This document shows, one piece after another, positions 1 to 57,074 of a stretch of DNA of 57,074 bases. Each line of letters starts with the position of its first letter. Positions within the stretch are counted from its first letter, which is position 1. The DNA comes from a virus, in IMG/VR virus record IMGVR_UViG_3300006735_000038, positions 1-57,074 of that record; one strand, 5' to 3'. A program made the translations under genes and the position numbers. Below the pieces are notes generated by a model. That model saw only the letters and a list, made by a program, of their open reading frames with translations, ran no database searches and was not told where the DNA came from.

Positions 1-63
1 AAGGTCCTTGTCAATATCGGCATCAATCTCAACCTTTATGACTACCTTATCTGATACAGCCAT
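1..63 (-). CDS. Probable tape measure protein, N-terminal fragment
   Basis: Only the first 21 codons are present; the gene runs off the left edge. It starts with ATG at 63 behind a GGAG Shine-Dalgarno site and reads MAVSDKVVIKVEIDADIDKD. A short N-terminus of this style, placed directly after the frameshifted tail chaperone pair, is typical of phage tape measure proteins, which set tail length. The position supports the call more than the fragment does. Confidence 0.55.
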   Translation of the reverse strand, partial: MAVSDKVVIKVEIDADIDKDL

Positions 64-119
64 CAAACACTCCTACAGAACTAATTCGTATTCTCTACAT
101 ATTCTATAGAAATTTCATA

Positions 120-326
120 TTATCCGTAGCCACCAACTGTTCCCTTTCTTTGCCTTTCTCGCTCTTTATGATCGTTAGAAAGTGCTTGTGCACAGGCTAT
201 TCTCAACAGCCAAGTATCTTCATCACAGTTCATTAATGCTATAGGATCAGTATGAAAAGCTTCCGCAAGCCTAGCCGCCGATATTATTCTAGAATCTTGG
301 GCCAGCTGCTCAACTAGCCCTTCGTA
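120..326 (-). CDS. Tail assembly chaperone, frameshift extension (gpT-like)
   Basis: An open frame in the -1 phase relative to the chaperone ORF covers its last codons and continues for 68 codons to a TAA at 120-122. It has no start codon of its own: a TGA at 333-335 closes it upstream. The peptide opens YEGLVEQLAQDSRIISAARL and contains DEDTWLLRIACAQALS, a composition usual for the T part of lambda gpGT-type chaperones. Shift must occur between 332 and 317. The best slip candidate is the proline codon in C-CCT (CCT to CCC), but no perfect heptamer is present. Its place directly before the tape measure start supports the role. Expected to be made only as a minor G-T fusion product. Confidence 0.7.
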   Translation of the reverse strand, partial: YEGLVEQLAQDSRIISAARLAEAFHTDPIALMNCDEDTWLLRIACAQALSNDHKERERQRKGTVGGYG

Positions 327-844
327 GGGTCTTCAGCATCCACTTCGTCGCCGTAGCCTGCATAATCTAGAATCTTCAAAGCAGTTGACTCAAGATGAGG
401 ATCTACAGCATAGAAAGCTCTAATAGCATCAGGTAAAGGCTTTGTTGTATTAGTCATCTCCATAATTGCAGGAGAAGCAAAGTTCAAAGCATAACCAGCA
501 TCATCTTCAACAAGTTCATCATTAAAATAGATTCCAGTAACAGTCTGGCCAATCACATAACAAGAAAACTTAATTGAATCCAATTCATCTGTCTTCCTAT
601 TTGTAGAATTACGTCGCCAAGACTTCAGTTGCTCATTTGAGATATTAGGCGAGAACCTAACACTAACCCCGTCACGCTCAGGAACAGGCACCTCAATATC
701 TGGTCGAGTTACTTCTCGAGTAATTTCTTCACGTAACTGATCAAGTATTGAGCCTTTAGCTACTTTTTCTTCTTTAGCTTCATCAGCTTTCTTAGCTTTA
801 GGAGCCGCACTAGGTATTTCTATGTCTTCTTTTATATCATCCAT
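314..844 (-). CDS. Tail assembly chaperone (gpG-like)
   Basis: 176 aa, charged N-terminus rich in Lys/Glu/Ala, followed by a compact domain from about residue 50. No enzyme motif. It lies between the tail genes and the tape measure start, and its end overlaps a -1 frame ORF, which is the hallmark arrangement of tail assembly chaperone genes in long-tailed phages. These proteins coat the tape measure during tail assembly and are absent from the virion. The start ATG at 844 follows a weak TAGGAT ribosome site. The function is called from position and frameshift architecture; sequence similarity alone would not identify it. Confidence 0.75.
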   Translation of the reverse strand: MDDIKEDIEIPSAAPKAKKADEAKEEKVAKGSILDQLREEITREVTRPDIEVPVPERDGVSVRFSPNISNEQLKSWRRNSTNRKTDELDSIKFSCYVIGQTVTGIYFNDELVEDDAGYALNFASPAIMEMTNTTKPLPDAIRAFYAVDPHLESTALKILDYAGYGDEVDAEDPTKG

Positions 845-876
845 GTTTATATCCTACTCAAAATAGTATTTCAATG

Positions 877-1611
877 TCAAGCGGTAAGCTCTGCCCATGT
901 CTTTTTACCAACAATTCCATCAGCAACAAGGCCTTCATCTTTTTGGAACCTCTTAACAGCTCGCTGTGTAGCAGGACCAAAATCACCATCAATACCTGTA
1001 CGGTTCTTGTGACGAGTTAGCTTATAGCCCTGAGCGACCAAAAGTTTTTGCAAAAGCTCAACAGCTTTACCCTTACTACCTCTACGCAAAACCTGTTTGG
1101 TACAAGCAGCAATATATTTACCAACAGCAGTCTCTGGCTTTTCAACAGCCTTAGTAATTTTCTTTTCACCCTTAATCTTAGAAGCCTCAAACCAAACAAA
1201 CTTACCACCAGAAACATATCCGGGTTGGTGATGCCACCACTCAGAAGGCACAGTCTTTTGAATACCATACTCTTTAGCAATCGCATTAACTTGGGTAGTA
1301 GATATGCCTTTACCAGTAATTCTAAAATCGACAGCATAACCGTATGAACCAAATGAAGGTTGAGCCATGTGATAGCTGCCTTGGAAGCCATTCGACTTCT
1401 TTCTATCAGGGTTTGCCGCTAGGTTAAATCCCGGTTTACGCTTAACCCATCCATCATACAGGTGCTTTTGCTGTTGATACGTGCGAACCCCTGAAACAAC
1501 CTTAACTTTTCCTTTGATACGCGGATCAGCAAAAAATGCTTCTAAACGATCTTTGAAACGAGGATGCAACTCTTCTAAGCGCACCCACTTGCTTGTTGTT
1601 GGTATAGCCAT
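877..1611 (-). CDS. Endolysin: M15 (VanY/Ply-like) peptidase with peptidoglycan-binding domain
   Basis: 244 aa. The N-terminal ~140 residues form a zinc D,D- or L,D-carboxypeptidase/endopeptidase of the M15 family: a His in GSYHMAQPSFGSYGYAVDF, the Asp of that AVDF, and a His in EWWHHQPG match the zinc ligands. Residues ~172-243 are a PG_binding_1 repeat domain with GSKGKAVELLQKLL, IDGDFGPATQRAVKRFQ and VADGIVGKKTWAEL. It would cut peptide crosslinks of the host wall at lysis. No signal peptide or membrane segment is visible, so export needs a holin or it acts as a virion lysin. It sits between tail tube and tail chaperone, after a terminator, with its own promoter and an AAGGAAG ribosome site, so it is probably expressed apart from the structural operon. 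Confidence 0.9.
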   Translation of the reverse strand: MAIPTTSKWVRLEELHPRFKDRLEAFFADPRIKGKVKVVSGVRTYQQQKHLYDGWVKRKPGFNLAANPDRKKSNGFQGSYHMAQPSFGSYGYAVDFRITGKGISTTQVNAIAKEYGIQKTVPSEWWHHQPGYVSGGKFVWFEASKIKGEKKITKAVEKPETAVGKYIAACTKQVLRRGSKGKAVELLQKLLVAQGYKLTRHKNRTGIDGDFGPATQRAVKRFQKDEGLVADGIVGKKTWAELTA

Positions 1612-1643
1612 TGTACTTCCTTAAATAAATAGTTCCTATATAT

Positions 1644-1671
1644 ATTTTATAAAAATTCTAAGGTCATGCAA
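1644..1671 (-). promoter_or_regulatory. Candidate promoter for the endolysin gene
   Basis: Minus strand TTGCAT (1671-1666), 16-base spacer, TAAAAT (1649-1644), then a ~32-base leader with the AAGGAAG ribosome site. It lies between the tail terminator and the endolysin start, where a new promoter is needed. The -35 matches TTGACA at four positions. Confidence 0.45.
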
Positions 1672-1680
1672 GTGGTACTA

Positions 1681-1709
1681 CACAAGAAAAGCCACTGCAA
1701 TGCAGTGGC
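1681..1709 (-). terminator. Rho-independent terminator after tail tube gene
   Basis: A perfect 8-bp stem, GCCACTGC / GCAGTGGC with a 3-base loop (1691-1709), is followed on the minus strand by TTTTCTTGT. It stands 32 bases after the stop of the tail tube gene and ends the sheath-tube transcript. Confidence 0.8.
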
Positions 1710-1741
1710 CATCCCTGTAGTAATCTAAGTATTATTTAATT

Positions 1742-2233
1742 TTATAATGCGCCAGCGCTAGTACTTCCCTCTGAAGCTACAGTACTAATTGAAAAAGTCA
1801 ATGAGTAGGTAGCAGGAGCACCTGAAGCGGCATCACCGTCAGGCTCAGTTAATCCAACAAGCAACGCTTTTGGATAAACTCTCTCTGTACCAGCTACTTT
1901 CAAATCACAATCAGTTGTGTAGACAGCTAGGTCGTAGTATACTTGGCCAACAAGTGGACGAAGTTGTGCTATTTTAGAAGCATCATCACCACTAGCAACA
2001 TTATTATCGTAAAACCTGCTTACCGTAATATCGCCTATTTCAGCGGGAGCACAGAGTACTTCTGGAAAACTACTGTTTCCATCATACACTTTCTCAACTG
2101 AAGCGCTTATTTCGCCACCACTAACAGTAGCAAAATAAGTATCAAAAACTGGAACAGCAGCATGCCCTCCATTTTCAGCCTCAGGACGAGCTATAATCTC
2201 CGCTATAATTTGTCTCTGGGTTACTTTTGCCAT
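1742..2233 (-). CDS. Tail tube protein
   Basis: 163 aa, directly downstream of the tail sheath gene with an AAGGAG site before its ATG. The protein is rich in Ala, Ser, Thr and Val with alternating beta-like segments and no charged tail, as expected for the protein that stacks into the inner tube of a contractile tail. Sheath followed by tube is the conserved order in myoviruses. Assignment rests mainly on this neighbourhood and size; a baseplate or minor tail role is less likely. Confidence 0.75.
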   Translation of the reverse strand: MAKVTQRQIIAEIIARPEAENGGHAAVPVFDTYFATVSGGEISASVEKVYDGNSSFPEVLCAPAEIGDITVSRFYDNNVASGDDASKIAQLRPLVGQVYYDLAVYTTDCDLKVAGTERVYPKALLVGLTEPDGDAASGAPATYSLTFSISTVASEGSTSAGAL

Positions 2234-2244
2234 TTATATTCTCC

Positions 2245-3735
2245 TTAGATTACTGGGGTCGTAAGATTACTCTTAGAGATAGTTACTTGAATAAGATCTG
2301 CAACACCAGACACTCGCACGCCAACCTGTGCTTTAACAAGTCCGCCCGCAAGCTGTGAAGCAGGATTAATTGTACTATCCACGACTACACTGTAGCCCGG
2401 ATCAATCAATCTATTGTCATCATCATACGCTTCATAAAGGCCACCAGCGACACGAATTGGGTCTAGGAAACCTTTAATTGACGCTCTAATTCTACCAAAC
2501 AGATTACCACGAGAATCAATAGTGGAGAAAACATACTGTTCCATCCTATCTTGAACACCATAAACCAAATAGTTTATTGTGTCTCTCTGTGTAATGTAAC
2601 GCCAGTTAGATTCATCATTAGATATGGACCTAGCACCATAAACTCTGATACTATTACCAATTTTACGCAAAGCATTAATCCTTGCATCATCTAACAAATC
2701 ACCAGCTGTTGGTGAAACTTCTTGAGCTAAATCTGTAACTGTTCTAGCCGCAGAAATAAGTCCAGCCCCTGCTCGCCATGGTCCAGTCGAAACTTGAACT
2801 GCTCTTGTTCGAGCAGCAGCCGCATAAGACTCTGGTGAAATTGTTACAGTAGCTGCACCAGTCGAAGACGTGCCAGTAGCCAATTCGCTAGCAGCAGGTG
2901 CATCAACTTTAACATGTGGCCAGTAGAAAGCCATGTATGATGCTTTTGCATCAGTATAATACGCTGATGCGTTTGTTTTCGCAGTTGCCGCTGCATCACC
3001 TGAAGCAAAACCACAAAGTGCAATTCTATTATACGCTTCAGCATGATCACGCAGACCATTCCAAATAGTAGAACCATTAGCTCCGGGAATACAAACAGCC
3101 CCTGACTTAAGATTCTCACCAAACAGCGAAAGTCCTGTCACACGGTTGGCATCGGAAACTGCAGAACCGTCAGATCCACCTGACAAAGCAGTAGCAGCCG
3201 CTGTAGCTGGATTTGCTGAAGATGTTGAATCGTCAGAAACAACAATAAGATGACCAACATCTGGAGACGTGTTAAGAACATCAATAGCATCAGCCACTGA
3301 AGTTAAGTCTCTAGTTGTAGTCAACAACACTTCATCTAGATAAATTTTTATCTTAAATCCTGACACATCTGCAGCAGCAACCTGAACATCAAGATTAGCT
3401 GCCCATGCGCCCGGACTCTTTGCCGTGACAACCATGGTTGCCGAAGCTGACGAGTCATTTAATGTTATGGCCCCTGTAGCACTACCTGAACCCAAAACTC
3501 TTTGAACATAGCATCGTGTGCCACCCTCATCAAAATAGGTCTTTACATGTGCATATAAATTACCTGTCTGGTAATTTCCGTAGTAGGTCGTGTAATCACT
3601 GAAGCTGCGTAAAAGCGTAGGGGCTGTTATCGAACCTCGTTCGGCTTCTCCAGCCATGAATACTTGACCTGCCACAATGTCTCCAGTACCCACAGGACCC
3701 GTGCGTACCGCAGTGGTGACATTTACTCCCGGCAT
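2245..3735 (-). CDS. Contractile tail sheath protein
   Basis: 496 aa, the usual length of phage tail sheath proteins. The N-terminus MPGVNVTTAVRTGPVGTGDI, then FMAGEAERGS and the LLRSFSDYTTYYGNY segment, match the family's opening strands, and the C-terminal part (ESNWRYITQRDTINYLVYGV, then SRGNLFGRIRASIKGFL) matches the conserved sheath core. It forms the outer contractile layer that drives DNA injection and identifies the phage as a myovirus. The variable insertion is around residues 100-190. It has a GGAGG ribosome site and a promoter-like element 31-59 bases upstream, and is cotranscribed with the tube gene. Confidence 0.93.
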   Translation of the reverse strand: MPGVNVTTAVRTGPVGTGDIVAGQVFMAGEAERGSITAPTLLRSFSDYTTYYGNYQTGNLYAHVKTYFDEGGTRCYVQRVLGSGSATGAITLNDSSASATMVVTAKSPGAWAANLDVQVAAADVSGFKIKIYLDEVLLTTTRDLTSVADAIDVLNTSPDVGHLIVVSDDSTSSANPATAAATALSGGSDGSAVSDANRVTGLSLFGENLKSGAVCIPGANGSTIWNGLRDHAEAYNRIALCGFASGDAAATAKTNASAYYTDAKASYMAFYWPHVKVDAPAASELATGTSSTGAATVTISPESYAAAARTRAVQVSTGPWRAGAGLISAARTVTDLAQEVSPTAGDLLDDARINALRKIGNSIRVYGARSISNDESNWRYITQRDTINYLVYGVQDRMEQYVFSTIDSRGNLFGRIRASIKGFLDPIRVAGGLYEAYDDDNRLIDPGYSVVVDSTINPASQLAGGLVKAQVGVRVSGVADLIQVTISKSNLTTPVI

Positions 3736-3765
3736 ATTTAGCCTCCATTTTCCTTGTTATAACTT

Positions 3766-3794
3766 AAAATACGTATTTTTGCCCCTGTGGGCAA
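3766..3794 (-). promoter_or_regulatory. Candidate promoter for sheath-tube genes
   Basis: Minus strand TTGCCC (3794-3789), 17 bases, TATTTT (3771-3766), leading to a ~25-base leader with AAGGAAAATGGAGG before the sheath ATG. The -35 overlaps a small inverted repeat TTGCCC...GGGCAA, and the -10 overlaps the 14-base palindrome AAAATACGTATTTT, so a regulator could bind here. Confidence 0.45.
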
Positions 3795-3865
3795 CTAGCA
3801 AAAACGATTGCTTTCAAGTATTATATTACCACGCAGTATGCTTTGAAGGCTGGAACTAATGGTTT

Positions 3866-4303
3866 CTAGATAGTATCTTCTTTTAAACGTTTTATCTTTT
3901 GTTCTAACAAAAATTGGTCAGCCTCCGATTGGCTTTTTGCACGCCTTTGCCGCTCTTGTGCAGCGTATTCACCGAAATATAAAGAAACTGGCTTACCTTC
4001 TGGACCCATACGGCGTTTATCTAAAATTTCAGGTTTCGGGTTATTAAGGCTTTCTATACTGTATTTTTTAAGTAAAAGTCTTAATTCATCATTAGTCATA
4101 TCAGAATCAACAACTTTTTGTTGCATTTCTGTATACTGCGGATTAATTATGTCGATCATAGGTAATCCTCGGTTGAAAGCTTCTTCTGGTAATAACTGCG
4201 CAGCATCATCCAGAGCTTTCCTTACCTCTCTCTCTGTTTTTTCTTTATCATCATCAAAGAAAACATCGATCATTCTTTTTTTATCTTTTGTTGTCATAGC
4301 CAT
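3866..4303 (-). CDS. Hypothetical protein, 145 aa, charged, tail region
   Basis: Not recognised. The sequence is highly charged and helix-rich, with acidic (FFDDDKEKTEREVRKALDD) and basic C-terminal stretches and no Cys. It contains a proline-rich midsection around NNPKPEILDKRRMGPEGKP. It sits between the 2366-aa giant gene and the sheath gene, so a tail or neck assembly factor is possible by location only. The ATG at 4303 lies 6 bases after a perfect TATAAT, which suggests a leaderless mRNA and expression separate from the giant gene upstream. Confidence 0.7.
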   Translation of the reverse strand: MAMTTKDKKRMIDVFFDDDKEKTEREVRKALDDAAQLLPEEAFNRGLPMIDIINPQYTEMQQKVVDSDMTNDELRLLLKKYSIESLNNPKPEILDKRRMGPEGKPVSLYFGEYAAQERQRRAKSQSEADQFLLEQKIKRLKEDTI

Positions 4304-4309
4304 AACACT

Positions 4310-4315
4310 ATTATA
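4310..4315 (-). promoter_or_regulatory. -10 element (leaderless) for the 145-aa gene
   Basis: TATAAT on the minus strand ends 6 bases before the ATG at 4303, placing the transcription start at or next to the start codon. The -35 position (TTAGAT, 17 bases upstream) is poor. Confidence 0.45.
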
Positions 4316-4334
4316 CCCTCACACATTTAAAAAT

Positions 4335-7300
4335 CTAACGATCCCAACCAGCTGCTTCAGCCTCCGCAAGCCTAGCTGCTCTTTCAGCGGCTATTCGAGC
4401 TTCCGCTTCTGGTGTCAACTTACCTAATGCTTCATTAACTTTTTCTTGCAGCTCTGCAGGTAAATCAGGTATATCAGGATTTTGACTTGGATCAAAAATT
4501 CTTTCTTCCTTAGCTAAGCCTTCAAGTACTTTAAGAGCTTGAGCTTCTCTAATTATCCTCCATTGTGTTTCCAAAGGCAAATCCGGAAAAGTTGATACAA
4601 CCTCAGGATTTTCTTGTAAATACTCTGGCATTCCAATTAAAGTTTTCCACTTGCCAGTTTCTAAAGTTTGTTCCATCTTAAGTTTGACATTATCCTTTGT
4701 GCTACCAACACTCATATATTCTAATTGAATATCTAAACCTAAAGCTCTAATTTTATTAGCAAAGTCTTCTCTCTCTTTAGCGTACTGAAGCTCTGTCATA
4801 GCTGTAGATAAATCAGAAATTAATGTAGGCTGGTCTACTCCTGAAATAAAATATGGATAATTAATAACTGATTCTAAACCAAGTAAGGGACTCACACCAT
4901 TTTCCTCATAAAACTGATTTGCTACTCCTTCCTCTCCTGATAAGAACTCAGTTGTGCCATAGCCAGCTCCGCCTCGGCCATTAAGGGCTTCAACAGTTAA
5001 ACCTAAATCAAATTCTCTAATAATTTTATAATATTGATCAGGATTGTTTGCTTTTAATTCTCTAAATTTTTCGGTAGCTTCTTCACTTAAGCCTCCAGAT
5101 AAAATAAGTCCTTCAATTGTTTCAGTCCTTTTTTCTAATTCAACTTTTTCAGCATCGGTAAAATTAGACAGAACCTTACTATTGCCAAGGCTTGGTACTT
5201 TTTTAGCGTTAGTGGTACCTACGTTTGTATTATATTTTCGGGTTTCAAGTTTTTGAATATCACCAATATCAAAGTTGCCAAATGTAAGAGTTTCAAAATA
5301 TGAAGCATCACCAGAAATAAGTTTAAAAAAGTCTGCTTCAGCTTCACTAAACCCTGCTCTAGTTATGTCTGTCTGTTCCCTGTTAGAACGAAGATTTAGC
5401 GTAGGTATTGCTTTAGAAATCCTAGCTTTATTCTCATCTGAAGACCTCATAGCATCTCCAATTACCAGCAGTTCAATCAGCCTATTTAAGCCTCCTCCAG
5501 ACTGCCCCGTGTCTTGCTCTAACCCAATCTTAAATCCTTTATTTGCTGTATTTGTAAAATAAAAGTTAAAAAGCTCTTCAGGAGTAGCATCTTCAAGTCT
5601 GGTTGACAAGCCACCCATATTTGCTGCATCCCCAATAACTAATTTAGTTCTATCTCTCACTTCTGGTTTCAAAACAACAGACTCGCTTCCATACATATCA
5701 GCAAATCTACTAATATATTTACTTCTTTTTTCAGCTTCTGATGCTCCTTCCTCGAACTTATCGTCAGAATAAAGCTCATGAATATCTTTTGGAAACAAAT
5801 AACCTGAAGATGGAGACGCTTGTATCCTTGACGTAAACCCCGAATCAGCTTGACCAACCTCTTTATAACTTCCTACCCTTGGAAGTCCATGCTGAGCCTC
5901 TAAATCCGAACGTATACCAGATTCAGAATGGCTGCTTCTCAACTGACCAAATCTACCTACATCGTCTAACTGCTGAAAATGAGTATTTTTATAAAAGCCA
6001 TCAGCAATCATCTGATCTAAATCTGCTATTTGTACACGTATCTCTGCATCGTCATTGTTTACGATTCCATCTATAGCAAACGTAGCCTCTTCAAATAACT
6101 CCTCAGGAGTCATATTAATTAACTTATCCAAGTAGGTATCGTATATTTCTAAAGCAGCAACAAATCTAGGATTATTTAAATCTTCATCACTTACGTTAAT
6201 TTTATTTGTACCAGATCTATCCTCCGGCATAAAAACATATGCAGAGTCTACAATCCATTGCGCCCTAATATAATCTTTAAGAGTATTCTTCTCAGGATCA
6301 TTACGATCATACAGACCAAGCCTCTTCATAAGGTCCAACTTATTAACCTCTTCACCGCCCCAAAACATAACGGCTTCTAGAAAATCACCCCCCTCTACTT
6401 TTCCTTCATCAGTAAAAGTTTGAAAAACGATATCAGGCAAAGGTGAGTTAAATTCTTCTTGTCGTGTTTTTAAACGTTCAACAGCAGGTTTAGGTTTAAC
6501 CACCTTAAATAAACCTGAAGAAACAAACTCACCATAGCCTAAGTCTTTCAAAACTTGATCTTTGCCGTCTTGATTTAACTCATCCCAGTTATCGGGAAGA
6601 ATCGAATACAACTCATCAGGGTCCCAAAACCCGCCAAGCTCTCTAATTATTTGTTTAACCTCATCGTTTTTTTCCTCAATAGTATCTGCAACAATAAACT
6701 GACCTTGTGCAGTATTCGTAAGAGTCTCCTTTAACACTTCAGATTTAACCGGACCCGTACTACCTTTAGGAATCTCAGCATTAGGATCAATACCTAAACG
6801 CTCTCGAATCTCCGCATCACGCTCTTCTACCTCAGCCTGCGTCAAGGCTTTAGGTCCTAATCCACGATACGCTCCACCTTCTATAGCTAAAGCATCATCA
6901 ACAACATTTATCCAACTATCAATATCAGCAACATGGTTAGTTGATTTACCGTTGTTAGCGTTCTCGGCATCTAACTCCTGCAACGCTACTCGTAGCTCGC
7001 CTAACCGTTCATCTCTAGTCACACCAGCCGTATACGCACGATTAAGCGCAGCAAGTATTCCTTCATCTTCTAAAAACTTCTTAGAAAGCTTAGTTGCATT
7101 AGCTTCATTAATTGTTTCATTACCACGATCATCTACTGAAGTAACATCTGGATTTCGGTCAAACCTCTCAGAAACAACTTCTAACCATCTAAAGCGTTCA
7201 GGGCGTCGATTAATGTTAAGAACTCTTTCTACAGGATTATCCCCACTAGTAGTAATCTTAACTTTCATGTCATCAATTTCTTCAACACGCCCTGCAATAG

Positions 7301-10300
7301 TTACAAACGGATCTTGGGCTTCTAACTTTCTTTTCTCAATAACTTCTTTTGAATTAGCCTCTGCAAGCCTATCCGCTGATTTTAACAACACATCTGCTAA
7401 ACCAGCCCAATCAAAGTTATCTCCACGAAGCTCCTCAGGCCAATCATTCGACGTAGTGTTAAGGCCTACTTTAAGTGTATCAGCACTAAAAGTATCTCGC
7501 AAATAATTAGCAAGCGCTACTTTATCATCATCTGAAATATCATCTTGAGATAAAAGATTAATTACTTGTGTACGAAACAAATTTATATCGTCGCCTACAT
7601 CTGAAGTAAAAATAACACTATTAAAACCTCTCTCATTTATAAGAGGTATCGGAGAATTTGGATACTTCTCAATAAACTCTTGCACACTTTTATTAACTTC
7701 ATCGTTTATCTGAGCATCAGAAGGAAACTGGGCCATTTCAACAATAGACCCATCAGAACTACGCCGCCTCTTAGGCTTAAACTTTTGTCGAACAGAAGAC
7801 CCATAACTTTGACGCAGAGAAAAAGAGAGACTTCTTTGATTGCGTCCAACTATAGATCCAGATGGTAATGCTGGTGTAGGAGCATCAGCAAGATCTGTTG
7901 ATAGCATATTAGCTATCGTCGGAGAAACTAACTCATCAAACTGAACAAAATCAGATGTAGAACTATAAATATTTGTCATATAAGGGGACTGTGACGCAAT
8001 CATTCGTAAAAGATAAGCAACTTCCGTAGGATTATCGCTAAACTTTGCTATTGCTTCAATTTTTTCATCTAAATTTCTTGTTATCTCTTCAGGATCTGTA
8101 TAAATAGCTTGACTAAACGCTATCGTTTTAGCAAACCTGTCTATAGCCTCTGGAGTAACACCATTTCTTTTTAAAGAAGATAGTAACACAAATTGTACTC
8201 CAGTCCTTGCCCATATTTCTTCAGGCTTAATCAAATAATCAGCTGACATTACAAATCCGGCTGTTCCCGAATTATCTAAACTTTCATTCGCAACAAAAGA
8301 TGTAAACGCACTAAAGATAGTATTCTTTGCTTGCGGAGGAAGTCCTTGTCTGCTAAATCCAAAAGGAGGTACAGTTTGGTCTGAAATAGTGCCATCAGGA
8401 TTTTCAACAGAAAATCTTGTAGAAGCATTGAAAAAAGGAGCAGGAACTCGAACTCTATTACCAGCATAGTTTGTTCTGTACACTGCGTTTCCTGAAGGAT
8501 CTGTCATAATTTGTTCTACCAAAACTAAATCTACTGCTGTACTCTGTCCAATAATGCTACGTAAATTAGGATCACTATTTGCCATCACATCTAAAACAAA
8601 TTCTGTTCTTTCAAAAAGCTGATCAAAGCTCCCATCCCAATCCTGCATATGTTTAAGATTAACTCCTGTTTCTACTACTGTTTGCTTAAGTGCCTCAATA
8701 GACTCGGGACTTCCTGAAAAAAATTCATTATACGGATCATCTCGAGTACTATTTCTAAGCTTAACAGCAAAAACTTGTAAGATACCTGTAACTTCATAAA
8801 AAGCTCTAAACATTTCAGTCTCTTCAGGAGTTAAGGGTCTTCCTAAATTCTTTTTATAATCCTCTATCTCGCCATTAGGATCTGATAAAGTTAGCATCGA
8901 TTCAGCTAGTGCATTTACTGCAGTTTTGGCTATTTGATTCCTTATAATCAAGTCAGGATCATCTGGTAAAAGATTAGACACTTCTGAAGAATAAAGATCA
9001 GTAGCTAGCACCGATTGCATTACACGCAAACCCTGAACATTCTGAGGAGACTCCGACTGAATATATTTTTCACCGTCAGGCAATGCAAGCATAGCTACGT
9101 ACCCAAATTTATCAGAATAGGCTTGTTGTAGCTTCTCAAAATAGTTATCATATTCACGTTGAGACATATTAAAGTCGGACGCAGAAAAAACTCTCTTAGC
9201 TTCATTTAAATACACCATGAGGCTTTGATAGTTTTTAACAAACGTCTTATATTCAGGCCTCAAATAACCTTCAGTAGGAAGCTCTTTAGGAATTAAAGGC
9301 CCACCAAGATCTTTCTCAAACAAAGCATCTTTTAACGTAGTCTGTAACGAAACTGAAGTTGCAACACTAGTCAGTCCTTCAACAGGGTTTTCCAAAACTG
9401 CATACGTCAGGTTGGGACTCCGTATTTGCTTTGAGGCAAGATACGCATCTGCCTCTTCTTTAGTCGCAAACGTTGCCTCAATTGTGCTAGCATTGTTATT
9501 TGCTTTATTAATTTTGTAAACTGCATACGATCCACCAATAAACTCTTCGTTATGCATTAACTCATGGATAATTGTAATAGCCCCGTTCGCAGACAACACC
9601 CTATTCGCGGGATTAACGCTCTCCGGAGTATCACCAGATGGTAGTAATGCTAGCGCTCCTTCAGGACTTAAATCTGGATCAGCCGACTCTTCAACAACTA
9701 TTGTAGATTTAGAAATATTTAAATTTATATATCCCGCTTTATTATTTTCTATCTGTGTGACAGTGTATCCTCCTGAACCTTCTAAGGCATCGTCTTGGGG
9801 TTGGGCAAGCTCATTCTTAAAGTCTATATGAATTTTCTTGCGTGCATTAGGAAACTCCTTACTACGCTCTGACTGATCTAAAGGATTACCTCTGTTTCCT
9901 CCTATAGCCTTCCCCACTAAATCAATAACAGTACTAGCTTGTTCTTGAAGACCCTCTTGTTCTTCTGGGGTAAGATTATCAGCCATAAAATCAGGAGACT
10001 CAACATCTACTTTCTCAGTATATTCTTGACCTGCTCTAATTAAAGCTTCATCAACATTAGCTTGACTTGGGGTTTTGCCAAACAAAGGCACCTGTTCCAC
10101 ATCGCCTTCCCCTCTGTCACTCGGCGATACATTCTTTTTAACATCAGCCAACAAAGCCTTAACAGTTTCAAGATCTGCCTTATCTTTAACATACTGCTCA
10201 CGCTTCGCTTCCCACTCCTCAATAGACCTCTGCTCAGCAACATTCTGCTCAGGAACATTCAACAAACGCCTAGTACCAGAACCATCAGGATCATTAACTT

Positions 10301-11435
10301 TCAAAAAATCAACTAAAGCCCAAAGCACATCACCCGTCATCTCAGCATCTTGATCTGCCTGATGATGATCAAAATCTTTCTTAATCCCCAAAAACTGCCG
10401 CAACTTATTTAGCGAAGAACTCTGCCCATCAGGGGCGACACCAGCTCGCTGCATATTCTTAAACAACAACTGCGTATCAACATACGGTGAATTAACACTA
10501 TCTAAAGTAAACCCTCCAACAGGTGCAGTCCTATTAACCTCATTCCTTAAACGAAGCATATCAAATTCAACATTCTGCCCCAAGAACAAAACAGGAGGCC
10601 CTCCACCAGTATTCTCTCTAAACCACCCAAAAAATTCTTCTAAAACTTCTTTCGTGGACTGTTGCGAATCTAAAAATTCTTGCGTTAATGGATCACCATC
10701 ATTAGTCTTAACATTATTTCGTACCCAATCACCAACAGAATCCCAAGGAGCGGCAATCCATTTATTAAACCTTGCCACCACTTCACCATCTCTATAAATA
10801 ACCGCACCCAACTGAATTATGCGATCATCATTCTCCTCTTCCGGAGTAATCTTACCTAAAGTTTCTACATCGAAAGATACGATAGTTTTACCCTTAAGGT
10901 ACGTTTCCAACTCATCAGGAGTATTAATAGCTTCCAACTCATTACGAACAGGCCTACCCAAAAAGTATCTTTCAGGATTCCTAGGATCACGAATCCTATC
11001 CAATAAATTGCCTTCATCGTCAAAAAGGTCCGGATATTCTCTGCGAAGGTCAGCTAGTTCCCGTGGAGATATTGGAAGCCTCGGCTCTGGTGCTCTACTA
11101 GGACGCACTTTCTCAGGCTGAACAGGCTTCCCTTGAAGCGTACCAATCTTGCTACCAAGCGTACCAAATGTCTCACCAATACTTATCTGTTCTTTTTTAA
11201 ACGAAGGCTCATAATCAACGGGCTCATTTTTCTCATTTACTAAACGCAACCCTAAAAGCTGAGAAGCATCAGTGCCATCAAGCCCACCAAGAAAAGCCTC
11301 TCCTGCCTCAGTAATAAACCTAGTTCCAGCAGGGCGCTCCCATATAGTCTGCTCCTGAACAATACCGTCATTATCGGCATCAACAGGATTGGGCTTATAA
11401 GGCTCAGGCCTGAGTTTCCAACGACCCATTACCAT
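4335..11435 (-). CDS. Giant virion-associated protein with DEDDh exonuclease and HExxH motifs
   Basis: 2366 aa, far larger than any usual neck or tail protein. Residues 18-38 hold an EF-hand-like DADNDGIVQE followed by IWERPAGTRF. Residues ~183-378 form a DnaQ/RNase T-like 3'-5' exonuclease: Exo I FDVET (D189, E191), Exo II NVEFD (D292), Exo III HQADQDA (H358, D363), a complete DEDDh set. HELMH at residues 624-628 is an HExxH zinc protease motif in a hydrophobic context (TIIHELMHNEEF). The remaining ~1700 residues are acidic, helical and unrecognised, ending in an Ala/Glu/Arg coiled coil. It lies between the tail terminator gene and the sheath, so it is probably a virion or baseplate-associated multi-enzyme protein that could be injected; this role is inference. 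ATG at 11435 or the in-frame ATG two codons later both work. Confidence 0.75.
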   Translation of the reverse strand: MVMGRWKLRPEPYKPNPVDADNDGIVQEQTIWERPAGTRFITEAGEAFLGGLDGTDASQLLGLRLVNEKNEPVDYEPSFKKEQISIGETFGTLGSKIGTLQGKPVQPEKVRPSRAPEPRLPISPRELADLRREYPDLFDDEGNLLDRIRDPRNPERYFLGRPVRNELEAINTPDELETYLKGKTIVSFDVETLGKITPEEENDDRIIQLGAVIYRDGEVVARFNKWIAAPWDSVGDWVRNNVKTNDGDPLTQEFLDSQQSTKEVLEEFFGWFRENTGGGPPVLFLGQNVEFDMLRLRNEVNRTAPVGGFTLDSVNSPYVDTQLLFKNMQRAGVAPDGQSSSLNKLRQFLGIKKDFDHHQADQDAEMTGDVLWALVDFLKVNDPDGSGTRRLLNVPEQNVAEQRSIEEWEAKREQYVKDKADLETVKALLADVKKNVSPSDRGEGDVEQVPLFGKTPSQANVDEALIRAGQEYTEKVDVESPDFMADNLTPEEQEGLQEQASTVIDLVGKAIGGNRGNPLDQSERSKEFPNARKKIHIDFKNELAQPQDDALEGSGGYTVTQIENNKAGYINLNISKSTIVVEESADPDLSPEGALALLPSGDTPESVNPANRVLSANGAITIIHELMHNEEFIGGSYAVYKINKANNNASTIEATFATKEEADAYLASKQIRSPNLTYAVLENPVEGLTSVATSVSLQTTLKDALFEKDLGGPLIPKELPTEGYLRPEYKTFVKNYQSLMVYLNEAKRVFSASDFNMSQREYDNYFEKLQQAYSDKFGYVAMLALPDGEKYIQSESPQNVQGLRVMQSVLATDLYSSEVSNLLPDDPDLIIRNQIAKTAVNALAESMLTLSDPNGEIEDYKKNLGRPLTPEETEMFRAFYEVTGILQVFAVKLRNSTRDDPYNEFFSGSPESIEALKQTVVETGVNLKHMQDWDGSFDQLFERTEFVLDVMANSDPNLRSIIGQSTAVDLVLVEQIMTDPSGNAVYRTNYAGNRVRVPAPFFNASTRFSVENPDGTISDQTVPPFGFSRQGLPPQAKNTIFSAFTSFVANESLDNSGTAGFVMSADYLIKPEEIWARTGVQFVLLSSLKRNGVTPEAIDRFAKTIAFSQAIYTDPEEITRNLDEKIEAIAKFSDNPTEVAYLLRMIASQSPYMTNIYSSTSDFVQFDELVSPTIANMLSTDLADAPTPALPSGSIVGRNQRSLSFSLRQSYGSSVRQKFKPKRRRSSDGSIVEMAQFPSDAQINDEVNKSVQEFIEKYPNSPIPLINERGFNSVIFTSDVGDDINLFRTQVINLLSQDDISDDDKVALANYLRDTFSADTLKVGLNTTSNDWPEELRGDNFDWAGLADVLLKSADRLAEANSKEVIEKRKLEAQDPFVTIAGRVEEIDDMKVKITTSGDNPVERVLNINRRPERFRWLEVVSERFDRNPDVTSVDDRGNETINEANATKLSKKFLEDEGILAALNRAYTAGVTRDERLGELRVALQELDAENANNGKSTNHVADIDSWINVVDDALAIEGGAYRGLGPKALTQAEVEERDAEIRERLGIDPNAEIPKGSTGPVKSEVLKETLTNTAQGQFIVADTIEEKNDEVKQIIRELGGFWDPDELYSILPDNWDELNQDGKDQVLKDLGYGEFVSSGLFKVVKPKPAVERLKTRQEEFNSPLPDIVFQTFTDEGKVEGGDFLEAVMFWGGEEVNKLDLMKRLGLYDRNDPEKNTLKDYIRAQWIVDSAYVFMPEDRSGTNKINVSDEDLNNPRFVAALEIYDTYLDKLINMTPEELFEEATFAIDGIVNNDDAEIRVQIADLDQMIADGFYKNTHFQQLDDVGRFGQLRSSHSESGIRSDLEAQHGLPRVGSYKEVGQADSGFTSRIQASPSSGYLFPKDIHELYSDDKFEEGASEAEKRSKYISRFADMYGSESVVLKPEVRDRTKLVIGDAANMGGLSTRLEDATPEELFNFYFTNTANKGFKIGLEQDTGQSGGGLNRLIELLVIGDAMRSSDENKARISKAIPTLNLRSNREQTDITRAGFSEAEADFFKLISGDASYFETLTFGNFDIGDIQKLETRKYNTNVGTTNAKKVPSLGNSKVLSNFTDAEKVELEKRTETIEGLILSGGLSEEATEKFRELKANNPDQYYKIIREFDLGLTVEALNGRGGAGYGTTEFLSGEEGVANQFYEENGVSPLLGLESVINYPYFISGVDQPTLISDLSTAMTELQYAKEREDFANKIRALGLDIQLEYMSVGSTKDNVKLKMEQTLETGKWKTLIGMPEYLQENPEVVSTFPDLPLETQWRIIREAQALKVLEGLAKEERIFDPSQNPDIPDLPAELQEKVNEALGKLTPEAEARIAAERAARLAEAEAAGWDR

Positions 11436-11444
11436 TTTAGAATC

Positions 11445-12338
11445 CTAAGAGCTAGCAGGCGTAACACCAATGCTTGCTGAAGACGCATCGCCTGTACCCG
11501 CAGCATTAATAGATGAAACTCTAAAGTAAATTTTAACTCCATTAGTAAGTCCAGTTGCCGTATAACTTCTATCCGTAGATCCTGTGTTTGCGACAACTGT
11601 TGACCAAGTTTCTTTTTCATCAACACTGCTTTCTATCTTATACCCAGTAACATCATACAATCCACCATCCCAAGTAGACGCAGTCCACCCTAGTGTAACT
11701 TGTGTATCACCCGCAACTGCTATAACATTAGTTGGAGCGTTCGGCAAAAAGGCCATTTTAGATATTGTATTAGAATGTGTTTGCATAATGCCAGCAGTAT
11801 CATGGTCTATGATCTCTTCCAGCGACAGGTCATACGCTATATAGGCTCCTGCTAAAAGTCTTTCACCTTTTATTAAAGTCAGATCAGAAAATTCTTCATT
11901 TATTGTACTTTCATTTATTTTGGGATAACACGGAACTCCTGCTATTGCGCTGGCCCCCTGATCGTACTTTGATAAAGAAGCACCATCCATCAAAGCTTCT
12001 CGTGTAACAGTAGTTAAATTATCTCTCATCTCAGTAACTTCTTGAGCACCTGTTGCTCTCGCCCAAATATAAGTACGCATACTGTACGTTACCCTAAAGT
12101 TCGGATCAAAGTCACTCTCATATGACTCTCGTCTAACTGAAGTAGTCCCCTGAACAAGTGTAATAACAGTAGGCCAAGCACTCAACGTAAAAGGCTCATA
12201 AGCCAAATACGACACAGGAGTCGGTAATTGACTGTCACTAAGATTCCAATAGTTTTTGTAAGTTAGCAATCTACTAGGCATATCTAATGCAAGGAAGTTA
12301 GTAACGTATTGCTTCGCAATTCTTGGTCCTGACATCAT
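11445..12338 (-). CDS. Probable tail terminator/completion protein with C-terminal FN3 domain
   Basis: 297 aa. Residues ~1-200 have no motif I can name, but order (connector, gpG-like, this gene, then tail genes) and the beta-rich N-terminus with VTYSMRTYIWAR suit a tail terminator or neck protein. Residues ~205-297 are a fibronectin type III domain: APTNVIAVAGDTQVTLGWTA, GYKIESSVDEKETWSTVV, YTATGLTNGVKIYFRVSSI. FN3 domains on virions often bind surface carbohydrates weakly. Start overlaps the stop of the gpG-like gene by 4 bases. FN3 is certain; the terminator role is an inference. Confidence 0.7.
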   Translation of the reverse strand: MMSGPRIAKQYVTNFLALDMPSRLLTYKNYWNLSDSQLPTPVSYLAYEPFTLSAWPTVITLVQGTTSVRRESYESDFDPNFRVTYSMRTYIWARATGAQEVTEMRDNLTTVTREALMDGASLSKYDQGASAIAGVPCYPKINESTINEEFSDLTLIKGERLLAGAYIAYDLSLEEIIDHDTAGIMQTHSNTISKMAFLPNAPTNVIAVAGDTQVTLGWTASTWDGGLYDVTGYKIESSVDEKETWSTVVANTGSTDRSYTATGLTNGVKIYFRVSSINAAGTGDASSASIGVTPASS

Positions 12339-12889
12339 GGCAGTAGCCCCCTTCTAAGAGTTGTGTAGGCATCGCCAACTTTAAATTCGTCTTTCTCACC
12401 GTAAAGAATATGCTCTAAAACAGCTAGTTTCATTTTATACTTAAAGAACTGTGGAACATACACTACTTTACGGGCAGGCATATCTCTTGTTCCTGTCTGA
12501 TGAAATTTTGCATACGGAAGATCAGTACCGAACTCGGCAGATGTAGTTCCCTCAGCAGTCGTGATAATGTTCCTTATCGAGCCTCTAGCATTATCAAAAA
12601 TTAAACTAGCTCTCAAATCACTTCCATCCGCACGCCTACCAACAAGTATACCTTCATTCCCATATCTTTGAAGCTTCCATGTAGCATACTCAGGATCAAG
12701 AGGACGCCATGGAGAATCGCTGGCTCTTCCTTCAGTTGCGAAATTTTTTAAGTGCGCTTTCTGTAACTGCTGAAATGCCCAACGCAAAACAGGCGTAAAG
12801 TTCTTAGCCCGCATCCGAAAACCAATAAAGCGTTTACGGACTTCTGTTGTATCGACTGAAACATTAGTCTTAACTTTTCTTTTAGCCAT
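12335..12889 (-). CDS. Phage virion morphogenesis protein (Mu gpG / HK97 gp10-like)
   Basis: 184 aa. The C-terminal segment YAKFHQTGTRDMPARKVVYV is the conserved signature of the virion morphogenesis/tail completion family, where an H-x-x-G-T stretch is followed by a PAR motif. The middle WRPLDPEYATWK also fits. These proteins act at the head-tail joint. It is packed between the connector gene upstream and the FN3-bearing gene downstream, with short or overlapping junctions, consistent with one operon. Confidence 0.85.
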   Translation of the reverse strand: MAKRKVKTNVSVDTTEVRKRFIGFRMRAKNFTPVLRWAFQQLQKAHLKNFATEGRASDSPWRPLDPEYATWKLQRYGNEGILVGRRADGSDLRASLIFDNARGSIRNIITTAEGTTSAEFGTDLPYAKFHQTGTRDMPARKVVYVPQFFKYKMKLAVLEHILYGEKDEFKVGDAYTTLRRGLLP

Positions 12890-12890
12890 T

Positions 12891-13532
12891 TTACGACACT
12901 CTTACTCGTCGATATCTTTTTATGCTAAACAGCTCTCTATCGTTAAAACCAGTCTCCAAAGGAGCAACATTTCTAGTAGTTAAATCTTTCAATCCAACAA
13001 CATCATCATGCATATTCTGCATTTCTCTCGTAGCTGCACGAAGCATCAAAGTCTTAAACAACTTTATGTTCGCCCCATCCAAACCCGCAGTATACGTAAC
13101 AGTTATGCGATCATTAGCGTAAGCGTTAAATAAATCTAAACCATACTTTCTAGTAATATAATCCCTTTCAGCCACCTGTGCAGTAGCAGTAGCTGACGCA
13201 CTAGCAGGAGTTATAGTCACAGAATCAACCGACACAACAGGGCTATTATCCAAATACAACGTATACATTGGAGTATAAATAATGCCCGGAGATGTTAAAG
13301 ACGTTTCAGGATGCGTGGTATAGTTGTAGTAATACTGTTGATTAACAACTCCTCTTCCCACATCAGGCACCCTGTAAGTTTCCGTAAACGCAGTTTGTTC
13401 TACAGGTCTTCTCAGATAGGCTTCTAACTCGGCTTGCAAGCCGTCTATTATGAATTGTGCGGCATCTTCCTGAGTGTTAGTTAGGGAGATATCCATGTAT
13501 GTTTTGATATCTGCGACTGTTATTAAAGCCAT
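12891..13532 (-). CDS. Head-tail connector protein (gp6-like)
   Basis: 213 aa. The N-terminus LITVADIKTYMDISLTNTQ, then AAQFIIDGLQAELEAYLRRP, is the standard alpha-helical opening of phage head-tail connector/adaptor proteins, followed by a beta-rich insert and C-terminal helices (TLMLRAATREMQNMHDDVVG). It forms the ring under the portal. It starts 10 bases after the preceding 131-aa gene and ends 2 bases before the gpG-like gene. Confidence 0.85.
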   Translation of the reverse strand: MALITVADIKTYMDISLTNTQEDAAQFIIDGLQAELEAYLRRPVEQTAFTETYRVPDVGRGVVNQQYYYNYTTHPETSLTSPGIIYTPMYTLYLDNSPVVSVDSVTITPASASATATAQVAERDYITRKYGLDLFNAYANDRITVTYTAGLDGANIKLFKTLMLRAATREMQNMHDDVVGLKDLTTRNVAPLETGFNDRELFSIKRYRRVRVS

Positions 13533-13541
13533 TTTATCCCT

Positions 13542-13937
13542 TTATTTTTTTGGTCGCTTTGCTTTTATGTTTTCTATTACTGCTTTGCGCTCTTCTTTAG
13601 GTAGGGCAACTAACTCATTTCTAAGATCTTCTGCACGCTTCTTTTGTTTATAACCAATCTCATTAAGTCCCCTAGTTATTTGTCCTTTTTCCGAAGGAGA
13701 TAAATCGGAAAACGTTCGTGCAGCGCCTTCCGCTGCATCGTCAGCTTCTTCTGCAGCCCTTAATGCTTCTTGCGCTGAAGCAAGATTACGTTGCTGAGCA
13801 GCTGTTGGCCGTCTACCAGCGTCAATACGATCCTGAATTGCGTCTTCAATGTCACCTAGCCTGTCTTCAAGCTCACTTAGAGGACCACGTCGTCGTCTTG
13901 GTCTTTCTATATCGTTGCCGTCACCTGTTTGTGGCAT
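13542..13937 (-). CDS. Hypothetical 131-aa coiled-coil protein at start of connector operon
   Basis: Not recognised as a named family. Strongly charged and Ala-rich; residues ~20-70 (LSELEDRLGDIEDAIQDRID and the following AAQQRNLASAQEALRAAEEA) are predicted coiled coil, and both ends are basic (RPRRRRG, KAKRPKK). It has a good AAAGGAG ribosome site and is the first gene after the accessory cassette, immediately before the connector gene. A small head or scaffolding-related protein is possible by position; the basic tails could touch DNA. Confidence 0.75.
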   Translation of the reverse strand: MPQTGDGNDIERPRRRRGPLSELEDRLGDIEDAIQDRIDAGRRPTAAQQRNLASAQEALRAAEEADDAAEGAARTFSDLSPSEKGQITRGLNEIGYKQKKRAEDLRNELVALPKEERKAVIENIKAKRPKK

Positions 13938-14073
13938 AATGAAACTCCTTTAACCCCGATGGCATAAGAAAACTATTACAACTCAATTTTAACAGTAGCA
14001 TTTTTCTCGCCTTTACTATTAACCTAACTATATGATACCTAAAGAAGCACGGCAACGAATACTACTAGTCGTG

Positions 14074-14181
14074 TCAAGGTAATAAAGGATAGAAAAAACT
14101 ATTATCCAAAAGCATCAAACCAATAACAGCATAACCCACAATATCCATGTAAGTATCATCAATCGCCTCATTCTTAGCTTA
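14074..14181 (-). other. In-frame continuation of the DUF1599-like gene beyond a TAA
   Basis: After the TAA at 14181-14179 the same frame stays open for 34 more sense codons to a TGA at 14076-14074. The peptide begins AKNEAIDDTYMDIVGYAVIG, which is what the C-terminus of DUF1599/Nmad1 proteins looks like (acidic helix with NE, DT and a GYA motif). The stop therefore splits a once longer gene; TAA could derive from GAA by one change. Either a nonsense mutation, readthrough, or a base error. Confidence 0.6.
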
Positions 14182-14547
14182 AATACCATTATTAAGCAAG
14201 TTCTCCAAACGAGCAACCTTATCATGAAGGCGCAATATGATCCCTTTGTGCATAAACCTAGCAATGTTCTCAGGACCATAATCATTTTGCTTCTCACAAA
14301 GAGTCCTTGCCACAAACTCCTTATCCATCTCATGAGACTTTACGCTAAGAGCACCAAGACGCAACCAGTAATTAGGCGAATCCAATTCATCATTCCCCAT
14401 GAAAAACTTATCAATCATTTCATCTATCGTGGAACGTATCGACACAGTTGGAGAATGATTTGGAAGATCATCGCTATACTCCCACACCTTATTAACATAC
14501 ATTTCGGCATAGTCATTCCAAGTTTTGTTAAGCTCCATTACGCTCAT
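14179..14547 (-). CDS. DUF1599-like (nucleotide modification associated domain 1) protein, interrupted
   Basis: 122 aa before the stop. Residues ~88-118, with CEKQNDYGPENIARF, HKGIILRLHDKVARLENLL, match the core of DUF1599, a phage family found near nucleotide-modification genes. The family normally continues with an acidic helix and a DT...GYA segment; exactly that is encoded in the same frame after the TAA at 14179-14181. The visible product thus lacks the last third of the domain unless the stop is read through. Start ATG overlaps the stop of the membrane protein gene upstream and has a GGGGGAG site. Last gene of the accessory cassette. Confidence 0.75.
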   Translation of the reverse strand: MSVMELNKTWNDYAEMYVNKVWEYSDDLPNHSPTVSIRSTIDEMIDKFFMGNDELDSPNYWLRLGALSVKSHEMDKEFVARTLCEKQNDYGPENIARFMHKGIILRLHDKVARLENLLNNGI

Positions 14548-14855
14548 CGCTCCCCCTTAAGGCCTTTAGTCGCTCCACTCTTTACAAGAACAAATCCCCA
14601 TGCAATCAAAGATAGCCAAAAAGCATCAGAGTATCCGATTGCAGGACTAAGCCAATCTATGCTAGGCCAAGCATTTATAATAATACGGTTAGCAACCATA
14701 AGTAGTACACCACTTAACCCGCTTAACAAGCTAAGAGATACCAAACCTGAAAAAAGGATCATAAGTTTATCACCTGCATGTCCTTTAGGGGGTGAGTCTT
14801 CTGTCGTTAACTTCGACAAAACTCTATCCCAATCTGCTGAACTTTGCTTACTCAT
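14544..14855 (-). CDS. Small membrane protein, 103 aa
   Basis: Two hydrophobic segments are visible: residues ~31-54 (LMILFSGLVSLSLLSGLSGV onward) and ~78-92 (FWLSLIAWGFVLVKS). The N-terminus is hydrophilic and the C-terminus basic (GATKGLKGER). No family recognised. It lies in the accessory cassette between the HA-domain protein and the DUF1599-like gene, overlapping both by 4 bases and using an AAGGAG site. A holin is a theoretical option for a two-segment phage protein, but it is far from the endolysin, so no role is claimed. Confidence 0.7.
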   Translation of the reverse strand: MSKQSSADWDRVLSKLTTEDSPPKGHAGDKLMILFSGLVSLSLLSGLSGVLLMVANRIIINAWPSIDWLSPAIGYSDAFWLSLIAWGFVLVKSGATKGLKGER

Positions 14856-15232
14856 ACTGTCTCCTTAACTATTTGATGTATTCTTTGACGAGAAAGACCA
14901 AACTCTTTTGCAATACCTGAAAGAGAACTACCATTGTTATATTTAGATAGTATCTCTGCATTTCTTCTTACCACAAAATCTCTTGATTTAGGTCCGGGCC
15001 TAATAGGTCCCCAAGACCATGTTGGGACTTCTTCTAAAAGATTAATTCTATGATCGCTCAAACAACCTTGTTTGTATCGGGTCCGCATGTAACTTACCCA
15101 GTTACCCAAGTTTAACTCTTCACCAGAAGACAAAAACTCAATGTGCCCACTAGGCACTAAAGCATCTCCGTATCTTTCATAGTATGTCACTAGAGCGTCA
15201 TAATGTTTCTGCCAACGCTTATTATGATTCAT
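14852..15232 (-). CDS. Helicase-associated (HA) domain plus HTH DNA-binding protein
   Basis: 126 aa. Residues ~5-75 match a single helicase-associated domain (PF03457): a leading Trp, YYERYGDALVPSGHIEF, LNLGNWVSYMRTRYKQGCLS, and W-x-W near residue 72. Residues ~85-126 are a helix-turn-helix of the resolvase/sigma-like type, NGSSLSGIAKEFGLSRQRIH. It probably binds DNA and may regulate the cassette. The ATG at 15232 is 6 bases after TAGTAT with TTGACA at the ideal distance, so the mRNA is probably leaderless and this gene begins a three-gene unit with the two downstream genes. Confidence 0.8.
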   Translation of the reverse strand: MNHNKRWQKHYDALVTYYERYGDALVPSGHIEFLSSGEELNLGNWVSYMRTRYKQGCLSDHRINLLEEVPTWSWGPIRPGPKSRDFVVRRNAEILSKYNNGSSLSGIAKEFGLSRQRIHQIVKETV

Positions 15233-15238
15233 GTATGT

Positions 15239-15267
15239 ATACTATTTAATATAACGGCTCTTGTCAA
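15239..15267 (-). promoter_or_regulatory. Strong leaderless promoter for the HA/HTH gene
   Basis: Minus strand TTGACA (15267-15262, perfect consensus), 17 bases, TAGTAT (15244-15239), 6 bases, ATG. One of the clearest examples of the promoter pattern repeated across this window. Confidence 0.75.
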
Positions 15268-15282
15268 ATGGACATTATGAAA

Positions 15283-15636
15283 TTAAACAAACCTTATAAC
15301 GTTAGCTAAACTCTCCAAACTAGCTACAGTAGCCTGCTCACCCAGCTTCTCAGACCAAACAACAATATCCTCACCAGCCTCCATCTCTAAAGCCTCCCAA
15401 CACATAATAAACTTCTTAACATTCAGTGGAGGTATTTCTTCAAGAAGACTCTCAAAATCATCAGCAGAAGGAAGCTTACGCATACCACAAGACATGGCAA
15501 TGCCATACGAAATCGATATCCGCCCGTCCTCATCTTGAGGAACTGTATCAGACAAACCAAACTCGGTTATAAGATTCGCTAGATTCTCTATCTCAATATA
15601 GATCTTTTCTTGTTTAAAGTTGTGTAAAGTAAGCAC
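15283..15636 (-). CDS. Hypothetical protein, 117 aa, accessory cassette
   Basis: Not recognised. A small mostly helical, acidic protein with a hydrophobic N-terminal half (IEIENLANLITEFGL) and no clear motif; CGMRKLPSADDFESLLEEIP occurs midway. Start is GTG at 15636; no ribosome site precedes it, but TAGAAT ends 6 bases before and TTGCTG lies 17 bases further, so a leaderless GTG start fits. It is placed between the ribonucleotide reductase terminator and the HA/HTH gene. Confidence 0.65.
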   Translation of the reverse strand: MLTLHNFKQEKIYIEIENLANLITEFGLSDTVPQDEDGRISISYGIAMSCGMRKLPSADDFESLLEEIPPLNVKKFIMCWEALEMEAGEDIVVWSEKLGEQATVASLESLANVIRFV

Positions 15637-15642
15637 ACCTTT

Positions 15643-15671
15643 ATTCTAAAGCAAAGTGGGGCTCGCAGCAA
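15643..15671 (-). promoter_or_regulatory. Leaderless promoter for the 117-aa gene
   Basis: Minus strand TTGCTG (15671-15666), 17 bases, TAGAAT (15648-15643), 6 bases, GTG. It overlaps the hairpin at 15655-15686, so terminator and promoter share bases. Confidence 0.5.
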
Positions 15672-15686
15672 CTGGCGAACCCCACT
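15655..15686 (-). terminator. Hairpin terminator after the reductase / candidate small RNA
   Basis: AGTGGGG-C-TCGC pairs with GCG-A-ACCCCACT over 11 bp with one mismatch and an 8-base loop. On the minus strand it is followed by TTTGCTTT, a modest T-rich tail. It lies ~145 bases after the reductase stop. Confidence 0.6.
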
Positions 15687-15768
15687 GTAGATATGACTGC
15701 TTTAGATCACCGGAACTTTTGATCTTTAAGCGAATCTCCTCCTTTTTGGGGCCGTCGTCTTTCCGGTA
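15655..15768 (-). ncRNA. Candidate small structured RNA downstream of ribonucleotide reductase
   Basis: The 194-base gap between the 117-aa gene and the reductase has no ORF with a start codon. On the minus strand a TATAAT (15776-15771; TTGCAA 15 bases upstream) would start an RNA near 15764-15768. A 7-bp inverted repeat ACCGGAA/TTCCGGT (15767-15761 with 15715-15709) encloses an exposed AAAAAGGAGGAG, a perfect Shine-Dalgarno sequence without a start codon, and the RNA would end at the hairpin terminator at 15655. About 110 nt. It could equally be an untranslated tail of the reductase mRNA. Confidence 0.3.
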
Positions 15769-15830
15769 CAATTATAATCTAGTTCGATAACTTGCAACCA
15801 AGTGAAACTTTAAACCTTATAATAAAAAGT

Positions 15831-17792
15831 TCATCTAACTGGACAAGCCCCTGTAGCACACTCAATATCAAAGTCATCGTCAGAAATAATTGTCGAACCA
15901 GTAAGACGCTCACCTAAAGGAGTAGTAGTCTTTAACACTGTCTCATAATCTTCCTTAGTCAACTCTCCCATCGGAGCTTGATCAAAGCCATGCTCGCTAT
16001 GAAGCAAAAACGATACTGACTTCATCTCACTCCAATGCTCAGCCAGATAAGCTTTTATCTCATCAAGCTCCTCTAACCTATAGTACACCGTCACTGAAAT
16101 CGCATTATCAGCCCATGTCCTCTGAAGAGTCCTAACCAAATCCATTTGGTCAATAGCACTCATGTCACTTGCCAAAATAGTTCCTTCTGGAAACGCACAA
16201 GGAAACTCTATAACAACTGTTCGATGATCTTCGGTTCCATCAAAATTTCTCAAAGGCTCAACATAATAACCTTTACTCTTGCAATAGTTAACCAAAACAT
16301 CTGACGCAGACATTCTCATTCTTTTAACAAAATACTGACTAAATCCGGGATGGATTCCGGGAGTAACTCCGGGAAGTAAGCTCAAAGTACCTGAAGGCTT
16401 AATCGTAGTTAACCTAACAGATTCTGGCCATCCTCTATAGTCAGACCATTCTGCATCAAACTTTCTAAGTTCTACATATGCCTCATCAAGCCAACCAATC
16501 TTATCCATAGCCTGCGCAACTCCAGTTATACCAAGCCCTAAACGCATATTCTGGGAAGTAATTTTATCTGAAGCAGAGTCAAGATATGACAAAGCAGAAG
16601 TTGCTTTCTGAACTTTATATAACAACCTAGCTACATCGATAAGCTCTTCCTTTGAGTCAATCATCGGTAAGTAAATTTCTGACAGATTACAGGACTCCCT
16701 ATTTGCCAAAGGAATCTCTGCGCAAGGATTAACACCAACTATTGATGAATCTTGACGCTCTTCACCCATCCTGCCATACTTTTTTGATGCCTCTAAGTTA
16801 AAGAATCCATAAGGCTCACCATTTCCTTTATAACCTTCCCAAATAATCTCAGGCATGTCTTTCATCTGCTCAGAAGAAACAAACACTGTGTTGTTCGACA
16901 TGGCACGCTCAATAGGGATATTTCCTAAATCCCATCGCTTTGCCATAAGATAAGCCTCATCTTCAATGTCCCCTACCGCAATCTCAGCACTACGCCTAAC
17001 ATTTCCAGCAACTACAATTGATCCTATAATATTCATGCAGTCTAAAACCTCAACAGAAGTCATAGTCCTTCCAACAGCACCGTCTAAAACTTTACAAATC
17101 TTTTCAATTCCAGAAATCAAAATATCAGGCCCAGAAGCAGTACCGCCAAATGTTTTTATAGGAACACCTGCAGGTCGAACAAGATGGGTTGCGTAACTCA
17201 TATTTTTAGAATGATCATCATCTCCTAAATAGCATTCGAAAACTTTTCGTATAACCTCTCCCCAACCTTCTCTTTTGTCGGGAACAATATAGTCAGCGTC
17301 GTTTTCGTCACAATGCTCAACCCAAGCACTACGAACAACGCCTAGCCTTTCTGGCTTGTCGCAAGAAAACCCTACGCCACCACCAAGCATGAGTCGCTCA
17401 ACTGACCAAGAAAAATCAGAAGGCTTGCTTATATCAACAAACCAACAATTTACCAAACTATCTCCACCAAGTCTCTTATTGTTATCAGTACCTAACTGCC
17501 AAAGCATTCTTCCAGCAACACACCCCTTAAGATTAAAAAGGTAATCAAACAAACGAAGCATCTCATCCTCAGTTAACTGAGCTCCAATGTTCTGGGCTCC
17601 GTTAACAACTCGTTGCACAGTCTCATGCCACTCTTCAGTTCTCTCAATCTGATCAGTGCCCTCAATAAAAATAGGTCTAGCATATGTTCGCTTATAGGTG
17701 ACATACCCTAATCCATTAAAACCCCAAGGGGGCATTTTATCTGCGTAAGATTGCGCATGGGAATCGGATATTAAAACTTTGGGGCTTTGCAT
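15831..17792 (-). CDS. nrdJ: Adenosylcobalamin-dependent (class II) ribonucleotide reductase
   Basis: 653 aa, near the usual size of monomeric class II RTPR-type enzymes. It reduces ribonucleotides (probably triphosphates) to deoxyribonucleotides using a coenzyme B12 radical. Visible signatures: first active-site Cys in LVNCWFVD, the radical Cys and Glu in NPCAEIPLANRESCNLSE, the TIKPSGTLSLLPGVTPGIHP loop, and a C-terminal redox pair C645/C650 in CATGACPVR, equivalent to the CxxxxC tail of lactobacillus RTPR. It supplies dNTPs for phage replication in the cytoplasm. It is monocistronic: own promoter, AGGAGAG site 5 bases before ATG, hairpin after the stop. I see no cobalamin riboswitch in the 120-base upstream gap. 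It is embedded in the structural block as part of an accessory cassette. Confidence 0.95.
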   Translation of the reverse strand: MQSPKVLISDSHAQSYADKMPPWGFNGLGYVTYKRTYARPIFIEGTDQIERTEEWHETVQRVVNGAQNIGAQLTEDEMLRLFDYLFNLKGCVAGRMLWQLGTDNNKRLGGDSLVNCWFVDISKPSDFSWSVERLMLGGGVGFSCDKPERLGVVRSAWVEHCDENDADYIVPDKREGWGEVIRKVFECYLGDDDHSKNMSYATHLVRPAGVPIKTFGGTASGPDILISGIEKICKVLDGAVGRTMTSVEVLDCMNIIGSIVVAGNVRRSAEIAVGDIEDEAYLMAKRWDLGNIPIERAMSNNTVFVSSEQMKDMPEIIWEGYKGNGEPYGFFNLEASKKYGRMGEERQDSSIVGVNPCAEIPLANRESCNLSEIYLPMIDSKEELIDVARLLYKVQKATSALSYLDSASDKITSQNMRLGLGITGVAQAMDKIGWLDEAYVELRKFDAEWSDYRGWPESVRLTTIKPSGTLSLLPGVTPGIHPGFSQYFVKRMRMSASDVLVNYCKSKGYYVEPLRNFDGTEDHRTVVIEFPCAFPEGTILASDMSAIDQMDLVRTLQRTWADNAISVTVYYRLEELDEIKAYLAEHWSEMKSVSFLLHSEHGFDQAPMGELTKEDYETVLKTTTPLGERLTGSTIISDDDFDIECATGACPVR

Positions 17793-17865
17793 TTTCTCTC
17801 CTGCTGTCTAAGTGTAAACACACTCTAAAATAGGTGGTTTCAAATTTTGAGGTATTAGTATTCTA

Positions 17866-17894
17866 AAGCTAACACTGCACGCAATAACTGTCAA
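17866..17894 (-). promoter_or_regulatory. Promoter for ribonucleotide reductase
   Basis: Minus strand TTGACA (17894-17889), 17 bases, TAGCTT (17871-17866), followed by a ~70-base leader with an AGGAGAG ribosome site. This is the same -35/-10 grammar as the leaderless promoters but with a leader. Confidence 0.7.
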
Positions 17895-17913
17895 GTTCTC
17901 GTGAGATCACTAA

Positions 17914-18636
17914 TTATTTTGACAACTCTGCAATTGTTCGAGCCATATCTAAACGACCCGAAAAAAGTAAAAACAATCCTGCTGATTCACGATTGATACT
18001 TACAAAAGCTTTTCCATTTTTACTAATAGTTGTTGACATCAATCCAATCTCGCACATCTTGCGAATAAAATCAATATACTCTAATTCTGTTTTAAACAAC
18101 AACTCTTTAGCAGTTGTATACAGCATCAGATTACTTATAGTATCAACCAATGTTTCTTTTGTCAACATGATTTCTAATATTGCTACCGCAGCAAACTCCC
18201 AATGACCAAACAATGCCAACGTGGGACGAATAAGGGGATCGGCTAATATAGACTTTTTATTAGAAGATAAACACACTGCTGCATCCAAAGCAAAGTCTGC
18301 TTCATCATGTATAGCCAAAAATAGCACTGAGTTGTCTTGCAAAGTGAGCTTTTGAATAGACTGCCCTGTCTTGTAGCAGTCAATCAAGCAGAACTCACTG
18401 GCAGTAGCAAGAAGCATATCAGTTTGATCGAACGTGTACGTCTGACTGCTAGCATTAGCAACCGAGTGAAAGAGTAAAGACAAATCTACTGGAGAGTTTT
18501 TTATCTTACCACGCTCAGACACAATATACTTAATTGATGTTAGTATGCCTTGTATATATTTTTCATCGATAGAACACAGAACTCTTACATCATCAGCCGA
18601 CCAAACGTTTAAGTCGTTATCATCAAAAAAGTCCAT
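17914..18636 (-). CDS. Hypothetical protein, 240 aa, accessory cassette
   Basis: Not recognised. Mostly helical with several hydrophobic stretches (LFHSVANASSQTYTFDQTDM, FAAVAILEIMLTKETLVDTI) but no convincing membrane span; acidic N-terminus MDFFDDNDLNVW. Four Cys scattered without a zinc pattern. It lies alone between the capsid-gene terminator and the reductase promoter. TATAAT ends 7 bases before its ATG and no ribosome site is present, so a leaderless transcript is likely. Confidence 0.7.
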   Translation of the reverse strand: MDFFDDNDLNVWSADDVRVLCSIDEKYIQGILTSIKYIVSERGKIKNSPVDLSLLFHSVANASSQTYTFDQTDMLLATASEFCLIDCYKTGQSIQKLTLQDNSVLFLAIHDEADFALDAAVCLSSNKKSILADPLIRPTLALFGHWEFAAVAILEIMLTKETLVDTISNLMLYTTAKELLFKTELEYIDFIRKMCEIGLMSTTISKNGKAFVSINRESAGLFLLFSGRLDMARTIAELSK

Positions 18637-18643
18637 GATGCTT

Positions 18644-18649
18644 ATTATA
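18644..18649 (-). promoter_or_regulatory. -10 element (leaderless) for the 240-aa gene
   Basis: Perfect TATAAT on the minus strand, 7 bases before ATG 18636. The expected -35 region falls inside the preceding terminator hairpin and is poor. Confidence 0.4.
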
Positions 18650-18657
18650 CAACAAGA

Positions 18658-18684
18658 AGCCCCCGACCACTAGGGCCGGGGGCT
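18658..18684 (-). terminator. Strong terminator after the major capsid gene
   Basis: AGCCCCCGGCC / GGTCGGGGGCT forms an 11-bp GC-rich stem (one G-U pair) with a 5-base loop, followed on the minus strand by TTCTTGTTGT and on the plus strand by TTAAGTTTTTATT, so it may work both ways. It closes the capsid transcript. Confidence 0.85.
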
Positions 18685-18739
18685 TAAGTTTTTATTCGTT
18701 ATGTCTCTAAGACTTAACTCTATCCTATTCCGTTATGGT

Positions 18740-20029
18740 TTAGGATGGAGCCGCATCGAAGGTGACTTTTACGAATGACTCTGGTCGCTTAACAGCGAGA
18801 GCTATTCTTTCTTCAGCAAGGATCACAATTGCGTTCCTTACGAAGAAGTCTGAATGCTGCTCCGAAATTCGGATTGTTGCAGCCTCTCGGTCATACAGTT
18901 GAGCACCTGTACCAAAGGCACCAATCAAAGCAGTACCAGAAGCGATGGCAGGAGTATCAATGACTGGAATTCTCCAGACTCTGGACTCTGCGCCACCTGC
19001 TACTGACATAGCAAGAAGGTAGGTACCTTGAGTGTTCTTGGTAAGTTCAATGTCTTCCCAGTCATTTGGGTTAACAATGATACCAGTTGGCTCATAGTAT
19101 GCAAGGTATGATAGCGTTGCTGCACGACGGATTGCATCAGCTTTGGTATCAGCAACCGGAGTTGTTGAACCAGCAGACCATGAATAGGTTTGGATGCCTG
19201 TCGTGTTTAGAATACCTGTAAGGTCTTCACCAGTACCAGCACCTGAAAGGATTTGGTTATCTTCTGTTAGTCGCAGACCATAAAGAAGTTCGTTGTCAAC
19301 GATGGACCGAAGTTGCGGTTCATCAGCAAGAACGTTACGGTGTGCAGCTTCCCAGTGAGCAATCGTCCGAACTGGAGCCTGCTCGCCTTTGAAAGTCATT
19401 GTTGACTGTGGCTTGGCACCAAATGCGCTGGACGAATACTCAGGAACAACAGAAGCGTTGTTCGTGAAACCTGTTTGACGGAAGTATTCAATGATTGCAG
19501 CGTTTGTGCTACGTGCTGGGAAAAGATCCCGCACACGGCTTCGACGCTGAGCGATAGGAACAATCCCATCACGCTCAACCGCACCAAATTGGCCCGGAGT
19601 TCCAGTAGGAAGACCTGAGTAGATATCTTTCTGCTCTAGGCTCTTTGTTTGGAACGGAGCAACCATGTTAGCACCATTTTTGCCTCCCTGAAGGGATTTA
19701 AATTCTGGTGAATTTAGGAAAGCCTCACCTACTGAACCGAAGTGTGACTTAACTTCCGCTTCAACACCAGCTGCAACTTCAGCTGCAACTGATTTGTATT
19801 CAGCTTCGCTTGACCATGATTCAACATCTCGAAGAGTTTCGATATCTTGAATATAGCTTTTAATTTCGCGAATATCTGACATATTCTTTTGGAAGGCGTC
19901 TTTTTGACCATCTTCCACTACAAGGGTTTCCCCCTCCATTTTAATCGAATCAGCGATCTCTTGCTGCTCTGCCATTTTGGCTTGTAGAGCACCTTTGAGT
20001 TCGTCGAGCCGACTCTCATCAAAGCTCAT
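18740..20029 (-). CDS. Major capsid protein, HK97 fold
   Basis: 429 aa. Residues ~1-100 are a charged, helical delta-domain (LQAKMAEQQEIADSI, then MSDIREIKSYIQDIETLRDV) that acts as an internal scaffold and is normally removed by the prohead protease. From ~140 on the HK97 capsid fold signature is clear: AQRRSRVRDLFPARSTNAAI, VRTIAHWEAAHRNVLADEPQ, LTGILNTTGI, ATLSYLAYYEPTGIIVNPND, and AIVILAEERIALAVKRPESF at the end. ATG 20029 follows AAGGAG. The prohead protease and scaffold-like genes are upstream in the same strand. The strong terminator just after it fits a highly expressed gene. Confidence 0.95.
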   Translation of the reverse strand: MSFDESRLDELKGALQAKMAEQQEIADSIKMEGETLVVEDGQKDAFQKNMSDIREIKSYIQDIETLRDVESWSSEAEYKSVAAEVAAGVEAEVKSHFGSVGEAFLNSPEFKSLQGGKNGANMVAPFQTKSLEQKDIYSGLPTGTPGQFGAVERDGIVPIAQRRSRVRDLFPARSTNAAIIEYFRQTGFTNNASVVPEYSSSAFGAKPQSTMTFKGEQAPVRTIAHWEAAHRNVLADEPQLRSIVDNELLYGLRLTEDNQILSGAGTGEDLTGILNTTGIQTYSWSAGSTTPVADTKADAIRRAATLSYLAYYEPTGIIVNPNDWEDIELTKNTQGTYLLAMSVAGGAESRVWRIPVIDTPAIASGTALIGAFGTGAQLYDREAATIRISEQHSDFFVRNAIVILAEERIALAVKRPESFVKVTFDAAPS

Positions 20030-20176
20030 GTGTAATCTCCTTAAAAATAGTTAACATGTTCTATAATGACAGGCGGCCCACTTTGACATGAGTTACACCA
20101 GTCAATTATTATGCTACCAGCACATTAAAGGTATCTACAGAAACTTTTACAATAATATCTTTCATGTATATACTTT

Positions 20177-21727
20177 TTACTTCCGAGTGCTTCTCCTGTG
20201 CTTCTTGGGAAGTAAGTCATTATCAGTTGTGTATTTCGAATTCTTAGGTTTGCCAGAAGAAACTAAATGAAGGAAAGCATTAACACGGCCCATAGCCCAC
20301 TGCTGTCTGCCCATTTTTGGTCGGTGAGTTGCTGAAAAAGCGCCTGCCCCTCTACGCCAAACTGAACGCAGCATTCCTTGAGTAACTCTCAACTCCGGCT
20401 TGCCTCGTTTCTTCATCTTCTCATTATGCTCTTTAACCTTAGCTGCTAACGATTTATCTATCTGAGCAGATAACTTAATCTTACCTCTCGTATTCGATGC
20501 ACTGCCGGGTTTATTAGCTCGTGACCCTCTTATTCTCTCAGAAGGTTTTGCAGGGGTTTTGGGATCATTAGGACCATACTTTTTAGCTTTAACCGATATG
20601 TCCTCTGTAAACTCACTTTTGGTTCGCTTCTTCCAATTGTCAGGAATCTCTTCTAGTCGTCCAAGCTGTCTCGCCCTTTTCATAATATGTCTTTTGGCTG
20701 CTGCACGATTCTTACCTAAACCAAAAGCCTGTATCGCATTCCTTAAATCACCAACATCTCGTATAGGAAAAGATCCATCAGGTAAGGCCCAACCTCGTTT
20801 AGCATATTCGGTACGGCGCTTTCTTGTATAGAATCGCTTTTCTTCAAAATCAGAAAAATCTTTTTTCTCTGAACCCTCAACTCTCCTAACAATATTTTTA
20901 GCCCATGTATAACCTTCGTCCCCTGCCCAAAGAGCGTGCGCAATCCTGCCGTTCGATGGATATCCTTTTTCTCCCGGCCTGAAACCTTCAGCTTTTGCAT
21001 CGACTTGGTGCCTGTCAAAAAAGGCTTTCATTCTTTTAACTGTTTTATAGGGCAAGTTTTTTCCGTTAGATATATCTCTGGCTCGAGCTATACCTACACC
21101 TGTTCCTCCCCTACCAAATTCGCTTCTCCAAGCAAGCCCTCTTTTTGCTTCCCTAATCATGCCTGCAGTTGGTTTAAACGAATCTGATTTAGTGACAGAC
21201 TTCCCAGATACAAGCCCTCCGCCGGGTAAAGTTTCAATTCCTCTAGGACCTCTTTCACGTAAGCTATCCCAAACTCTTCGATTATTCACAATACGGCGTG
21301 TAGGCCGTTGCATTCTTAAAACTGTCGAGCCTCCAACAGCGGAGTGAGCTTTAGCGGCATTGTATATTTCTGGAGTGGCACAAGGTAGCCACACACCTTG
21401 CCTAACCATGTGTGCGCCGGAGCAACCTAATCTAACGCCAGCTTTTTCAGCTAGCTCTCTAGTTGCAAAAGTTTTTTTAGTACCACCACTCGCTTTAAGT
21501 TCCATTATATCACTTATAGCTTTTCTATTTTTTTGCTTTTTCTTCCACTCTCTAAAAGCAGGATTACCTAATTCAATAAGCTTCATTAAATCTTTCTCAG
21601 ACTCACACGGACCCCAAAAGTCACCCTTCTTGTGAGCACCAGAACAACCTAATAGTTTGGAAACGTTTTCTGCAGATTCTTTTGTCGGTAAAGTTTGATC
21701 TGCTATAGGGTCTTTTTCTTTAGCCAT
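20177..21727 (-). CDS. Head-associated multi-module protein, 516 aa
   Basis: Exact role unknown, but built from modules seen in phage head proteins. Two copies of a GC-x-GAH...PC module are at residues ~26-43 (LLGCSGAHKKGDFWGPCESE) and ~99-118. Residues ~187-281 form a basic domain with AGMIREAKRGLAWRSEFGRG and GYPSNGRIAHALWAGDEGYT. Residues ~308-365 carry the ALPDGSFPI...HIMKRARQLG module shared with the 573-aa protein. The C-terminus is very basic and may bind DNA. It directly precedes the capsid gene and overlaps the 230-aa gene upstream by 8 bases. Confidence 0.7.
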   Translation of the reverse strand: MAKEKDPIADQTLPTKESAENVSKLLGCSGAHKKGDFWGPCESEKDLMKLIELGNPAFREWKKKQKNRKAISDIMELKASGGTKKTFATRELAEKAGVRLGCSGAHMVRQGVWLPCATPEIYNAAKAHSAVGGSTVLRMQRPTRRIVNNRRVWDSLRERGPRGIETLPGGGLVSGKSVTKSDSFKPTAGMIREAKRGLAWRSEFGRGGTGVGIARARDISNGKNLPYKTVKRMKAFFDRHQVDAKAEGFRPGEKGYPSNGRIAHALWAGDEGYTWAKNIVRRVEGSEKKDFSDFEEKRFYTRKRRTEYAKRGWALPDGSFPIRDVGDLRNAIQAFGLGKNRAAAKRHIMKRARQLGRLEEIPDNWKKRTKSEFTEDISVKAKKYGPNDPKTPAKPSERIRGSRANKPGSASNTRGKIKLSAQIDKSLAAKVKEHNEKMKKRGKPELRVTQGMLRSVWRRGAGAFSATHRPKMGRQQWAMGRVNAFLHLVSSGKPKNSKYTTDNDLLPKKHRRSTRK

Positions 21728-22412
21728 CGCTCTCTTCTAACTCTCTTCTCAAATTTTCAAAATCTTCTAAGTCCGCAGAAATATCTGTGTACACTGTATT
21801 TATTCTATCTTGAACATCCTCAGTAGATGTCATGGTATTTGATAATCTTTCCGAAGCGTTTTCATACACGCCTCTAGGAATTTGGATTAAAACATCTTCA
21901 ATTAACTGTCTATCCCGTGTTAAAGATGCTTCATACAATAAACCAAAAACATTATAGGCAACTTCAGGAGAGTAAACAGCATCATCTTCCTCATCATAAA
22001 TGTTAAGGTCTACACCATCAACACGTAACCTTCCAAGCATTATTATTCTATCTAATTCACGAAATGTTAGCAAGTCAGGAAAGCGAACAGGAAACATGGC
22101 TATAAATGTATTCACCTCTTCAATGGGAATTCTCTTAATCTCTTCCATTCTCCCATCAGATACTTCGTTGTATTCATCTATTTCCCGTATACCTCTTTCA
22201 AAGGAGTTCTTATTTATTTTTTTCGTAGTTGGAAAGAACCTTTTTAAAAATGCTAAGTCAGGTTGAAATGATATAGCATTTTGTTCGTAACGCACAATTG
22301 CATCTTTAAAAGTGTCTGCTTGTTTGCGCCAAGGTCCTTTTGAAAAAATGGCTACTTTACCTGAGTTATTTATAGAGGCTAGCATTCCTTCACCTAATTT
22401 AAAATACTTCAT
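21720..22412 (-). CDS. Hypothetical protein, 230 aa, head gene block
   Basis: Not recognised. Acidic C-terminus (ISADLEDFENLRRELEESDG), mostly helical, no Cys and no motif; a basic stretch FFPTTKKINKNSFERGIREI lies in the first half. Clear GGAGG ribosome site 7 bases before ATG. Overlaps the genes on both sides by 4-8 bases, so it belongs to the head operon and may be an assembly factor. Confidence 0.65.
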   Translation of the reverse strand: MKYFKLGEGMLASINNSGKVAIFSKGPWRKQADTFKDAIVRYEQNAISFQPDLAFLKRFFPTTKKINKNSFERGIREIDEYNEVSDGRMEEIKRIPIEEVNTFIAMFPVRFPDLLTFRELDRIIMLGRLRVDGVDLNIYDEEDDAVYSPEVAYNVFGLLYEASLTRDRQLIEDVLIQIPRGVYENASERLSNTMTSTEDVQDRINTVYTDISADLEDFENLRRELEESDG

Positions 22413-22810
22413 TCTTTGCCTCCAACTTGGTAGCCAGTTTGATCTTTGAACAATTCAAATTCAGCTAAGTCATCAGCAAAACCACCAGACTCCCTTAAAG
22501 TTACCGAGTCCATATTAGGTATGTCTAACTTTATGTCTTCAATAATGTCACCATCAAATGTTATTGGATTGTTTTCATTATCTAACTCTACAGCAGCAAG
22601 AGTACTACTATTATCTAAAATTTGATTTAAATACTTAGGGTACTCATCAAAGACTTCTCTGTATCTTTCAATCCGTTGATTCAATAGGCTTGCATCGCCA
22701 GCGCTAAAGCCTTGTTCAGAAATAACAGTTCCATCATCGTTAAAATTAAGAAATGCTCTTACACGCTGTGGAGATACATCAAACTGATTTATTATTGCAA
22801 ATCTATTCAT
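22409..22810 (-). CDS. Hypothetical protein, 133 aa, head gene block
   Basis: Not recognised. Acidic, with QRVRAFLNFNDDGTVISEQG and LDNENNPITFDGDIIEDIKL; no cysteine motif or membrane segment. Start overlaps the end of the 3497-codon ORF (GAGGTGG ribosome site inside that gene) and its end overlaps the 230-aa gene, so translation is probably coupled to the giant ORF. Confidence 0.65.
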   Translation of the reverse strand: MNRFAIINQFDVSPQRVRAFLNFNDDGTVISEQGFSAGDASLLNQRIERYREVFDEYPKYLNQILDNSSTLAAVELDNENNPITFDGDIIEDIKLDIPNMDSVTLRESGGFADDLAEFELFKDQTGYQVGGKE

Positions 22811-25800
22811 CGTTGACCACCTCGTCGAATGGCGCTTGAATTGTTTCGTAAGCTTCTTCTAACAATTTAATTATATCTTCTCTACTGGCTTGTTGCAACC
22901 ATCGGCGTCGTTCTTGAAACGCTCTTCGGACGTCAATAACTGCATCACCTAAGTCACCGAACTCTCCCATCTGACGATCTATAGTACCGAAATTTCTTTC
23001 TATATCAAGTATAGATTCATCATCAATAGTATTACCTAACTGTGCGACTTGTGAAAGAATGTCATCAACTACAGAGTTTAACTTTGATTTATCAATCTTT
23101 ATTTCAGACGTGTCTTTTCCTCTTACAGAATCTTTACCAAGAACTTTAGCTAATCCCATCCTCCTTAAGTTAGGAGTAGTATCAAAGGTATCCATTAAAT
23201 GCGCAACAATTATTTTCTTTAATTGCTCCCGCCCGTCCTCTTCTATACGTATAATTTTACTTTCATCAGGAACAGTAGGTCCCATATAGGTAATTCCTAT
23301 CTTTCCATCTACTGCTCTACTGGTCCTAGAATAAACACCTCGTCCAGCATCTATAGGCAACAATGATACAGTTCCATCTGGATTTCTCTTAATAAACAAA
23401 TTGCCAGCATTCCTATCAGAGTTATTAATGACACCATCAAGTAACAACAACCTTACAATATCTGCAGGATCAACAGACCCTAGCAACTCTACATATTGAG
23501 CATCAGTTGGACTTGGAGGCAGCCCTCCATTAAATTCATCATTTAAGGGAACAATATCAGGCCCATGAATATTTTGAAGAGGCTCAATAATTACTGCATT
23601 TCGTATGTTGTTGATATCCCCTGCTGATATCACGGCACCAACTTCAAAACCAAGTGCGTTAGCCATTGCTGCACCCAACGCTTCATTAGTGCCACCATTT
23701 TCCTCAGTGTTCTCACCACCGCCAAAAGCTGGATGATCAAACGTAGCTCCACCATCTCCAACAGGGCTATACTTAGTAATATACTTTTTACCAGTTTCTT
23801 TATCTTCAAACAAAACAGTATTATTACCGCTTACAAGACCCGTTCTAAAGAAACGGCTATCATCGCCACGGTCCTCCGAAGAGTTTAAAACAAAGAAATC
23901 AAACAAAAAATCTTGCTTGATTTTATCAAGAGGCGTGTCACTAGGAATATCAGCTGGAGTCAAAGGATCATTAGGACCTGCAGTAGACGGGCCTGTTGTT
24001 CTTAACTGACCACGGTCTTGGAGAGTACTTGTATTCACAGTCCCTGTAAACACCACTGCACCATACGCATCCTTTTTAAACGCTCTACCAGTGGTAGGAC
24101 TTTCAGTAACACTCTGCCTACCACTGAGTATCTTTGAAATTTCCGAGGCGGTTCTATCAGAAGGCAAAGGGGAATCAGGCGATGAAAGAGGATTAACTCC
24201 AGTTAGATCCCGATTCCCATACACAAGGAATGCTGAATCAGGCAAATCTAAAGGTAGATCAAGAATAGGATCATCAACAGTTCCTAAATTCTCAATTTCA
24301 ATGTCTGGGTTTTGCTCAATTACTTGTTTCAACTTTGCAGAATCAAAAACATTCTGAGAGAAAAATACAAAAGCTGCAGTATTTTTTCCTTCACCACTTG
24401 GATCAAGTGTCCTAATATAGTCAACATGCTGTGGCCTGTTAACAGATGGGCCAAAATTAGCCATTGCTTTTATAGCCTTAGCCCTAGAAATATTCCCAGT
24501 TATTAAGGCTGCATGCTTTTCATCAGGAGTAGTATCAATACCTGCATCACGTTTAGTGAAAAATGCTATAGCCAAGTCAGCTACTTGATTCATCTCCCTG
24601 TCAAGCGAATCTAACGTAGCAGTGTCAGGAGTTATTACCCCTGCTCTAGCCCATGCTGCAGACCCGTCAAGACTTGCACCCATTGTCCACTTATCAACAC
24701 CAAGTGCATCATAGAACAGCATAGCATTGTCATTCATTACCCTTGAAAGACCTGAACCTCGTGCATCCACTACTATAGGGTCACCATTGACAGGGGTAAA
24801 AGTTGCCTTACCCGCAAAAAATCCAGCATGAGTAGCTTCGCTGGTGCCTCCACTACTCGTAATTTGTCTCTTAAAATTACCTCTATTAAGAGCTGGCCCC
24901 TGAGTACGGGCCCCTTTAATAGCAAAATTATTTAACAAATCCTGACCTTCAGGAGAAAACGCCCCTAGCTCATTAACTTGTTCAAGAACATCGCTTGGAA
25001 CCAAATAATGGGTGAATTCTCCATCAATAGTAATACTATAACCGCCAGACGCTGGAATCTTTGCTCCACCAGCATCATAAACTTCTGGCTTAGTAACTAA
25101 CGTATACTGTTTTAATCCTTCTCCAAAATCTGCTTCAACAGTTTTGTTCAAGGGAATGTAAATTCCTGATAAACCAAAATTATCTTTAAAAGTTTTAATA
25201 GACTCATTATCTACTGTAGAAGGCTCTGGATCTACGCTTATACTTGGTCGAGGCGGCGTTATCCCAGTTGTAAGATCAGGAGGAGCCCACGGCGTTATAC
25301 CACGCTCAATATCGCCACCCCAAATATTTACTGCTTGAGAAGCTACACGTGCTTCCGTTGCAGTATCTAGCTGGTTACGTGCATTATCAGCTGATTCTTC
25401 TCCCCATACATTTGGGACTTCAGCTTTACTAGCTACCCTACCCCTTGCTCTTGCTTTAGCAAAAGAATTCCTGATCCTCAAATTTCTCCTACTTCGTATA
25501 CGTAGTTCTCTATCCACTTCCCCTGAAAAGTATGCAATATTACCATTAAAACGAAAAACGTTTGGGGCAATTTCGCCTCTAGCCTCGTATCCCTTAGGAT
25601 TGCTAATTGGGGATGAAAGCGTACCCCGAAGTGATATAATCTCATCATTTAATTGCTTTATATGTTGTAAATTAAGTCTTTCTCCTTTGAGATTCTGCCT
25701 AAACCATTCTGCCATAGGGCCATCAAGCTCACCATTATGAAACTGTTCCTCTAATGCGTACAAGTCATCAATAAACTTTTTGGCTTTATCACTCATGGGG

Positions 25801-28800
25801 CCGAAAGAGGATGTGTCGGGTGCATCTGTCCATATTTCGTCACTATCATCAAAAACTGTAGATGATAAAAATTGAGTATCCCCTATTATGCCAAGATCCT
25901 TTAAAGTAATTCCATAAGCCTCAAGTCTAGCATAAATGGCTTCCAACATGTCATCGTCCAAAAAGTCATCTTCAATGACACCAGAATCAATACCAAACAC
26001 TTCATCAGGAAAACCTGCACCAGTCTCCCCGTCAAATTCCCTTAGACTAAGTATGATACTACGTCGGCTTTCGTACCCTTCAAGCAAATATGCTAATGCC
26101 ATTTTCTGCAGACCCTCTTTCACTTCTGATTCATCAGGAGTCCGTAAATCAATTCCCAAAAGCTCCAGTATCGGTGAATTATTAGGATCATCCCCAACAA
26201 CTCCTCTTATTTGATCATTACGAAGTTTTATAGCAATTGCAATATCATCAGATATTGCAGGACGCAAAATATTTCTAGCCCTTTCAAGATCTCCTACTAC
26301 CCATGCTTCAAGAGCCATATCAACCCTAGCTGTCATTGGTTCTGTCCGTTGGCTGACTCCAGAAATAGGATTTAGCAAATCCACAGTAAAAGCATTTGTA
26401 CTCTTTTCAATTGGCCTACCATCAACACCTCGTCTATTAATGACGCCCAAGTCTTTCTGAAGGTTATCTATAACGCCAAGAGCATTTAGTAAATTATCAC
26501 TAACCCCATCAGCGTCTAATTGCTCTAAAAGTATTTGTTTCATTCTAGGTAAGTCCCTTTGCGCGACACCTAATTCTGCAAGGGTTATGAACTGATAATT
26601 CTCAAAATCTCCCAGACTTAATGCAGCTATCGCCAGTTTTCTATCTATCTCTAATTCTAGATTCTTAAGTTGCCTAGTTAGTCTTTCTCTAGTCGCTGGC
26701 TGTATAAAAGGATCATCATTTAGCTCAGTGCCATATAAAAGGCGATCTATTTTTGCAGCAGCATCTCTAAGACCTTCAATTGACATATCTCCCATACTGC
26801 GTGGAGCTAAAGTAGCCGAAACATACTCTGGAAGTTCCGGTTGCCTAGCGTAAGGTGATCTTGTGACTAGGTTTCTGCCCGCCTCAGGTATTGCGATTTC
26901 TAGAAGAGCGTCTGTCAATGGAAGGTATCTGTCCGTCTGATACAGCCAAGAGTTACCAACTATATCTCTATCTACGTTAATTTCAAAAAACGCTTTATCC
27001 ATTTTTCGCCTGTTAAGACGTTCCGCACCAGTTAAATCTCTTGAGGACATGCCTTTTAACCGCTCATATGCTGAATGAAACTCTTTTATTTCCTCATTTG
27101 TTAAAGTCGATAAGAATCCTGATATGTCTAATGATCTATGTGTTCTGATAGAACCAATTCCAAGATTTTCATTATCTTGACCAGTCATTCTTCTGATGTA
27201 AGTATCAAAAATATTTCCAGCTTCAGCAATTGATATAAGATTGCCAAGCCTTTCAGCGCCTAAAGTTCTTAAAGTTTCTGGCGCAATAGCTCTAGCCCAA
27301 CCTGTATCTATAGGGTCTAAATCATCTAAGTCATCTAAGTCATCTCTGTACCTTATAGCGTCAAGAAGGCCTCTAAGAGAATGCACTCTTGGGTCTACTT
27401 GATGTGCAAACCCAAAATTAATACCAGTTCCCTCAATGTCATACGAGGAAGGAGATCCAATTTCTCTTATAGCACTCTCACCAATTAACTGATTTTCGTT
27501 GATCTCTAAAGCTAATTCATCAAGCATATTAGAAATTTTACTCAACCGTCGATAACGTATAGTATTTCGCTGCGTTTCTTCAGCTAGAATGCTTTTCATA
27601 TTTAATCGCATTGTATCTAGCTCTTTGGAAGTCATCTTAGCATAAACTATTGTTCTTAGTTTATCAATAAGCTCCGCCTCAGGAAGTTGACCTAATCCAA
27701 AACGATTTTCAATATTGGGATTATGGGTTAGTATCTTTTCAGCGATACCGTCAGTTTCTTGCTCAAAAATATTAATAACATCCCTAGTGGTTTCTTCAAC
27801 AGTTCTTCTAGCTATTTCCTCATTTACAAGTCTTTTAAAAATATCAAAATCCCTAAGAGGAGGATTACTGGTAAAACCAATATCCAAAGCAGCCATAGTA
27901 GTATCAGAAAAATCAATTTCACGAGTTTCCCCATCAGACATTACTAAAGAAAATACAGTGTTAGTAGGGTCCTCTAAAGCCCTTCTTTCAAAACCTTCAA
28001 GCTGATAAGCTAAGTTTAATATGTTTTGGCGATCTTCAGGATTACTAAAAGAAAGATCAGACTCTCTAACTAATTCAGATAGGATCGCTTGTGCAGGGGC
28101 AGACCCGCCTCTTTCCCTTACTCGAGTTGGAAGCAAGTTACCAGCAGAATTAGTAAAAAACAATTCTTCCAAAGCATCCGCTAAACTATTTAACTGCTCT
28201 GAATCTAACCGATTTAAATTTTCCTTTATCTTTGATTGCACTGTTGGATTATCTATATTAACGTTCTGGACGCTTAATAAACGATCAACAACTGAATCTT
28301 CACCACCCAAAATAATATCTAATAATTTTCTTTTATCGTCAGAAAGATTTACAGTTTCCCCATCCCTATCAATAAACTCTATATTTAAATCAAACGGCCT
28401 TAAGCTTTCAAATAGTGCTTGGGAATAAGGCACAGATCCAATATCCAGTTTCTCTTGGATTCTTTCACTAAATTGACTTTCTTTTCGGTATTTTGCAAGC
28501 AATGAACCTGCCAATAGTTTTTGATTAATCTTTTCAAAAGTATCTATATTAGACACTGAAGTAAACTCTTCATCGGTATTAGATGGTAGAAAACGAGTTA
28601 TGTCGTCTTGCCACGCAAAAACAGACCCCTCTATGTCTATAAGGAAATTAATATAGTTATCTAACTCTTCCAAACTTAAATCAGAGTTTTCCAGTTTATC
28701 CGCTATTTCTGAAGGTTGAATATCAGGCGTATTTTCATACGGGTAAACATCTTTTTCTCCACCAAAAATAGCACGTGTTACCTTGAGAGCCGTCACAGAG

Positions 28801-31800
28801 TCTATCCTGCTAGATATATTACGAAAGTCATCATCTACGAGGTTATTGGTGTTGTCTATAGCGTCAAGTGCGGTATCGGTATCAGAAGGGATACCAAGCA
28901 ATAGCCCCATCTTTCGTTTTAGAGAACTGTCTTGTTCCGGTCCCTCAAGAGCGGTGTTATACAAAGTAACACCTAGTTTCGTTAACAAATTATTGTATCT
29001 TGATTCACCAGTAAACGTCGGGTTAGCCTCCAACAGCCCTCGTTCTCCTAAAAGGTTCGTGCCATCTGAATCAAGGTATCTTTGAAATAGGGCGACACCT
29101 GTGTTTCCATTTATACTCTCCAGTACCCTTTCAGTGTTTTGACCAAGTTTTCTATGATTTGCATCTACCACTCTAGACAATACTTTAGCTACTTCATAAA
29201 AAGCTTCATCACCTATATCACGTTTTAGTTCAGAAAAATCACCATCAATCATCTTCTGAAGCGAATCCTGATCTTTAGCGTAACGATTCAAAAAGTCTAA
29301 AAGAAAATCTTCAGGAGTGTCGATTAGAAAAGTTCCTACAAGTTTACCTTTTAAATCATTTATTTCTTCTTGAGTGAATCCCGTATCTTGCCATTCTAAT
29401 CCAAAGGTGTCTTGAAAGAGAGCATTATCTTTCCATGAGTTACGTAAGCTAAGTCCTTCGCCAATTGGATTTCTCCGAACGGCTCCAATACCAATATCAC
29501 TTATACCTTCAGATACAAATTCTGGTCCTGAATTTGGGGTAGCAGTTCCAACTGATAGAAGTCTACGTGTTTCATTTAACAACTCAGGATCAAGTGCAAG
29601 TATCGAACTATTTAAAACCGTGCCATCTGCTTGCCTAAGCTGAGACATGATCGCTGGTAAGCTAAATGAGCCAAATCTTTCATCAAAGTCTGTCCTAAAA
29701 TCTCTCACTTTACCGTCTTCTATAAAAAAGTTTTTAAGAATTTGACGTCCTACGGCTTTAGCAACATCCCGCTCATCCATATCATCGAAATAATCGCTAA
29801 ATTCCCCTTCTGGTAGCCGAAGCTCAAAAATATCTTGAATCATAGCAGCTAAGCGTTCAGCGGTTCTGCTCTCAGCTGAGTCCCGTAAGCTGGTTGATCT
29901 GTTGTGATAACCATCTCCTTGAATCCGATCAGCATCTCCATCAACAAAAGAAGCTAACTCTGCCAAAATAGTTTGCCTAATAAGAGAATTAAAAATTTCT
30001 TCACGCCTATCACGCTCAGAAGAGTCAGGCGGAAGTCTTTTTATTTTTTCCCTCATTGCAAAAAGTCTAGGATAATCATTTGGACTTAGACTTGCTACAG
30101 AATCGACATCATCTATAGCAAACTGTATAGCATCTTGTAACAGAAAATTAAACCCAGAGTCATTTTCAAGTTTTCTCGCCTCTGCGAGTTCTCGTATGGC
30201 CTGTATTTTTTCAGGGCCATCAGGCATTGCAGCAATGCGTTCTATTTCTTCGACTGGAGCGTCGTTGGTCCCTAAATCAAGTATAACCCCCTCTGCAATA
30301 TTATTAATTACAGGGGCTAACGGATTTCTTGTAGGAGGAGTGTCTGCATCAGCATCTTCAATATTAATTACTGGATTAGGTATCTCATTAACTGCGTCTG
30401 CTACTGGTTCAACAATGTCTCTGTCCGTGGACATTAAGCCGACTGTTGGATCTTCGGCAACATCTTCATATGAGAATGATTCATATCCTATTTCCGGACT
30501 GGATTGCCTAGAACCACCTCCTATGCCAAGTAGCCTATCAATATCAATTTGATCTTGTTTACGTTGCCTAGCATCTAGTTCTCGCTTGATGGCTTTGTCT
30601 AAATTAATAGTTGCTACATCCCCAACTTCACTATCAGTACGCTCCCCTAAATCACTACGAATAAACTTATACTTATTCTTAAGAAGTTCTCTATCAGCAT
30701 CAGTAAAGTTATCTACCAATTCTTGAATTTCGCCACCTATTTCACTCAACCTAGCATAGTCACGCTCATCAGGTTCCAAAGCCATTATAAACTGAAACTC
30801 ATTCAACAATCCCAAATATTCAGAGCGATCCACATCATCAATATCAAAGTCCTCAGCTGAAGTCAAAGCCTCTATTCTATTCAAACTCTCCACATATAAA
30901 GCAACTAAATCATCATCAGAAAGTTCTTTTAAAGCTTTCTCAGTTGAAGCATTAGTATTTCTGAATTCTTCATCAATCTCATCAATCCTGCCATAAATTC
31001 TTTCCAAAGCAGGACCAAACGGAACTCCAAAATCTGACCTAGCTCCCAAACGCTTAACGTTTTCTTCTATCTCAGTACCCGTAAATATATCTGCAAGTTC
31101 AGTATTCGTAGTCAAAATAGCAGACAAACTCGTAACTTCTTCACTTGGATTATCCAAAACGCTAAGTCTATTAGCAAAATCCCGCTCAGCTTCCCCCAAA
31201 AGCTGAATACCACTTTTATCAAGTTCAGGTATACGCTGCACATTCGCCAAATTACCGATGGCTTCCTCAACTGTAAACCCATCAGACTCCGCCCTAGCAA
31301 TGTACCAAAGTAATTCTTTCTCAGACTTAGACCACGGCTTTCCTTGTGGATCTGAAAGAACTGAGGCTTTGTTTATCATCTTTCTTTGCTTAATTTCTTC
31401 TAAGAAGACATGGGCTTTAGCAATTTCAGGGTATCTCTCCATCAATCCTGCTTGACCAAATTCGCCTCCAGATAGAATAATATCTAGCTCTCTCTCGTCT
31501 ATAGATTGCCCTAGTTCAAGTAAAGTCACATCATCAGTGTCATCTGCCAAAACATCTATAAAAAGATCACGGTCTTCGGGACTCATTTTAAAAGCTTCAT
31601 CATGCAAGTCGAGTATGCGCTCAAACTCTGGAGTAAATGGGATACCGCCATCATCCCTAGGAAGTCTTTCATCATCACCCATACTTGGACGATCCAAAGA
31701 AAAAGATATTGGAGGCGGAGGTGGAGTAGGGGGTTCTTCCAGCATCGAATCTGCTAATGGATTAAATGGTGGAGGAGGAGAAGGCAAAGGCTCTCTAAAC

Positions 31801-33296
31801 TCAGGCTCATCTACCTCTAGCTCAAAGTCAGAAGGAATATCGTACCTAAAGCGAGTACCATCAGGATTTAAAGCTATCGAACGTTTCCTATGTGTACTAA
31901 GCCTACCAACATGGTCAATATAAAGGCCAAGTTCTTCTCTTCTTCTCAAAAAAGGCGTACCAAAATTATGAGCATCTAGAAAATCTTGACGACTCTCATA
32001 ATCGTCATACAACCCAGCATTTCGTTCATCAATATACTTAACCAACGAACTTAATTCAACAAAGTCCTTATACCTAGACATATTCAGTCTATGCGCATCA
32101 GAATCATCAGCAGATATAGCCAAAAAATCTAAAATATCTTCTTCAGTTATTTCCGACTCATCGTAATTCCTAGGTATTCTTCTACCCACACTATCTACAC
32201 GCTCCCTCTCAGGAAGCAGCTGATCTATCCAAAAATTCTTTAACTCTGTGTGCTCTTGCTTAATTCTGTCATCTAACTCATTTCTATCACGAGAATGCAT
32301 AGACAACGCACGCAGCTTCCTAGGCTTTCTTTTTCGGTCCTTTAATTCACCTTTTCGATTCCTCAAATTAAATTTTCTACGACGTAAACTTTGAGTATTA
32401 TTTAAAGACCGCCTAGTGTACCTTCTAGTTCCATCAACAATTCCATATCGCTCAGGAGAATAATCTGGCCTCAAATAATCTGGCATACCCCTCTCGTCAA
32501 CTCCAATGCCTTGACGATCAGGGAGAACAGAATTAATAAATACGGGCGGAGGAGCATCAGGAAGGGTTTCATCAACAGAATCTATGTCTCTAGGAGTAAC
32601 AGGCCTAGTGTCTCTCCTTCTAGCACTAAGAGCATTTAACAAACTTCCATTTATGGCTTCAATCTGTCGCTGAACTTTACGGTTATCTCTTGCCTCACCA
32701 GAAGTCAAAGAAAGCCTTCCAGCTTCAGCTTTCATAGAGCGCTCAATAGCATCAACAATTTTAGTATATGTAGCGTCATCAATATTTTCAAAGTCAGGCA
32801 TATTGATTAAACGTTGCAAATTGTTTACATCTTCAAAAAAGGAATCACCTTTTAAGACATCTCTATCTTCACGTGACATCCCTGACAACTGGGATAACTC
32901 CCCAATCGACCTACCTAGTATTCCTCTAGTTTCATACTGAGCGGCAACATCATCTAAATTCTTGGAAGAAGCCAATAAAGAATCTATAGCATTATCCAAA
33001 TTATTTTTATAAATATCTGGTAAATCCCTAGACCTTTGCTCAGGTCGCTTAGGAAGCAGCCTGCCCCTTCTTCTAGTTGTATTAGTTATTGCCGCTTGTA
33101 ATTTAGCAATAGAATCAACAACCGAATCAGCCAACCTATACCCACAATTAGTACCAAACCTATCAGTAAAGGTTCCACCCCGTCTAGTTCCGGGTGGGCA
33201 CCTAAATCTGTTCGCCCCCGCATCAAAAATAGCAGCACTAGATGCACGACGCCCTACCCTAGCAAGCCGTCTAGGAGCACTTTGTTTCTGATCCAA
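22803..33296 (-). CDS. Giant head-associated protein (3497 codons) with C-terminal kinase-like domain
   Basis: The ORF has no ATG or GTG near its start; the first usable codon is TTG at 33296 with no ribosome site, and the frame is open upstream as far as an A9 run at the end of the 568-aa gene. It is probably translated as a fusion. Residues 33-57 hold NRFRCPPGTRRGGTFTDRFG, also present in the 568-aa gene. A proline-rich linker lies at ~500-540. Most of the rest is acidic helical sequence without recognised domains. Near residues 3130-3330 a kinase-like fold is suggested by a Gly-rich strand, DGVINNSDRNAGNLFI (D3287, D3294, N3299) and LLPIDAGRGV (D3316), the catalytic and metal loops of HipA/PI3K-like kinases. 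A virion location is inferred from the head-gene context. Confidence 0.7.
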   Translation of the reverse strand: MDQKQSAPRRLARVGRRASSAAIFDAGANRFRCPPGTRRGGTFTDRFGTNCGYRLADSVVDSIAKLQAAITNTTRRRGRLLPKRPEQRSRDLPDIYKNNLDNAIDSLLASSKNLDDVAAQYETRGILGRSIGELSQLSGMSREDRDVLKGDSFFEDVNNLQRLINMPDFENIDDATYTKIVDAIERSMKAEAGRLSLTSGEARDNRKVQRQIEAINGSLLNALSARRRDTRPVTPRDIDSVDETLPDAPPPVFINSVLPDRQGIGVDERGMPDYLRPDYSPERYGIVDGTRRYTRRSLNNTQSLRRRKFNLRNRKGELKDRKRKPRKLRALSMHSRDRNELDDRIKQEHTELKNFWIDQLLPERERVDSVGRRIPRNYDESEITEEDILDFLAISADDSDAHRLNMSRYKDFVELSSLVKYIDERNAGLYDDYESRQDFLDAHNFGTPFLRRREELGLYIDHVGRLSTHRKRSIALNPDGTRFRYDIPSDFELEVDEPEFREPLPSPPPPFNPLADSMLEEPPTPPPPPISFSLDRPSMGDDERLPRDDGGIPFTPEFERILDLHDEAFKMSPEDRDLFIDVLADDTDDVTLLELGQSIDERELDIILSGGEFGQAGLMERYPEIAKAHVFLEEIKQRKMINKASVLSDPQGKPWSKSEKELLWYIARAESDGFTVEEAIGNLANVQRIPELDKSGIQLLGEAERDFANRLSVLDNPSEEVTSLSAILTTNTELADIFTGTEIEENVKRLGARSDFGVPFGPALERIYGRIDEIDEEFRNTNASTEKALKELSDDDLVALYVESLNRIEALTSAEDFDIDDVDRSEYLGLLNEFQFIMALEPDERDYARLSEIGGEIQELVDNFTDADRELLKNKYKFIRSDLGERTDSEVGDVATINLDKAIKRELDARQRKQDQIDIDRLLGIGGGSRQSSPEIGYESFSYEDVAEDPTVGLMSTDRDIVEPVADAVNEIPNPVINIEDADADTPPTRNPLAPVINNIAEGVILDLGTNDAPVEEIERIAAMPDGPEKIQAIRELAEARKLENDSGFNFLLQDAIQFAIDDVDSVASLSPNDYPRLFAMREKIKRLPPDSSERDRREEIFNSLIRQTILAELASFVDGDADRIQGDGYHNRSTSLRDSAESRTAERLAAMIQDIFELRLPEGEFSDYFDDMDERDVAKAVGRQILKNFFIEDGKVRDFRTDFDERFGSFSLPAIMSQLRQADGTVLNSSILALDPELLNETRRLLSVGTATPNSGPEFVSEGISDIGIGAVRRNPIGEGLSLRNSWKDNALFQDTFGLEWQDTGFTQEEINDLKGKLVGTFLIDTPEDFLLDFLNRYAKDQDSLQKMIDGDFSELKRDIGDEAFYEVAKVLSRVVDANHRKLGQNTERVLESINGNTGVALFQRYLDSDGTNLLGERGLLEANPTFTGESRYNNLLTKLGVTLYNTALEGPEQDSSLKRKMGLLLGIPSDTDTALDAIDNTNNLVDDDFRNISSRIDSVTALKVTRAIFGGEKDVYPYENTPDIQPSEIADKLENSDLSLEELDNYINFLIDIEGSVFAWQDDITRFLPSNTDEEFTSVSNIDTFEKINQKLLAGSLLAKYRKESQFSERIQEKLDIGSVPYSQALFESLRPFDLNIEFIDRDGETVNLSDDKRKLLDIILGGEDSVVDRLLSVQNVNIDNPTVQSKIKENLNRLDSEQLNSLADALEELFFTNSAGNLLPTRVRERGGSAPAQAILSELVRESDLSFSNPEDRQNILNLAYQLEGFERRALEDPTNTVFSLVMSDGETREIDFSDTTMAALDIGFTSNPPLRDFDIFKRLVNEEIARRTVEETTRDVINIFEQETDGIAEKILTHNPNIENRFGLGQLPEAELIDKLRTIVYAKMTSKELDTMRLNMKSILAEETQRNTIRYRRLSKISNMLDELALEINENQLIGESAIREIGSPSSYDIEGTGINFGFAHQVDPRVHSLRGLLDAIRYRDDLDDLDDLDPIDTGWARAIAPETLRTLGAERLGNLISIAEAGNIFDTYIRRMTGQDNENLGIGSIRTHRSLDISGFLSTLTNEEIKEFHSAYERLKGMSSRDLTGAERLNRRKMDKAFFEINVDRDIVGNSWLYQTDRYLPLTDALLEIAIPEAGRNLVTRSPYARQPELPEYVSATLAPRSMGDMSIEGLRDAAAKIDRLLYGTELNDDPFIQPATRERLTRQLKNLELEIDRKLAIAALSLGDFENYQFITLAELGVAQRDLPRMKQILLEQLDADGVSDNLLNALGVIDNLQKDLGVINRRGVDGRPIEKSTNAFTVDLLNPISGVSQRTEPMTARVDMALEAWVVGDLERARNILRPAISDDIAIAIKLRNDQIRGVVGDDPNNSPILELLGIDLRTPDESEVKEGLQKMALAYLLEGYESRRSIILSLREFDGETGAGFPDEVFGIDSGVIEDDFLDDDMLEAIYARLEAYGITLKDLGIIGDTQFLSSTVFDDSDEIWTDAPDTSSFGPMSDKAKKFIDDLYALEEQFHNGELDGPMAEWFRQNLKGERLNLQHIKQLNDEIISLRGTLSSPISNPKGYEARGEIAPNVFRFNGNIAYFSGEVDRELRIRSRRNLRIRNSFAKARARGRVASKAEVPNVWGEESADNARNQLDTATEARVASQAVNIWGGDIERGITPWAPPDLTTGITPPRPSISVDPEPSTVDNESIKTFKDNFGLSGIYIPLNKTVEADFGEGLKQYTLVTKPEVYDAGGAKIPASGGYSITIDGEFTHYLVPSDVLEQVNELGAFSPEGQDLLNNFAIKGARTQGPALNRGNFKRQITSSGGTSEATHAGFFAGKATFTPVNGDPIVVDARGSGLSRVMNDNAMLFYDALGVDKWTMGASLDGSAAWARAGVITPDTATLDSLDREMNQVADLAIAFFTKRDAGIDTTPDEKHAALITGNISRAKAIKAMANFGPSVNRPQHVDYIRTLDPSGEGKNTAAFVFFSQNVFDSAKLKQVIEQNPDIEIENLGTVDDPILDLPLDLPDSAFLVYGNRDLTGVNPLSSPDSPLPSDRTASEISKILSGRQSVTESPTTGRAFKKDAYGAVVFTGTVNTSTLQDRGQLRTTGPSTAGPNDPLTPADIPSDTPLDKIKQDFLFDFFVLNSSEDRGDDSRFFRTGLVSGNNTVLFEDKETGKKYITKYSPVGDGGATFDHPAFGGGENTEENGGTNEALGAAMANALGFEVGAVISAGDINNIRNAVIIEPLQNIHGPDIVPLNDEFNGGLPPSPTDAQYVELLGSVDPADIVRLLLLDGVINNSDRNAGNLFIKRNPDGTVSLLPIDAGRGVYSRTSRAVDGKIGITYMGPTVPDESKIIRIEEDGREQLKKIIVAHLMDTFDTTPNLRRMGLAKVLGKDSVRGKDTSEIKIDKSKLNSVVDDILSQVAQLGNTIDDESILDIERNFGTIDRQMGEFGDLGDAVIDVRRAFQERRRWLQQASREDIIKLLEEAYETIQAPFDEVVNDE

Positions 33297-33385
33297 ATAA
33301 TCACTAAAAAGAGAAGCCCTGAAATTTACTTCATCAAAATATGAGCTGTCTGCTTTTAAAGCTAAAGCAATCTCTTTAGTCGAAT

Positions 33386-33403
33386 TTAACTGACTTTTTT
33401 TTT
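33386..33403 (-). promoter_or_regulatory. A9 slippery run: probable -1 frameshift (or indel) joining two ORFs
   Basis: Minus strand codons AAA AAA AAA (33403-33395) followed by GTC AGT TAA end the 568-aa ORF. A -1 shift on this run enters a frame open for 33 codons up to the TTG at 33296 and then through the whole 3497-codon ORF, giving ~4096 aa. The joining peptide SQLNSTKEIALALKADSSYF looks coding. A CGTAC/GTACG hairpin lies ~13 bases upstream of the run. The alternative is a homopolymer length error or recent indel. Confidence 0.6.
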
Positions 33404-35092
33404 ATGTGAATAATCGTACATATGTGTACGTCGGAAAGAAGGATCTAGCGCTTTCTTCCCATTCTCAACAACTTCGAAAACTGGTGAAGATTTTGGTCTA
33501 CGGGGTGCAGACCTAGACAAGAAGGTTTCATAAACCCACCTAGGCACAACTTGTACTTTATCGCCAGACTGAACTCTAACAAGCTCACGCATCTCTTTCG
33601 TTACAGTCGCAAACTTTCCACCGGAAACCTCACCAAAGTCTAGTTTAAAACGCTCTTCAGTTATCTCTGAAAAGTTTCTTAAAAATGCTGTTGGATCAGG
33701 AATGTCCGCAGCCCTACTAACCGCAGATTGAATATTAGTTTTAAGGCTACCAAGCTCTTCAGGTGAAAGCTCTCCACCATCTCTATAAATTCTTATAGCC
33801 CCCACATCCGGAATAGCTACATAAATGTCCCTCAATCCAGTACTGAAAGCTTGAACAGCGTCCCTTCCAATGTTCTTCTCAGCTCTATCACGAATTAACA
33901 AAGAGCCATCAGCTAAATCATCAAACTCATCTAGTTTACCTAAAGCAGCAAATGAAACTGCAGGCTCAAGAATCAAACCATCACGGCGTATAATTCTAGA
34001 ACCAAGCGATTCAGTATTATACGCAGTTAACAATAAATCTAGTGCCTGTTGCTGTCTAACAAAAGAATTCTTCTTTGGGGCAGGTTGAATTAGCGTAGCA
34101 TTAGTAGCTGCGCTAATATTGAATCCTCTAGATTTTCCAACCTCAGGAAACATAGTGCGCATTCTAAATAATCTTGATAACGCCCCTAACAAATCTCCTG
34201 ATGGAGATCCCGGACCTATTCTTGGGACAGATAATATTTGCGCACCACAAGTTGAGAACTGTGAATCAGTAAACGTTCCACCTTTCTCAAATCCCGGTGG
34301 ACACCTAAACTTATTCCTAGCTCCCCTACCAGTGCCTCGAACCAACCTACGAATCCTTGACCTTGCACGGCCTCCGCCCGGAGTTAATGCTTCATAAACT
34401 TGGGATCGAGCAAAACGCCTAGGATTCCAAACGCTTATATCAGAAACATTTCCCGGAGCTATAGCAGTACCAACACCTTGTGCTGCTTGAAGCAACGGGT
34501 TAGAAGAACCAATAGTACCAACTCGTTTAACATCAATATTAGCAGGCAAACTATCCTGCATCTTATTAAACATAGCTGCCTTAAATTCAACAGCCGCCTG
34601 TCTTCCAGCAATCGGCTGATACAAGACACCGCCAAAATCTCTAGACTCTTTCAAAGCCATTTTATACTCAGATACTTCAAACGTATCAGAAACAAAGTCA
34701 TCTGACTTTGCCTTACGAGCAGCTTTACGAATCTTTCGAGTTACTTTACGAGCCTTAGGCTTTTTCTTTTTACGCCCATGATGATTACCTTCATTAGGCC
34801 ACTTACCAGTTACCTCATGGTGCAACCAAGCACAAATTCTTTGAGGAGGGTACAGTTTAGGCTTATCAGCTAGAATCACAACACAGCGCCTAAAGCCACC
34901 GGGTTTTTTCATTATGGGTCGCCAGTATTTTAGGAGATCTTCTAGATTTCCTCGCCTTGGTCCTCGACCTCTTAGAATGTCACCAGTGATGCGCTCTTGA
35001 GGAATACCAATAACTTCTGGTGCTTTTACAGACTGCTCGAAAGCTTTTTCTAGTTTTTCAAATGCTTCGAGTTCATCTTCAAAAATACTCAT
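33386..35092 (-). CDS. Head-associated protein, 568 aa (N-terminal part of giant fusion)
   Basis: Residues ~49-100 contain EDLLKYWRPIMKKPGGFRRC and ICAWLHHEVTGKWPNEG, a motif I associate with actinophage head proteins, followed by a Lys/Arg-rich stretch (~104-128). Residues ~260-283 carry NKFRCPPGFEKGGTFTDSQF, a near copy of a segment at the start of the 3497-codon ORF. The rest is unrecognised. ATG at 35092 overlaps the stop of the small gene upstream (TTATGA). It ends in HKKKVS encoded by an A9 run where a -1 shift would extend it by ~3530 residues. The termination product and the fusion may both be made. Confidence 0.7.
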   Translation of the reverse strand: MSIFEDELEAFEKLEKAFEQSVKAPEVIGIPQERITGDILRGRGPRRGNLEDLLKYWRPIMKKPGGFRRCVVILADKPKLYPPQRICAWLHHEVTGKWPNEGNHHGRKKKKPKARKVTRKIRKAARKAKSDDFVSDTFEVSEYKMALKESRDFGGVLYQPIAGRQAAVEFKAAMFNKMQDSLPANIDVKRVGTIGSSNPLLQAAQGVGTAIAPGNVSDISVWNPRRFARSQVYEALTPGGGRARSRIRRLVRGTGRGARNKFRCPPGFEKGGTFTDSQFSTCGAQILSVPRIGPGSPSGDLLGALSRLFRMRTMFPEVGKSRGFNISAATNATLIQPAPKKNSFVRQQQALDLLLTAYNTESLGSRIIRRDGLILEPAVSFAALGKLDEFDDLADGSLLIRDRAEKNIGRDAVQAFSTGLRDIYVAIPDVGAIRIYRDGGELSPEELGSLKTNIQSAVSRAADIPDPTAFLRNFSEITEERFKLDFGEVSGGKFATVTKEMRELVRVQSGDKVQVVPRWVYETFLSRSAPRRPKSSPVFEVVENGKKALDPSFRRTHMYDYSHKKKVS

Positions 35093-35259
35093 AAGGTATC
35101 CTGTTCATATTCGCTTGGAATAAACTCCAAAACATTTTCGTCTTCATCATATTGTATACGATTGTCTTCATCTACATGACCAAGAAACGCTTTTGCACCC
35201 AAGTTTAATAGCAAGTCATTAACCAGCCCTATGCGCATGTTTGCACGTTTAGAGTGCAT
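35089..35259 (-). CDS. Small acidic protein, 56 aa, head gene block
   Basis: A short gene between the 573-aa and 568-aa genes. A strong GGAGG (35268-35264) is followed by two adjacent ATG codons; the second (35259) has better spacing, the first (35262) would add one Met. The product begins MHSKRANMRIGLVNDLLLNL and ends in an acidic tail, IPSEYEQDTL. Its stop overlaps the next ATG (ATGA), a translational-coupling arrangement. No family recognised. Confidence 0.7.
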   Translation of the reverse strand: MHSKRANMRIGLVNDLLLNLGAKAFLGHVDEDNRIQYDEDENVLEFIPSEYEQDTL

Positions 35260-35277
35260 CATTCCTCCAAAAACTGT

Positions 35278-36999
35278 CTAAAGACCTTCCTCTGATTTTA
35301 GTGCTTCAAATTCTGCTAACTGCTCTTCCAAAGACTTCTCATCTTCCATTCTACGTGGAGCAGGTGCAGGAGCGTCTCCGCCTCCGCCTGCAGCAGGGGC
35401 TGGAGCAGCAGCAGGGGCTGGAGCAGCAGCAGGTGCAGCTTCACCTTCTTCCCCTTCTTCTCCTTGCATCATTTCTGGTGGAAGCATATCTTCTAACCCT
35501 AGCTCTTTAGCACGCTTCATAATATGTGCTTTAGCAGCAGCTTGATCTTTTGCTCTTGGTAGTGCAACTATTGCATTTTCCAAATCAGCTTGATCAGCAA
35601 TTGGGAATGAACCATCAGGTAGTGCATCTCCGTTTTCAGCCATTTGCTGTCGCTGTTCACGAGAGTACATACGCTTGATTGATAGCTCAGCTTCAAGTGC
35701 TTTTATTTCTTCTTCTTCGCTAAGCTCCGCTTCAGTCTCTAGTTCATACTCATCGTAACCTAGAACTTTACCGTTTACCGAAACAAAGAAATCATAGCTC
35801 TTTTCATCAGCTGCTTCAATCTCAACCACATAAACATCTTCATTACCAAAGACATCTACCATTACACTTGAAATAGAGCCTTCAATTTCTCTATCAGCAA
35901 GTTCTTTAATGGCAACATTTTCAGCATCTTGTCTGGAAATTATGTTTAGGTCTTCAGCAGATTTTTCATCCATGATAGAAGGATCTATAGTGAGCCATCC
36001 TAACTCTTCACCTTCGCCAGACATAAATACCTCAATGTACTTACCTGTGTCTTGCTTAATATCTACAACATAAATATCATCCAATGATGAATATCCTGAA
36101 TTGATAACCTCAGAGTTTGCATATAGTGACTTAACTTGATTTTCTATGTCTGCAAGTCCGGGTAGGCCATCTACAGAAGCACAACCACCTTCACACATGT
36201 CACAAGGCTCATCCAGCATCTTTTTCTGTAAGCCACATAAGCACGCTGATTTCTCACCCTCAGCCATTGCTGCTTGATATGCTTCCATAGTTCCACATGG
36301 CATGAACATTCCATTGCTATGCTGGTGAGCGCCTTCACAGCCAAGCTGAGCTGCTCTTGCAACTGCTTGTGCTTCACTCTCAAACATGTCCTTGTCAGCC
36401 TCATCTTTTCTCTTCATTTTATCTTTGTCATGAGGTTTACCATAATGCTTTTTTCTGTCAGTGTTTATTTCTAGAGGGCTTCTACGGCGATATCGAGTCC
36501 CGTAACCTTTTCCGTCATTTTCTTCAAATACACCAACTTTTTCATAAGCATACTTAGCGTCTTCATCTAATCCATCAAAAGACTCTCTCATAAGAAGTTC
36601 GCCATTTTCCATCATTTCTTTATAACGAACATCAGATAGGAACAATACGGGCATGTCTGATTCTGATTCTTCTTCAGAGATTTGTTGCATAATGCTCATT
36701 GCTTTTGCGCTTATCTCTTTATCATCCGACTTTTCTTCGCCTTCATGATTATCTGATGAATCCTCTTCTTCTTCGACTTCAGCTTCATCTTCGCTATCAG
36801 CTTCTTCAACAACCTCATCAGATTCCTCCCCATCCTCTGATTCTTCAGCTTCTTCTTCTTCTTCAGCTGGGGCTTCTTCCGTAGTCTCTTCTACAGCTTC
36901 TTCCACAGCTTCTTCATCATCTGACTTGACCTCAACTTCTGCAAGCTGAGATTCAAGCTCTTCAAACTTTTGAAGTTCTGCCTCTATATTGTCACTCAT
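35278..36999 (-). CDS. Acidic scaffold-like head protein with PepSY-like domain, 573 aa
   Basis: Residues 1-95 are almost entirely Glu/Asp/Ser/Ala, suggesting a disordered scaffold-like region. Residues 219-241 hold a GC-x-GAH...PC module (LGCEGAHQHSNGMFMPCGT); a Cys cluster C253-C273 (CLC...C..C...C) may bind zinc. Residues ~355-425 resemble a PepSY domain (SRQDAENVAIKELADREIEG, then FFVSVNGKVLGYDEYELE). Residues 451-505 repeat the ALPDGSFPI...HIMKRAKELG module of the 516-aa protein. An Ala/Pro/Gly linker (518-548) precedes an acidic C-terminal helix. It lies between prohead protease and the giant head gene, where a scaffold is expected. AGGAG ribosome site before ATG. Confidence 0.7.
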   Translation of the reverse strand: MSDNIEAELQKFEELESQLAEVEVKSDDEEAVEEAVEETTEEAPAEEEEEAEESEDGEESDEVVEEADSEDEAEVEEEEDSSDNHEGEEKSDDKEISAKAMSIMQQISEEESESDMPVLFLSDVRYKEMMENGELLMRESFDGLDEDAKYAYEKVGVFEENDGKGYGTRYRRRSPLEINTDRKKHYGKPHDKDKMKRKDEADKDMFESEAQAVARAAQLGCEGAHQHSNGMFMPCGTMEAYQAAMAEGEKSACLCGLQKKMLDEPCDMCEGGCASVDGLPGLADIENQVKSLYANSEVINSGYSSLDDIYVVDIKQDTGKYIEVFMSGEGEELGWLTIDPSIMDEKSAEDLNIISRQDAENVAIKELADREIEGSISSVMVDVFGNEDVYVVEIEAADEKSYDFFVSVNGKVLGYDEYELETEAELSEEEEIKALEAELSIKRMYSREQRQQMAENGDALPDGSFPIADQADLENAIVALPRAKDQAAAKAHIMKRAKELGLEDMLPPEMMQGEEGEEGEAAPAAAPAPAAAPAPAAGGGGDAPAPAPRRMEDEKSLEEQLAEFEALKSEEGL

Positions 37000-37032
37000 T
37001 TTGTTTACTCCTAAAATCTTTCTCAGCTTATT

Positions 37033-38571
37033 TTACTCAACACCAGAATTGGTGTCAACATCTTTGGGTTTTGTTACCGATAAATCAGGGTCAAAGTCTA
37101 AAGTAGACAATGAGGTAGCTACCTTTTCAAGTAGTTCTTGATGATCCATTTTTGTTGAAAAATGAATATCAACCCCAGAGTCACTCTTGAACGAGAACAC
37201 TGGAATATGGGCAACAGATTGCGTTACATCTAATGATTGCAATTCATCACACTTTACATGGAGAATGAACCCTGACTTTGCGCCTTTTTCTAACTCTAAA
37301 GAAGCAGGGGAATCAGCTAAATAACGCCCAACTCCTTCAATCAATTCTAGTGTAGAGTCTCGAAGTTCACCTGCTCCTCTAAGAGGAATCATTTCATTAT
37401 ACGCCATCATCAGCAATGCTAATGGATCTTTTAAGTAATCCGGCTTTTTCCTCATCCTCATTCCACATGATGGACAAGACCCTCCCATGTGGCCTTTATA
37501 GCCATCTTTAGCTTCCTCCACTTCGACACCTCCAAGATAATTATTGTGTGAATTTAAATTAGCGTTATCGTCGAAAGCTGCTAATGCTTTTCGGTATTCT
37601 TCAGGGGTTTCACATGGAAGATATCCTGCGCCTTCGGAGTGATAACCTTCACATCCAAATGTTTTTGCCCATGCAAGAGCAATATCTGGAGTAGCCCATG
37701 TGCCTTCGTCTGGTTCTGCATCTCTTATGCCTTCTGGCTCTTGTACGTTTTCTTTACGCATCATGTTTGCAGGAGGTTTTGCTTCATCTTCTTCAACTGG
37801 AACATAATTTGCTCTAACTCTGACTGGTTTCCCAATTTGGACTGATCCTTCAGTCATGTTAAAAGGAGCACGCCACATCATATTCGGTCCTGATTGGAAT
37901 ACAACCATTCCTTCATCAGAACTAATAATTTCTACTGGTTTACGCAATGCTTGAGAAATAGCTCTAGAAAGCATTGCAGACATTGATCCCATTTCCATTG
38001 AAGGTTTGTTCATGCCACCTTTTTCATCTTTAACTGATATAGTCCCTGTAAGTTGATTTGCGCCATGCAAAACTGGAGAAATCTCATATAGTTCAACTTC
38101 TTTTAAAACATTTGCTTGATTATTTGTATCAAAGTCAGCAGTTAGCGTTTTGTAACCTATTGACCACTCTTGTTCATTTCCGTAAAATGCTACGTTTGCA
38201 AAAGCTTCACGTCCTCTTTCAGTATTTAGATTAAACTGAACTTTTGCAAAAAGGCCCCCAATGCCAGCTTGTTTCATTTTGTTAGGTAGTCTTGGGTCAG
38301 ATGCAGGAACTTCATATATTTCTAAAACTTTTCCTATTGGCTGATTCCAGTCATGGCCCCAAACTACTCGTGGTTTTCTTCTTTTTAGGGAGCCATTGAA
38401 TGCTCCGCTCATAACTATGTCCCCAACAGAGTCTTTATTTCCTATTCCAGATACAAAACACTCTACGATTCCTTCAGCTTTGTCAATACCAATTTGACCT
38501 GATATTGCTTTAAACACAACATTGTCTTCAATTCGTCGTGCATCTTCCATATCAAAGATTGTTGCAGACAT
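37033..38571 (-). CDS. Prohead protease (S78) with C-terminal extension
   Basis: 512 aa from the ATG at 38571, chosen because it follows TAGGAGAAAA; an in-frame upstream ATG at 38622 lacks a ribosome site. Residues ~25-180 are an HK97-type S78 serine protease: GIVECFVSGIGNKDSVGDIV, catalytic His in VVWGHDWNQPIGKV (~residue 73), catalytic Ser in EWSIGYK (~137) and ELYEISPVLHGAN. It processes the capsid N-terminal delta-domain. The protein is over twice the usual length: residues ~306-320 carry FGCEGYHSEGAGYLPCETPE, the shared GC/PC module, and a CPSCGMRMRKK zinc-knuckle-like stretch follows. It may be both protease and scaffold part. Confidence 0.9.
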   Translation of the reverse strand: MSATIFDMEDARRIEDNVVFKAISGQIGIDKAEGIVECFVSGIGNKDSVGDIVMSGAFNGSLKRRKPRVVWGHDWNQPIGKVLEIYEVPASDPRLPNKMKQAGIGGLFAKVQFNLNTERGREAFANVAFYGNEQEWSIGYKTLTADFDTNNQANVLKEVELYEISPVLHGANQLTGTISVKDEKGGMNKPSMEMGSMSAMLSRAISQALRKPVEIISSDEGMVVFQSGPNMMWRAPFNMTEGSVQIGKPVRVRANYVPVEEDEAKPPANMMRKENVQEPEGIRDAEPDEGTWATPDIALAWAKTFGCEGYHSEGAGYLPCETPEEYRKALAAFDDNANLNSHNNYLGGVEVEEAKDGYKGHMGGSCPSCGMRMRKKPDYLKDPLALLMMAYNEMIPLRGAGELRDSTLELIEGVGRYLADSPASLELEKGAKSGFILHVKCDELQSLDVTQSVAHIPVFSFKSDSGVDIHFSTKMDHQELLEKVATSLSTLDFDPDLSVTKPKDVDTNSGVE

Positions 38572-38637
38572 TTTTCTCCTAAAATAATTGAACTTCTTTA
38601 AGTATCCTATACCTTCAAACAAAGGCTAGTTTGACAC

Positions 38638-38662
38638 ATTATATAAACTCACTTTATATAAT
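38638..38662. repeat. Perfect AT-rich inverted repeat between MuF and protease genes
   Basis: ATTATATAAA and TTTATATAAT flank a 5-base loop (CTCAC), a perfect 10-bp hairpin immediately after the MuF-like stop codon. With no T-tract and an all-AT stem it is a weak terminator at best; an RNA processing or protein binding site is possible. Confidence 0.55.
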
Positions 38663-39460
38663 CTATCTTACAAATTTTAGAACGCATCTGCAGTTAATAG
38701 TTAGATTTGGTGATGCTAATGGATCTTTAGGGAACCTGATTGGGGCTCCATTCACATAAAATGCACTGTTAACAGGTACTTCTTCGCCATTTAGATCTAG
38801 ATGTTGAATCCTAACCTTACCGTCTTTTCTAGAAACCCACTGCTTTTTTAGTGTAGGATCTCTCCTAAACATGCCCACACCTGCATCAAAAATACCCATA
38901 TTATAGGCTCCAAGAACCCCTGTCTCAACTATAAGATTTTTTCTCTTATTTCTTAGTTTATTGAAAATCATTTTAATCAAAATAGCAGCTATGTATGCTT
39001 TATAAACAACGTCTGTATCTCCATTCGCTTCATCACCCGCAAAAGATGCCGCAGTCTGTAAAGCAGTAATGACTTCCTCTTGCGTAGTGCTATTGAAGTT
39101 GTTTACAACTGCTAAATTTTCTGATAGTGCCGCATCGGCTATTTCTTTATCTACTTTAGTGCCAACACCCTCTTCAATAGTGTCTTCCACTCCCTTAACA
39201 TACGCCTTACTCATTTCATTTAATAATGGATTAGTCGATAATGTTAAGTCAGCTAAAGGTGCAACAGAAGAAAAGTCAGCGTCTTCACCAAGACCTAGCA
39301 ACGCCAAAGTAGTTGGCGAGTTCAAGTTATTGACAACAATTGCTTCTTGACTATCAATAATGTTGTCTAAAATTTCACCAAAAGACTTTTCTAAAGATTC
39401 AACTCGATAAAGAGTCTTTTCTTCCCAAGTAGCTATATTCTTATCATCAAGATTCTTCAT
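38663..39460 (-). CDS. Minor head protein, MuF / SPP1 gp7-like
   Basis: 265 aa from ATG 39460, which overlaps the end of the portal gene (out of frame); an upstream in-frame ATG at 39499 would deepen the overlap. The C-terminal ~60 residues are the MuF signature: KKQWVSRKDGKVRIQHLDLN, then VPVNSAFYVNGAPIRFP and TINCRCVLKFV. The N-terminal part is helical. These proteins sit inside the head next to the portal, often ejected with DNA. Position right after the portal gene is standard. Confidence 0.88.
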   Translation of the reverse strand: MKNLDDKNIATWEEKTLYRVESLEKSFGEILDNIIDSQEAIVVNNLNSPTTLALLGLGEDADFSSVAPLADLTLSTNPLLNEMSKAYVKGVEDTIEEGVGTKVDKEIADAALSENLAVVNNFNSTTQEEVITALQTAASFAGDEANGDTDVVYKAYIAAILIKMIFNKLRNKRKNLIVETGVLGAYNMGIFDAGVGMFRRDPTLKKQWVSRKDGKVRIQHLDLNGEEVPVNSAFYVNGAPIRFPKDPLASPNLTINCRCVLKFVR

Positions 39461-40949
39461 TAGAAAGCTCACTAGGTACTTGGGCGGCAGGTACTTCAAC
39501 CTGCTGAGTTCCTTGTACGTTTGCTAAACCTTCTCCACTAGGTACTTGAGCCGCAGGCGCTTCAATTAACTGTGTGCCTTGTACCTGACCTAAAGGCACA
39601 TATCTACCTGTTTCTGGATCAAATTCCCCAAGTTGTTGATTGCTTGCTGCTTGACCTTGCTGACCAAACGGAACTCCTGCTTCCAGAACATCTTCTGTGT
39701 CTTGATTCATTGGTTTTTCAGTATTAGCGATAGGTGTTTGATTTGGATTAGATAGTAGCGAATCAGCAATATCTGATTCTACTTTCTTTCGTCCAGCTGA
39801 CTCTCTATATTCATTGACACTGATTAATCCTAGCTGAAATTCAGTTAGATTATGCTTTTCTCTTTCTTGACTAGCTAGAACAAGCACAGGTACGTTAGTT
39901 ATGTCAAAATCAATAAAATTATCAGGATCAATTGCATCAAAAGACCTAGCTATCAAATCTAGATGAGGTGACATGGTTTCCATCCAAAAAACTTTACCTT
40001 CTTCCATAGCATTAGAGAAAGTCCTATTAGCAGAGTTACCTATAATTGATTCAGGCACACCAAACGCAGCTAGTATTTCTTCTTTGGTTATATTTCTCAT
40101 TTGCACATATGCCGCATCTCTAGGACTTGCCGCTGTGTCTACAAAGTCGGCACCATCATCTGATGAAATAACACCAACTGAACCAGCACGCCCAATGTTT
40201 CCTTGAAAACGAGATCTTAGCTCATCTTTGTCTTGCTCGTCTATTTCACTTCTTATGACTAGCAATCCTCCGGGTCGTCCGTCATTTATCAAAAAGTTTC
40301 TATTGTAAATTTTAGCTAAGCTTTCAAGCTCTATTGCAACTCCTGCTGCTTCCATAGGAGTCATGGACAAGTAAGGGTCTAGCGGATGGGGGCGTCTTAT
40401 CCAAATAACGTTCTGTGGTTTTATCGTTCTTTTCTCGTGAGCGCTTATCTTTACTTCAAACCCTTTTACAAACTTGTTAACATCAGGAATCGGTGAAGTG
40501 TTCTGTGGAGGCAGAAGATGTAACGCAATAGGCATCCCGCCTCTTCCTCTAACAATTTCAACAAACACCCCTCTACTGCTCATAAGAAGCTGAGATGATA
40601 ATCGATATCTAAAAGCGAAAGCGTTTTCTCCATTATTAGCTGTGTTGTTAAAAAGTTTTAACAAATCATCTTCTTGAACTATCTCTCCAAAAGGACTGTT
40701 GTCTTTACGGAGAATCATAGGTAATCGTGCTTGATTAGACGATATAACGTCAATGCACCTAAATACCCATGTTACCTGAGATACACCCTCTTTATATGCC
40801 TTTACAATATCCCAACCATCATGGTAGCCTGATCCTTTTTGCAGAGAAGGGCTGTATGAAATTGGAGCACCTACTGAAATAGGCATGGCTTTTGACGCTG
40901 CGTTACGTAAAGCGTCTTCCAAAGATTTGTTAGAAGTGTTCCAAGCCAT
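39447..40949 (-). CDS. Portal protein
   Basis: 500 aa, HK97 family portal. Recognisable segments are VSQVTWVFRCIDVISSNQAR, FVEIVRGRGGMPIALHLLPP, VIWIRRPHPLDPYLSMTPME, and the clip/stem region GVPESIIGNSANRTFSNAME. It forms the dodecameric gate for DNA packaging and ejection. Residues ~450-493 hold two copies of a VQGTQ-x-x-E-x-PAAQVPS repeat, giving a probably flexible C-terminus. AGGAG ribosome site before ATG 40949; a 52-aa membrane protein gene is just upstream and the terminase is divergent. Confidence 0.93.
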   Translation of the reverse strand: MAWNTSNKSLEDALRNAASKAMPISVGAPISYSPSLQKGSGYHDGWDIVKAYKEGVSQVTWVFRCIDVISSNQARLPMILRKDNSPFGEIVQEDDLLKLFNNTANNGENAFAFRYRLSSQLLMSSRGVFVEIVRGRGGMPIALHLLPPQNTSPIPDVNKFVKGFEVKISAHEKRTIKPQNVIWIRRPHPLDPYLSMTPMEAAGVAIELESLAKIYNRNFLINDGRPGGLLVIRSEIDEQDKDELRSRFQGNIGRAGSVGVISSDDGADFVDTAASPRDAAYVQMRNITKEEILAAFGVPESIIGNSANRTFSNAMEEGKVFWMETMSPHLDLIARSFDAIDPDNFIDFDITNVPVLVLASQEREKHNLTEFQLGLISVNEYRESAGRKKVESDIADSLLSNPNQTPIANTEKPMNQDTEDVLEAGVPFGQQGQAASNQQLGEFDPETGRYVPLGQVQGTQLIEAPAAQVPSGEGLANVQGTQQVEVPAAQVPSELSNEES

Positions 40950-40952
40950 TTA

Positions 40953-41111
40953 TTAATCTGCTCCTAAAAGGACTCCATATATTCCACAACACAAGCCACC
41001 ACTTGCTAAACCCCACCCTAAACTTAGTATACTAATACCAACTAGGATTAGACCTATAGAAATTACCATTAAGGTATGGGCCGCAAATGTACGACTCAAA
41101 AATTTCTTCAT
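40953..41111 (-). CDS. Small membrane protein, 52 aa
   Basis: Encoded between terminase and portal: MKKFLSRTFAAHTLMVISIG, then a long hydrophobic run to a C-terminal LLCC-like end (GGLCCGIYGVLLGAD). One or two membrane segments with a basic N-terminus inside. The stop lies 4 bases before the portal ATG. A leaderless promoter of the window's usual type ends 6 bases before its ATG, which strongly supports a real gene and makes it the first gene of the portal operon. Size and topology would allow a holin-like role, but nothing more supports that. Confidence 0.7.
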   Translation of the reverse strand: MKKFLSRTFAAHTLMVISIGLILVGISILSLGWGLASGGLCCGIYGVLLGAD

Positions 41112-41117
41112 AATAAT

Positions 41118-41146
41118 ACTTTACCGTTATTTTGCACAGGAGACAA
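41118..41146 (-). promoter_or_regulatory. Leaderless promoter for the 52-aa gene and portal operon
   Basis: Minus strand TTGTCT (41146-41141), 17 bases, TAAAGT (41123-41118), 6 bases, ATG 41111. The -35 overlaps the terminase ribosome site on the other strand. Confidence 0.55.
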
Positions 41147-41152
41147 GCAAAT

Positions 41153-42469
41153 ATGTCCACAGAAGCAGCGGATTGGCAAAAAATCAAAGAATACTTAGAA
41201 CCTAAAGGGTCAAACTATTGGATAGAAGAGCCGTCTTTGACACAAAAAGTCTTTCTGAAGTCTGAAACAACAGAAGTTCTTTTTGGTGGTGCAGCAGGTG
41301 GGGGAAAGAGCTCAGCCTTACTTATGGCAGCTTTACAATATGTTGATATCCCAAATTATTCTGCTATTCTCTTTCGACGGACATATGCTGACTTAGCTTT
41401 GCCCGGAGCACTCATGGACAGGTTCAGAGAGTGGGTCAGTGAATACGATGACGTTCACTGGAACTCTAATATGTACACAGCCACATTTCCCAGCGGGGCA
41501 AGAATAACTTTCGGATACTTAAATAATGTAAATGACTATCTTCGATATAAAGGTTCAGAGTTTCAGTTTATTGGCATGGACGAAGTTACAGAAATTAGAG
41601 AAGCTGATTATAGGTATATGTTCTCTCGTTTACGTCGCCCTGCGAATGGTCCACTATCTACGGTTCCGCTTAGAATGCGTGCCGCAACAAACCCTGCTCC
41701 AAATTGGGTAAGGCAACGTTTTCTTGTCGAAGGTAAAGAACACGGACGAATATTTATACCGTCTAAACTAACAGACAATCCCGGAATTGACCCAGACTCA
41801 TATCGTGCAGTACTGGCAGAACTAGACCCAATCGAACGTAAGAGGCTTGAGTTCGGTGACTGGTGGGCAACTACCTTAGGATCAATGTTCGACAGAACTA
41901 GCTTTATTACTTTAGAGCCAAACGAGATGCCAAGCTTTTCAAAAAATGCGTCACTAGTAAGATTCTGGGATTTAGCCGCAACTGAACCAACTCCGTCTAA
42001 TCCAGATCCTGACTGGACAGTCGGCTGTCTCGCAGCTTTTGAAAATGGAATATTCTACATAATAGATATCAGACGAATAAGAGCTAAAGGTGATAAAATA
42101 GAAAGCTTTATACGGCAGACCGCAATAGAAGACGGTCCTGAGATACCTATACGAATGGAACAAGAACCCGGATCTGCTGGTAAAAACTTACTTGACCAAT
42201 ATGCACGTTACGTTCTTCAGGGATATGATTTTACTGGACAACGTGCTACAGGTGATAAACAAACAAGAGCAAAACCACTATCAGCCGCAGTAGCAAACGG
42301 AAATGTTCGATTATTAGAAGGAGCATGGAACACTGACTTTATTGACGAGATGTCTGCGTTTCCTGAAGCTAATGTTCATGACGACCAAGTGGATGCAGCA
42401 GTCCATGCTTTCAACCATTGCGCAGGGCTAGGTATGGGCCTAAGGCGCAAAATAGAAATTATAATCTAG
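41153..42469 (+). CDS. terL: Terminase large subunit
   Basis: 438 aa from ATG 41153, which follows AGGAGA; an in-frame non-ATG start at 41132 has no ribosome site. ATPase motor: Walker A GGAAGGGKSSALL (residues ~46-58), Walker B FIGMDEVTE, coupling AATNPAP. Nuclease: FWDLAATEPT and the C-terminal HDDQVDAAVHAF acid cluster. It packages DNA into the prohead. It is the only structural-module gene on the plus strand, divergent from the portal and convergent with a 56-aa gene whose stop shares its CTAG. No small terminase subunit was identified. Confidence 0.95.
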   Translation: MSTEAADWQKIKEYLEPKGSNYWIEEPSLTQKVFLKSETTEVLFGGAAGGGKSSALLMAALQYVDIPNYSAILFRRTYADLALPGALMDRFREWVSEYDDVHWNSNMYTATFPSGARITFGYLNNVNDYLRYKGSEFQFIGMDEVTEIREADYRYMFSRLRRPANGPLSTVPLRMRAATNPAPNWVRQRFLVEGKEHGRIFIPSKLTDNPGIDPDSYRAVLAELDPIERKRLEFGDWWATTLGSMFDRTSFITLEPNEMPSFSKNASLVRFWDLAATEPTPSNPDPDWTVGCLAAFENGIFYIIDIRRIRAKGDKIESFIRQTAIEDGPEIPIRMEQEPGSAGKNLLDQYARYVLQGYDFTGQRATGDKQTRAKPLSAAVANGNVRLLEGAWNTDFIDEMSAFPEANVHDDQVDAAVHAFNHCAGLGMGLRRKIEIII

Positions 42470-42636
42470 TCTACTTCCATTTCTTGCATGAAGATTCTTT
42501 GAGCATCATAAAGCTTTTGCCGATATTCAGTTCGTTCAGGGTCTACTCTATCCTTAGACGCTTCTATTGCCGATAAGGCTGCAACAGCTACATCAAAAGG
42601 CAAAGTTATTGTGATATCTTTTTTATCGCCATCCAT
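42466..42636 (-). CDS. Small hypothetical protein, 56 aa
   Basis: Opens MDGDKKDITITLPFDVAVAA and continues as an amphipathic helix ending MQEMEVD. Its ATG overlaps the stop of the 73-aa gene (TAATG) and its TAG overlaps the terminase stop on the other strand (CTAG). Codon-like continuity, coupled start and tight packing support it as the last gene of the minus-strand operon. No family recognised. Confidence 0.65.
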   Translation of the reverse strand: MDGDKKDITITLPFDVAVAALSAIEASKDRVDPERTEYRQKLYDAQRIFMQEMEVD

Positions 42637-42857
42637 TAAAACAAAGTTTCTGTTTGCTTAAATCTTCCACTTTTAATTTGCTTTTGCCTATCAATGCACG
42701 CAGAATGCGCCCATGCTTCTGGCTCAGACATGAAGGCTAATGAGTTGCTACCGCCTTGTTCACGAATTTGTGCCCACCCCGAAACTTTTCTATAAGCGCC
42801 GACACTAATTTCAACGTAGTCATCACAATAGTAACACTTCTTTTTTTCTTTTGCCAC
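42636..42857 (-). CDS. Small protein with CxxC motif, 73 aa
   Basis: CYYCDDYVEISVGAYRKVSG, then AWAHSACIDRQKQ; the N-terminal CxxC plus a later H and C could form a small zinc ribbon similar to HNH-associated or PARP-type fingers. Basic ends. ATG follows the DUF932 stop directly (TTTAGTGGCAAAAG style junction). Function unknown. Confidence 0.6.
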   Translation of the reverse strand: MAKEKKKCYYCDDYVEISVGAYRKVSGWAQIREQGGSNSLAFMSEPEAWAHSACIDRQKQIKSGRFKQTETLF

Positions 42858-43804
42858 TAAATCTCCTTTAAAAAGTTAAAAAGCTGTACTTTTAGTCTAT
42901 GGCTAAAATTATCTATCTCTAAGCAGTGTTGCGCCGCTTCTGCATCTGGAATATTTCTGTGGAAGTCAATGTACTCGTTTAATGCATTTAAGAGCGCCCA
43001 CTTTGTCTGACCAAACACACCTTTGTTATAATCTGTTCTAAACAACTCATTTATTTTCTCATGCACAGACTCTGCATGCTGTCTTTTCTTTTTAGTGTTT
43101 GCTTTATCCAAAGACCAAAATTTATTCAAAGTAAGAGTAACTTTATCATCTGTAATCTTAACTTGCAAATCTTGTAAAGCAGAAACTACCTCAGATGACC
43201 ATTCTTCTCTCATATGTAAAACTTCTTGGGCTTCCTCCAACCTATCTTTAGCATTTGGAGTATGCCTCTTTTTCAAAACAAAGTCATGCTGTTTAGAGTC
43301 TATTCTGTAAACTGATTTGTTTTTGCGACGAACATCTAAATTGTAGTAACACACTGGCATGCTACCATCATGGGAAGTCATTACGACTACATACGAGTCT
43401 ATATATTCAAGTACATCTCCGACTTGTAACGAGTGCCCTGAAGTTTTAATGCTAACGTAGAACTTTCTACCGTCATCTAAAACGCCACAGTTATGCAAAG
43501 ATGTTGCACTAGAAGACTTTTCTACAATTGCTAAGGCTTTATCAACAATTAAGCTGTTGGGCAATATTTCATATCTACCTTTTACAACTTCCCAGTTATC
43601 TAAAAAATCTGTTTCTGGATTGATTCTTCCAGTAACGTATCGGTCTGGAACAGAAACAAAAGCTTCAAGGTTCTTATCATAAACTTGAACTGGATTCAAA
43701 ACAACAATGTAGTCTGCTTTACTTTTTGATAGGATTTCTTCCTTAGTGAAAGACTCATTAATTGAAATTCCAAGAGAGTCCCATTGCTTTTGCTTGGGAG
43801 TCAT
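42857..43804 (-). CDS. DUF932 phage/plasmid protein, 315 aa
   Basis: Matches the layout of DUF932 (TIGR03299-like): N-terminal VPDRYVTGRINPETDFLDNW, then RYEILPNSLIVDKALAIVEK, middle beta-rich segment VSIKTSGHSLQVGDVLEYID, and C-terminal TKWALLNALNEYIDFHRNIP. The family is widespread in phages and plasmids; its biochemical role is not settled. Start overlaps the ParB-like gene stop (ATGA), so it is in the ParB operon. Confidence 0.75.
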   Translation of the reverse strand: MTPKQKQWDSLGISINESFTKEEILSKSKADYIVVLNPVQVYDKNLEAFVSVPDRYVTGRINPETDFLDNWEVVKGRYEILPNSLIVDKALAIVEKSSSATSLHNCGVLDDGRKFYVSIKTSGHSLQVGDVLEYIDSYVVVMTSHDGSMPVCYYNLDVRRKNKSVYRIDSKQHDFVLKKRHTPNAKDRLEEAQEVLHMREEWSSEVVSALQDLQVKITDDKVTLTLNKFWSLDKANTKKKRQHAESVHEKINELFRTDYNKGVFGQTKWALLNALNEYIDFHRNIPDAEAAQHCLEIDNFSHRLKVQLFNFLKEI

Positions 43805-44322
43805 ACGTGATCTGGTAAACCTGTGCGTCTCTCTATATGAATTTCTTCACCAGTTTTTGACTCTATCGGCACCCATGCTTTTGAGTATGAGTACTTTTTA
43901 AGGTTTCTTGATTTCAAAAGGTTGCCTGTCTTCAAAATATCAAACTCTTCTGGTTCCATAATAAGCATATCTTGTATTTCAGTATCAGTATATTTTTCGG
44001 TCATTCTAATGAACTTCATAACTCTGGCTAAATACTTTCCAACCGAAATACTTCTATACCTATTTAACTGAATATGCAGTATCATGGCATCCACATCATC
44101 AACGTCTACAACTACAACTGGAACTTCTTTTATATTGTTTCTGTGTGCAAGCGCCCAACGATGGTAACCATCAATAATTGTGCCATCAGGTTTAATAGTC
44201 AAAGGATGCAACATCCCGTACTTTTTTATTGATTTGACTAAAACTTTTCTATCTGATCCGGGCACATGTCCGATTGTTTGCCACTTTGAAGGTTTTAAGT
44301 CAGATGTTTTTGCATAGTCCAT
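43801..44322 (-). CDS. ParB/sulfiredoxin-fold protein, IbrB-like
   Basis: 173 aa from ATG 44322. This start is chosen because TTGACT-17-TATTCT ends 6 bases before it; a longer reading from 44403 would overlap the PAPS-reductase-like gene by 50 bases. ParB-N/Srx motifs: LVKSIKKYGMLHPLTIKPDG, IIDGYHRWALAHRNNIKEVP with the conserved G-x-x-R, and LHIQLNRYRSISVGKYLARV. Pairing of a PAPS-reductase-like gene with this kind of ParB protein recalls IbrA-IbrB. It probably binds or modifies nucleic acid or nucleotides; the substrate is unknown. Confidence 0.78.
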   Translation of the reverse strand: MDYAKTSDLKPSKWQTIGHVPGSDRKVLVKSIKKYGMLHPLTIKPDGTIIDGYHRWALAHRNNIKEVPVVVVDVDDVDAMILHIQLNRYRSISVGKYLARVMKFIRMTEKYTDTEIQDMLIMEPEEFDILKTGNLLKSRNLKKYSYSKAWVPIESKTGEEIHIERRTGLPDHV

Positions 44323-44328
44323 AATTAT

Positions 44329-44357
44329 AGAATATTCTAAATTTTGTAAAAAGTCAA
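44329..44357 (-). promoter_or_regulatory. Leaderless promoter for the IbrB-like ParB gene
   Basis: Minus strand TTGACT (44357-44352), 17 bases, TATTCT (44334-44329), 6 bases, ATG 44322. It lies within the overlap with the PAPS-reductase-like gene end. Confidence 0.65.
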
Positions 44358-45469
44358 CTTTGGTCTTGTCTTCGGAGTCGATCTGATCTTGTTCTTGGCC
44401 CAATCGGAACAGGTGATCCCCAAATCTCAGAGATCATCAAAGTCCTAACACAACTTTCAATCGGATATCCGTATGGGTCTTTGGCTCTTGCTTGTTTGAA
44501 TTGATGTGCAAATACCATAGCTCTTTTTTTCAAACCCGGAGTCATATACGTATTCTCAATGCATTCTCTCACTCCATCCCATCCATTTGAAGCATATGAC
44601 ATAATAGCTTTTTCAACATCGTACTCAGGCCAAAGACGTCGGTGTCCATCCATGTGTGGGAAAATTTCAATAATCCTGTCGTAAAACTCTGGCTCAGTTC
44701 TGATAACATCCGCTATTCTTCGTGCAGCAATAATGTGTACAGCCATACCAACTCTTTGATTAGCTCTACCTAAGTAAGCTAAATCATAATACTCTGAAAA
44801 AGTTCCATTATGCTCTTCAGTGACAAACTTCATAACATCATCGGTTCCCCAGTCATATATAGGTCTAGTTAGTCTTAATGGGATAGATTTAGATAATCCC
44901 TTAGGTCGAGTTATATAGTTCTCATGAAGTTTTTGCACAACAGTTCTGTAACGAAGCATTGACTCATTTGCTCTAATACCTAGAAGAAAAGCTACTCTTC
45001 CTGATTTGCCTTGCATCAGGTATTCATCCATTTTTCTAGAAATCGTTTTGGTCCGATCTTCACCAAAGTGTTCAGCAGTTATCGCATGTTTTGGTATGTC
45101 AGTAAACAGTCTTCCTTCTGACTCTCGCATTGCGCTCCAAGTTAATAAGAACTCTCTTTGTCCCAAGCAAAACAGTTCGCTAAACGTAGGCAAGCAATAC
45201 CATTCCATATCAACCCAGTCATACTCACTCACTTCTTTAACAAACTTAGTCACAGAAGGGGCAACAAACTCTTCATCTCTGTACAAAACTTTAACAGGGC
45301 CTAGCCCTCTTTTCTCATGGATCTCTTTAGCTAAATACAACATCGCAGTTGAGTCTTTACCACCAGAAAAACAAACACATACAGTATCAAACGTGTCATA
45401 AATGTGCTCTAATCTTTTTCTGGAAGCATCAACACAGTTTATGTCTAAAAACATTCTTTTTCTTGGCAT
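44354..45469 (-). CDS. PAPS reductase-like PP-loop protein, IbrA-like
   Basis: 371 aa. The PP-loop ATP-pyrophosphatase motif SGGKDSTAMLYLAKEI is at residues ~34-49, followed by VKVLYRDEEFVAPSV and RPIYDWGTDDVMKFV, the usual order in PAPS reductase/DndC-type proteins. These enzymes adenylylate a substrate and are used in sulfur transfer and base modification; sulfate reduction itself is unlikely in a phage. It lies between two ParB-fold genes, 2 bases after the first, as in IbrA-IbrB pairs and phage DNA-modification loci. Whether it modifies phage DNA or a nucleotide is open. Confidence 0.85.
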   Translation of the reverse strand: MPRKRMFLDINCVDASRKRLEHIYDTFDTVCVCFSGGKDSTAMLYLAKEIHEKRGLGPVKVLYRDEEFVAPSVTKFVKEVSEYDWVDMEWYCLPTFSELFCLGQREFLLTWSAMRESEGRLFTDIPKHAITAEHFGEDRTKTISRKMDEYLMQGKSGRVAFLLGIRANESMLRYRTVVQKLHENYITRPKGLSKSIPLRLTRPIYDWGTDDVMKFVTEEHNGTFSEYYDLAYLGRANQRVGMAVHIIAARRIADVIRTEPEFYDRIIEIFPHMDGHRRLWPEYDVEKAIMSYASNGWDGVRECIENTYMTPGLKKRAMVFAHQFKQARAKDPYGYPIESCVRTLMISEIWGSPVPIGPRTRSDRLRRQDQS

Positions 45470-45471
45470 GC

Positions 45472-46257
45472 TTATTGATCCATATTTTGGTTGATAAAGT
45501 CAAGAATTTGCTCAGCAGAAGTGTCACCCGAGTATTTATCTGACGACTTAATGTGTCGTAAAAAGTCATACCATTCTCTTTGCTGATTTGTGTCTTCAAA
45601 AACTAACGTATATTGCACTGTTACTTTTTTATTAGACGTCACAGGCGTGACAGTGCTTCCTTGAGTCACTATATCCTCAGTACTTGATGTTGGATTAAAA
45701 GACTTTCCGCCTTCACCACTATCAGGAAGCTCATCTACAAACTTATGATCTGAATCATCTGGCTGTGGCGAAACAATTATTTGAGGTGCTTGCCATCCCT
45801 CATTACTGTCTAAAGCTCTAGACTCTTGTATGACAGAATTTTCAATAGCTGTAACAGCAAAATCATCCCAACCTAACAAATCAAAAAACTCAGGGTCAGC
45901 CTCTGAAACATCTGAAATAAGGTCATACAGGCTCTGCTTATCTATTTCCCCAAGTTCAGATATCCTATTATCTGCTAATGAAAATGCAATTGCGTCTTCC
46001 TCATTCAAGTCCACTATAGAAACAGCTATCTCATCCCAGCCTAATTCTTTAGCTGCTGCCAACTGATGATTTCCTGCTATAACCGTAACTTTCCCACTAA
46101 GATCTCTCACCGCTACAATTGGTTTTAGTTGCCCAAATTTATTGTAAGAAGCTTTGATAGCATCAACATCTCCAATTCGTGCATTGCCTTCTAACGGAGT
46201 AAGCGAGTTTATATCTACCGCTAAGTACCTTATCGCATCATCTATTTTGTCTATCAT
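45472..46257 (-). CDS. ParB-like nuclease-domain protein, 261 aa
   Basis: N-terminal ParB-N domain: ITSL-like opening (DINSLTPLEGNARIGDVDAI), FGQLKPIVAVR, then VIAGNHQLAAAKELGWDEIA, and the SLADNRISELGEIDKQSLYD helix typical of ParB domains linked to DNA methylases. The usual Arg of the G-x-x-R motif is replaced by Gln (GNHQ), which may affect catalysis. Residues ~150-210 are a Ser/Thr/Pro-rich linker; a C-terminal ~50-residue domain begins VTVQYTLVFEDTNQQREWYD. Start overlaps the preceding stop (TAATG). Confidence 0.8.
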   Translation of the reverse strand: MIDKIDDAIRYLAVDINSLTPLEGNARIGDVDAIKASYNKFGQLKPIVAVRDLSGKVTVIAGNHQLAAAKELGWDEIAVSIVDLNEEDAIAFSLADNRISELGEIDKQSLYDLISDVSEADPEFFDLLGWDDFAVTAIENSVIQESRALDSNEGWQAPQIIVSPQPDDSDHKFVDELPDSGEGGKSFNPTSSTEDIVTQGSTVTPVTSNKKVTVQYTLVFEDTNQQREWYDFLRHIKSSDKYSGDTSAEQILDFINQNMDQ

Positions 46258-46613
46258 TAAAACTTCACCTGAGATCTAACATTAGCTGCAAGAGTTCGTA
46301 AAGCATCACAAGCAGTTCGTAGGGAATGCAACTTTTCTCTCTTGGCTTTTACTAAAGCTTCAGCAACTAATGTTTCGTAGTGCAACTCGCTTGTCTTGTA
46401 ACCCGCCCAGCTTTCTTTTTGCTTTACTGCCCCTTCAGCAGCAAGATATTCTTTAAACCAATTCTTCTTGTATTCCGCTTCTTTTACAGCATGCTCTTTA
46501 ACTAAAATTTCAAAGTCTTCAGTTTCTTTTTCCATCTGCTGGGTAATGCGTATAAGCTCTGTTTCTATTTCGACTGAGCTAATTGGTTTTGATCTATTAA
46601 ACGAATCATTCAT
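46257..46613 (-). CDS. Coiled-coil hypothetical protein, 118 aa
   Basis: Almost entirely heptad-like helix: ETELIRITQQMEKETEDFEI and AEALVKAKREKLHSLRTACD. No enzymatic motif. The ATG at 46613 lies 6 bases after TAAAAT with TTGACG at 17 bases, so it begins a leaderless operon: this gene, ParB-like, PAPS-reductase-like. Possibly a structural partner of the ParB-like protein, by position only. Confidence 0.7.
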   Translation of the reverse strand: MNDSFNRSKPISSVEIETELIRITQQMEKETEDFEILVKEHAVKEAEYKKNWFKEYLAAEGAVKQKESWAGYKTSELHYETLVAEALVKAKREKLHSLRTACDALRTLAANVRSQVKF

Positions 46614-46619
46614 AACTAT

Positions 46620-46648
46620 ATTTTATTGATTATTTGACATCTCGTCAA
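46620..46648 (-). promoter_or_regulatory. Leaderless promoter for the 118-aa / ParB / PAPS-reductase operon
   Basis: Minus strand TTGACG (46648-46643), 17 bases, TAAAAT (46625-46620), 6 bases, ATG 46613. It overlaps the last codons of the HNH gene. Confidence 0.7.
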
Positions 46649-47003
46649 GAATTGTTTGAAGCCTATCAACTTCAGAATCCCAGTTTACCTTGACACCTGC
46701 AACCCCTTTACTTAACAAATAGTCAAGATGCTCATTGCCAAGCTCTTGCTCTAACCACCTTGCCCACACCAAAGGATTTTTAGACTGCTTCCAATGACAC
46801 GAAGCACAAAGAGCTAAAGCATTTAGCTCATCAGTTCTAGTGGCTGAAATACTCCGAGAAATAATATGTGCACACTGAATCTGCTTGCCTTCTCCTCTAG
46901 TTATCCCACACCAACGACAAGTAAAATTATCACGTGTTCTAACGACGAGACTATGCAACTTAGTTGCTTTAGCTTTCGCCTTCTTGCCATAGTTGGTAGG
47001 CAT
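46623..47003 (-). CDS. HNH endonuclease, 126 aa
   Basis: Start at ATG 47003, which overlaps the dioxygenase stop (TAATG); a reading from 47039 would overlap it deeply. HNH domain: FTCRWCGITRGEGKQIQCAH (first CxxC plus the AH), then IISR and LALCASCHWKQSKN (second CxxC with catalytic H). Typical size for a free-standing phage HNH nuclease, either homing-type or packaging/recombination associated. The C-terminal NWDSEVDRLQTILDEM is helical. Confidence 0.85.
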   Translation of the reverse strand: MPTNYGKKAKAKATKLHSLVVRTRDNFTCRWCGITRGEGKQIQCAHIISRSISATRTDELNALALCASCHWKQSKNPLVWARWLEQELGNEHLDYLLSKGVAGVKVNWDSEVDRLQTILDEMSNNQ

Positions 47004-47896
47004 TACAAAGGAATGTTTTGATTCAATGGAAAGTACCAACCTCCTTGTTGGTGCTGTATTGCTGGCGAAGGCATATCAGGTCTATGATTAACGCCAGAGT
47101 AATGCAGAATTGCCGTCTCTCTCCACAAGTCAGGATCATTAGGAATTGAACCACGATGCATCAGCCTAGCATGCCAAAGCAAAACATCGCCTTTTTTAGC
47201 TAAGAACTTCTCAATCTCTAACTCACCTCTATTTAAGATGTCTTCAAACATGGGAGTAAGAAATCTCTCTGAATATTTCGGCCATAAAGGATCACGCCTC
47301 TCAGACTCCTCTAATCGAGCCAAAGTCTTGTCTTGCGTAATAATAGGTAAAACATGTGATCCACGAACATACTCAAACGGTCCAGAATCTTCATGAATGT
47401 CATCAAGCGCTACCCAGATTGCTAAATAGTGATCATAGTTTGAATCAGGATTCAGATAACCATCTTGGTGCCAATTCCTTTGAGTTGATTTCCACCCAGT
47501 TAGATTCAAATGCACCCCCATCGGTTCACCAATCAAAGAACGCATAACGTCTTGTAGTGGACCAAATGTTGAGATGTTCATCAAACTTGGCACTTGATAG
47601 TAGGCGCATTCTCCGGGATATCCTAAAGGCCTGTCATGGTTTACTCTGTTGTGTTGAATCCAATCAGCACGATATGCTTCAATCAGTGGCTCTGGTATGA
47701 AGTTATTTAGTATAACCACTCCATCTTTTCGCCAATCTTTTTGCATCTGTGACAACGTAGATTCATCCACGTCTTCTCTATCTAGTAACGGCAACAGGCC
47801 GTCAGGAATATTACCCGCTAAAGAATTCATTTCATCTAACAAGTCAGGATGATTTTTTAGTTTTTCACCTAAAAAAGTATTTAATCGTTTATTCAT
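47003..47896 (-). CDS. PhyH-family Fe(II)/2-oxoglutarate dioxygenase, 297 aa
   Basis: Phytanoyl-CoA dioxygenase-like fold. Iron ligands: H-x-D in RNWHQDGYLNPD and the distal His in VLLWHARLMHRGS; the 2-oxoglutarate Arg is likely in WRETAILHY. A DGVVILNNFIPEPLIEAYR opening is typical. The reaction is hydroxylation of a small molecule, sugar or base; substrate unknown. It is enclosed by two HNH genes and followed upstream by a glycosyltransferase, overlapping each neighbour, so hydroxylation plus glycosylation of one target is conceivable. Confidence 0.85.
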   Translation of the reverse strand: MNKRLNTFLGEKLKNHPDLLDEMNSLAGNIPDGLLPLLDREDVDESTLSQMQKDWRKDGVVILNNFIPEPLIEAYRADWIQHNRVNHDRPLGYPGECAYYQVPSLMNISTFGPLQDVMRSLIGEPMGVHLNLTGWKSTQRNWHQDGYLNPDSNYDHYLAIWVALDDIHEDSGPFEYVRGSHVLPIITQDKTLARLEESERRDPLWPKYSERFLTPMFEDILNRGELEIEKFLAKKGDVLLWHARLMHRGSIPNDPDLWRETAILHYSGVNHRPDMPSPAIQHQQGGWYFPLNQNIPL

Positions 47897-48359
47897 TTGT
47901 ATTCTCTTTCAACCAAAAAGGTATTTCAGGAAGCCCATTTTTCCAACTATCTCTGATGCGCTCTGCTTCTAAATAGTGGCGATCAGAATTGCACCAACTT
48001 TCTAAGTGCAGTCCAACAAGTTCAGCCTGTTTTGGATTATCAGTGACCCTCCTGTGACATTTACGGCATATAGCTAATAAATTCTTCTTATCTAATATGC
48101 TACCATTTTGAGATCTATTTATAATCTCATGGACATCAACAGTTTGATTTACTTTAACAATTCCTGATTTGCCGTCATAAACGCTAAATATTATGCATGC
48201 CTCACAGGACTGATACTCATTAAGCATGTTTGAAACTATCTTACGCCTATCCACATACTTAGATTTCATTTTGTCAGATCTTGGTTTAAGTGGTGTGCGC
48301 TTAAGCTGTTTATTTCCTCGTTTTAAAGGAGTTCTTCTTAAAGGCTTACCTCTTTTCAT
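47889..48359 (-). CDS. HNH endonuclease, 156 aa, basic N-terminus
   Basis: Residues 1-35 are strongly basic with a repeated R-x-PLKR pattern (LRRTPLKRGNKQLKRTPLKP), as in many phage NinG/HNH proteins. HNH core: SCEACIIF, VDVHEIINRSQNG and NLLAICRKCHRRVTDNP with both zinc CxxC pairs. Probably a DNA nuclease in recombination or packaging. It overlaps the glycosyltransferase gene upstream and the dioxygenase gene downstream. Confidence 0.85.
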   Translation of the reverse strand: MKRGKPLRRTPLKRGNKQLKRTPLKPRSDKMKSKYVDRRKIVSNMLNEYQSCEACIIFSVYDGKSGIVKVNQTVDVHEIINRSQNGSILDKKNLLAICRKCHRRVTDNPKQAELVGLHLESWCNSDRHYLEAERIRDSWKNGLPEIPFWLKENTNE

Positions 48360-49450
48360 CTTGCGGCTTTTACAAGTTTTTTAATAGTTGAAAATAAAAG
48401 TTTAGCCCCTTGAGCTGTATCAAAGCTTTTAACTTTTTTAAAATTATTATCAGATACTTCTTGCCTATACTCAGGGTCAACAAACTTTTTTAGTAGTGTT
48501 ACATAGTCTTTAGGTGATTTAGCAATGACTCCAATTCCATGTTTTTCTGCTAACTCAATGTATTCTGGAGAAGCAGAGGCAACAAAAGGAACTCCTCCAC
48601 ACGCATATTCAATTCCTTTTATATATGACTTAGCATGATTAAAAGGTATGTCTGTCAAAGGAACTATGCCTGCATCAAAATTAAATCCTAAGTGTAACTG
48701 CTCAGGTGGTAAAAATGCACTCACAGAGACTTCAGAACCATTTGCACCAACTGCGCTTGAAAAGGTAGGAATGTGCGGACTTGAGATATGACCTGTATGG
48801 TGCCATGTTGCATATTCACTAATTTGTTGTGCATGCGGACGTAAAATTTCAAGATCACCACTTCTGTGAGAAGTAGATCCCATCCAACCAACTACAATTT
48901 TTTCAGTAGAATTTGTATGGACTCTTGAAGCGTATTTATTAGCTTCTACATGGTTCTTATGGATTAGCGTGTTTTCATTCCAAAGTTTCATCTTCTCATA
49001 TAAGAAATCGGTAGAAGCTATGATACCATCACTAGCCTTTATAATATCTCGATACCAATCTGTGTTTTCTCTAGGGTTCCTAGAAGGTAACGATGCCTCA
49101 TAAGCAGCATTTAACGGGCTTAGCCCCCAATACCAGTCATCAACATCTTGCAATATTATTTGACCTGAAGCTTTTGCTCGTATCAAATCAGTCAAAGCTT
49201 GCATATGCATGTACCTTTGCATGACAATAATATCACAATCAAAATGGTCTACACCATTCCAACAGTGTATCCCAAAAGTGCCAGTCATGTTATTTTGCGC
49301 TAAAATCCCACACTCCGCATCTACTCCTTGCTTTCTAAGATACTTCATGTACTGACCAATTCTAATATGCCCTGATCCGCCCATTACAGGGTGACCATAC
49401 ATATTAACCACACTTCTAGACCAATCATTTGATGCAAAACCTATTTTCAT
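48356..49450 (-). CDS. Glycosyltransferase, GT-B type (family 4-like), 364 aa
   Basis: Start ATG 49450 overlaps the previous stop (TAATG). N-terminus MKIGFASNDWSRSVVNMYGH with a Gly-rich GGSGHIR loop; middle IVVGWMGSTSHRSGDLEIL is the second Rossmann domain opening; C-terminal HAKSYIKGIEYACGGVPFVA and PEYIELAEKHGIGVIA are the donor-binding EX7E-like region of group 1 glycosyltransferases. Acts in the cytoplasm on an unknown acceptor; candidates are modified DNA bases, a virion protein or host glycans. Confidence 0.85.
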   Translation of the reverse strand: MKIGFASNDWSRSVVNMYGHPVMGGSGHIRIGQYMKYLRKQGVDAECGILAQNNMTGTFGIHCWNGVDHFDCDIIVMQRYMHMQALTDLIRAKASGQIILQDVDDWYWGLSPLNAAYEASLPSRNPRENTDWYRDIIKASDGIIASTDFLYEKMKLWNENTLIHKNHVEANKYASRVHTNSTEKIVVGWMGSTSHRSGDLEILRPHAQQISEYATWHHTGHISSPHIPTFSSAVGANGSEVSVSAFLPPEQLHLGFNFDAGIVPLTDIPFNHAKSYIKGIEYACGGVPFVASASPEYIELAEKHGIGVIAKSPKDYVTLLKKFVDPEYRQEVSDNNFKKVKSFDTAQGAKLLFSTIKKLVKAAR

Positions 49451-49902
49451 TAGAATTTCCATTCTCCATCGAGTGCCGCATACAAGTAATCGTCACCTTC
49501 AGAATTAACTATACCTTTATCTTTGTTCCAATCACGATGAGCTATAATCGCTTGGCGTAAAAAATCGATTAGCTTCCCATCTTCATTTGTTTCAGATCCT
49601 ATGCCAATAAGCCTGTCTACTTCTGCTAACTTCTTTTCGGCGTGGAATCTAAAGCGATTTGCTTTTGTGCGTTGCTCATCTAGCCCAGTAGCAGGGTCAA
49701 TTTCGAATCCAGAGTATGTGCTTCGTAAAGCATGAATCTCATTGTCTAGCTCTTTAATTTTATGTGACACTGTTTGTACAATTACCAGCAGAGCATCTCG
49801 CCATTCCTCTTTATGAGATTTTAAAAACTCTCTATCTGTTTCAGAAGATTTATTTTTTATATCTTCTGATACAATTATTTCAAAGTCTTTCATAGATGCC
49901 AT
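49450..49902 (-). CDS. Hypothetical protein, 150 aa, recombination operon
   Basis: Start ATG 49902 overlaps the nuclease stop (TAATG) and follows GGAGG, so it is preferred to the ATG at 49941. Charged, helical: FLKSHKEEWRDALLVIVQTV and IKELDNEIHALRSTYSGFEI, then a C-terminal EGDDYLYAALDGEWKF. No motif recognised. It sits between the Cas4-like nuclease and the glycosyltransferase. Confidence 0.65.
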   Translation of the reverse strand: MASMKDFEIIVSEDIKNKSSETDREFLKSHKEEWRDALLVIVQTVSHKIKELDNEIHALRSTYSGFEIDPATGLDEQRTKANRFRFHAEKKLAEVDRLIGIGSETNEDGKLIDFLRQAIIAHRDWNKDKGIVNSEGDDYLYAALDGEWKF

Positions 49903-50693
49903 TACTTCCTCCATGCAGGGCATATTTTCTGATAGTTGCACCAGTTACACAAAGGGCCTGTCCTAGTCTCAAACTCACCAGACTCGCAACTAACTTTTAG
50001 CTGATCCCATGTATCCGTAACTTCTTTTGTCACAGCGTCTTTCATCTCTTCAGAAATGTCATACCGTGCAAAACTTCCTGATTTTAAGTATAGCAACTCA
50101 CCCCTGTCAATATTAAGACCAGTTTCTTTTTCAAGAAGAATGCAATAAATTGAAATTTGCATTTTCTTTTCCCACTCATATTGAGGTCTTGGCTTTTTGC
50201 CTGTCTTGTAATCTGAAATTATTAACTTGTTGTCATCTGACAGCGACCATCTATCAATAATTCCAAAAATAGGAACCCCATTAATGTCCCCGTCCATCTT
50301 GGCTTCAATCCCTTCAGCTTCAAAAGAAGTAGGGTCTTCCATTATGAAATAATTTTCAACACACCACCATGCTTTCCACCTAAACTCATTTTCAGTGGAA
50401 TCTTTTTTAGGTAGATCATGGTACTCTTTAGACCATTTATCATTCCAAAGACCTTTAGCTATTTTTCTAGCATTCTGCTCAGTGCGCTCATCAGCGTCTA
50501 GCTTAAAAAGATCTTCTAATATTTCATGCACAAATGAACCTAAAATCTGTGGCTCTGTAGAAGGCTCAGGTATTTTATCTAGTTTTGCATACTTATACCT
50601 CATTGGGCATTGATTAAATGTTCCTATAGAGCTTGGCGATAAGTATTTTGGCAGAGCGTATGGAACTGGCTCCATCGGTAAGCTGTCTTGCAT
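49902..50693 (-). CDS. Cas4/RecB-like PD-(D/E)XK exonuclease
   Basis: 263 aa. LSPSSIGTFNQCPMRYKY (first Cys), GSFVHEILEDLF (motif with His), IFGIIDRWSL then KLIISDYKTGKKP (the D...DxK catalytic site), QISIYCILLEKE, and the C-terminal CNWCNYQKICPAW with three Cys; together four Cys can hold a 4Fe-4S cluster as in Cas4/AddB. It would resect DNA ends next to the Rad52-like annealase immediately upstream in the operon. Confidence 0.88.
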   Translation of the reverse strand: MQDSLPMEPVPYALPKYLSPSSIGTFNQCPMRYKYAKLDKIPEPSTEPQILGSFVHEILEDLFKLDADERTEQNARKIAKGLWNDKWSKEYHDLPKKDSTENEFRWKAWWCVENYFIMEDPTSFEAEGIEAKMDGDINGVPIFGIIDRWSLSDDNKLIISDYKTGKKPRPQYEWEKKMQISIYCILLEKETGLNIDRGELLYLKSGSFARYDISEEMKDAVTKEVTDTWDQLKVSCESGEFETRTGPLCNWCNYQKICPAWRK

Positions 50694-50698
50694 ATCAA

Positions 50699-51328
50699 CT
50701 ACTTTAGATTATTTTTTACAAATGACAACATTTCTGAAAGCAAAGCATTGCTTATATTGCTTTGCTCAAACTCAAGATTATTAGAAATCTTATCCCAATA
50801 GTCTTTGGCCTCTGACCTCTTATCAGGCTCTAAAGAGTTTAGTAGCTCTCGCAACTTTTCAAAATGCTCATTCGAAATAGCGCTTTGAGCTTGCTCTTCA
50901 TATGCTTCTAAATTCATAGACTCTTCAGATCTAGCTAAATAAAGGCCCACTCCAAAATGCTGTGCAGCTTTCTTTAACGCATCTGAAACTGCCCCTTTCA
51001 TTTCATCGCCTAAGTCTAAGATGTCTCCATTTCGAGTTCGTTTTATTTTCTGACCACCTATACCATCTTTAGTTATGACAATAGAAGGTGCATCATCAGT
51101 TGGAACAAAGGTAGCCGTAAGACGAACATGGGCAACTACAAAATCAGGATCAAGATCATCCCTATAACAGCTAACAATCTCATAGGACCACATATCTACG
51201 CCTAAAACTTTATTCAAACGTGTAATAACTTCACTAACTGGAATGTAAGTTAAACTAGCGCCTCCCTTTTTGAGTTGCTTCTCAACTTCACTTGGGAAAG
51301 GCTCCGACAGAGCATTTAAAATATTCAT
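50699..51328 (-). CDS. Rad52/Rad22-like single-strand annealing protein
   Basis: 209 aa. FPSEVEKQLKKGGASLTYIP and SEVITRLNKVLGVDMWSYEI match the Rad52 N-terminal fold, followed by VRLTATFVPTDDAPSIVITK, GDILDLGDEMKGAVSDALKK and AAQHFGVGLYL, the conserved core. It anneals complementary single strands in phage recombination, probably with the Cas4-like nuclease and RecA encoded nearby. The C-terminal ~60 residues are helical and may bind an SSB or partner. Start overlaps the 175-aa gene by 4 bases. Confidence 0.88.
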   Translation of the reverse strand: MNILNALSEPFPSEVEKQLKKGGASLTYIPVSEVITRLNKVLGVDMWSYEIVSCYRDDLDPDFVVAHVRLTATFVPTDDAPSIVITKDGIGGQKIKRTRNGDILDLGDEMKGAVSDALKKAAQHFGVGLYLARSEESMNLEAYEEQAQSAISNEHFEKLRELLNSLEPDKRSEAKDYWDKISNNLEFEQSNISNALLSEMLSFVKNNLK

Positions 51329-51852
51329 TCTGATCTCCTAATAACTACGCTCTTTTTTGGAGCACTAACTTCACAATATTCATCTGCATCAATAGCAATC
51401 TTTTTAAGCTCAGTAACCTTCCAATATGAAACGCCCATAAAGCCTACCATCTCCTGCATCATTTCTTCAGCAGATTTAGTTACTTCTCCAGTGTCAATAT
51501 CAACGCTTCGTTGAACAATTCTTCTGCTTACATCTGCAGCAAGATCCTTGTGCGCCCATGTCTTCCTAGAAGAGCCATTCTTAATTTCAACTGTCGCTCC
51601 ATTAACTTGGACAGGTTGAGTGACTAAGCCAACATTAGAGGAAACTATATCTTGATATTCAGAATAGATATCGCTTATTTTTTTCTTCAAAGAGTGCAAA
51701 TCAGCAATTCTTTGTAAGAACTCTTCATCTTCCAAAGGAACTTCTTTTAATGTTGCGGCTCCAGACTCTTCAAATATGCAAGTTTCAAGATCTTCTAACT
51801 TGCCAGAAATCTCATTTATAAGATCTGGAACAGTATCATCTTTTTTATTCAT
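51325..51852 (-). CDS. Hypothetical protein, 175 aa, first gene of recombination operon
   Basis: Not recognised. The N-terminal half is acidic coiled coil (LINEISGKLEDLETCIFEES, ADLHSLKKKISDIYSEYQDI); the C-terminal half has WAHKDLAADVSRRIVQRSVD and MGVSYWKVTELKKIAI, then a basic end KKSVVIRRSE. GAGGT site before ATG, with a TTGACT-17-TACTCT promoter upstream. It may be an accessory factor for the annealase; position only. Confidence 0.65.
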   Translation of the reverse strand: MNKKDDTVPDLINEISGKLEDLETCIFEESGAATLKEVPLEDEEFLQRIADLHSLKKKISDIYSEYQDIVSSNVGLVTQPVQVNGATVEIKNGSSRKTWAHKDLAADVSRRIVQRSVDIDTGEVTKSAEEMMQEMVGFMGVSYWKVTELKKIAIDADEYCEVSAPKKSVVIRRSE

Positions 51853-51882
51853 TTTACCTCATAGTAAATAGTAGTTAGTAAT

Positions 51883-51911
51883 AGAGTATCCGAAAGTGAC
51901 AGAAAAGTCAA
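51883..51911 (-). promoter_or_regulatory. Promoter for the recombination operon
   Basis: Minus strand TTGACT (51911-51906), 17 bases, TACTCT (51888-51883), then a ~25-base leader with GAGGT before ATG 51852. It overlaps the stop of the upstream 140-aa gene. Confidence 0.65.
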
Positions 51912-52330
51912 GAATCTAAAATTTCAGAAATACTCTCATCAATAGACGCTGACCTAAAACTTTCTATTTTACCTTTCGGAGAAGAAATCAAACTTTTAAG
52001 TATCTTGCTAAGATTATCGCTCATAGCGTCAATAGCTTTTTCTCTAAAGTCTGGATGGTCTTCAATATCGTCTATCTGGCACATATCAGTGTCAACTGTA
52101 GACTGCATATCTTTTAAAACATCATTCATAATTATTTCGTTAAAGTGATGATGCAAATATTGATATGACAATCCAACCAAAACAGCACTCTCATCCCAAA
52201 GCAGTAATTTATAGGGCTCTGGTCCAAGAGCATCATTGTCACACACAATAAACGTAACCTTCACTCCATTTTTATTCATAACTGCTAAGACATCATTATC
52301 TAAAAAGTCTACTTCTTCATTCTTACTCAT
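51908..52330 (-). CDS. Hypothetical acidic protein, 140 aa
   Basis: Acidic, with VDFLDNDVLAVMNKNGVKVT and CQIDDIEDHPDFREKAIDAM; no known motif. The ATG overlaps the end of the WhiB-like gene, so the two are translated together and this protein may act with the regulator. Its stop lies within the next operon's promoter. Confidence 0.65.
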   Translation of the reverse strand: MSKNEEVDFLDNDVLAVMNKNGVKVTFIVCDNDALGPEPYKLLLWDESAVLVGLSYQYLHHHFNEIIMNDVLKDMQSTVDTDMCQIDDIEDHPDFREKAIDAMSDNLSKILKSLISSPKGKIESFRSASIDESISEILDS

Positions 52331-52556
52331 ATGTCTTAACCAATCTTTCTAGCTGTGGGCCCGTCTTTCCACCCCATACTCCTATTTTAAGATTTTCTGA
52401 TACAGCAAACTGTAAACAATCATTAACACTTGGACAAAAATCGACACACACTTGGCATGCTTTCTTTCTATCTGAAGGATGACTTGAAAAAAACAATTCA
52501 TTTTGCCCTGAACATGGCGCATCCTCAAACCAACTAGGCATTTTTAAATTAAGCAT
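52323..52556 (-). CDS. WhiB-like Fe-S transcription factor
   Basis: 77 aa from ATG 52556, chosen because TATCAT ends 6 bases before it; readings from 52583 or 52562 are less supported. WhiB hallmarks: Cys in FEDAPCSGQN, then ACQVCVDFCPSVNDCLQFAV (the CxxC...C pattern that holds a 4Fe-4S cluster) and the turn VWGGKTGPQLERL, which is the GVWGG motif followed by the basic-type C-terminal end. It likely regulates phage or host sigma-dependent transcription and is the best clue to an actinobacterial host. Confidence 0.92.
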   Translation of the reverse strand: MLNLKMPSWFEDAPCSGQNELFFSSHPSDRKKACQVCVDFCPSVNDCLQFAVSENLKIGVWGGKTGPQLERLVKTYE

Positions 52557-52562
52557 GCCCAT

Positions 52563-52591
52563 ATGATAAAAAAGATTTGTCAAGAAAACAA
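52563..52591 (-). promoter_or_regulatory. Leaderless promoter for the WhiB-like gene
   Basis: Minus strand TTGTTT (52591-52586), 17 bases, TATCAT (52568-52563), 6 bases, ATG 52556. Confidence 0.5.
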
Positions 52592-52605
52592 ATGGAAAAT
52601 ATGGC

Positions 52606-52634
52606 TTGACACTATTCGCTTGTAATTATAAAGT
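52606..52634 (+). promoter_or_regulatory. Strong promoter reading into the GC-rich non-coding region
   Basis: Plus strand TTGACA (perfect), 17 bases, TAAAGT (52629-52634). The start of transcription would be near 52641. It is back to back with the WhiB promoter and points at a 400-base region without a convincing protein gene. Confidence 0.65.
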
Positions 52635-52640
52635 AACATG

Positions 52641-53040
52641 CAACAAGACAGGAGAGAAATTTTTAAAGCCTTCCGAGAAATCTCGATGACATAAAGGCTT
52701 GCTTGGACACTGGTGGGAAACACGTTACGCAACTGGTGATATAAACGGGCACGCCTACCCAAAGAGTGAAGATTTGAATCGCACGATACACTGGATCAAA
52801 GTGCTAGGCAGCACTCCAGTCACTGCACGGAGAACATTAGGACTTGAGGAGTAGGTTCGGAACTAGCAAAAGCCCAAGCGGTTCCGGCACACGGGCTACC
52901 AGAGCCAAATCTGGGGAGTGTTGCGTCGCTGAAAAAATAGGCGGCGTTGGAGTTGAAGAGCAAGTAGATCGTATTTTCATTACAGGATCAGCCTAGTGCC
53001 GTTCGTAGGGTATCGCCTAATACCACACGAATGGGTAGGT
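52641..53040 (+). ncRNA. Candidate structured non-coding RNA, ~400 nt
   Basis: The region is clearly richer in G and C than its surroundings and no frame gives a normal gene. It is preceded by a perfect-type promoter and shows nested stems: AAGCCTT/AAGGCTT (52666-52672 with 52694-52700) enclosing CGAGA/TCTCG; GTGCT-AGGC-AGCAC (52801-52814); CGGAAC/GTTCCG (52858-52886); CCAGA/TCTGG (52899-52914); and TTCGT/ACGAA enclosing GGTAT/ATACC (53002-53031). No match to tRNA, tmRNA or RNase P consensus that I can see. The right end is set only by the next promoter (53046). A translated leader or frameshifted small gene is the alternative. Confidence 0.45.
52699..52854 (+). CDS. Possible small ORF inside the structured region
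   Basis: From TTG 52699 to TAG 52854, 51 codons, with a protein-like composition (WWETRYATGDINGHAYP, then DLNRTIHWIKVLGSTPVTAR). It lies in the +1 frame relative to a short ATG ORF at 52638-52694, so the two could be one gene joined by a frameshift or broken by an indel. No ribosome site at proper distance. Conflicts with the RNA interpretation. Confidence 0.25.
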   Translation: MLGHWWETRYATGDINGHAYPKSEDLNRTIHWIKVLGSTPVTARRTLGLEE

Positions 53041-53045
53041 AGTCT

Positions 53046-53074
53046 TTGCCAAAAACAAGTCAGGGCTATAGAAT
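53046..53074 (+). promoter_or_regulatory. Leaderless promoter for the methyltransferase operon
   Basis: Plus strand TTGCCA (53046-53051), 17 bases, TAGAAT (53069-53074), 7 bases, ATG 53082. Confidence 0.65.
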
Positions 53075-53081
53075 AAATCGT

Positions 53082-53576
53082 ATGCAAACAAAAGAAGAGC
53101 TAGAAGAGTGGTACGGAACATCCGACCCTTGGGATTACCAAACCAACTCAGACGATATCTACCGAAAAAAATTCTACCTGACAGTTCTGGAAGATGTAGG
53201 CCCCGCATTTGCTCAAGCATTGGATATCGGAGCTGGAGAAGGGTGGATCACAAAAGACCTACCCAGCGACACAAAGCATGCTTTCGAGATTAGCGACGAA
53301 GCCGCAGGCAGACTTCCAGAAGGAGTCGAGCGAGTCCAACAGATAACGCACAAGTACGACCTAGTGCTTGCAACCGGAGTCCTATACGAACAATACGATC
53401 ATGCGCTTGTAAATCGAATAATTCATGGAGCGTCATCTCAAACTCACGGGACCAAGATCATGATTGCGGGTATAAAAGGCTGGCTTAAGCCTTACGGATT
53501 CGGTAGACGAATAAGACATTTTGAGATACCCTACAGAGAGTACACACATGTGGTTGACGTATGGGAGTACGCATGA
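53082..53576 (+). CDS. SAM-dependent methyltransferase, NodS-like
   Basis: 164 aa from ATG 53082, set by the leaderless promoter; a TTG at 53046 is inside that promoter. N-terminal YGTSDPWDYQTNSDDIYRKK is the opening found in NodS-type N-methyltransferases; motif I is ALDIGAGEGWITKDLP, followed by the KYDLVLATGVLYEQ strand. Rather short for the family (NodS ~200). First gene of a four-gene plus-strand operon with a NodB-like deacetylase, suggesting an amino-sugar substrate. Confidence 0.78.
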   Translation: MQTKEELEEWYGTSDPWDYQTNSDDIYRKKFYLTVLEDVGPAFAQALDIGAGEGWITKDLPSDTKHAFEISDEAAGRLPEGVERVQQITHKYDLVLATGVLYEQYDHALVNRIIHGASSQTHGTKIMIAGIKGWLKPYGFGRRIRHFEIPYREYTHVVDVWEYA

Positions 53577-54094
53577 GGTTAGCACACAACATAGGAAATG
53601 AAGATCATTCAAACTACCACACCCGTGAGCAAATCCTTGCCTGTAATGAGCCAATTGGGTTCGATGGGGTGTACTCGAATGTGTACGAAAATCAAGATGT
53701 TCTAGAGGGCAAGTCAGGAATCATGTTTGTCATGGGTGATTATATGGGCAAAGACAACGAGTTTGACTTAGAAAACGTACCCAAACTAGAAACATTCTGC
53801 ACGCTCTTGCAAGTGAAGCAACTCTGCTTTACCTACAATTTTGAAATAGGATGGCACACTTGGTCGCATAGAAACTTGACTGAACTTTCAGATAAAGAAG
53901 TGCTACAAGAAATTACAGCACCCTTCCCTACAAAATATTTAAGGTATCCATATGGTGAGTACGATGATAGAGTTGTAAGCCTAGTTAAAGAAGCAGGCTA
54001 CGAAAAAGCATACGCAGTTACTCAGGGAGAACAAGATGAATTTGCCCCTGACGCCAGATACAAAATATACAGTGATTATGTCCCTTTCATCTAG
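53573..54094 (+). CDS. Polysaccharide deacetylase-like (NodB homology) protein
   Basis: 173 aa; ATG overlaps the methyltransferase stop (ATGA). NodB motifs: HTWSHRNLTELS (H-x-x-x-H metal site) and YLRYPYGEYDDRVVSLVKEA (R-x-PYG), then AGYEKAYAVTQG. The usual TFDDG motif is weak: GFDGVYSNVYENQD keeps only one of the two Asp, so metal binding or activity may differ. No signal peptide, so it acts in the cytoplasm, unlike cell-wall deacetylases. Likely removes an N-acetyl group from a sugar precursor. Confidence 0.8.
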   Translation: MRLAHNIGNEDHSNYHTREQILACNEPIGFDGVYSNVYENQDVLEGKSGIMFVMGDYMGKDNEFDLENVPKLETFCTLLQVKQLCFTYNFEIGWHTWSHRNLTELSDKEVLQEITAPFPTKYLRYPYGEYDDRVVSLVKEAGYEKAYAVTQGEQDEFAPDARYKIYSDYVPFI

Positions 54095-54809
54095 TAAAGA
54101 AGTATTCTTAGAAAAAGGGGTGGTAGTCATTCCTGCGGTTTTCACAGAAAAAGAATGTGATTTGATGAAAGCTGCCGCCTACTCAGTTACAGACGAAGAT
54201 ATAACTAGCGCAGGATATCCGCATGTTCCAAGCGAAAAAGCCTACAATAAGAAATCCTTAATCTTCTACCCTGCATTAGCTAACGATTATTTGAACGTGA
54301 TTAGAACTGACCCAAGAATGCTACATATTGTTAGCACATTTTTAGGACCTAATGTAAGACAAATAAACAATCAAGTGTATTTTAGAGAAGCAGAAGATAT
54401 TGATACATTTGCTTGGCACCGAGATACAATTTTCAGAGAAAGCTCTCAATTCAAAGATACTGTCGAGACAGATTACCTACAAACAATAATAGCGATAGAC
54501 AATATTACGGATGAAAACGGAGCCGTGGAATTTATTGAGGGATCGCACAAATGGGATACTTTTGATGCGCCTGATAACCTTAGAAAGTTTGAGCGAAATG
54601 AACTATTTGGGAAAAAGCACATAGCGCTAAAAGGCGATGTTATGATTTGGTCAGTTATGATTGTACACGGAAGTGAAGCAAATACTTCTGATCAATCTCG
54701 CATGACATACATGAATGGCTTTTGTAAATCGGATAGCGTACTAGACTACCCTGACTACTTAGTAGACGGACGGTTAGTTCCAAATATTGATCCAAACAGG
54801 ATACCGTAA
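54036..54809 (+). CDS. PhyH-family dioxygenase, 257 aa
   Basis: Fe(II)/2OG ligands H-x-D in FAWHRDTIFRE and the distal His in MIVHGSEAN; GVVVIPAVFTEKECDLMKAA is the usual opening, and DENGAVEFIEGSHKWD the strand before the distal motif. ATG 54036 has a GGGAG site 6 bases upstream and overlaps the deacetylase by 59 bases; ATG 54078 would remove most of that overlap but has no ribosome site. Second PhyH protein of the window, only distantly similar to the 297-aa one. It would hydroxylate the product of the sugar operon. Confidence 0.83.
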   Translation: MNLPLTPDTKYTVIMSLSSSKEVFLEKGVVVIPAVFTEKECDLMKAAAYSVTDEDITSAGYPHVPSEKAYNKKSLIFYPALANDYLNVIRTDPRMLHIVSTFLGPNVRQINNQVYFREAEDIDTFAWHRDTIFRESSQFKDTVETDYLQTIIAIDNITDENGAVEFIEGSHKWDTFDAPDNLRKFERNELFGKKHIALKGDVMIWSVMIVHGSEANTSDQSRMTYMNGFCKSDSVLDYPDYLVDGRLVPNIDPNRIP

Positions 54810-55432
54810 TGCTAACAGTTGTAGTCGCATCATACTATTACGGGCACCTTGCTTCACACTGTATTGAAAGCTTACTATCACAAACTGTACACCCAGAAAA
54901 AATACTTTTTGTTGACGACGGTGTTGGAGATTGTGCTCACCTTCCAAAAATTTATCCAGAAGTTGAATACACCCTTAGAAAGAAAAACTTAGGCACAGTG
55001 GATAACTTTCAAGATATGCTTATGAAAGTTGAAACCGAATACACGATGTTCCTTGGGGCAGACAACTGGCTAAGATCAGACGCAGTTGAAACCTTGCTAA
55101 AACAAGACACTGACATAGTGACGTATCATGTAATGGTTACAGGAGAACATAAAATGGGGCATAGAGACGCTAAGGAAGAAAATATAGTTGACGGCGATGT
55201 TTACTGGCAATGGGATGGGCACCATGGATCAATGATGTACAGAACTGCCCTTGGACAAAAAGCAGGATACAAGCGACACGAAGATTTTCAAGAAGGTGAC
55301 GCAGCATGCGAAGACTGGGCACTATGGGACAAAATGTTAGAACTAGGAGCAACGGTTTCACACATAGAAGAGCCGTTACTATATTACAGGCGTCATAGAG
55401 AAAACTTTATAGACTGTAAAGTCACTGATTAG
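54809..55432 (+). CDS. Glycosyltransferase family 2
   Basis: 207 aa GT-A fold: TVVVASYYYGHLASHCIESL (nucleotide-binding strand), ILFVDDGVGD, NLGTVDNFQDML, the metal-binding FLGADNW, and CEDWALWDKMLELG (catalytic-base region). ATG overlaps the dioxygenase stop (TAATG). Short for the family and without membrane segments. It would transfer the modified sugar onto an acceptor; acceptor unknown. Its end overlaps the convergent minus-strand gene by 11 bases. Confidence 0.87.
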   Translation: MLTVVVASYYYGHLASHCIESLLSQTVHPEKILFVDDGVGDCAHLPKIYPEVEYTLRKKNLGTVDNFQDMLMKVETEYTMFLGADNWLRSDAVETLLKQDTDIVTYHVMVTGEHKMGHRDAKEENIVDGDVYWQWDGHHGSMMYRTALGQKAGYKRHEDFQEGDAACEDWALWDKMLELGATVSHIEEPLLYYRRHRENFIDCKVTD

Positions 55433-55772
55433 AAATTCTTTTTACCTGCTGAGCATCTAAAAACACAGTTGCCGTACCCCATGCGAAGTCAACCTGCTCT
55501 ATCTGCACATCAAAATGAGATGCAATCGCTGCTCGTATTTTTAACTCCGACAATGGGTCAAGCTCCTCGCCTAGGTCAACAGGTATGGTAGCGATTTCAG
55601 TCGAAACAGGATTTAAACACGCCTTACAGGATAGCTTTGTTTCATTAATTTTAGGCTTGCGTTGAGAGTCCAAAGAATGCCCACACTCTAACTGTAAGTG
55701 CCACTTTGTATTTCCATATGTGCCAATTTTAACTGCTTCAGTGACAAGTTTTCTCGGCCCTTTTTTGTCCAT
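55422..55772 (-). CDS. Small zinc-ribbon-like hypothetical protein, 116 aa
   Basis: ATG 55772 is chosen because TACAAT ends 6 bases before it with TTGCAA at 17 bases; a reading from 55817 starts inside the recA promoter. WHLQLECGHSLDSQRKP followed by LSCKACLNP gives a C-x-H...CxxC zinc ribbon seen in small actinophage proteins. The C-terminal half (LSELKIRAAIASHFDVQIEQ) is helical. Divergent from recA and convergent with the glycosyltransferase gene. Confidence 0.68.
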   Translation of the reverse strand: MDKKGPRKLVTEAVKIGTYGNTKWHLQLECGHSLDSQRKPKINETKLSCKACLNPVSTEIATIPVDLGEELDPLSELKIRAAIASHFDVQIEQVDFAWGTATVFLDAQQVKRISNQ

Positions 55773-55778
55773 AAAGTT

Positions 55779-55807
55779 ATTGTATTTAAGCCCTTGACCC
55801 ATTGCAA
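55779..55807 (-). promoter_or_regulatory. Leaderless promoter for the 116-aa gene, overlapping recA promoter
   Basis: Minus strand TTGCAA (55807-55802), 17 bases, TACAAT (55784-55779), 6 bases, ATG 55772. Its -35 lies within the recA spacer. Confidence 0.65.
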
Positions 55808-55822
55808 GGGAAACCATACAAT
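55794..55822 (+). promoter_or_regulatory. Leaderless promoter for recA
   Basis: Plus strand TTGACC (55794-55799), 17 bases, TACAAT (55817-55822), 6 bases, ATG 55829. The CCCTTG...CAAGGG inverted repeat across 55791-55810 couples it to the divergent promoter. No SOS box was recognised. Confidence 0.72.
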
Positions 55823-55828
55823 AAACCT

Positions 55829-56803
55829 ATGAATAAAGATCAATTACTTAGTGATGCACTAAATCAAATAGAAAAAGAATTTGGCACAGGAACTGTCATG
55901 CGATTAGGTGATGCCAGTTCAATGGAAATAGAAACAATATCCACAGGATCAATTGCGCTTGATATTGCGCTTGGAGTTGGCGGATTACCTAAAGGCCGTG
56001 TATGTGAAATATATGGTCCGGAGTCATCTGGAAAAACAACGTTAGCTTTGCATGTAGTTGCTGAAGCACAAAAACTTGGTGGATCTTGCGCATTTATTGA
56101 CGCAGAACACGCACTAGACCCTGTATACGCTAAGGCTATTGGGTGTGACGTAGAAAACTTGCTAGTAAGTCAGCCGGACACTGGGGAACAAGCACTGACT
56201 ATTACTAACAAACTTATTGAATCCGGTGCAATCGATGTTATCGTTGTAGACTCTGTTGCTGCCCTAACACCTGCAAAAGAAATTGAAGGTGAGATGGGTG
56301 ACAGTTTCGTGGGGCTTCACGCAAGGCTGATGTCCCAAGCCATGCGCAAGATAGTGGCTAACCTAAACAACTCTAAGACGATCCTTATAATGATTAATCA
56401 AATTAGAGAAAAGATCGGTGTCATGTTTGGTTCACCTGAGACAACAACAGGTGGGCGTGCTTTGAAGTTTTACTCATCTGTTCGATTAGACATTCGACGA
56501 ATAGAAACACTTAAAGCAGAGGGCGAAGCTTCAGGAAACAAAACAAGAGTTAAAGTTGTGAAGAACAAAGTTGCCCCTCCGTTTAGACAAGCAGAGTTTG
56601 AAATAACCTATGGAGAAGGAATTAGTAGAACTGGAGACATTGTTGATATCGGCGCATCATTAGGAATACTCGATAAAAAGGGTGCTTGGTATGCTTACAA
56701 CGGTGAAAATATTGGTCAAGGAAGAGTGAACACAAAAGCTTTTCTTGATGAAAATGTTGATATTAGAGAAGAAATAGCAGATAAGATATATGCCTCGATT
56801 TGA
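55829..56803 (+). CDS. recA: RecA recombinase
   Basis: 324 aa from ATG 55829, supported by the promoter 6 bases upstream; a TTG at 55802 lies inside the promoter. Walker [21 protein letters not shown], Walker [16 protein letters not shown]-type loop [11 protein letters not shown]-like region ([20 protein letters not shown]), L2 region [20 protein letters not shown] and [20 protein letters not shown]. It forms filaments on single-stranded DNA for strand exchange. Complete core but the acidic C-terminal tail of bacterial RecA is short. It may work with the Rad52-like annealase and Cas4-like nuclease of the minus-strand operon. Confidence 0.97.
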
Positions 56804-56828
56804 CATCTGGTAACATATAGTGTAATCT
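56800..56828 (+). promoter_or_regulatory. Promoter for the last, truncated gene
   Basis: TTGACA (56800-56805) overlaps the recA stop codon; 17 bases; TAATCT (56823-56828). A leader of ~20-25 bases with AAGGGG precedes ATG 56856. Confidence 0.6.
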
Positions 56829-56854
56829 CGTAATATCAACCAAGGGGATTACAC
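56820..56854 (+). repeat. Inverted repeat over -10 and ribosome site
   Basis: GTGTAATC (56820-56827) and GATTACAC (56847-56854) are perfect 8-base arms 19 bases apart. The left arm overlaps the -10 box and the right arm lies between AAGGGG and the ATG. It may be a repressor operator or a hairpin affecting translation. Confidence 0.55.
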
Positions 56855-56855
56855 C

Positions 56856-57074
56856 ATGAAAAATAAAAAAATAACCAGAAGAAAAAAATCATCAAAAGTT
56901 AGAGAAGAATGGGCGCACCTTCCTGTAGAAAAGCGACCTGTAATTTTAGACGAACTCAAAGTAAAGGGATTCAGATATCCTTTAGAACGAAACAGAGTTT
57001 TTAAAGTCAATGCCAACAAGCGTCATGCTGGTAGGGGCTGGTGGAAGTGCAAACGAATAATTCAATGGCCCGAT
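56856..57074 (+). CDS. Hypothetical basic protein, C-terminus cut off by window end
   Basis: 73 codons visible: MKNKKITRRKKSSKVREEWA, then a stretch ending AGRGWWKCKRIIQWPD with no stop. Highly basic N-terminus suggests nucleic-acid binding. AAGGGG site ~8 bases before ATG and an own promoter support the start. No family recognised. Confidence 0.65.
   Translation, partial: MKNKKITRRKKSSKVREEWAHLPVEKRPVILDELKVKGFRYPLERNRVFKVNANKRHAGRGWWKCKRIIQWPD

Follow-up and report, generated by a model that had tools for sequence, protein, structure and literature searches.

A nine-adenine run as the likely slip site joining two head-region reading frames of a tailed phage into a giant protein

The window is a viral record of 57,074 bp from a tailed phage that has a tail-sheath gene, and two adjacent minus-strand open reading frames (ORFs) in it appear to be one gene. 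The first, of 568 amino acids (aa), ends at a run of nine adenines (A9), behind which a giant ORF continues in the -1 frame. Sequence comparison gives good support for their fusion into a protein of ~4,096 aa, with A9 most likely acting as the frame-restoring slip site in the lineage of the window. We think it probable that this gene normally yields the 568-aa module and that a fraction of expression slips on A9 to give the 4,096-aa giant.

The 3' end of the 568-aa ORF reads ...CAT AAA AAA AAA GTC AGT TAA, as the first-pass annotation had reported, with the stop codon two codons past A9. The slip heptamer A_AAA_AAA (33401 to 33395) lies inside the overlap of the two frames. From A9 to 22803, the -1 frame is free of stops (3,530 codons); the claim that it stays open for 33 codons into the giant ORF proved correct, the earliest ATG, GTG, or TTG of that ORF being a TTG at 33296, 33 codons past A9, with no Shine-Dalgarno sequence near it by eye. 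A -1 slip would join 566 and 3,530 residues into a 4,096-aa product. The -1 frame has a TAA at 33404 to 33402, just ahead of the remaining As, and the 0 frame has one at 33388 to 33386. Both frames are open for 13 nucleotides (nt) only (33401 to 33389), and the frame change must therefore fall there; 7 of these 13 nt are As of A9. Although A9 is the sole A or T run of ≥8 in the window, dinucleotide shuffles are expected to give ~3 runs of ≥9, so the run by itself is not unusual; its position is.

Compared with relatives that read through in frame, the lineage of the window carries a ~50-nt insertion at the module joint, which holds a 6-bp palindrome, A9, and the 0-frame stop. The RNA of positions 33460 to 33395 (66 nt ending in A9) folds with a z score of -3.05, and none of 200 shuffles was equally stable. 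Downstream of A9, we found no structure (z scores of 0.2 to 0.45), nor did we see by eye a Shine-Dalgarno-like or purine-rich element just before it. Stimulators of -1 frameshifting, be they upstream Shine-Dalgarno-like elements or downstream structures, are helpful but not always required.

Table 1. Features of the joint and of the surrounding head-gene region in the window
Feature	Position	Strand	Basis
568-aa ORF (predicted N-terminal module and short product)	33386..35092	-	Family conserved in viral contigs, 34-55% identity
A9 run	33395..33403	-	Identical in L001 and L002
Giant -1 frame, 3,530 codons (predicted C-terminal part of the 4,096-aa product)	22803..33395	-	Open frame; omega 0.38 versus L002
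33 -1-frame codons before the first possible start	33297..33395	-	Selection and homology indicate coding
Insertion of ~50 nt at the module joint, compared with in-frame relatives	33384..33433	-	Predicted slip-fused protein aligned with relatives
6-bp palindromic hairpin CGTACA-CATA-TGTACG, 11 nt before A9	33415..33430	-	RNA fold
PI3/4K-HipA-CtkA-like kinase domain near the C terminus (approximate limits)	23395..23850	-	Aligned relatives; NSDRNAGN and LLPIDAG motifs
Portal	39447..40949	-	Head-gene run
MuF-like gene	38663..39499	-	MuF-like match, own gene
Prohead protease S78	37033..38622	-	Head-gene run
573-aa protein with DUF3721	35278..36999	-	Head-gene run
Major capsid protein	18740..20029	-	Head-gene run

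The comparison with the family used loci matching the 568-aa module at about 34 to 55% identity. Some 57 of them, many being near-duplicates, read across the joint in one frame, and their C-terminal parts span several hundred to about 3,000 residues, a range partly limited by contig ends. When the -1-frame protein was used in tblastn, homology began at residues 3 to 5 after A9 in many relatives (E values down to 3e-34), and in those relatives the homologous sequence follows the module directly and in frame. Thus, we conclude that the giant ORF probably encodes the C-terminal part of a ~4,096-aa protein, and the fusion proposed in the first-pass annotation is well supported both by these one-frame homologues and by the conservation of the 33 prestart codons as -1-frame protein. 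The annotation had also noticed an FRCPPG..GGTFTD segment in each half, and we find it on the minus strand at 34247 to 34303 in the 568-aa ORF and at 33144 to 33200 in the giant part; many relatives likewise keep an FRCPPG..GGTFTD....CG segment on both sides of the joint.

Substitutions agree with coding in the -1 frame. The L002 contig differs from the window at four positions within the 33 prestart codons, none of which changes an amino acid in the -1 frame; read in the two remaining frames, all four and three of the four, respectively, would be amino acid changes. Between the window and L002, the module has an omega of 0.095 and the first ~790 giant codons have one of 0.38, while pairs of uninterrupted relatives (the near-identical L003 and L004 left out) give 0 to 0.16 for the module and 0.19 to 0.63 for the first 800 giant codons. 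By these ratios, the giant ORF is under purifying selection within the range of its uninterrupted relatives, and the frame break has not visibly relaxed it.

The frame break recurs in two other IMG/VR contigs with different metagenome numbers, L001 and L002, both of which span the joint and have exactly A9. L001 is 99.96% identical to the window and may come from the same population, whereas L002 differs at 68 of 1,992 nt around the joint (3.4%). Conservation of the A run and the frame change among homologues, which the first-pass annotation had put forward as a point of comparison, holds for these two contigs and not for the about 57 one-frame relatives; A9 was found only in the window, L001, and L002, and four separate groups of in-frame relatives have a U6-U7 slip sequence at this joint (see below). 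Neither the viral contigs nor the genome contigs searched contained a relative of ~55 to 95% identity with the same joint, and a search of phage records gave no match.

These contigs bear on whether the run was misread. Were the true run A10 (or A7), the gene would be an ordinary single ORF of 12.3 kb, as in the relatives that are fused in one frame, and indel errors do fall in homopolymers. Yet the same A9 stands in L002 in spite of 3.4% divergence, L001 aligns to the window gap-free over 19,460 bp, and L002 shows just two indels against the window in aligned stretches, of 9 and 18 nt; the homopolymer-indel alternative raised in the first-pass annotation is therefore unlikely. A run this long is also mutable, and a one-base change would switch the frame; changes in its length during DNA replication might leave single phages either giant-on (A10) or giant-off (A9). 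We regard such phase variation as distinctly unlikely, although the presence of A9 in all three assemblies argues against it only weakly, since consensus sequences cannot reveal a minority.

Other relatives show that the parts can be arranged differently. In L069 and L070, the same joint is split by an ATGA start-stop overlap; in L032, the module stands alone and is followed by a protein that by eye resembles the window gene at 20177 to 21727; and in a further group, the kinase part has a gene to itself, at ordinary stop-start spacing. These cases show that the modules are separable and that the joint is a real domain boundary, and a short form is plausible given that the module stands alone in L032 and is an ORF of its own in L069 and L070. 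Initiation of the giant as a protein of its own, at TTG 33296 or a rarer start, could draw on the L069/L070 arrangement and on the TTG itself, but the 33 codons ahead of that TTG are conserved as protein, no ribosome site is seen by eye near the TTG, and we rate a separate start as very unlikely. L032, with no giant directly behind its module, might be taken as a sign that the giant is dead in the lineage of the window and the 568-aa module its sole product; 3,530 stop-free codons and purifying selection no weaker than in the fused relatives make this hardly credible. Equally hard to credit is translational bypassing, in which ribosomes would hop over the insert without slipping and the fusion peptide would lack RRTHMYDYSHKKKSQLN: the insert of about 50 nt does carry a hairpin and a frame change, but we saw no matched take-off and landing codons in the right frame at its ends, and a plain slip on A9 suffices.

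Slippage on A9 would work as follows. Ordinary expression would give the 568-aa N-terminal module, terminating two codons past A9, while some expression events would slip on the run into the -1 frame and add 3,530 residues with a HipA/CtkA-like kinase domain and a helical tail at the end. We infer that slippage takes place, at some frequency, and that both forms are used. RNA polymerase could insert one extra A into the mRNA (A10), or ribosomes could move back one base on A_AAA_AAA, and either route would yield the identical peptide ...HKKK-SQLNSTK.... The sequence fits both routes, the ribosomal one proposed in the first-pass annotation (which took the long form to be rare) and the transcriptional one, leaning slightly to RNA polymerase because neither an upstream Shine-Dalgarno-like element nor a downstream structure accompanies the run. 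Known bacterial genes slip on A9 and A11 (PMC5009743, PMC4256274), and runs of nine As or Ts allow efficient slippage in bacterial transcription (PMC5009743). Seven-A homopolymers are underrepresented in Escherichia coli genes in all frames, for which slippage is a possible reason (PMC4066793).

The closest parallel is tssM1 of Citrobacter rodentium, in which transcriptional slippage on A11 yields two proteins, one short and one full length, both of which are needed (PMC4256274). There too, the A run lies shortly before a stop, and slippage restores the frame so that one gene encodes two products, as we propose here; unlike tssM1, the window gene belongs to a phage head region, has A9, would gain 3,530 residues, and is only predicted to slip. 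In dnaX, which uses -1 programmed frameshifting in E. coli and slippage on nine Ts in Thermus (PMC5009743), two product lengths likewise arise by slipping on an A run, and some dnaX candidates have the reversed arrangement that we propose for the window, the long form arising from the shift (PMC5009743). The E. coli long form is in frame, resembling relatives with a U run (see below) and not the window; the protein also differs, and no stimulator was found at the window joint. As far as PMC10885494 relates them, two phage systems are also similar: structural-region genes are joined by a -1 slip in the tail assembly chaperone (Xu et al. 2004), and a -1 shift gives a longer second form of the major head protein of Lactobacillus phage A2 (Garcia et al. 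2004). In the chaperone, the shift is in tail genes and the added part is small, whereas the window gene lies beside capsid genes and would add a giant; the A2 extension is short, and the window protein is not the major capsid protein.

Many in-frame relatives carry a slip sequence of another kind at the joint. Their joint peptide NPFF or SPFF is coded ...CCT TTT TTC or ...CCT TTT TTT, which contains a U_UUU_UUC/U heptamer, and a U6-U7 run follows APRR in L010, L016, L018, L019, L020, L023, L033, L048, and others; about half of the in-frame relatives have no such heptamer at the joint. A -1 slip on the U run would meet a stop after 0 to 22 codons and leave a short form of ~550 aa. Across four divergent groups, the codons AAC-CCT-TTT have an identity of 1.0 each against a mean of 0.37, the value for AAC resting on three of the six group pairs, and of 128 three-codon windows the two highest-scoring are both located there; no other three-codon stretch in the module region is as well conserved. 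Recombination over short distances at the joint is another way in which these bases could have stayed alike. On the module tree, the U run was gained or lost at least four times. Shine-Dalgarno-like complementarity 8 to 26 nt upstream averages -8.4 kcal/mol in loci with the U run versus -2.1 kcal/mol in those without, a difference that is modest against synonymous shuffles and comes from lineages that are not independent. Since the tests were devised after the sequences had been seen, we treat a U-run slip site as a lead.

If it holds, recoding polarity may be inverted within one family. It is conceivable, though we hold it tentatively, that the joint keeps a recoding site of either polarity, a U run (often with an upstream Shine-Dalgarno-like element) giving the short form in lineages whose giant is in frame and A9 giving the giant in the lineage of the window, whose short module is in frame, and so sets the ratio of a ~550-aa head-region module to a giant that is probably an effector. 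An enrichment of U6 in Phe-Phe codons was suggestive (Fisher P = 0.001), with lineages again not independent, and was set aside in favor of the codon-identity test. We dropped the idea that a terminator-like hairpin ahead of the U run is a general signal in relatives, because such a hairpin clearly exceeded synonymous shuffles only in L027 and L048, in a scan that ended before the last loci. In L023, L028, and others, the giant and the separate kinase ORF show ordinary stop-start spacing, and a second recoding site there was rejected. At its joint (11560 to 11660), L032 has A_AAA_AAG, and its -1 frame runs on for 443 stop-free codons into the following gene, perhaps by chance; that gene also has its own ATG.

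What the giant does is hinted at by its C terminus. The kinase-like domain has the motifs N-x-DR[HN]-xx-N and PID-x-G, with DRN in the window and DRH in most relatives. PF00454 is matched by 5 of 12 aligned members (best E value, 3.7e-7), and a profile of the relatives matches CtkA (3akj) at an E value of 2.7e-4, while the window giant alone has no direct Pfam match in this domain. The 568-aa ORF has no Pfam match and no MuF match; its predicted fold (mean pLDDT, 58) has no PDB match at an E value of ≤0.001, and that of the C-terminal 771 aa (mean pLDDT, 46) is too poor for a structure search.

The head genes of the minus strand come in the order portal, MuF-like gene, prohead protease, DUF3721 protein, 568-aa ORF, and giant ORF, followed by three smaller ORFs and then the major capsid protein. 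If fused, the 4,096-aa product would be a very large multidomain protein among virion genes, between protease and capsid. In size and in gene position, it is similar to phage polyvalent proteins, including MuF fusions, which are also multidomain giants among head genes with a kinase-like domain and perhaps enter the virion (PMC5512222). Unlike in MuF fusions, the N-terminal module is not MuF and the MuF-like gene is separate, and the main text of PMC5512222 makes no mention of frameshifting. If our reading is right, one slip site would set the copy number of a 4,096-residue kinase-bearing protein beside a 568-residue module, which could explain how a phage produces a few giants near its head genes and keeps assembly from being swamped. 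Natural versions of the joint within the family (in-frame U run, A9, start-stop overlap, and module alone) allow a direct test of whether two lengths are needed, and gene callers will split giants of this kind.

Several other genes of the window deserve mention. Short cysteine motifs of the DUF3721 type (GC.GAH....PC) are found again in the protease-like protein and two further proteins of the head region; the ORFs with such motifs at 35278 to 36999, 37033 to 38622, and 20177 to 21727 (minus strand) might share a common tag or binding motif. Near the tail genes, a 2,366-aa ORF (4335 to 11435, minus strand) has a DNA polymerase exonuclease-like match over residues 178 to 380. The window also encodes a B12-dependent ribonucleotide reductase, next to the capsid genes, and has a phosphoadenosine phosphosulfate reductase-like gene; the two are listed together at 15831 to 17792 and 44354 to 45469 (minus strand).
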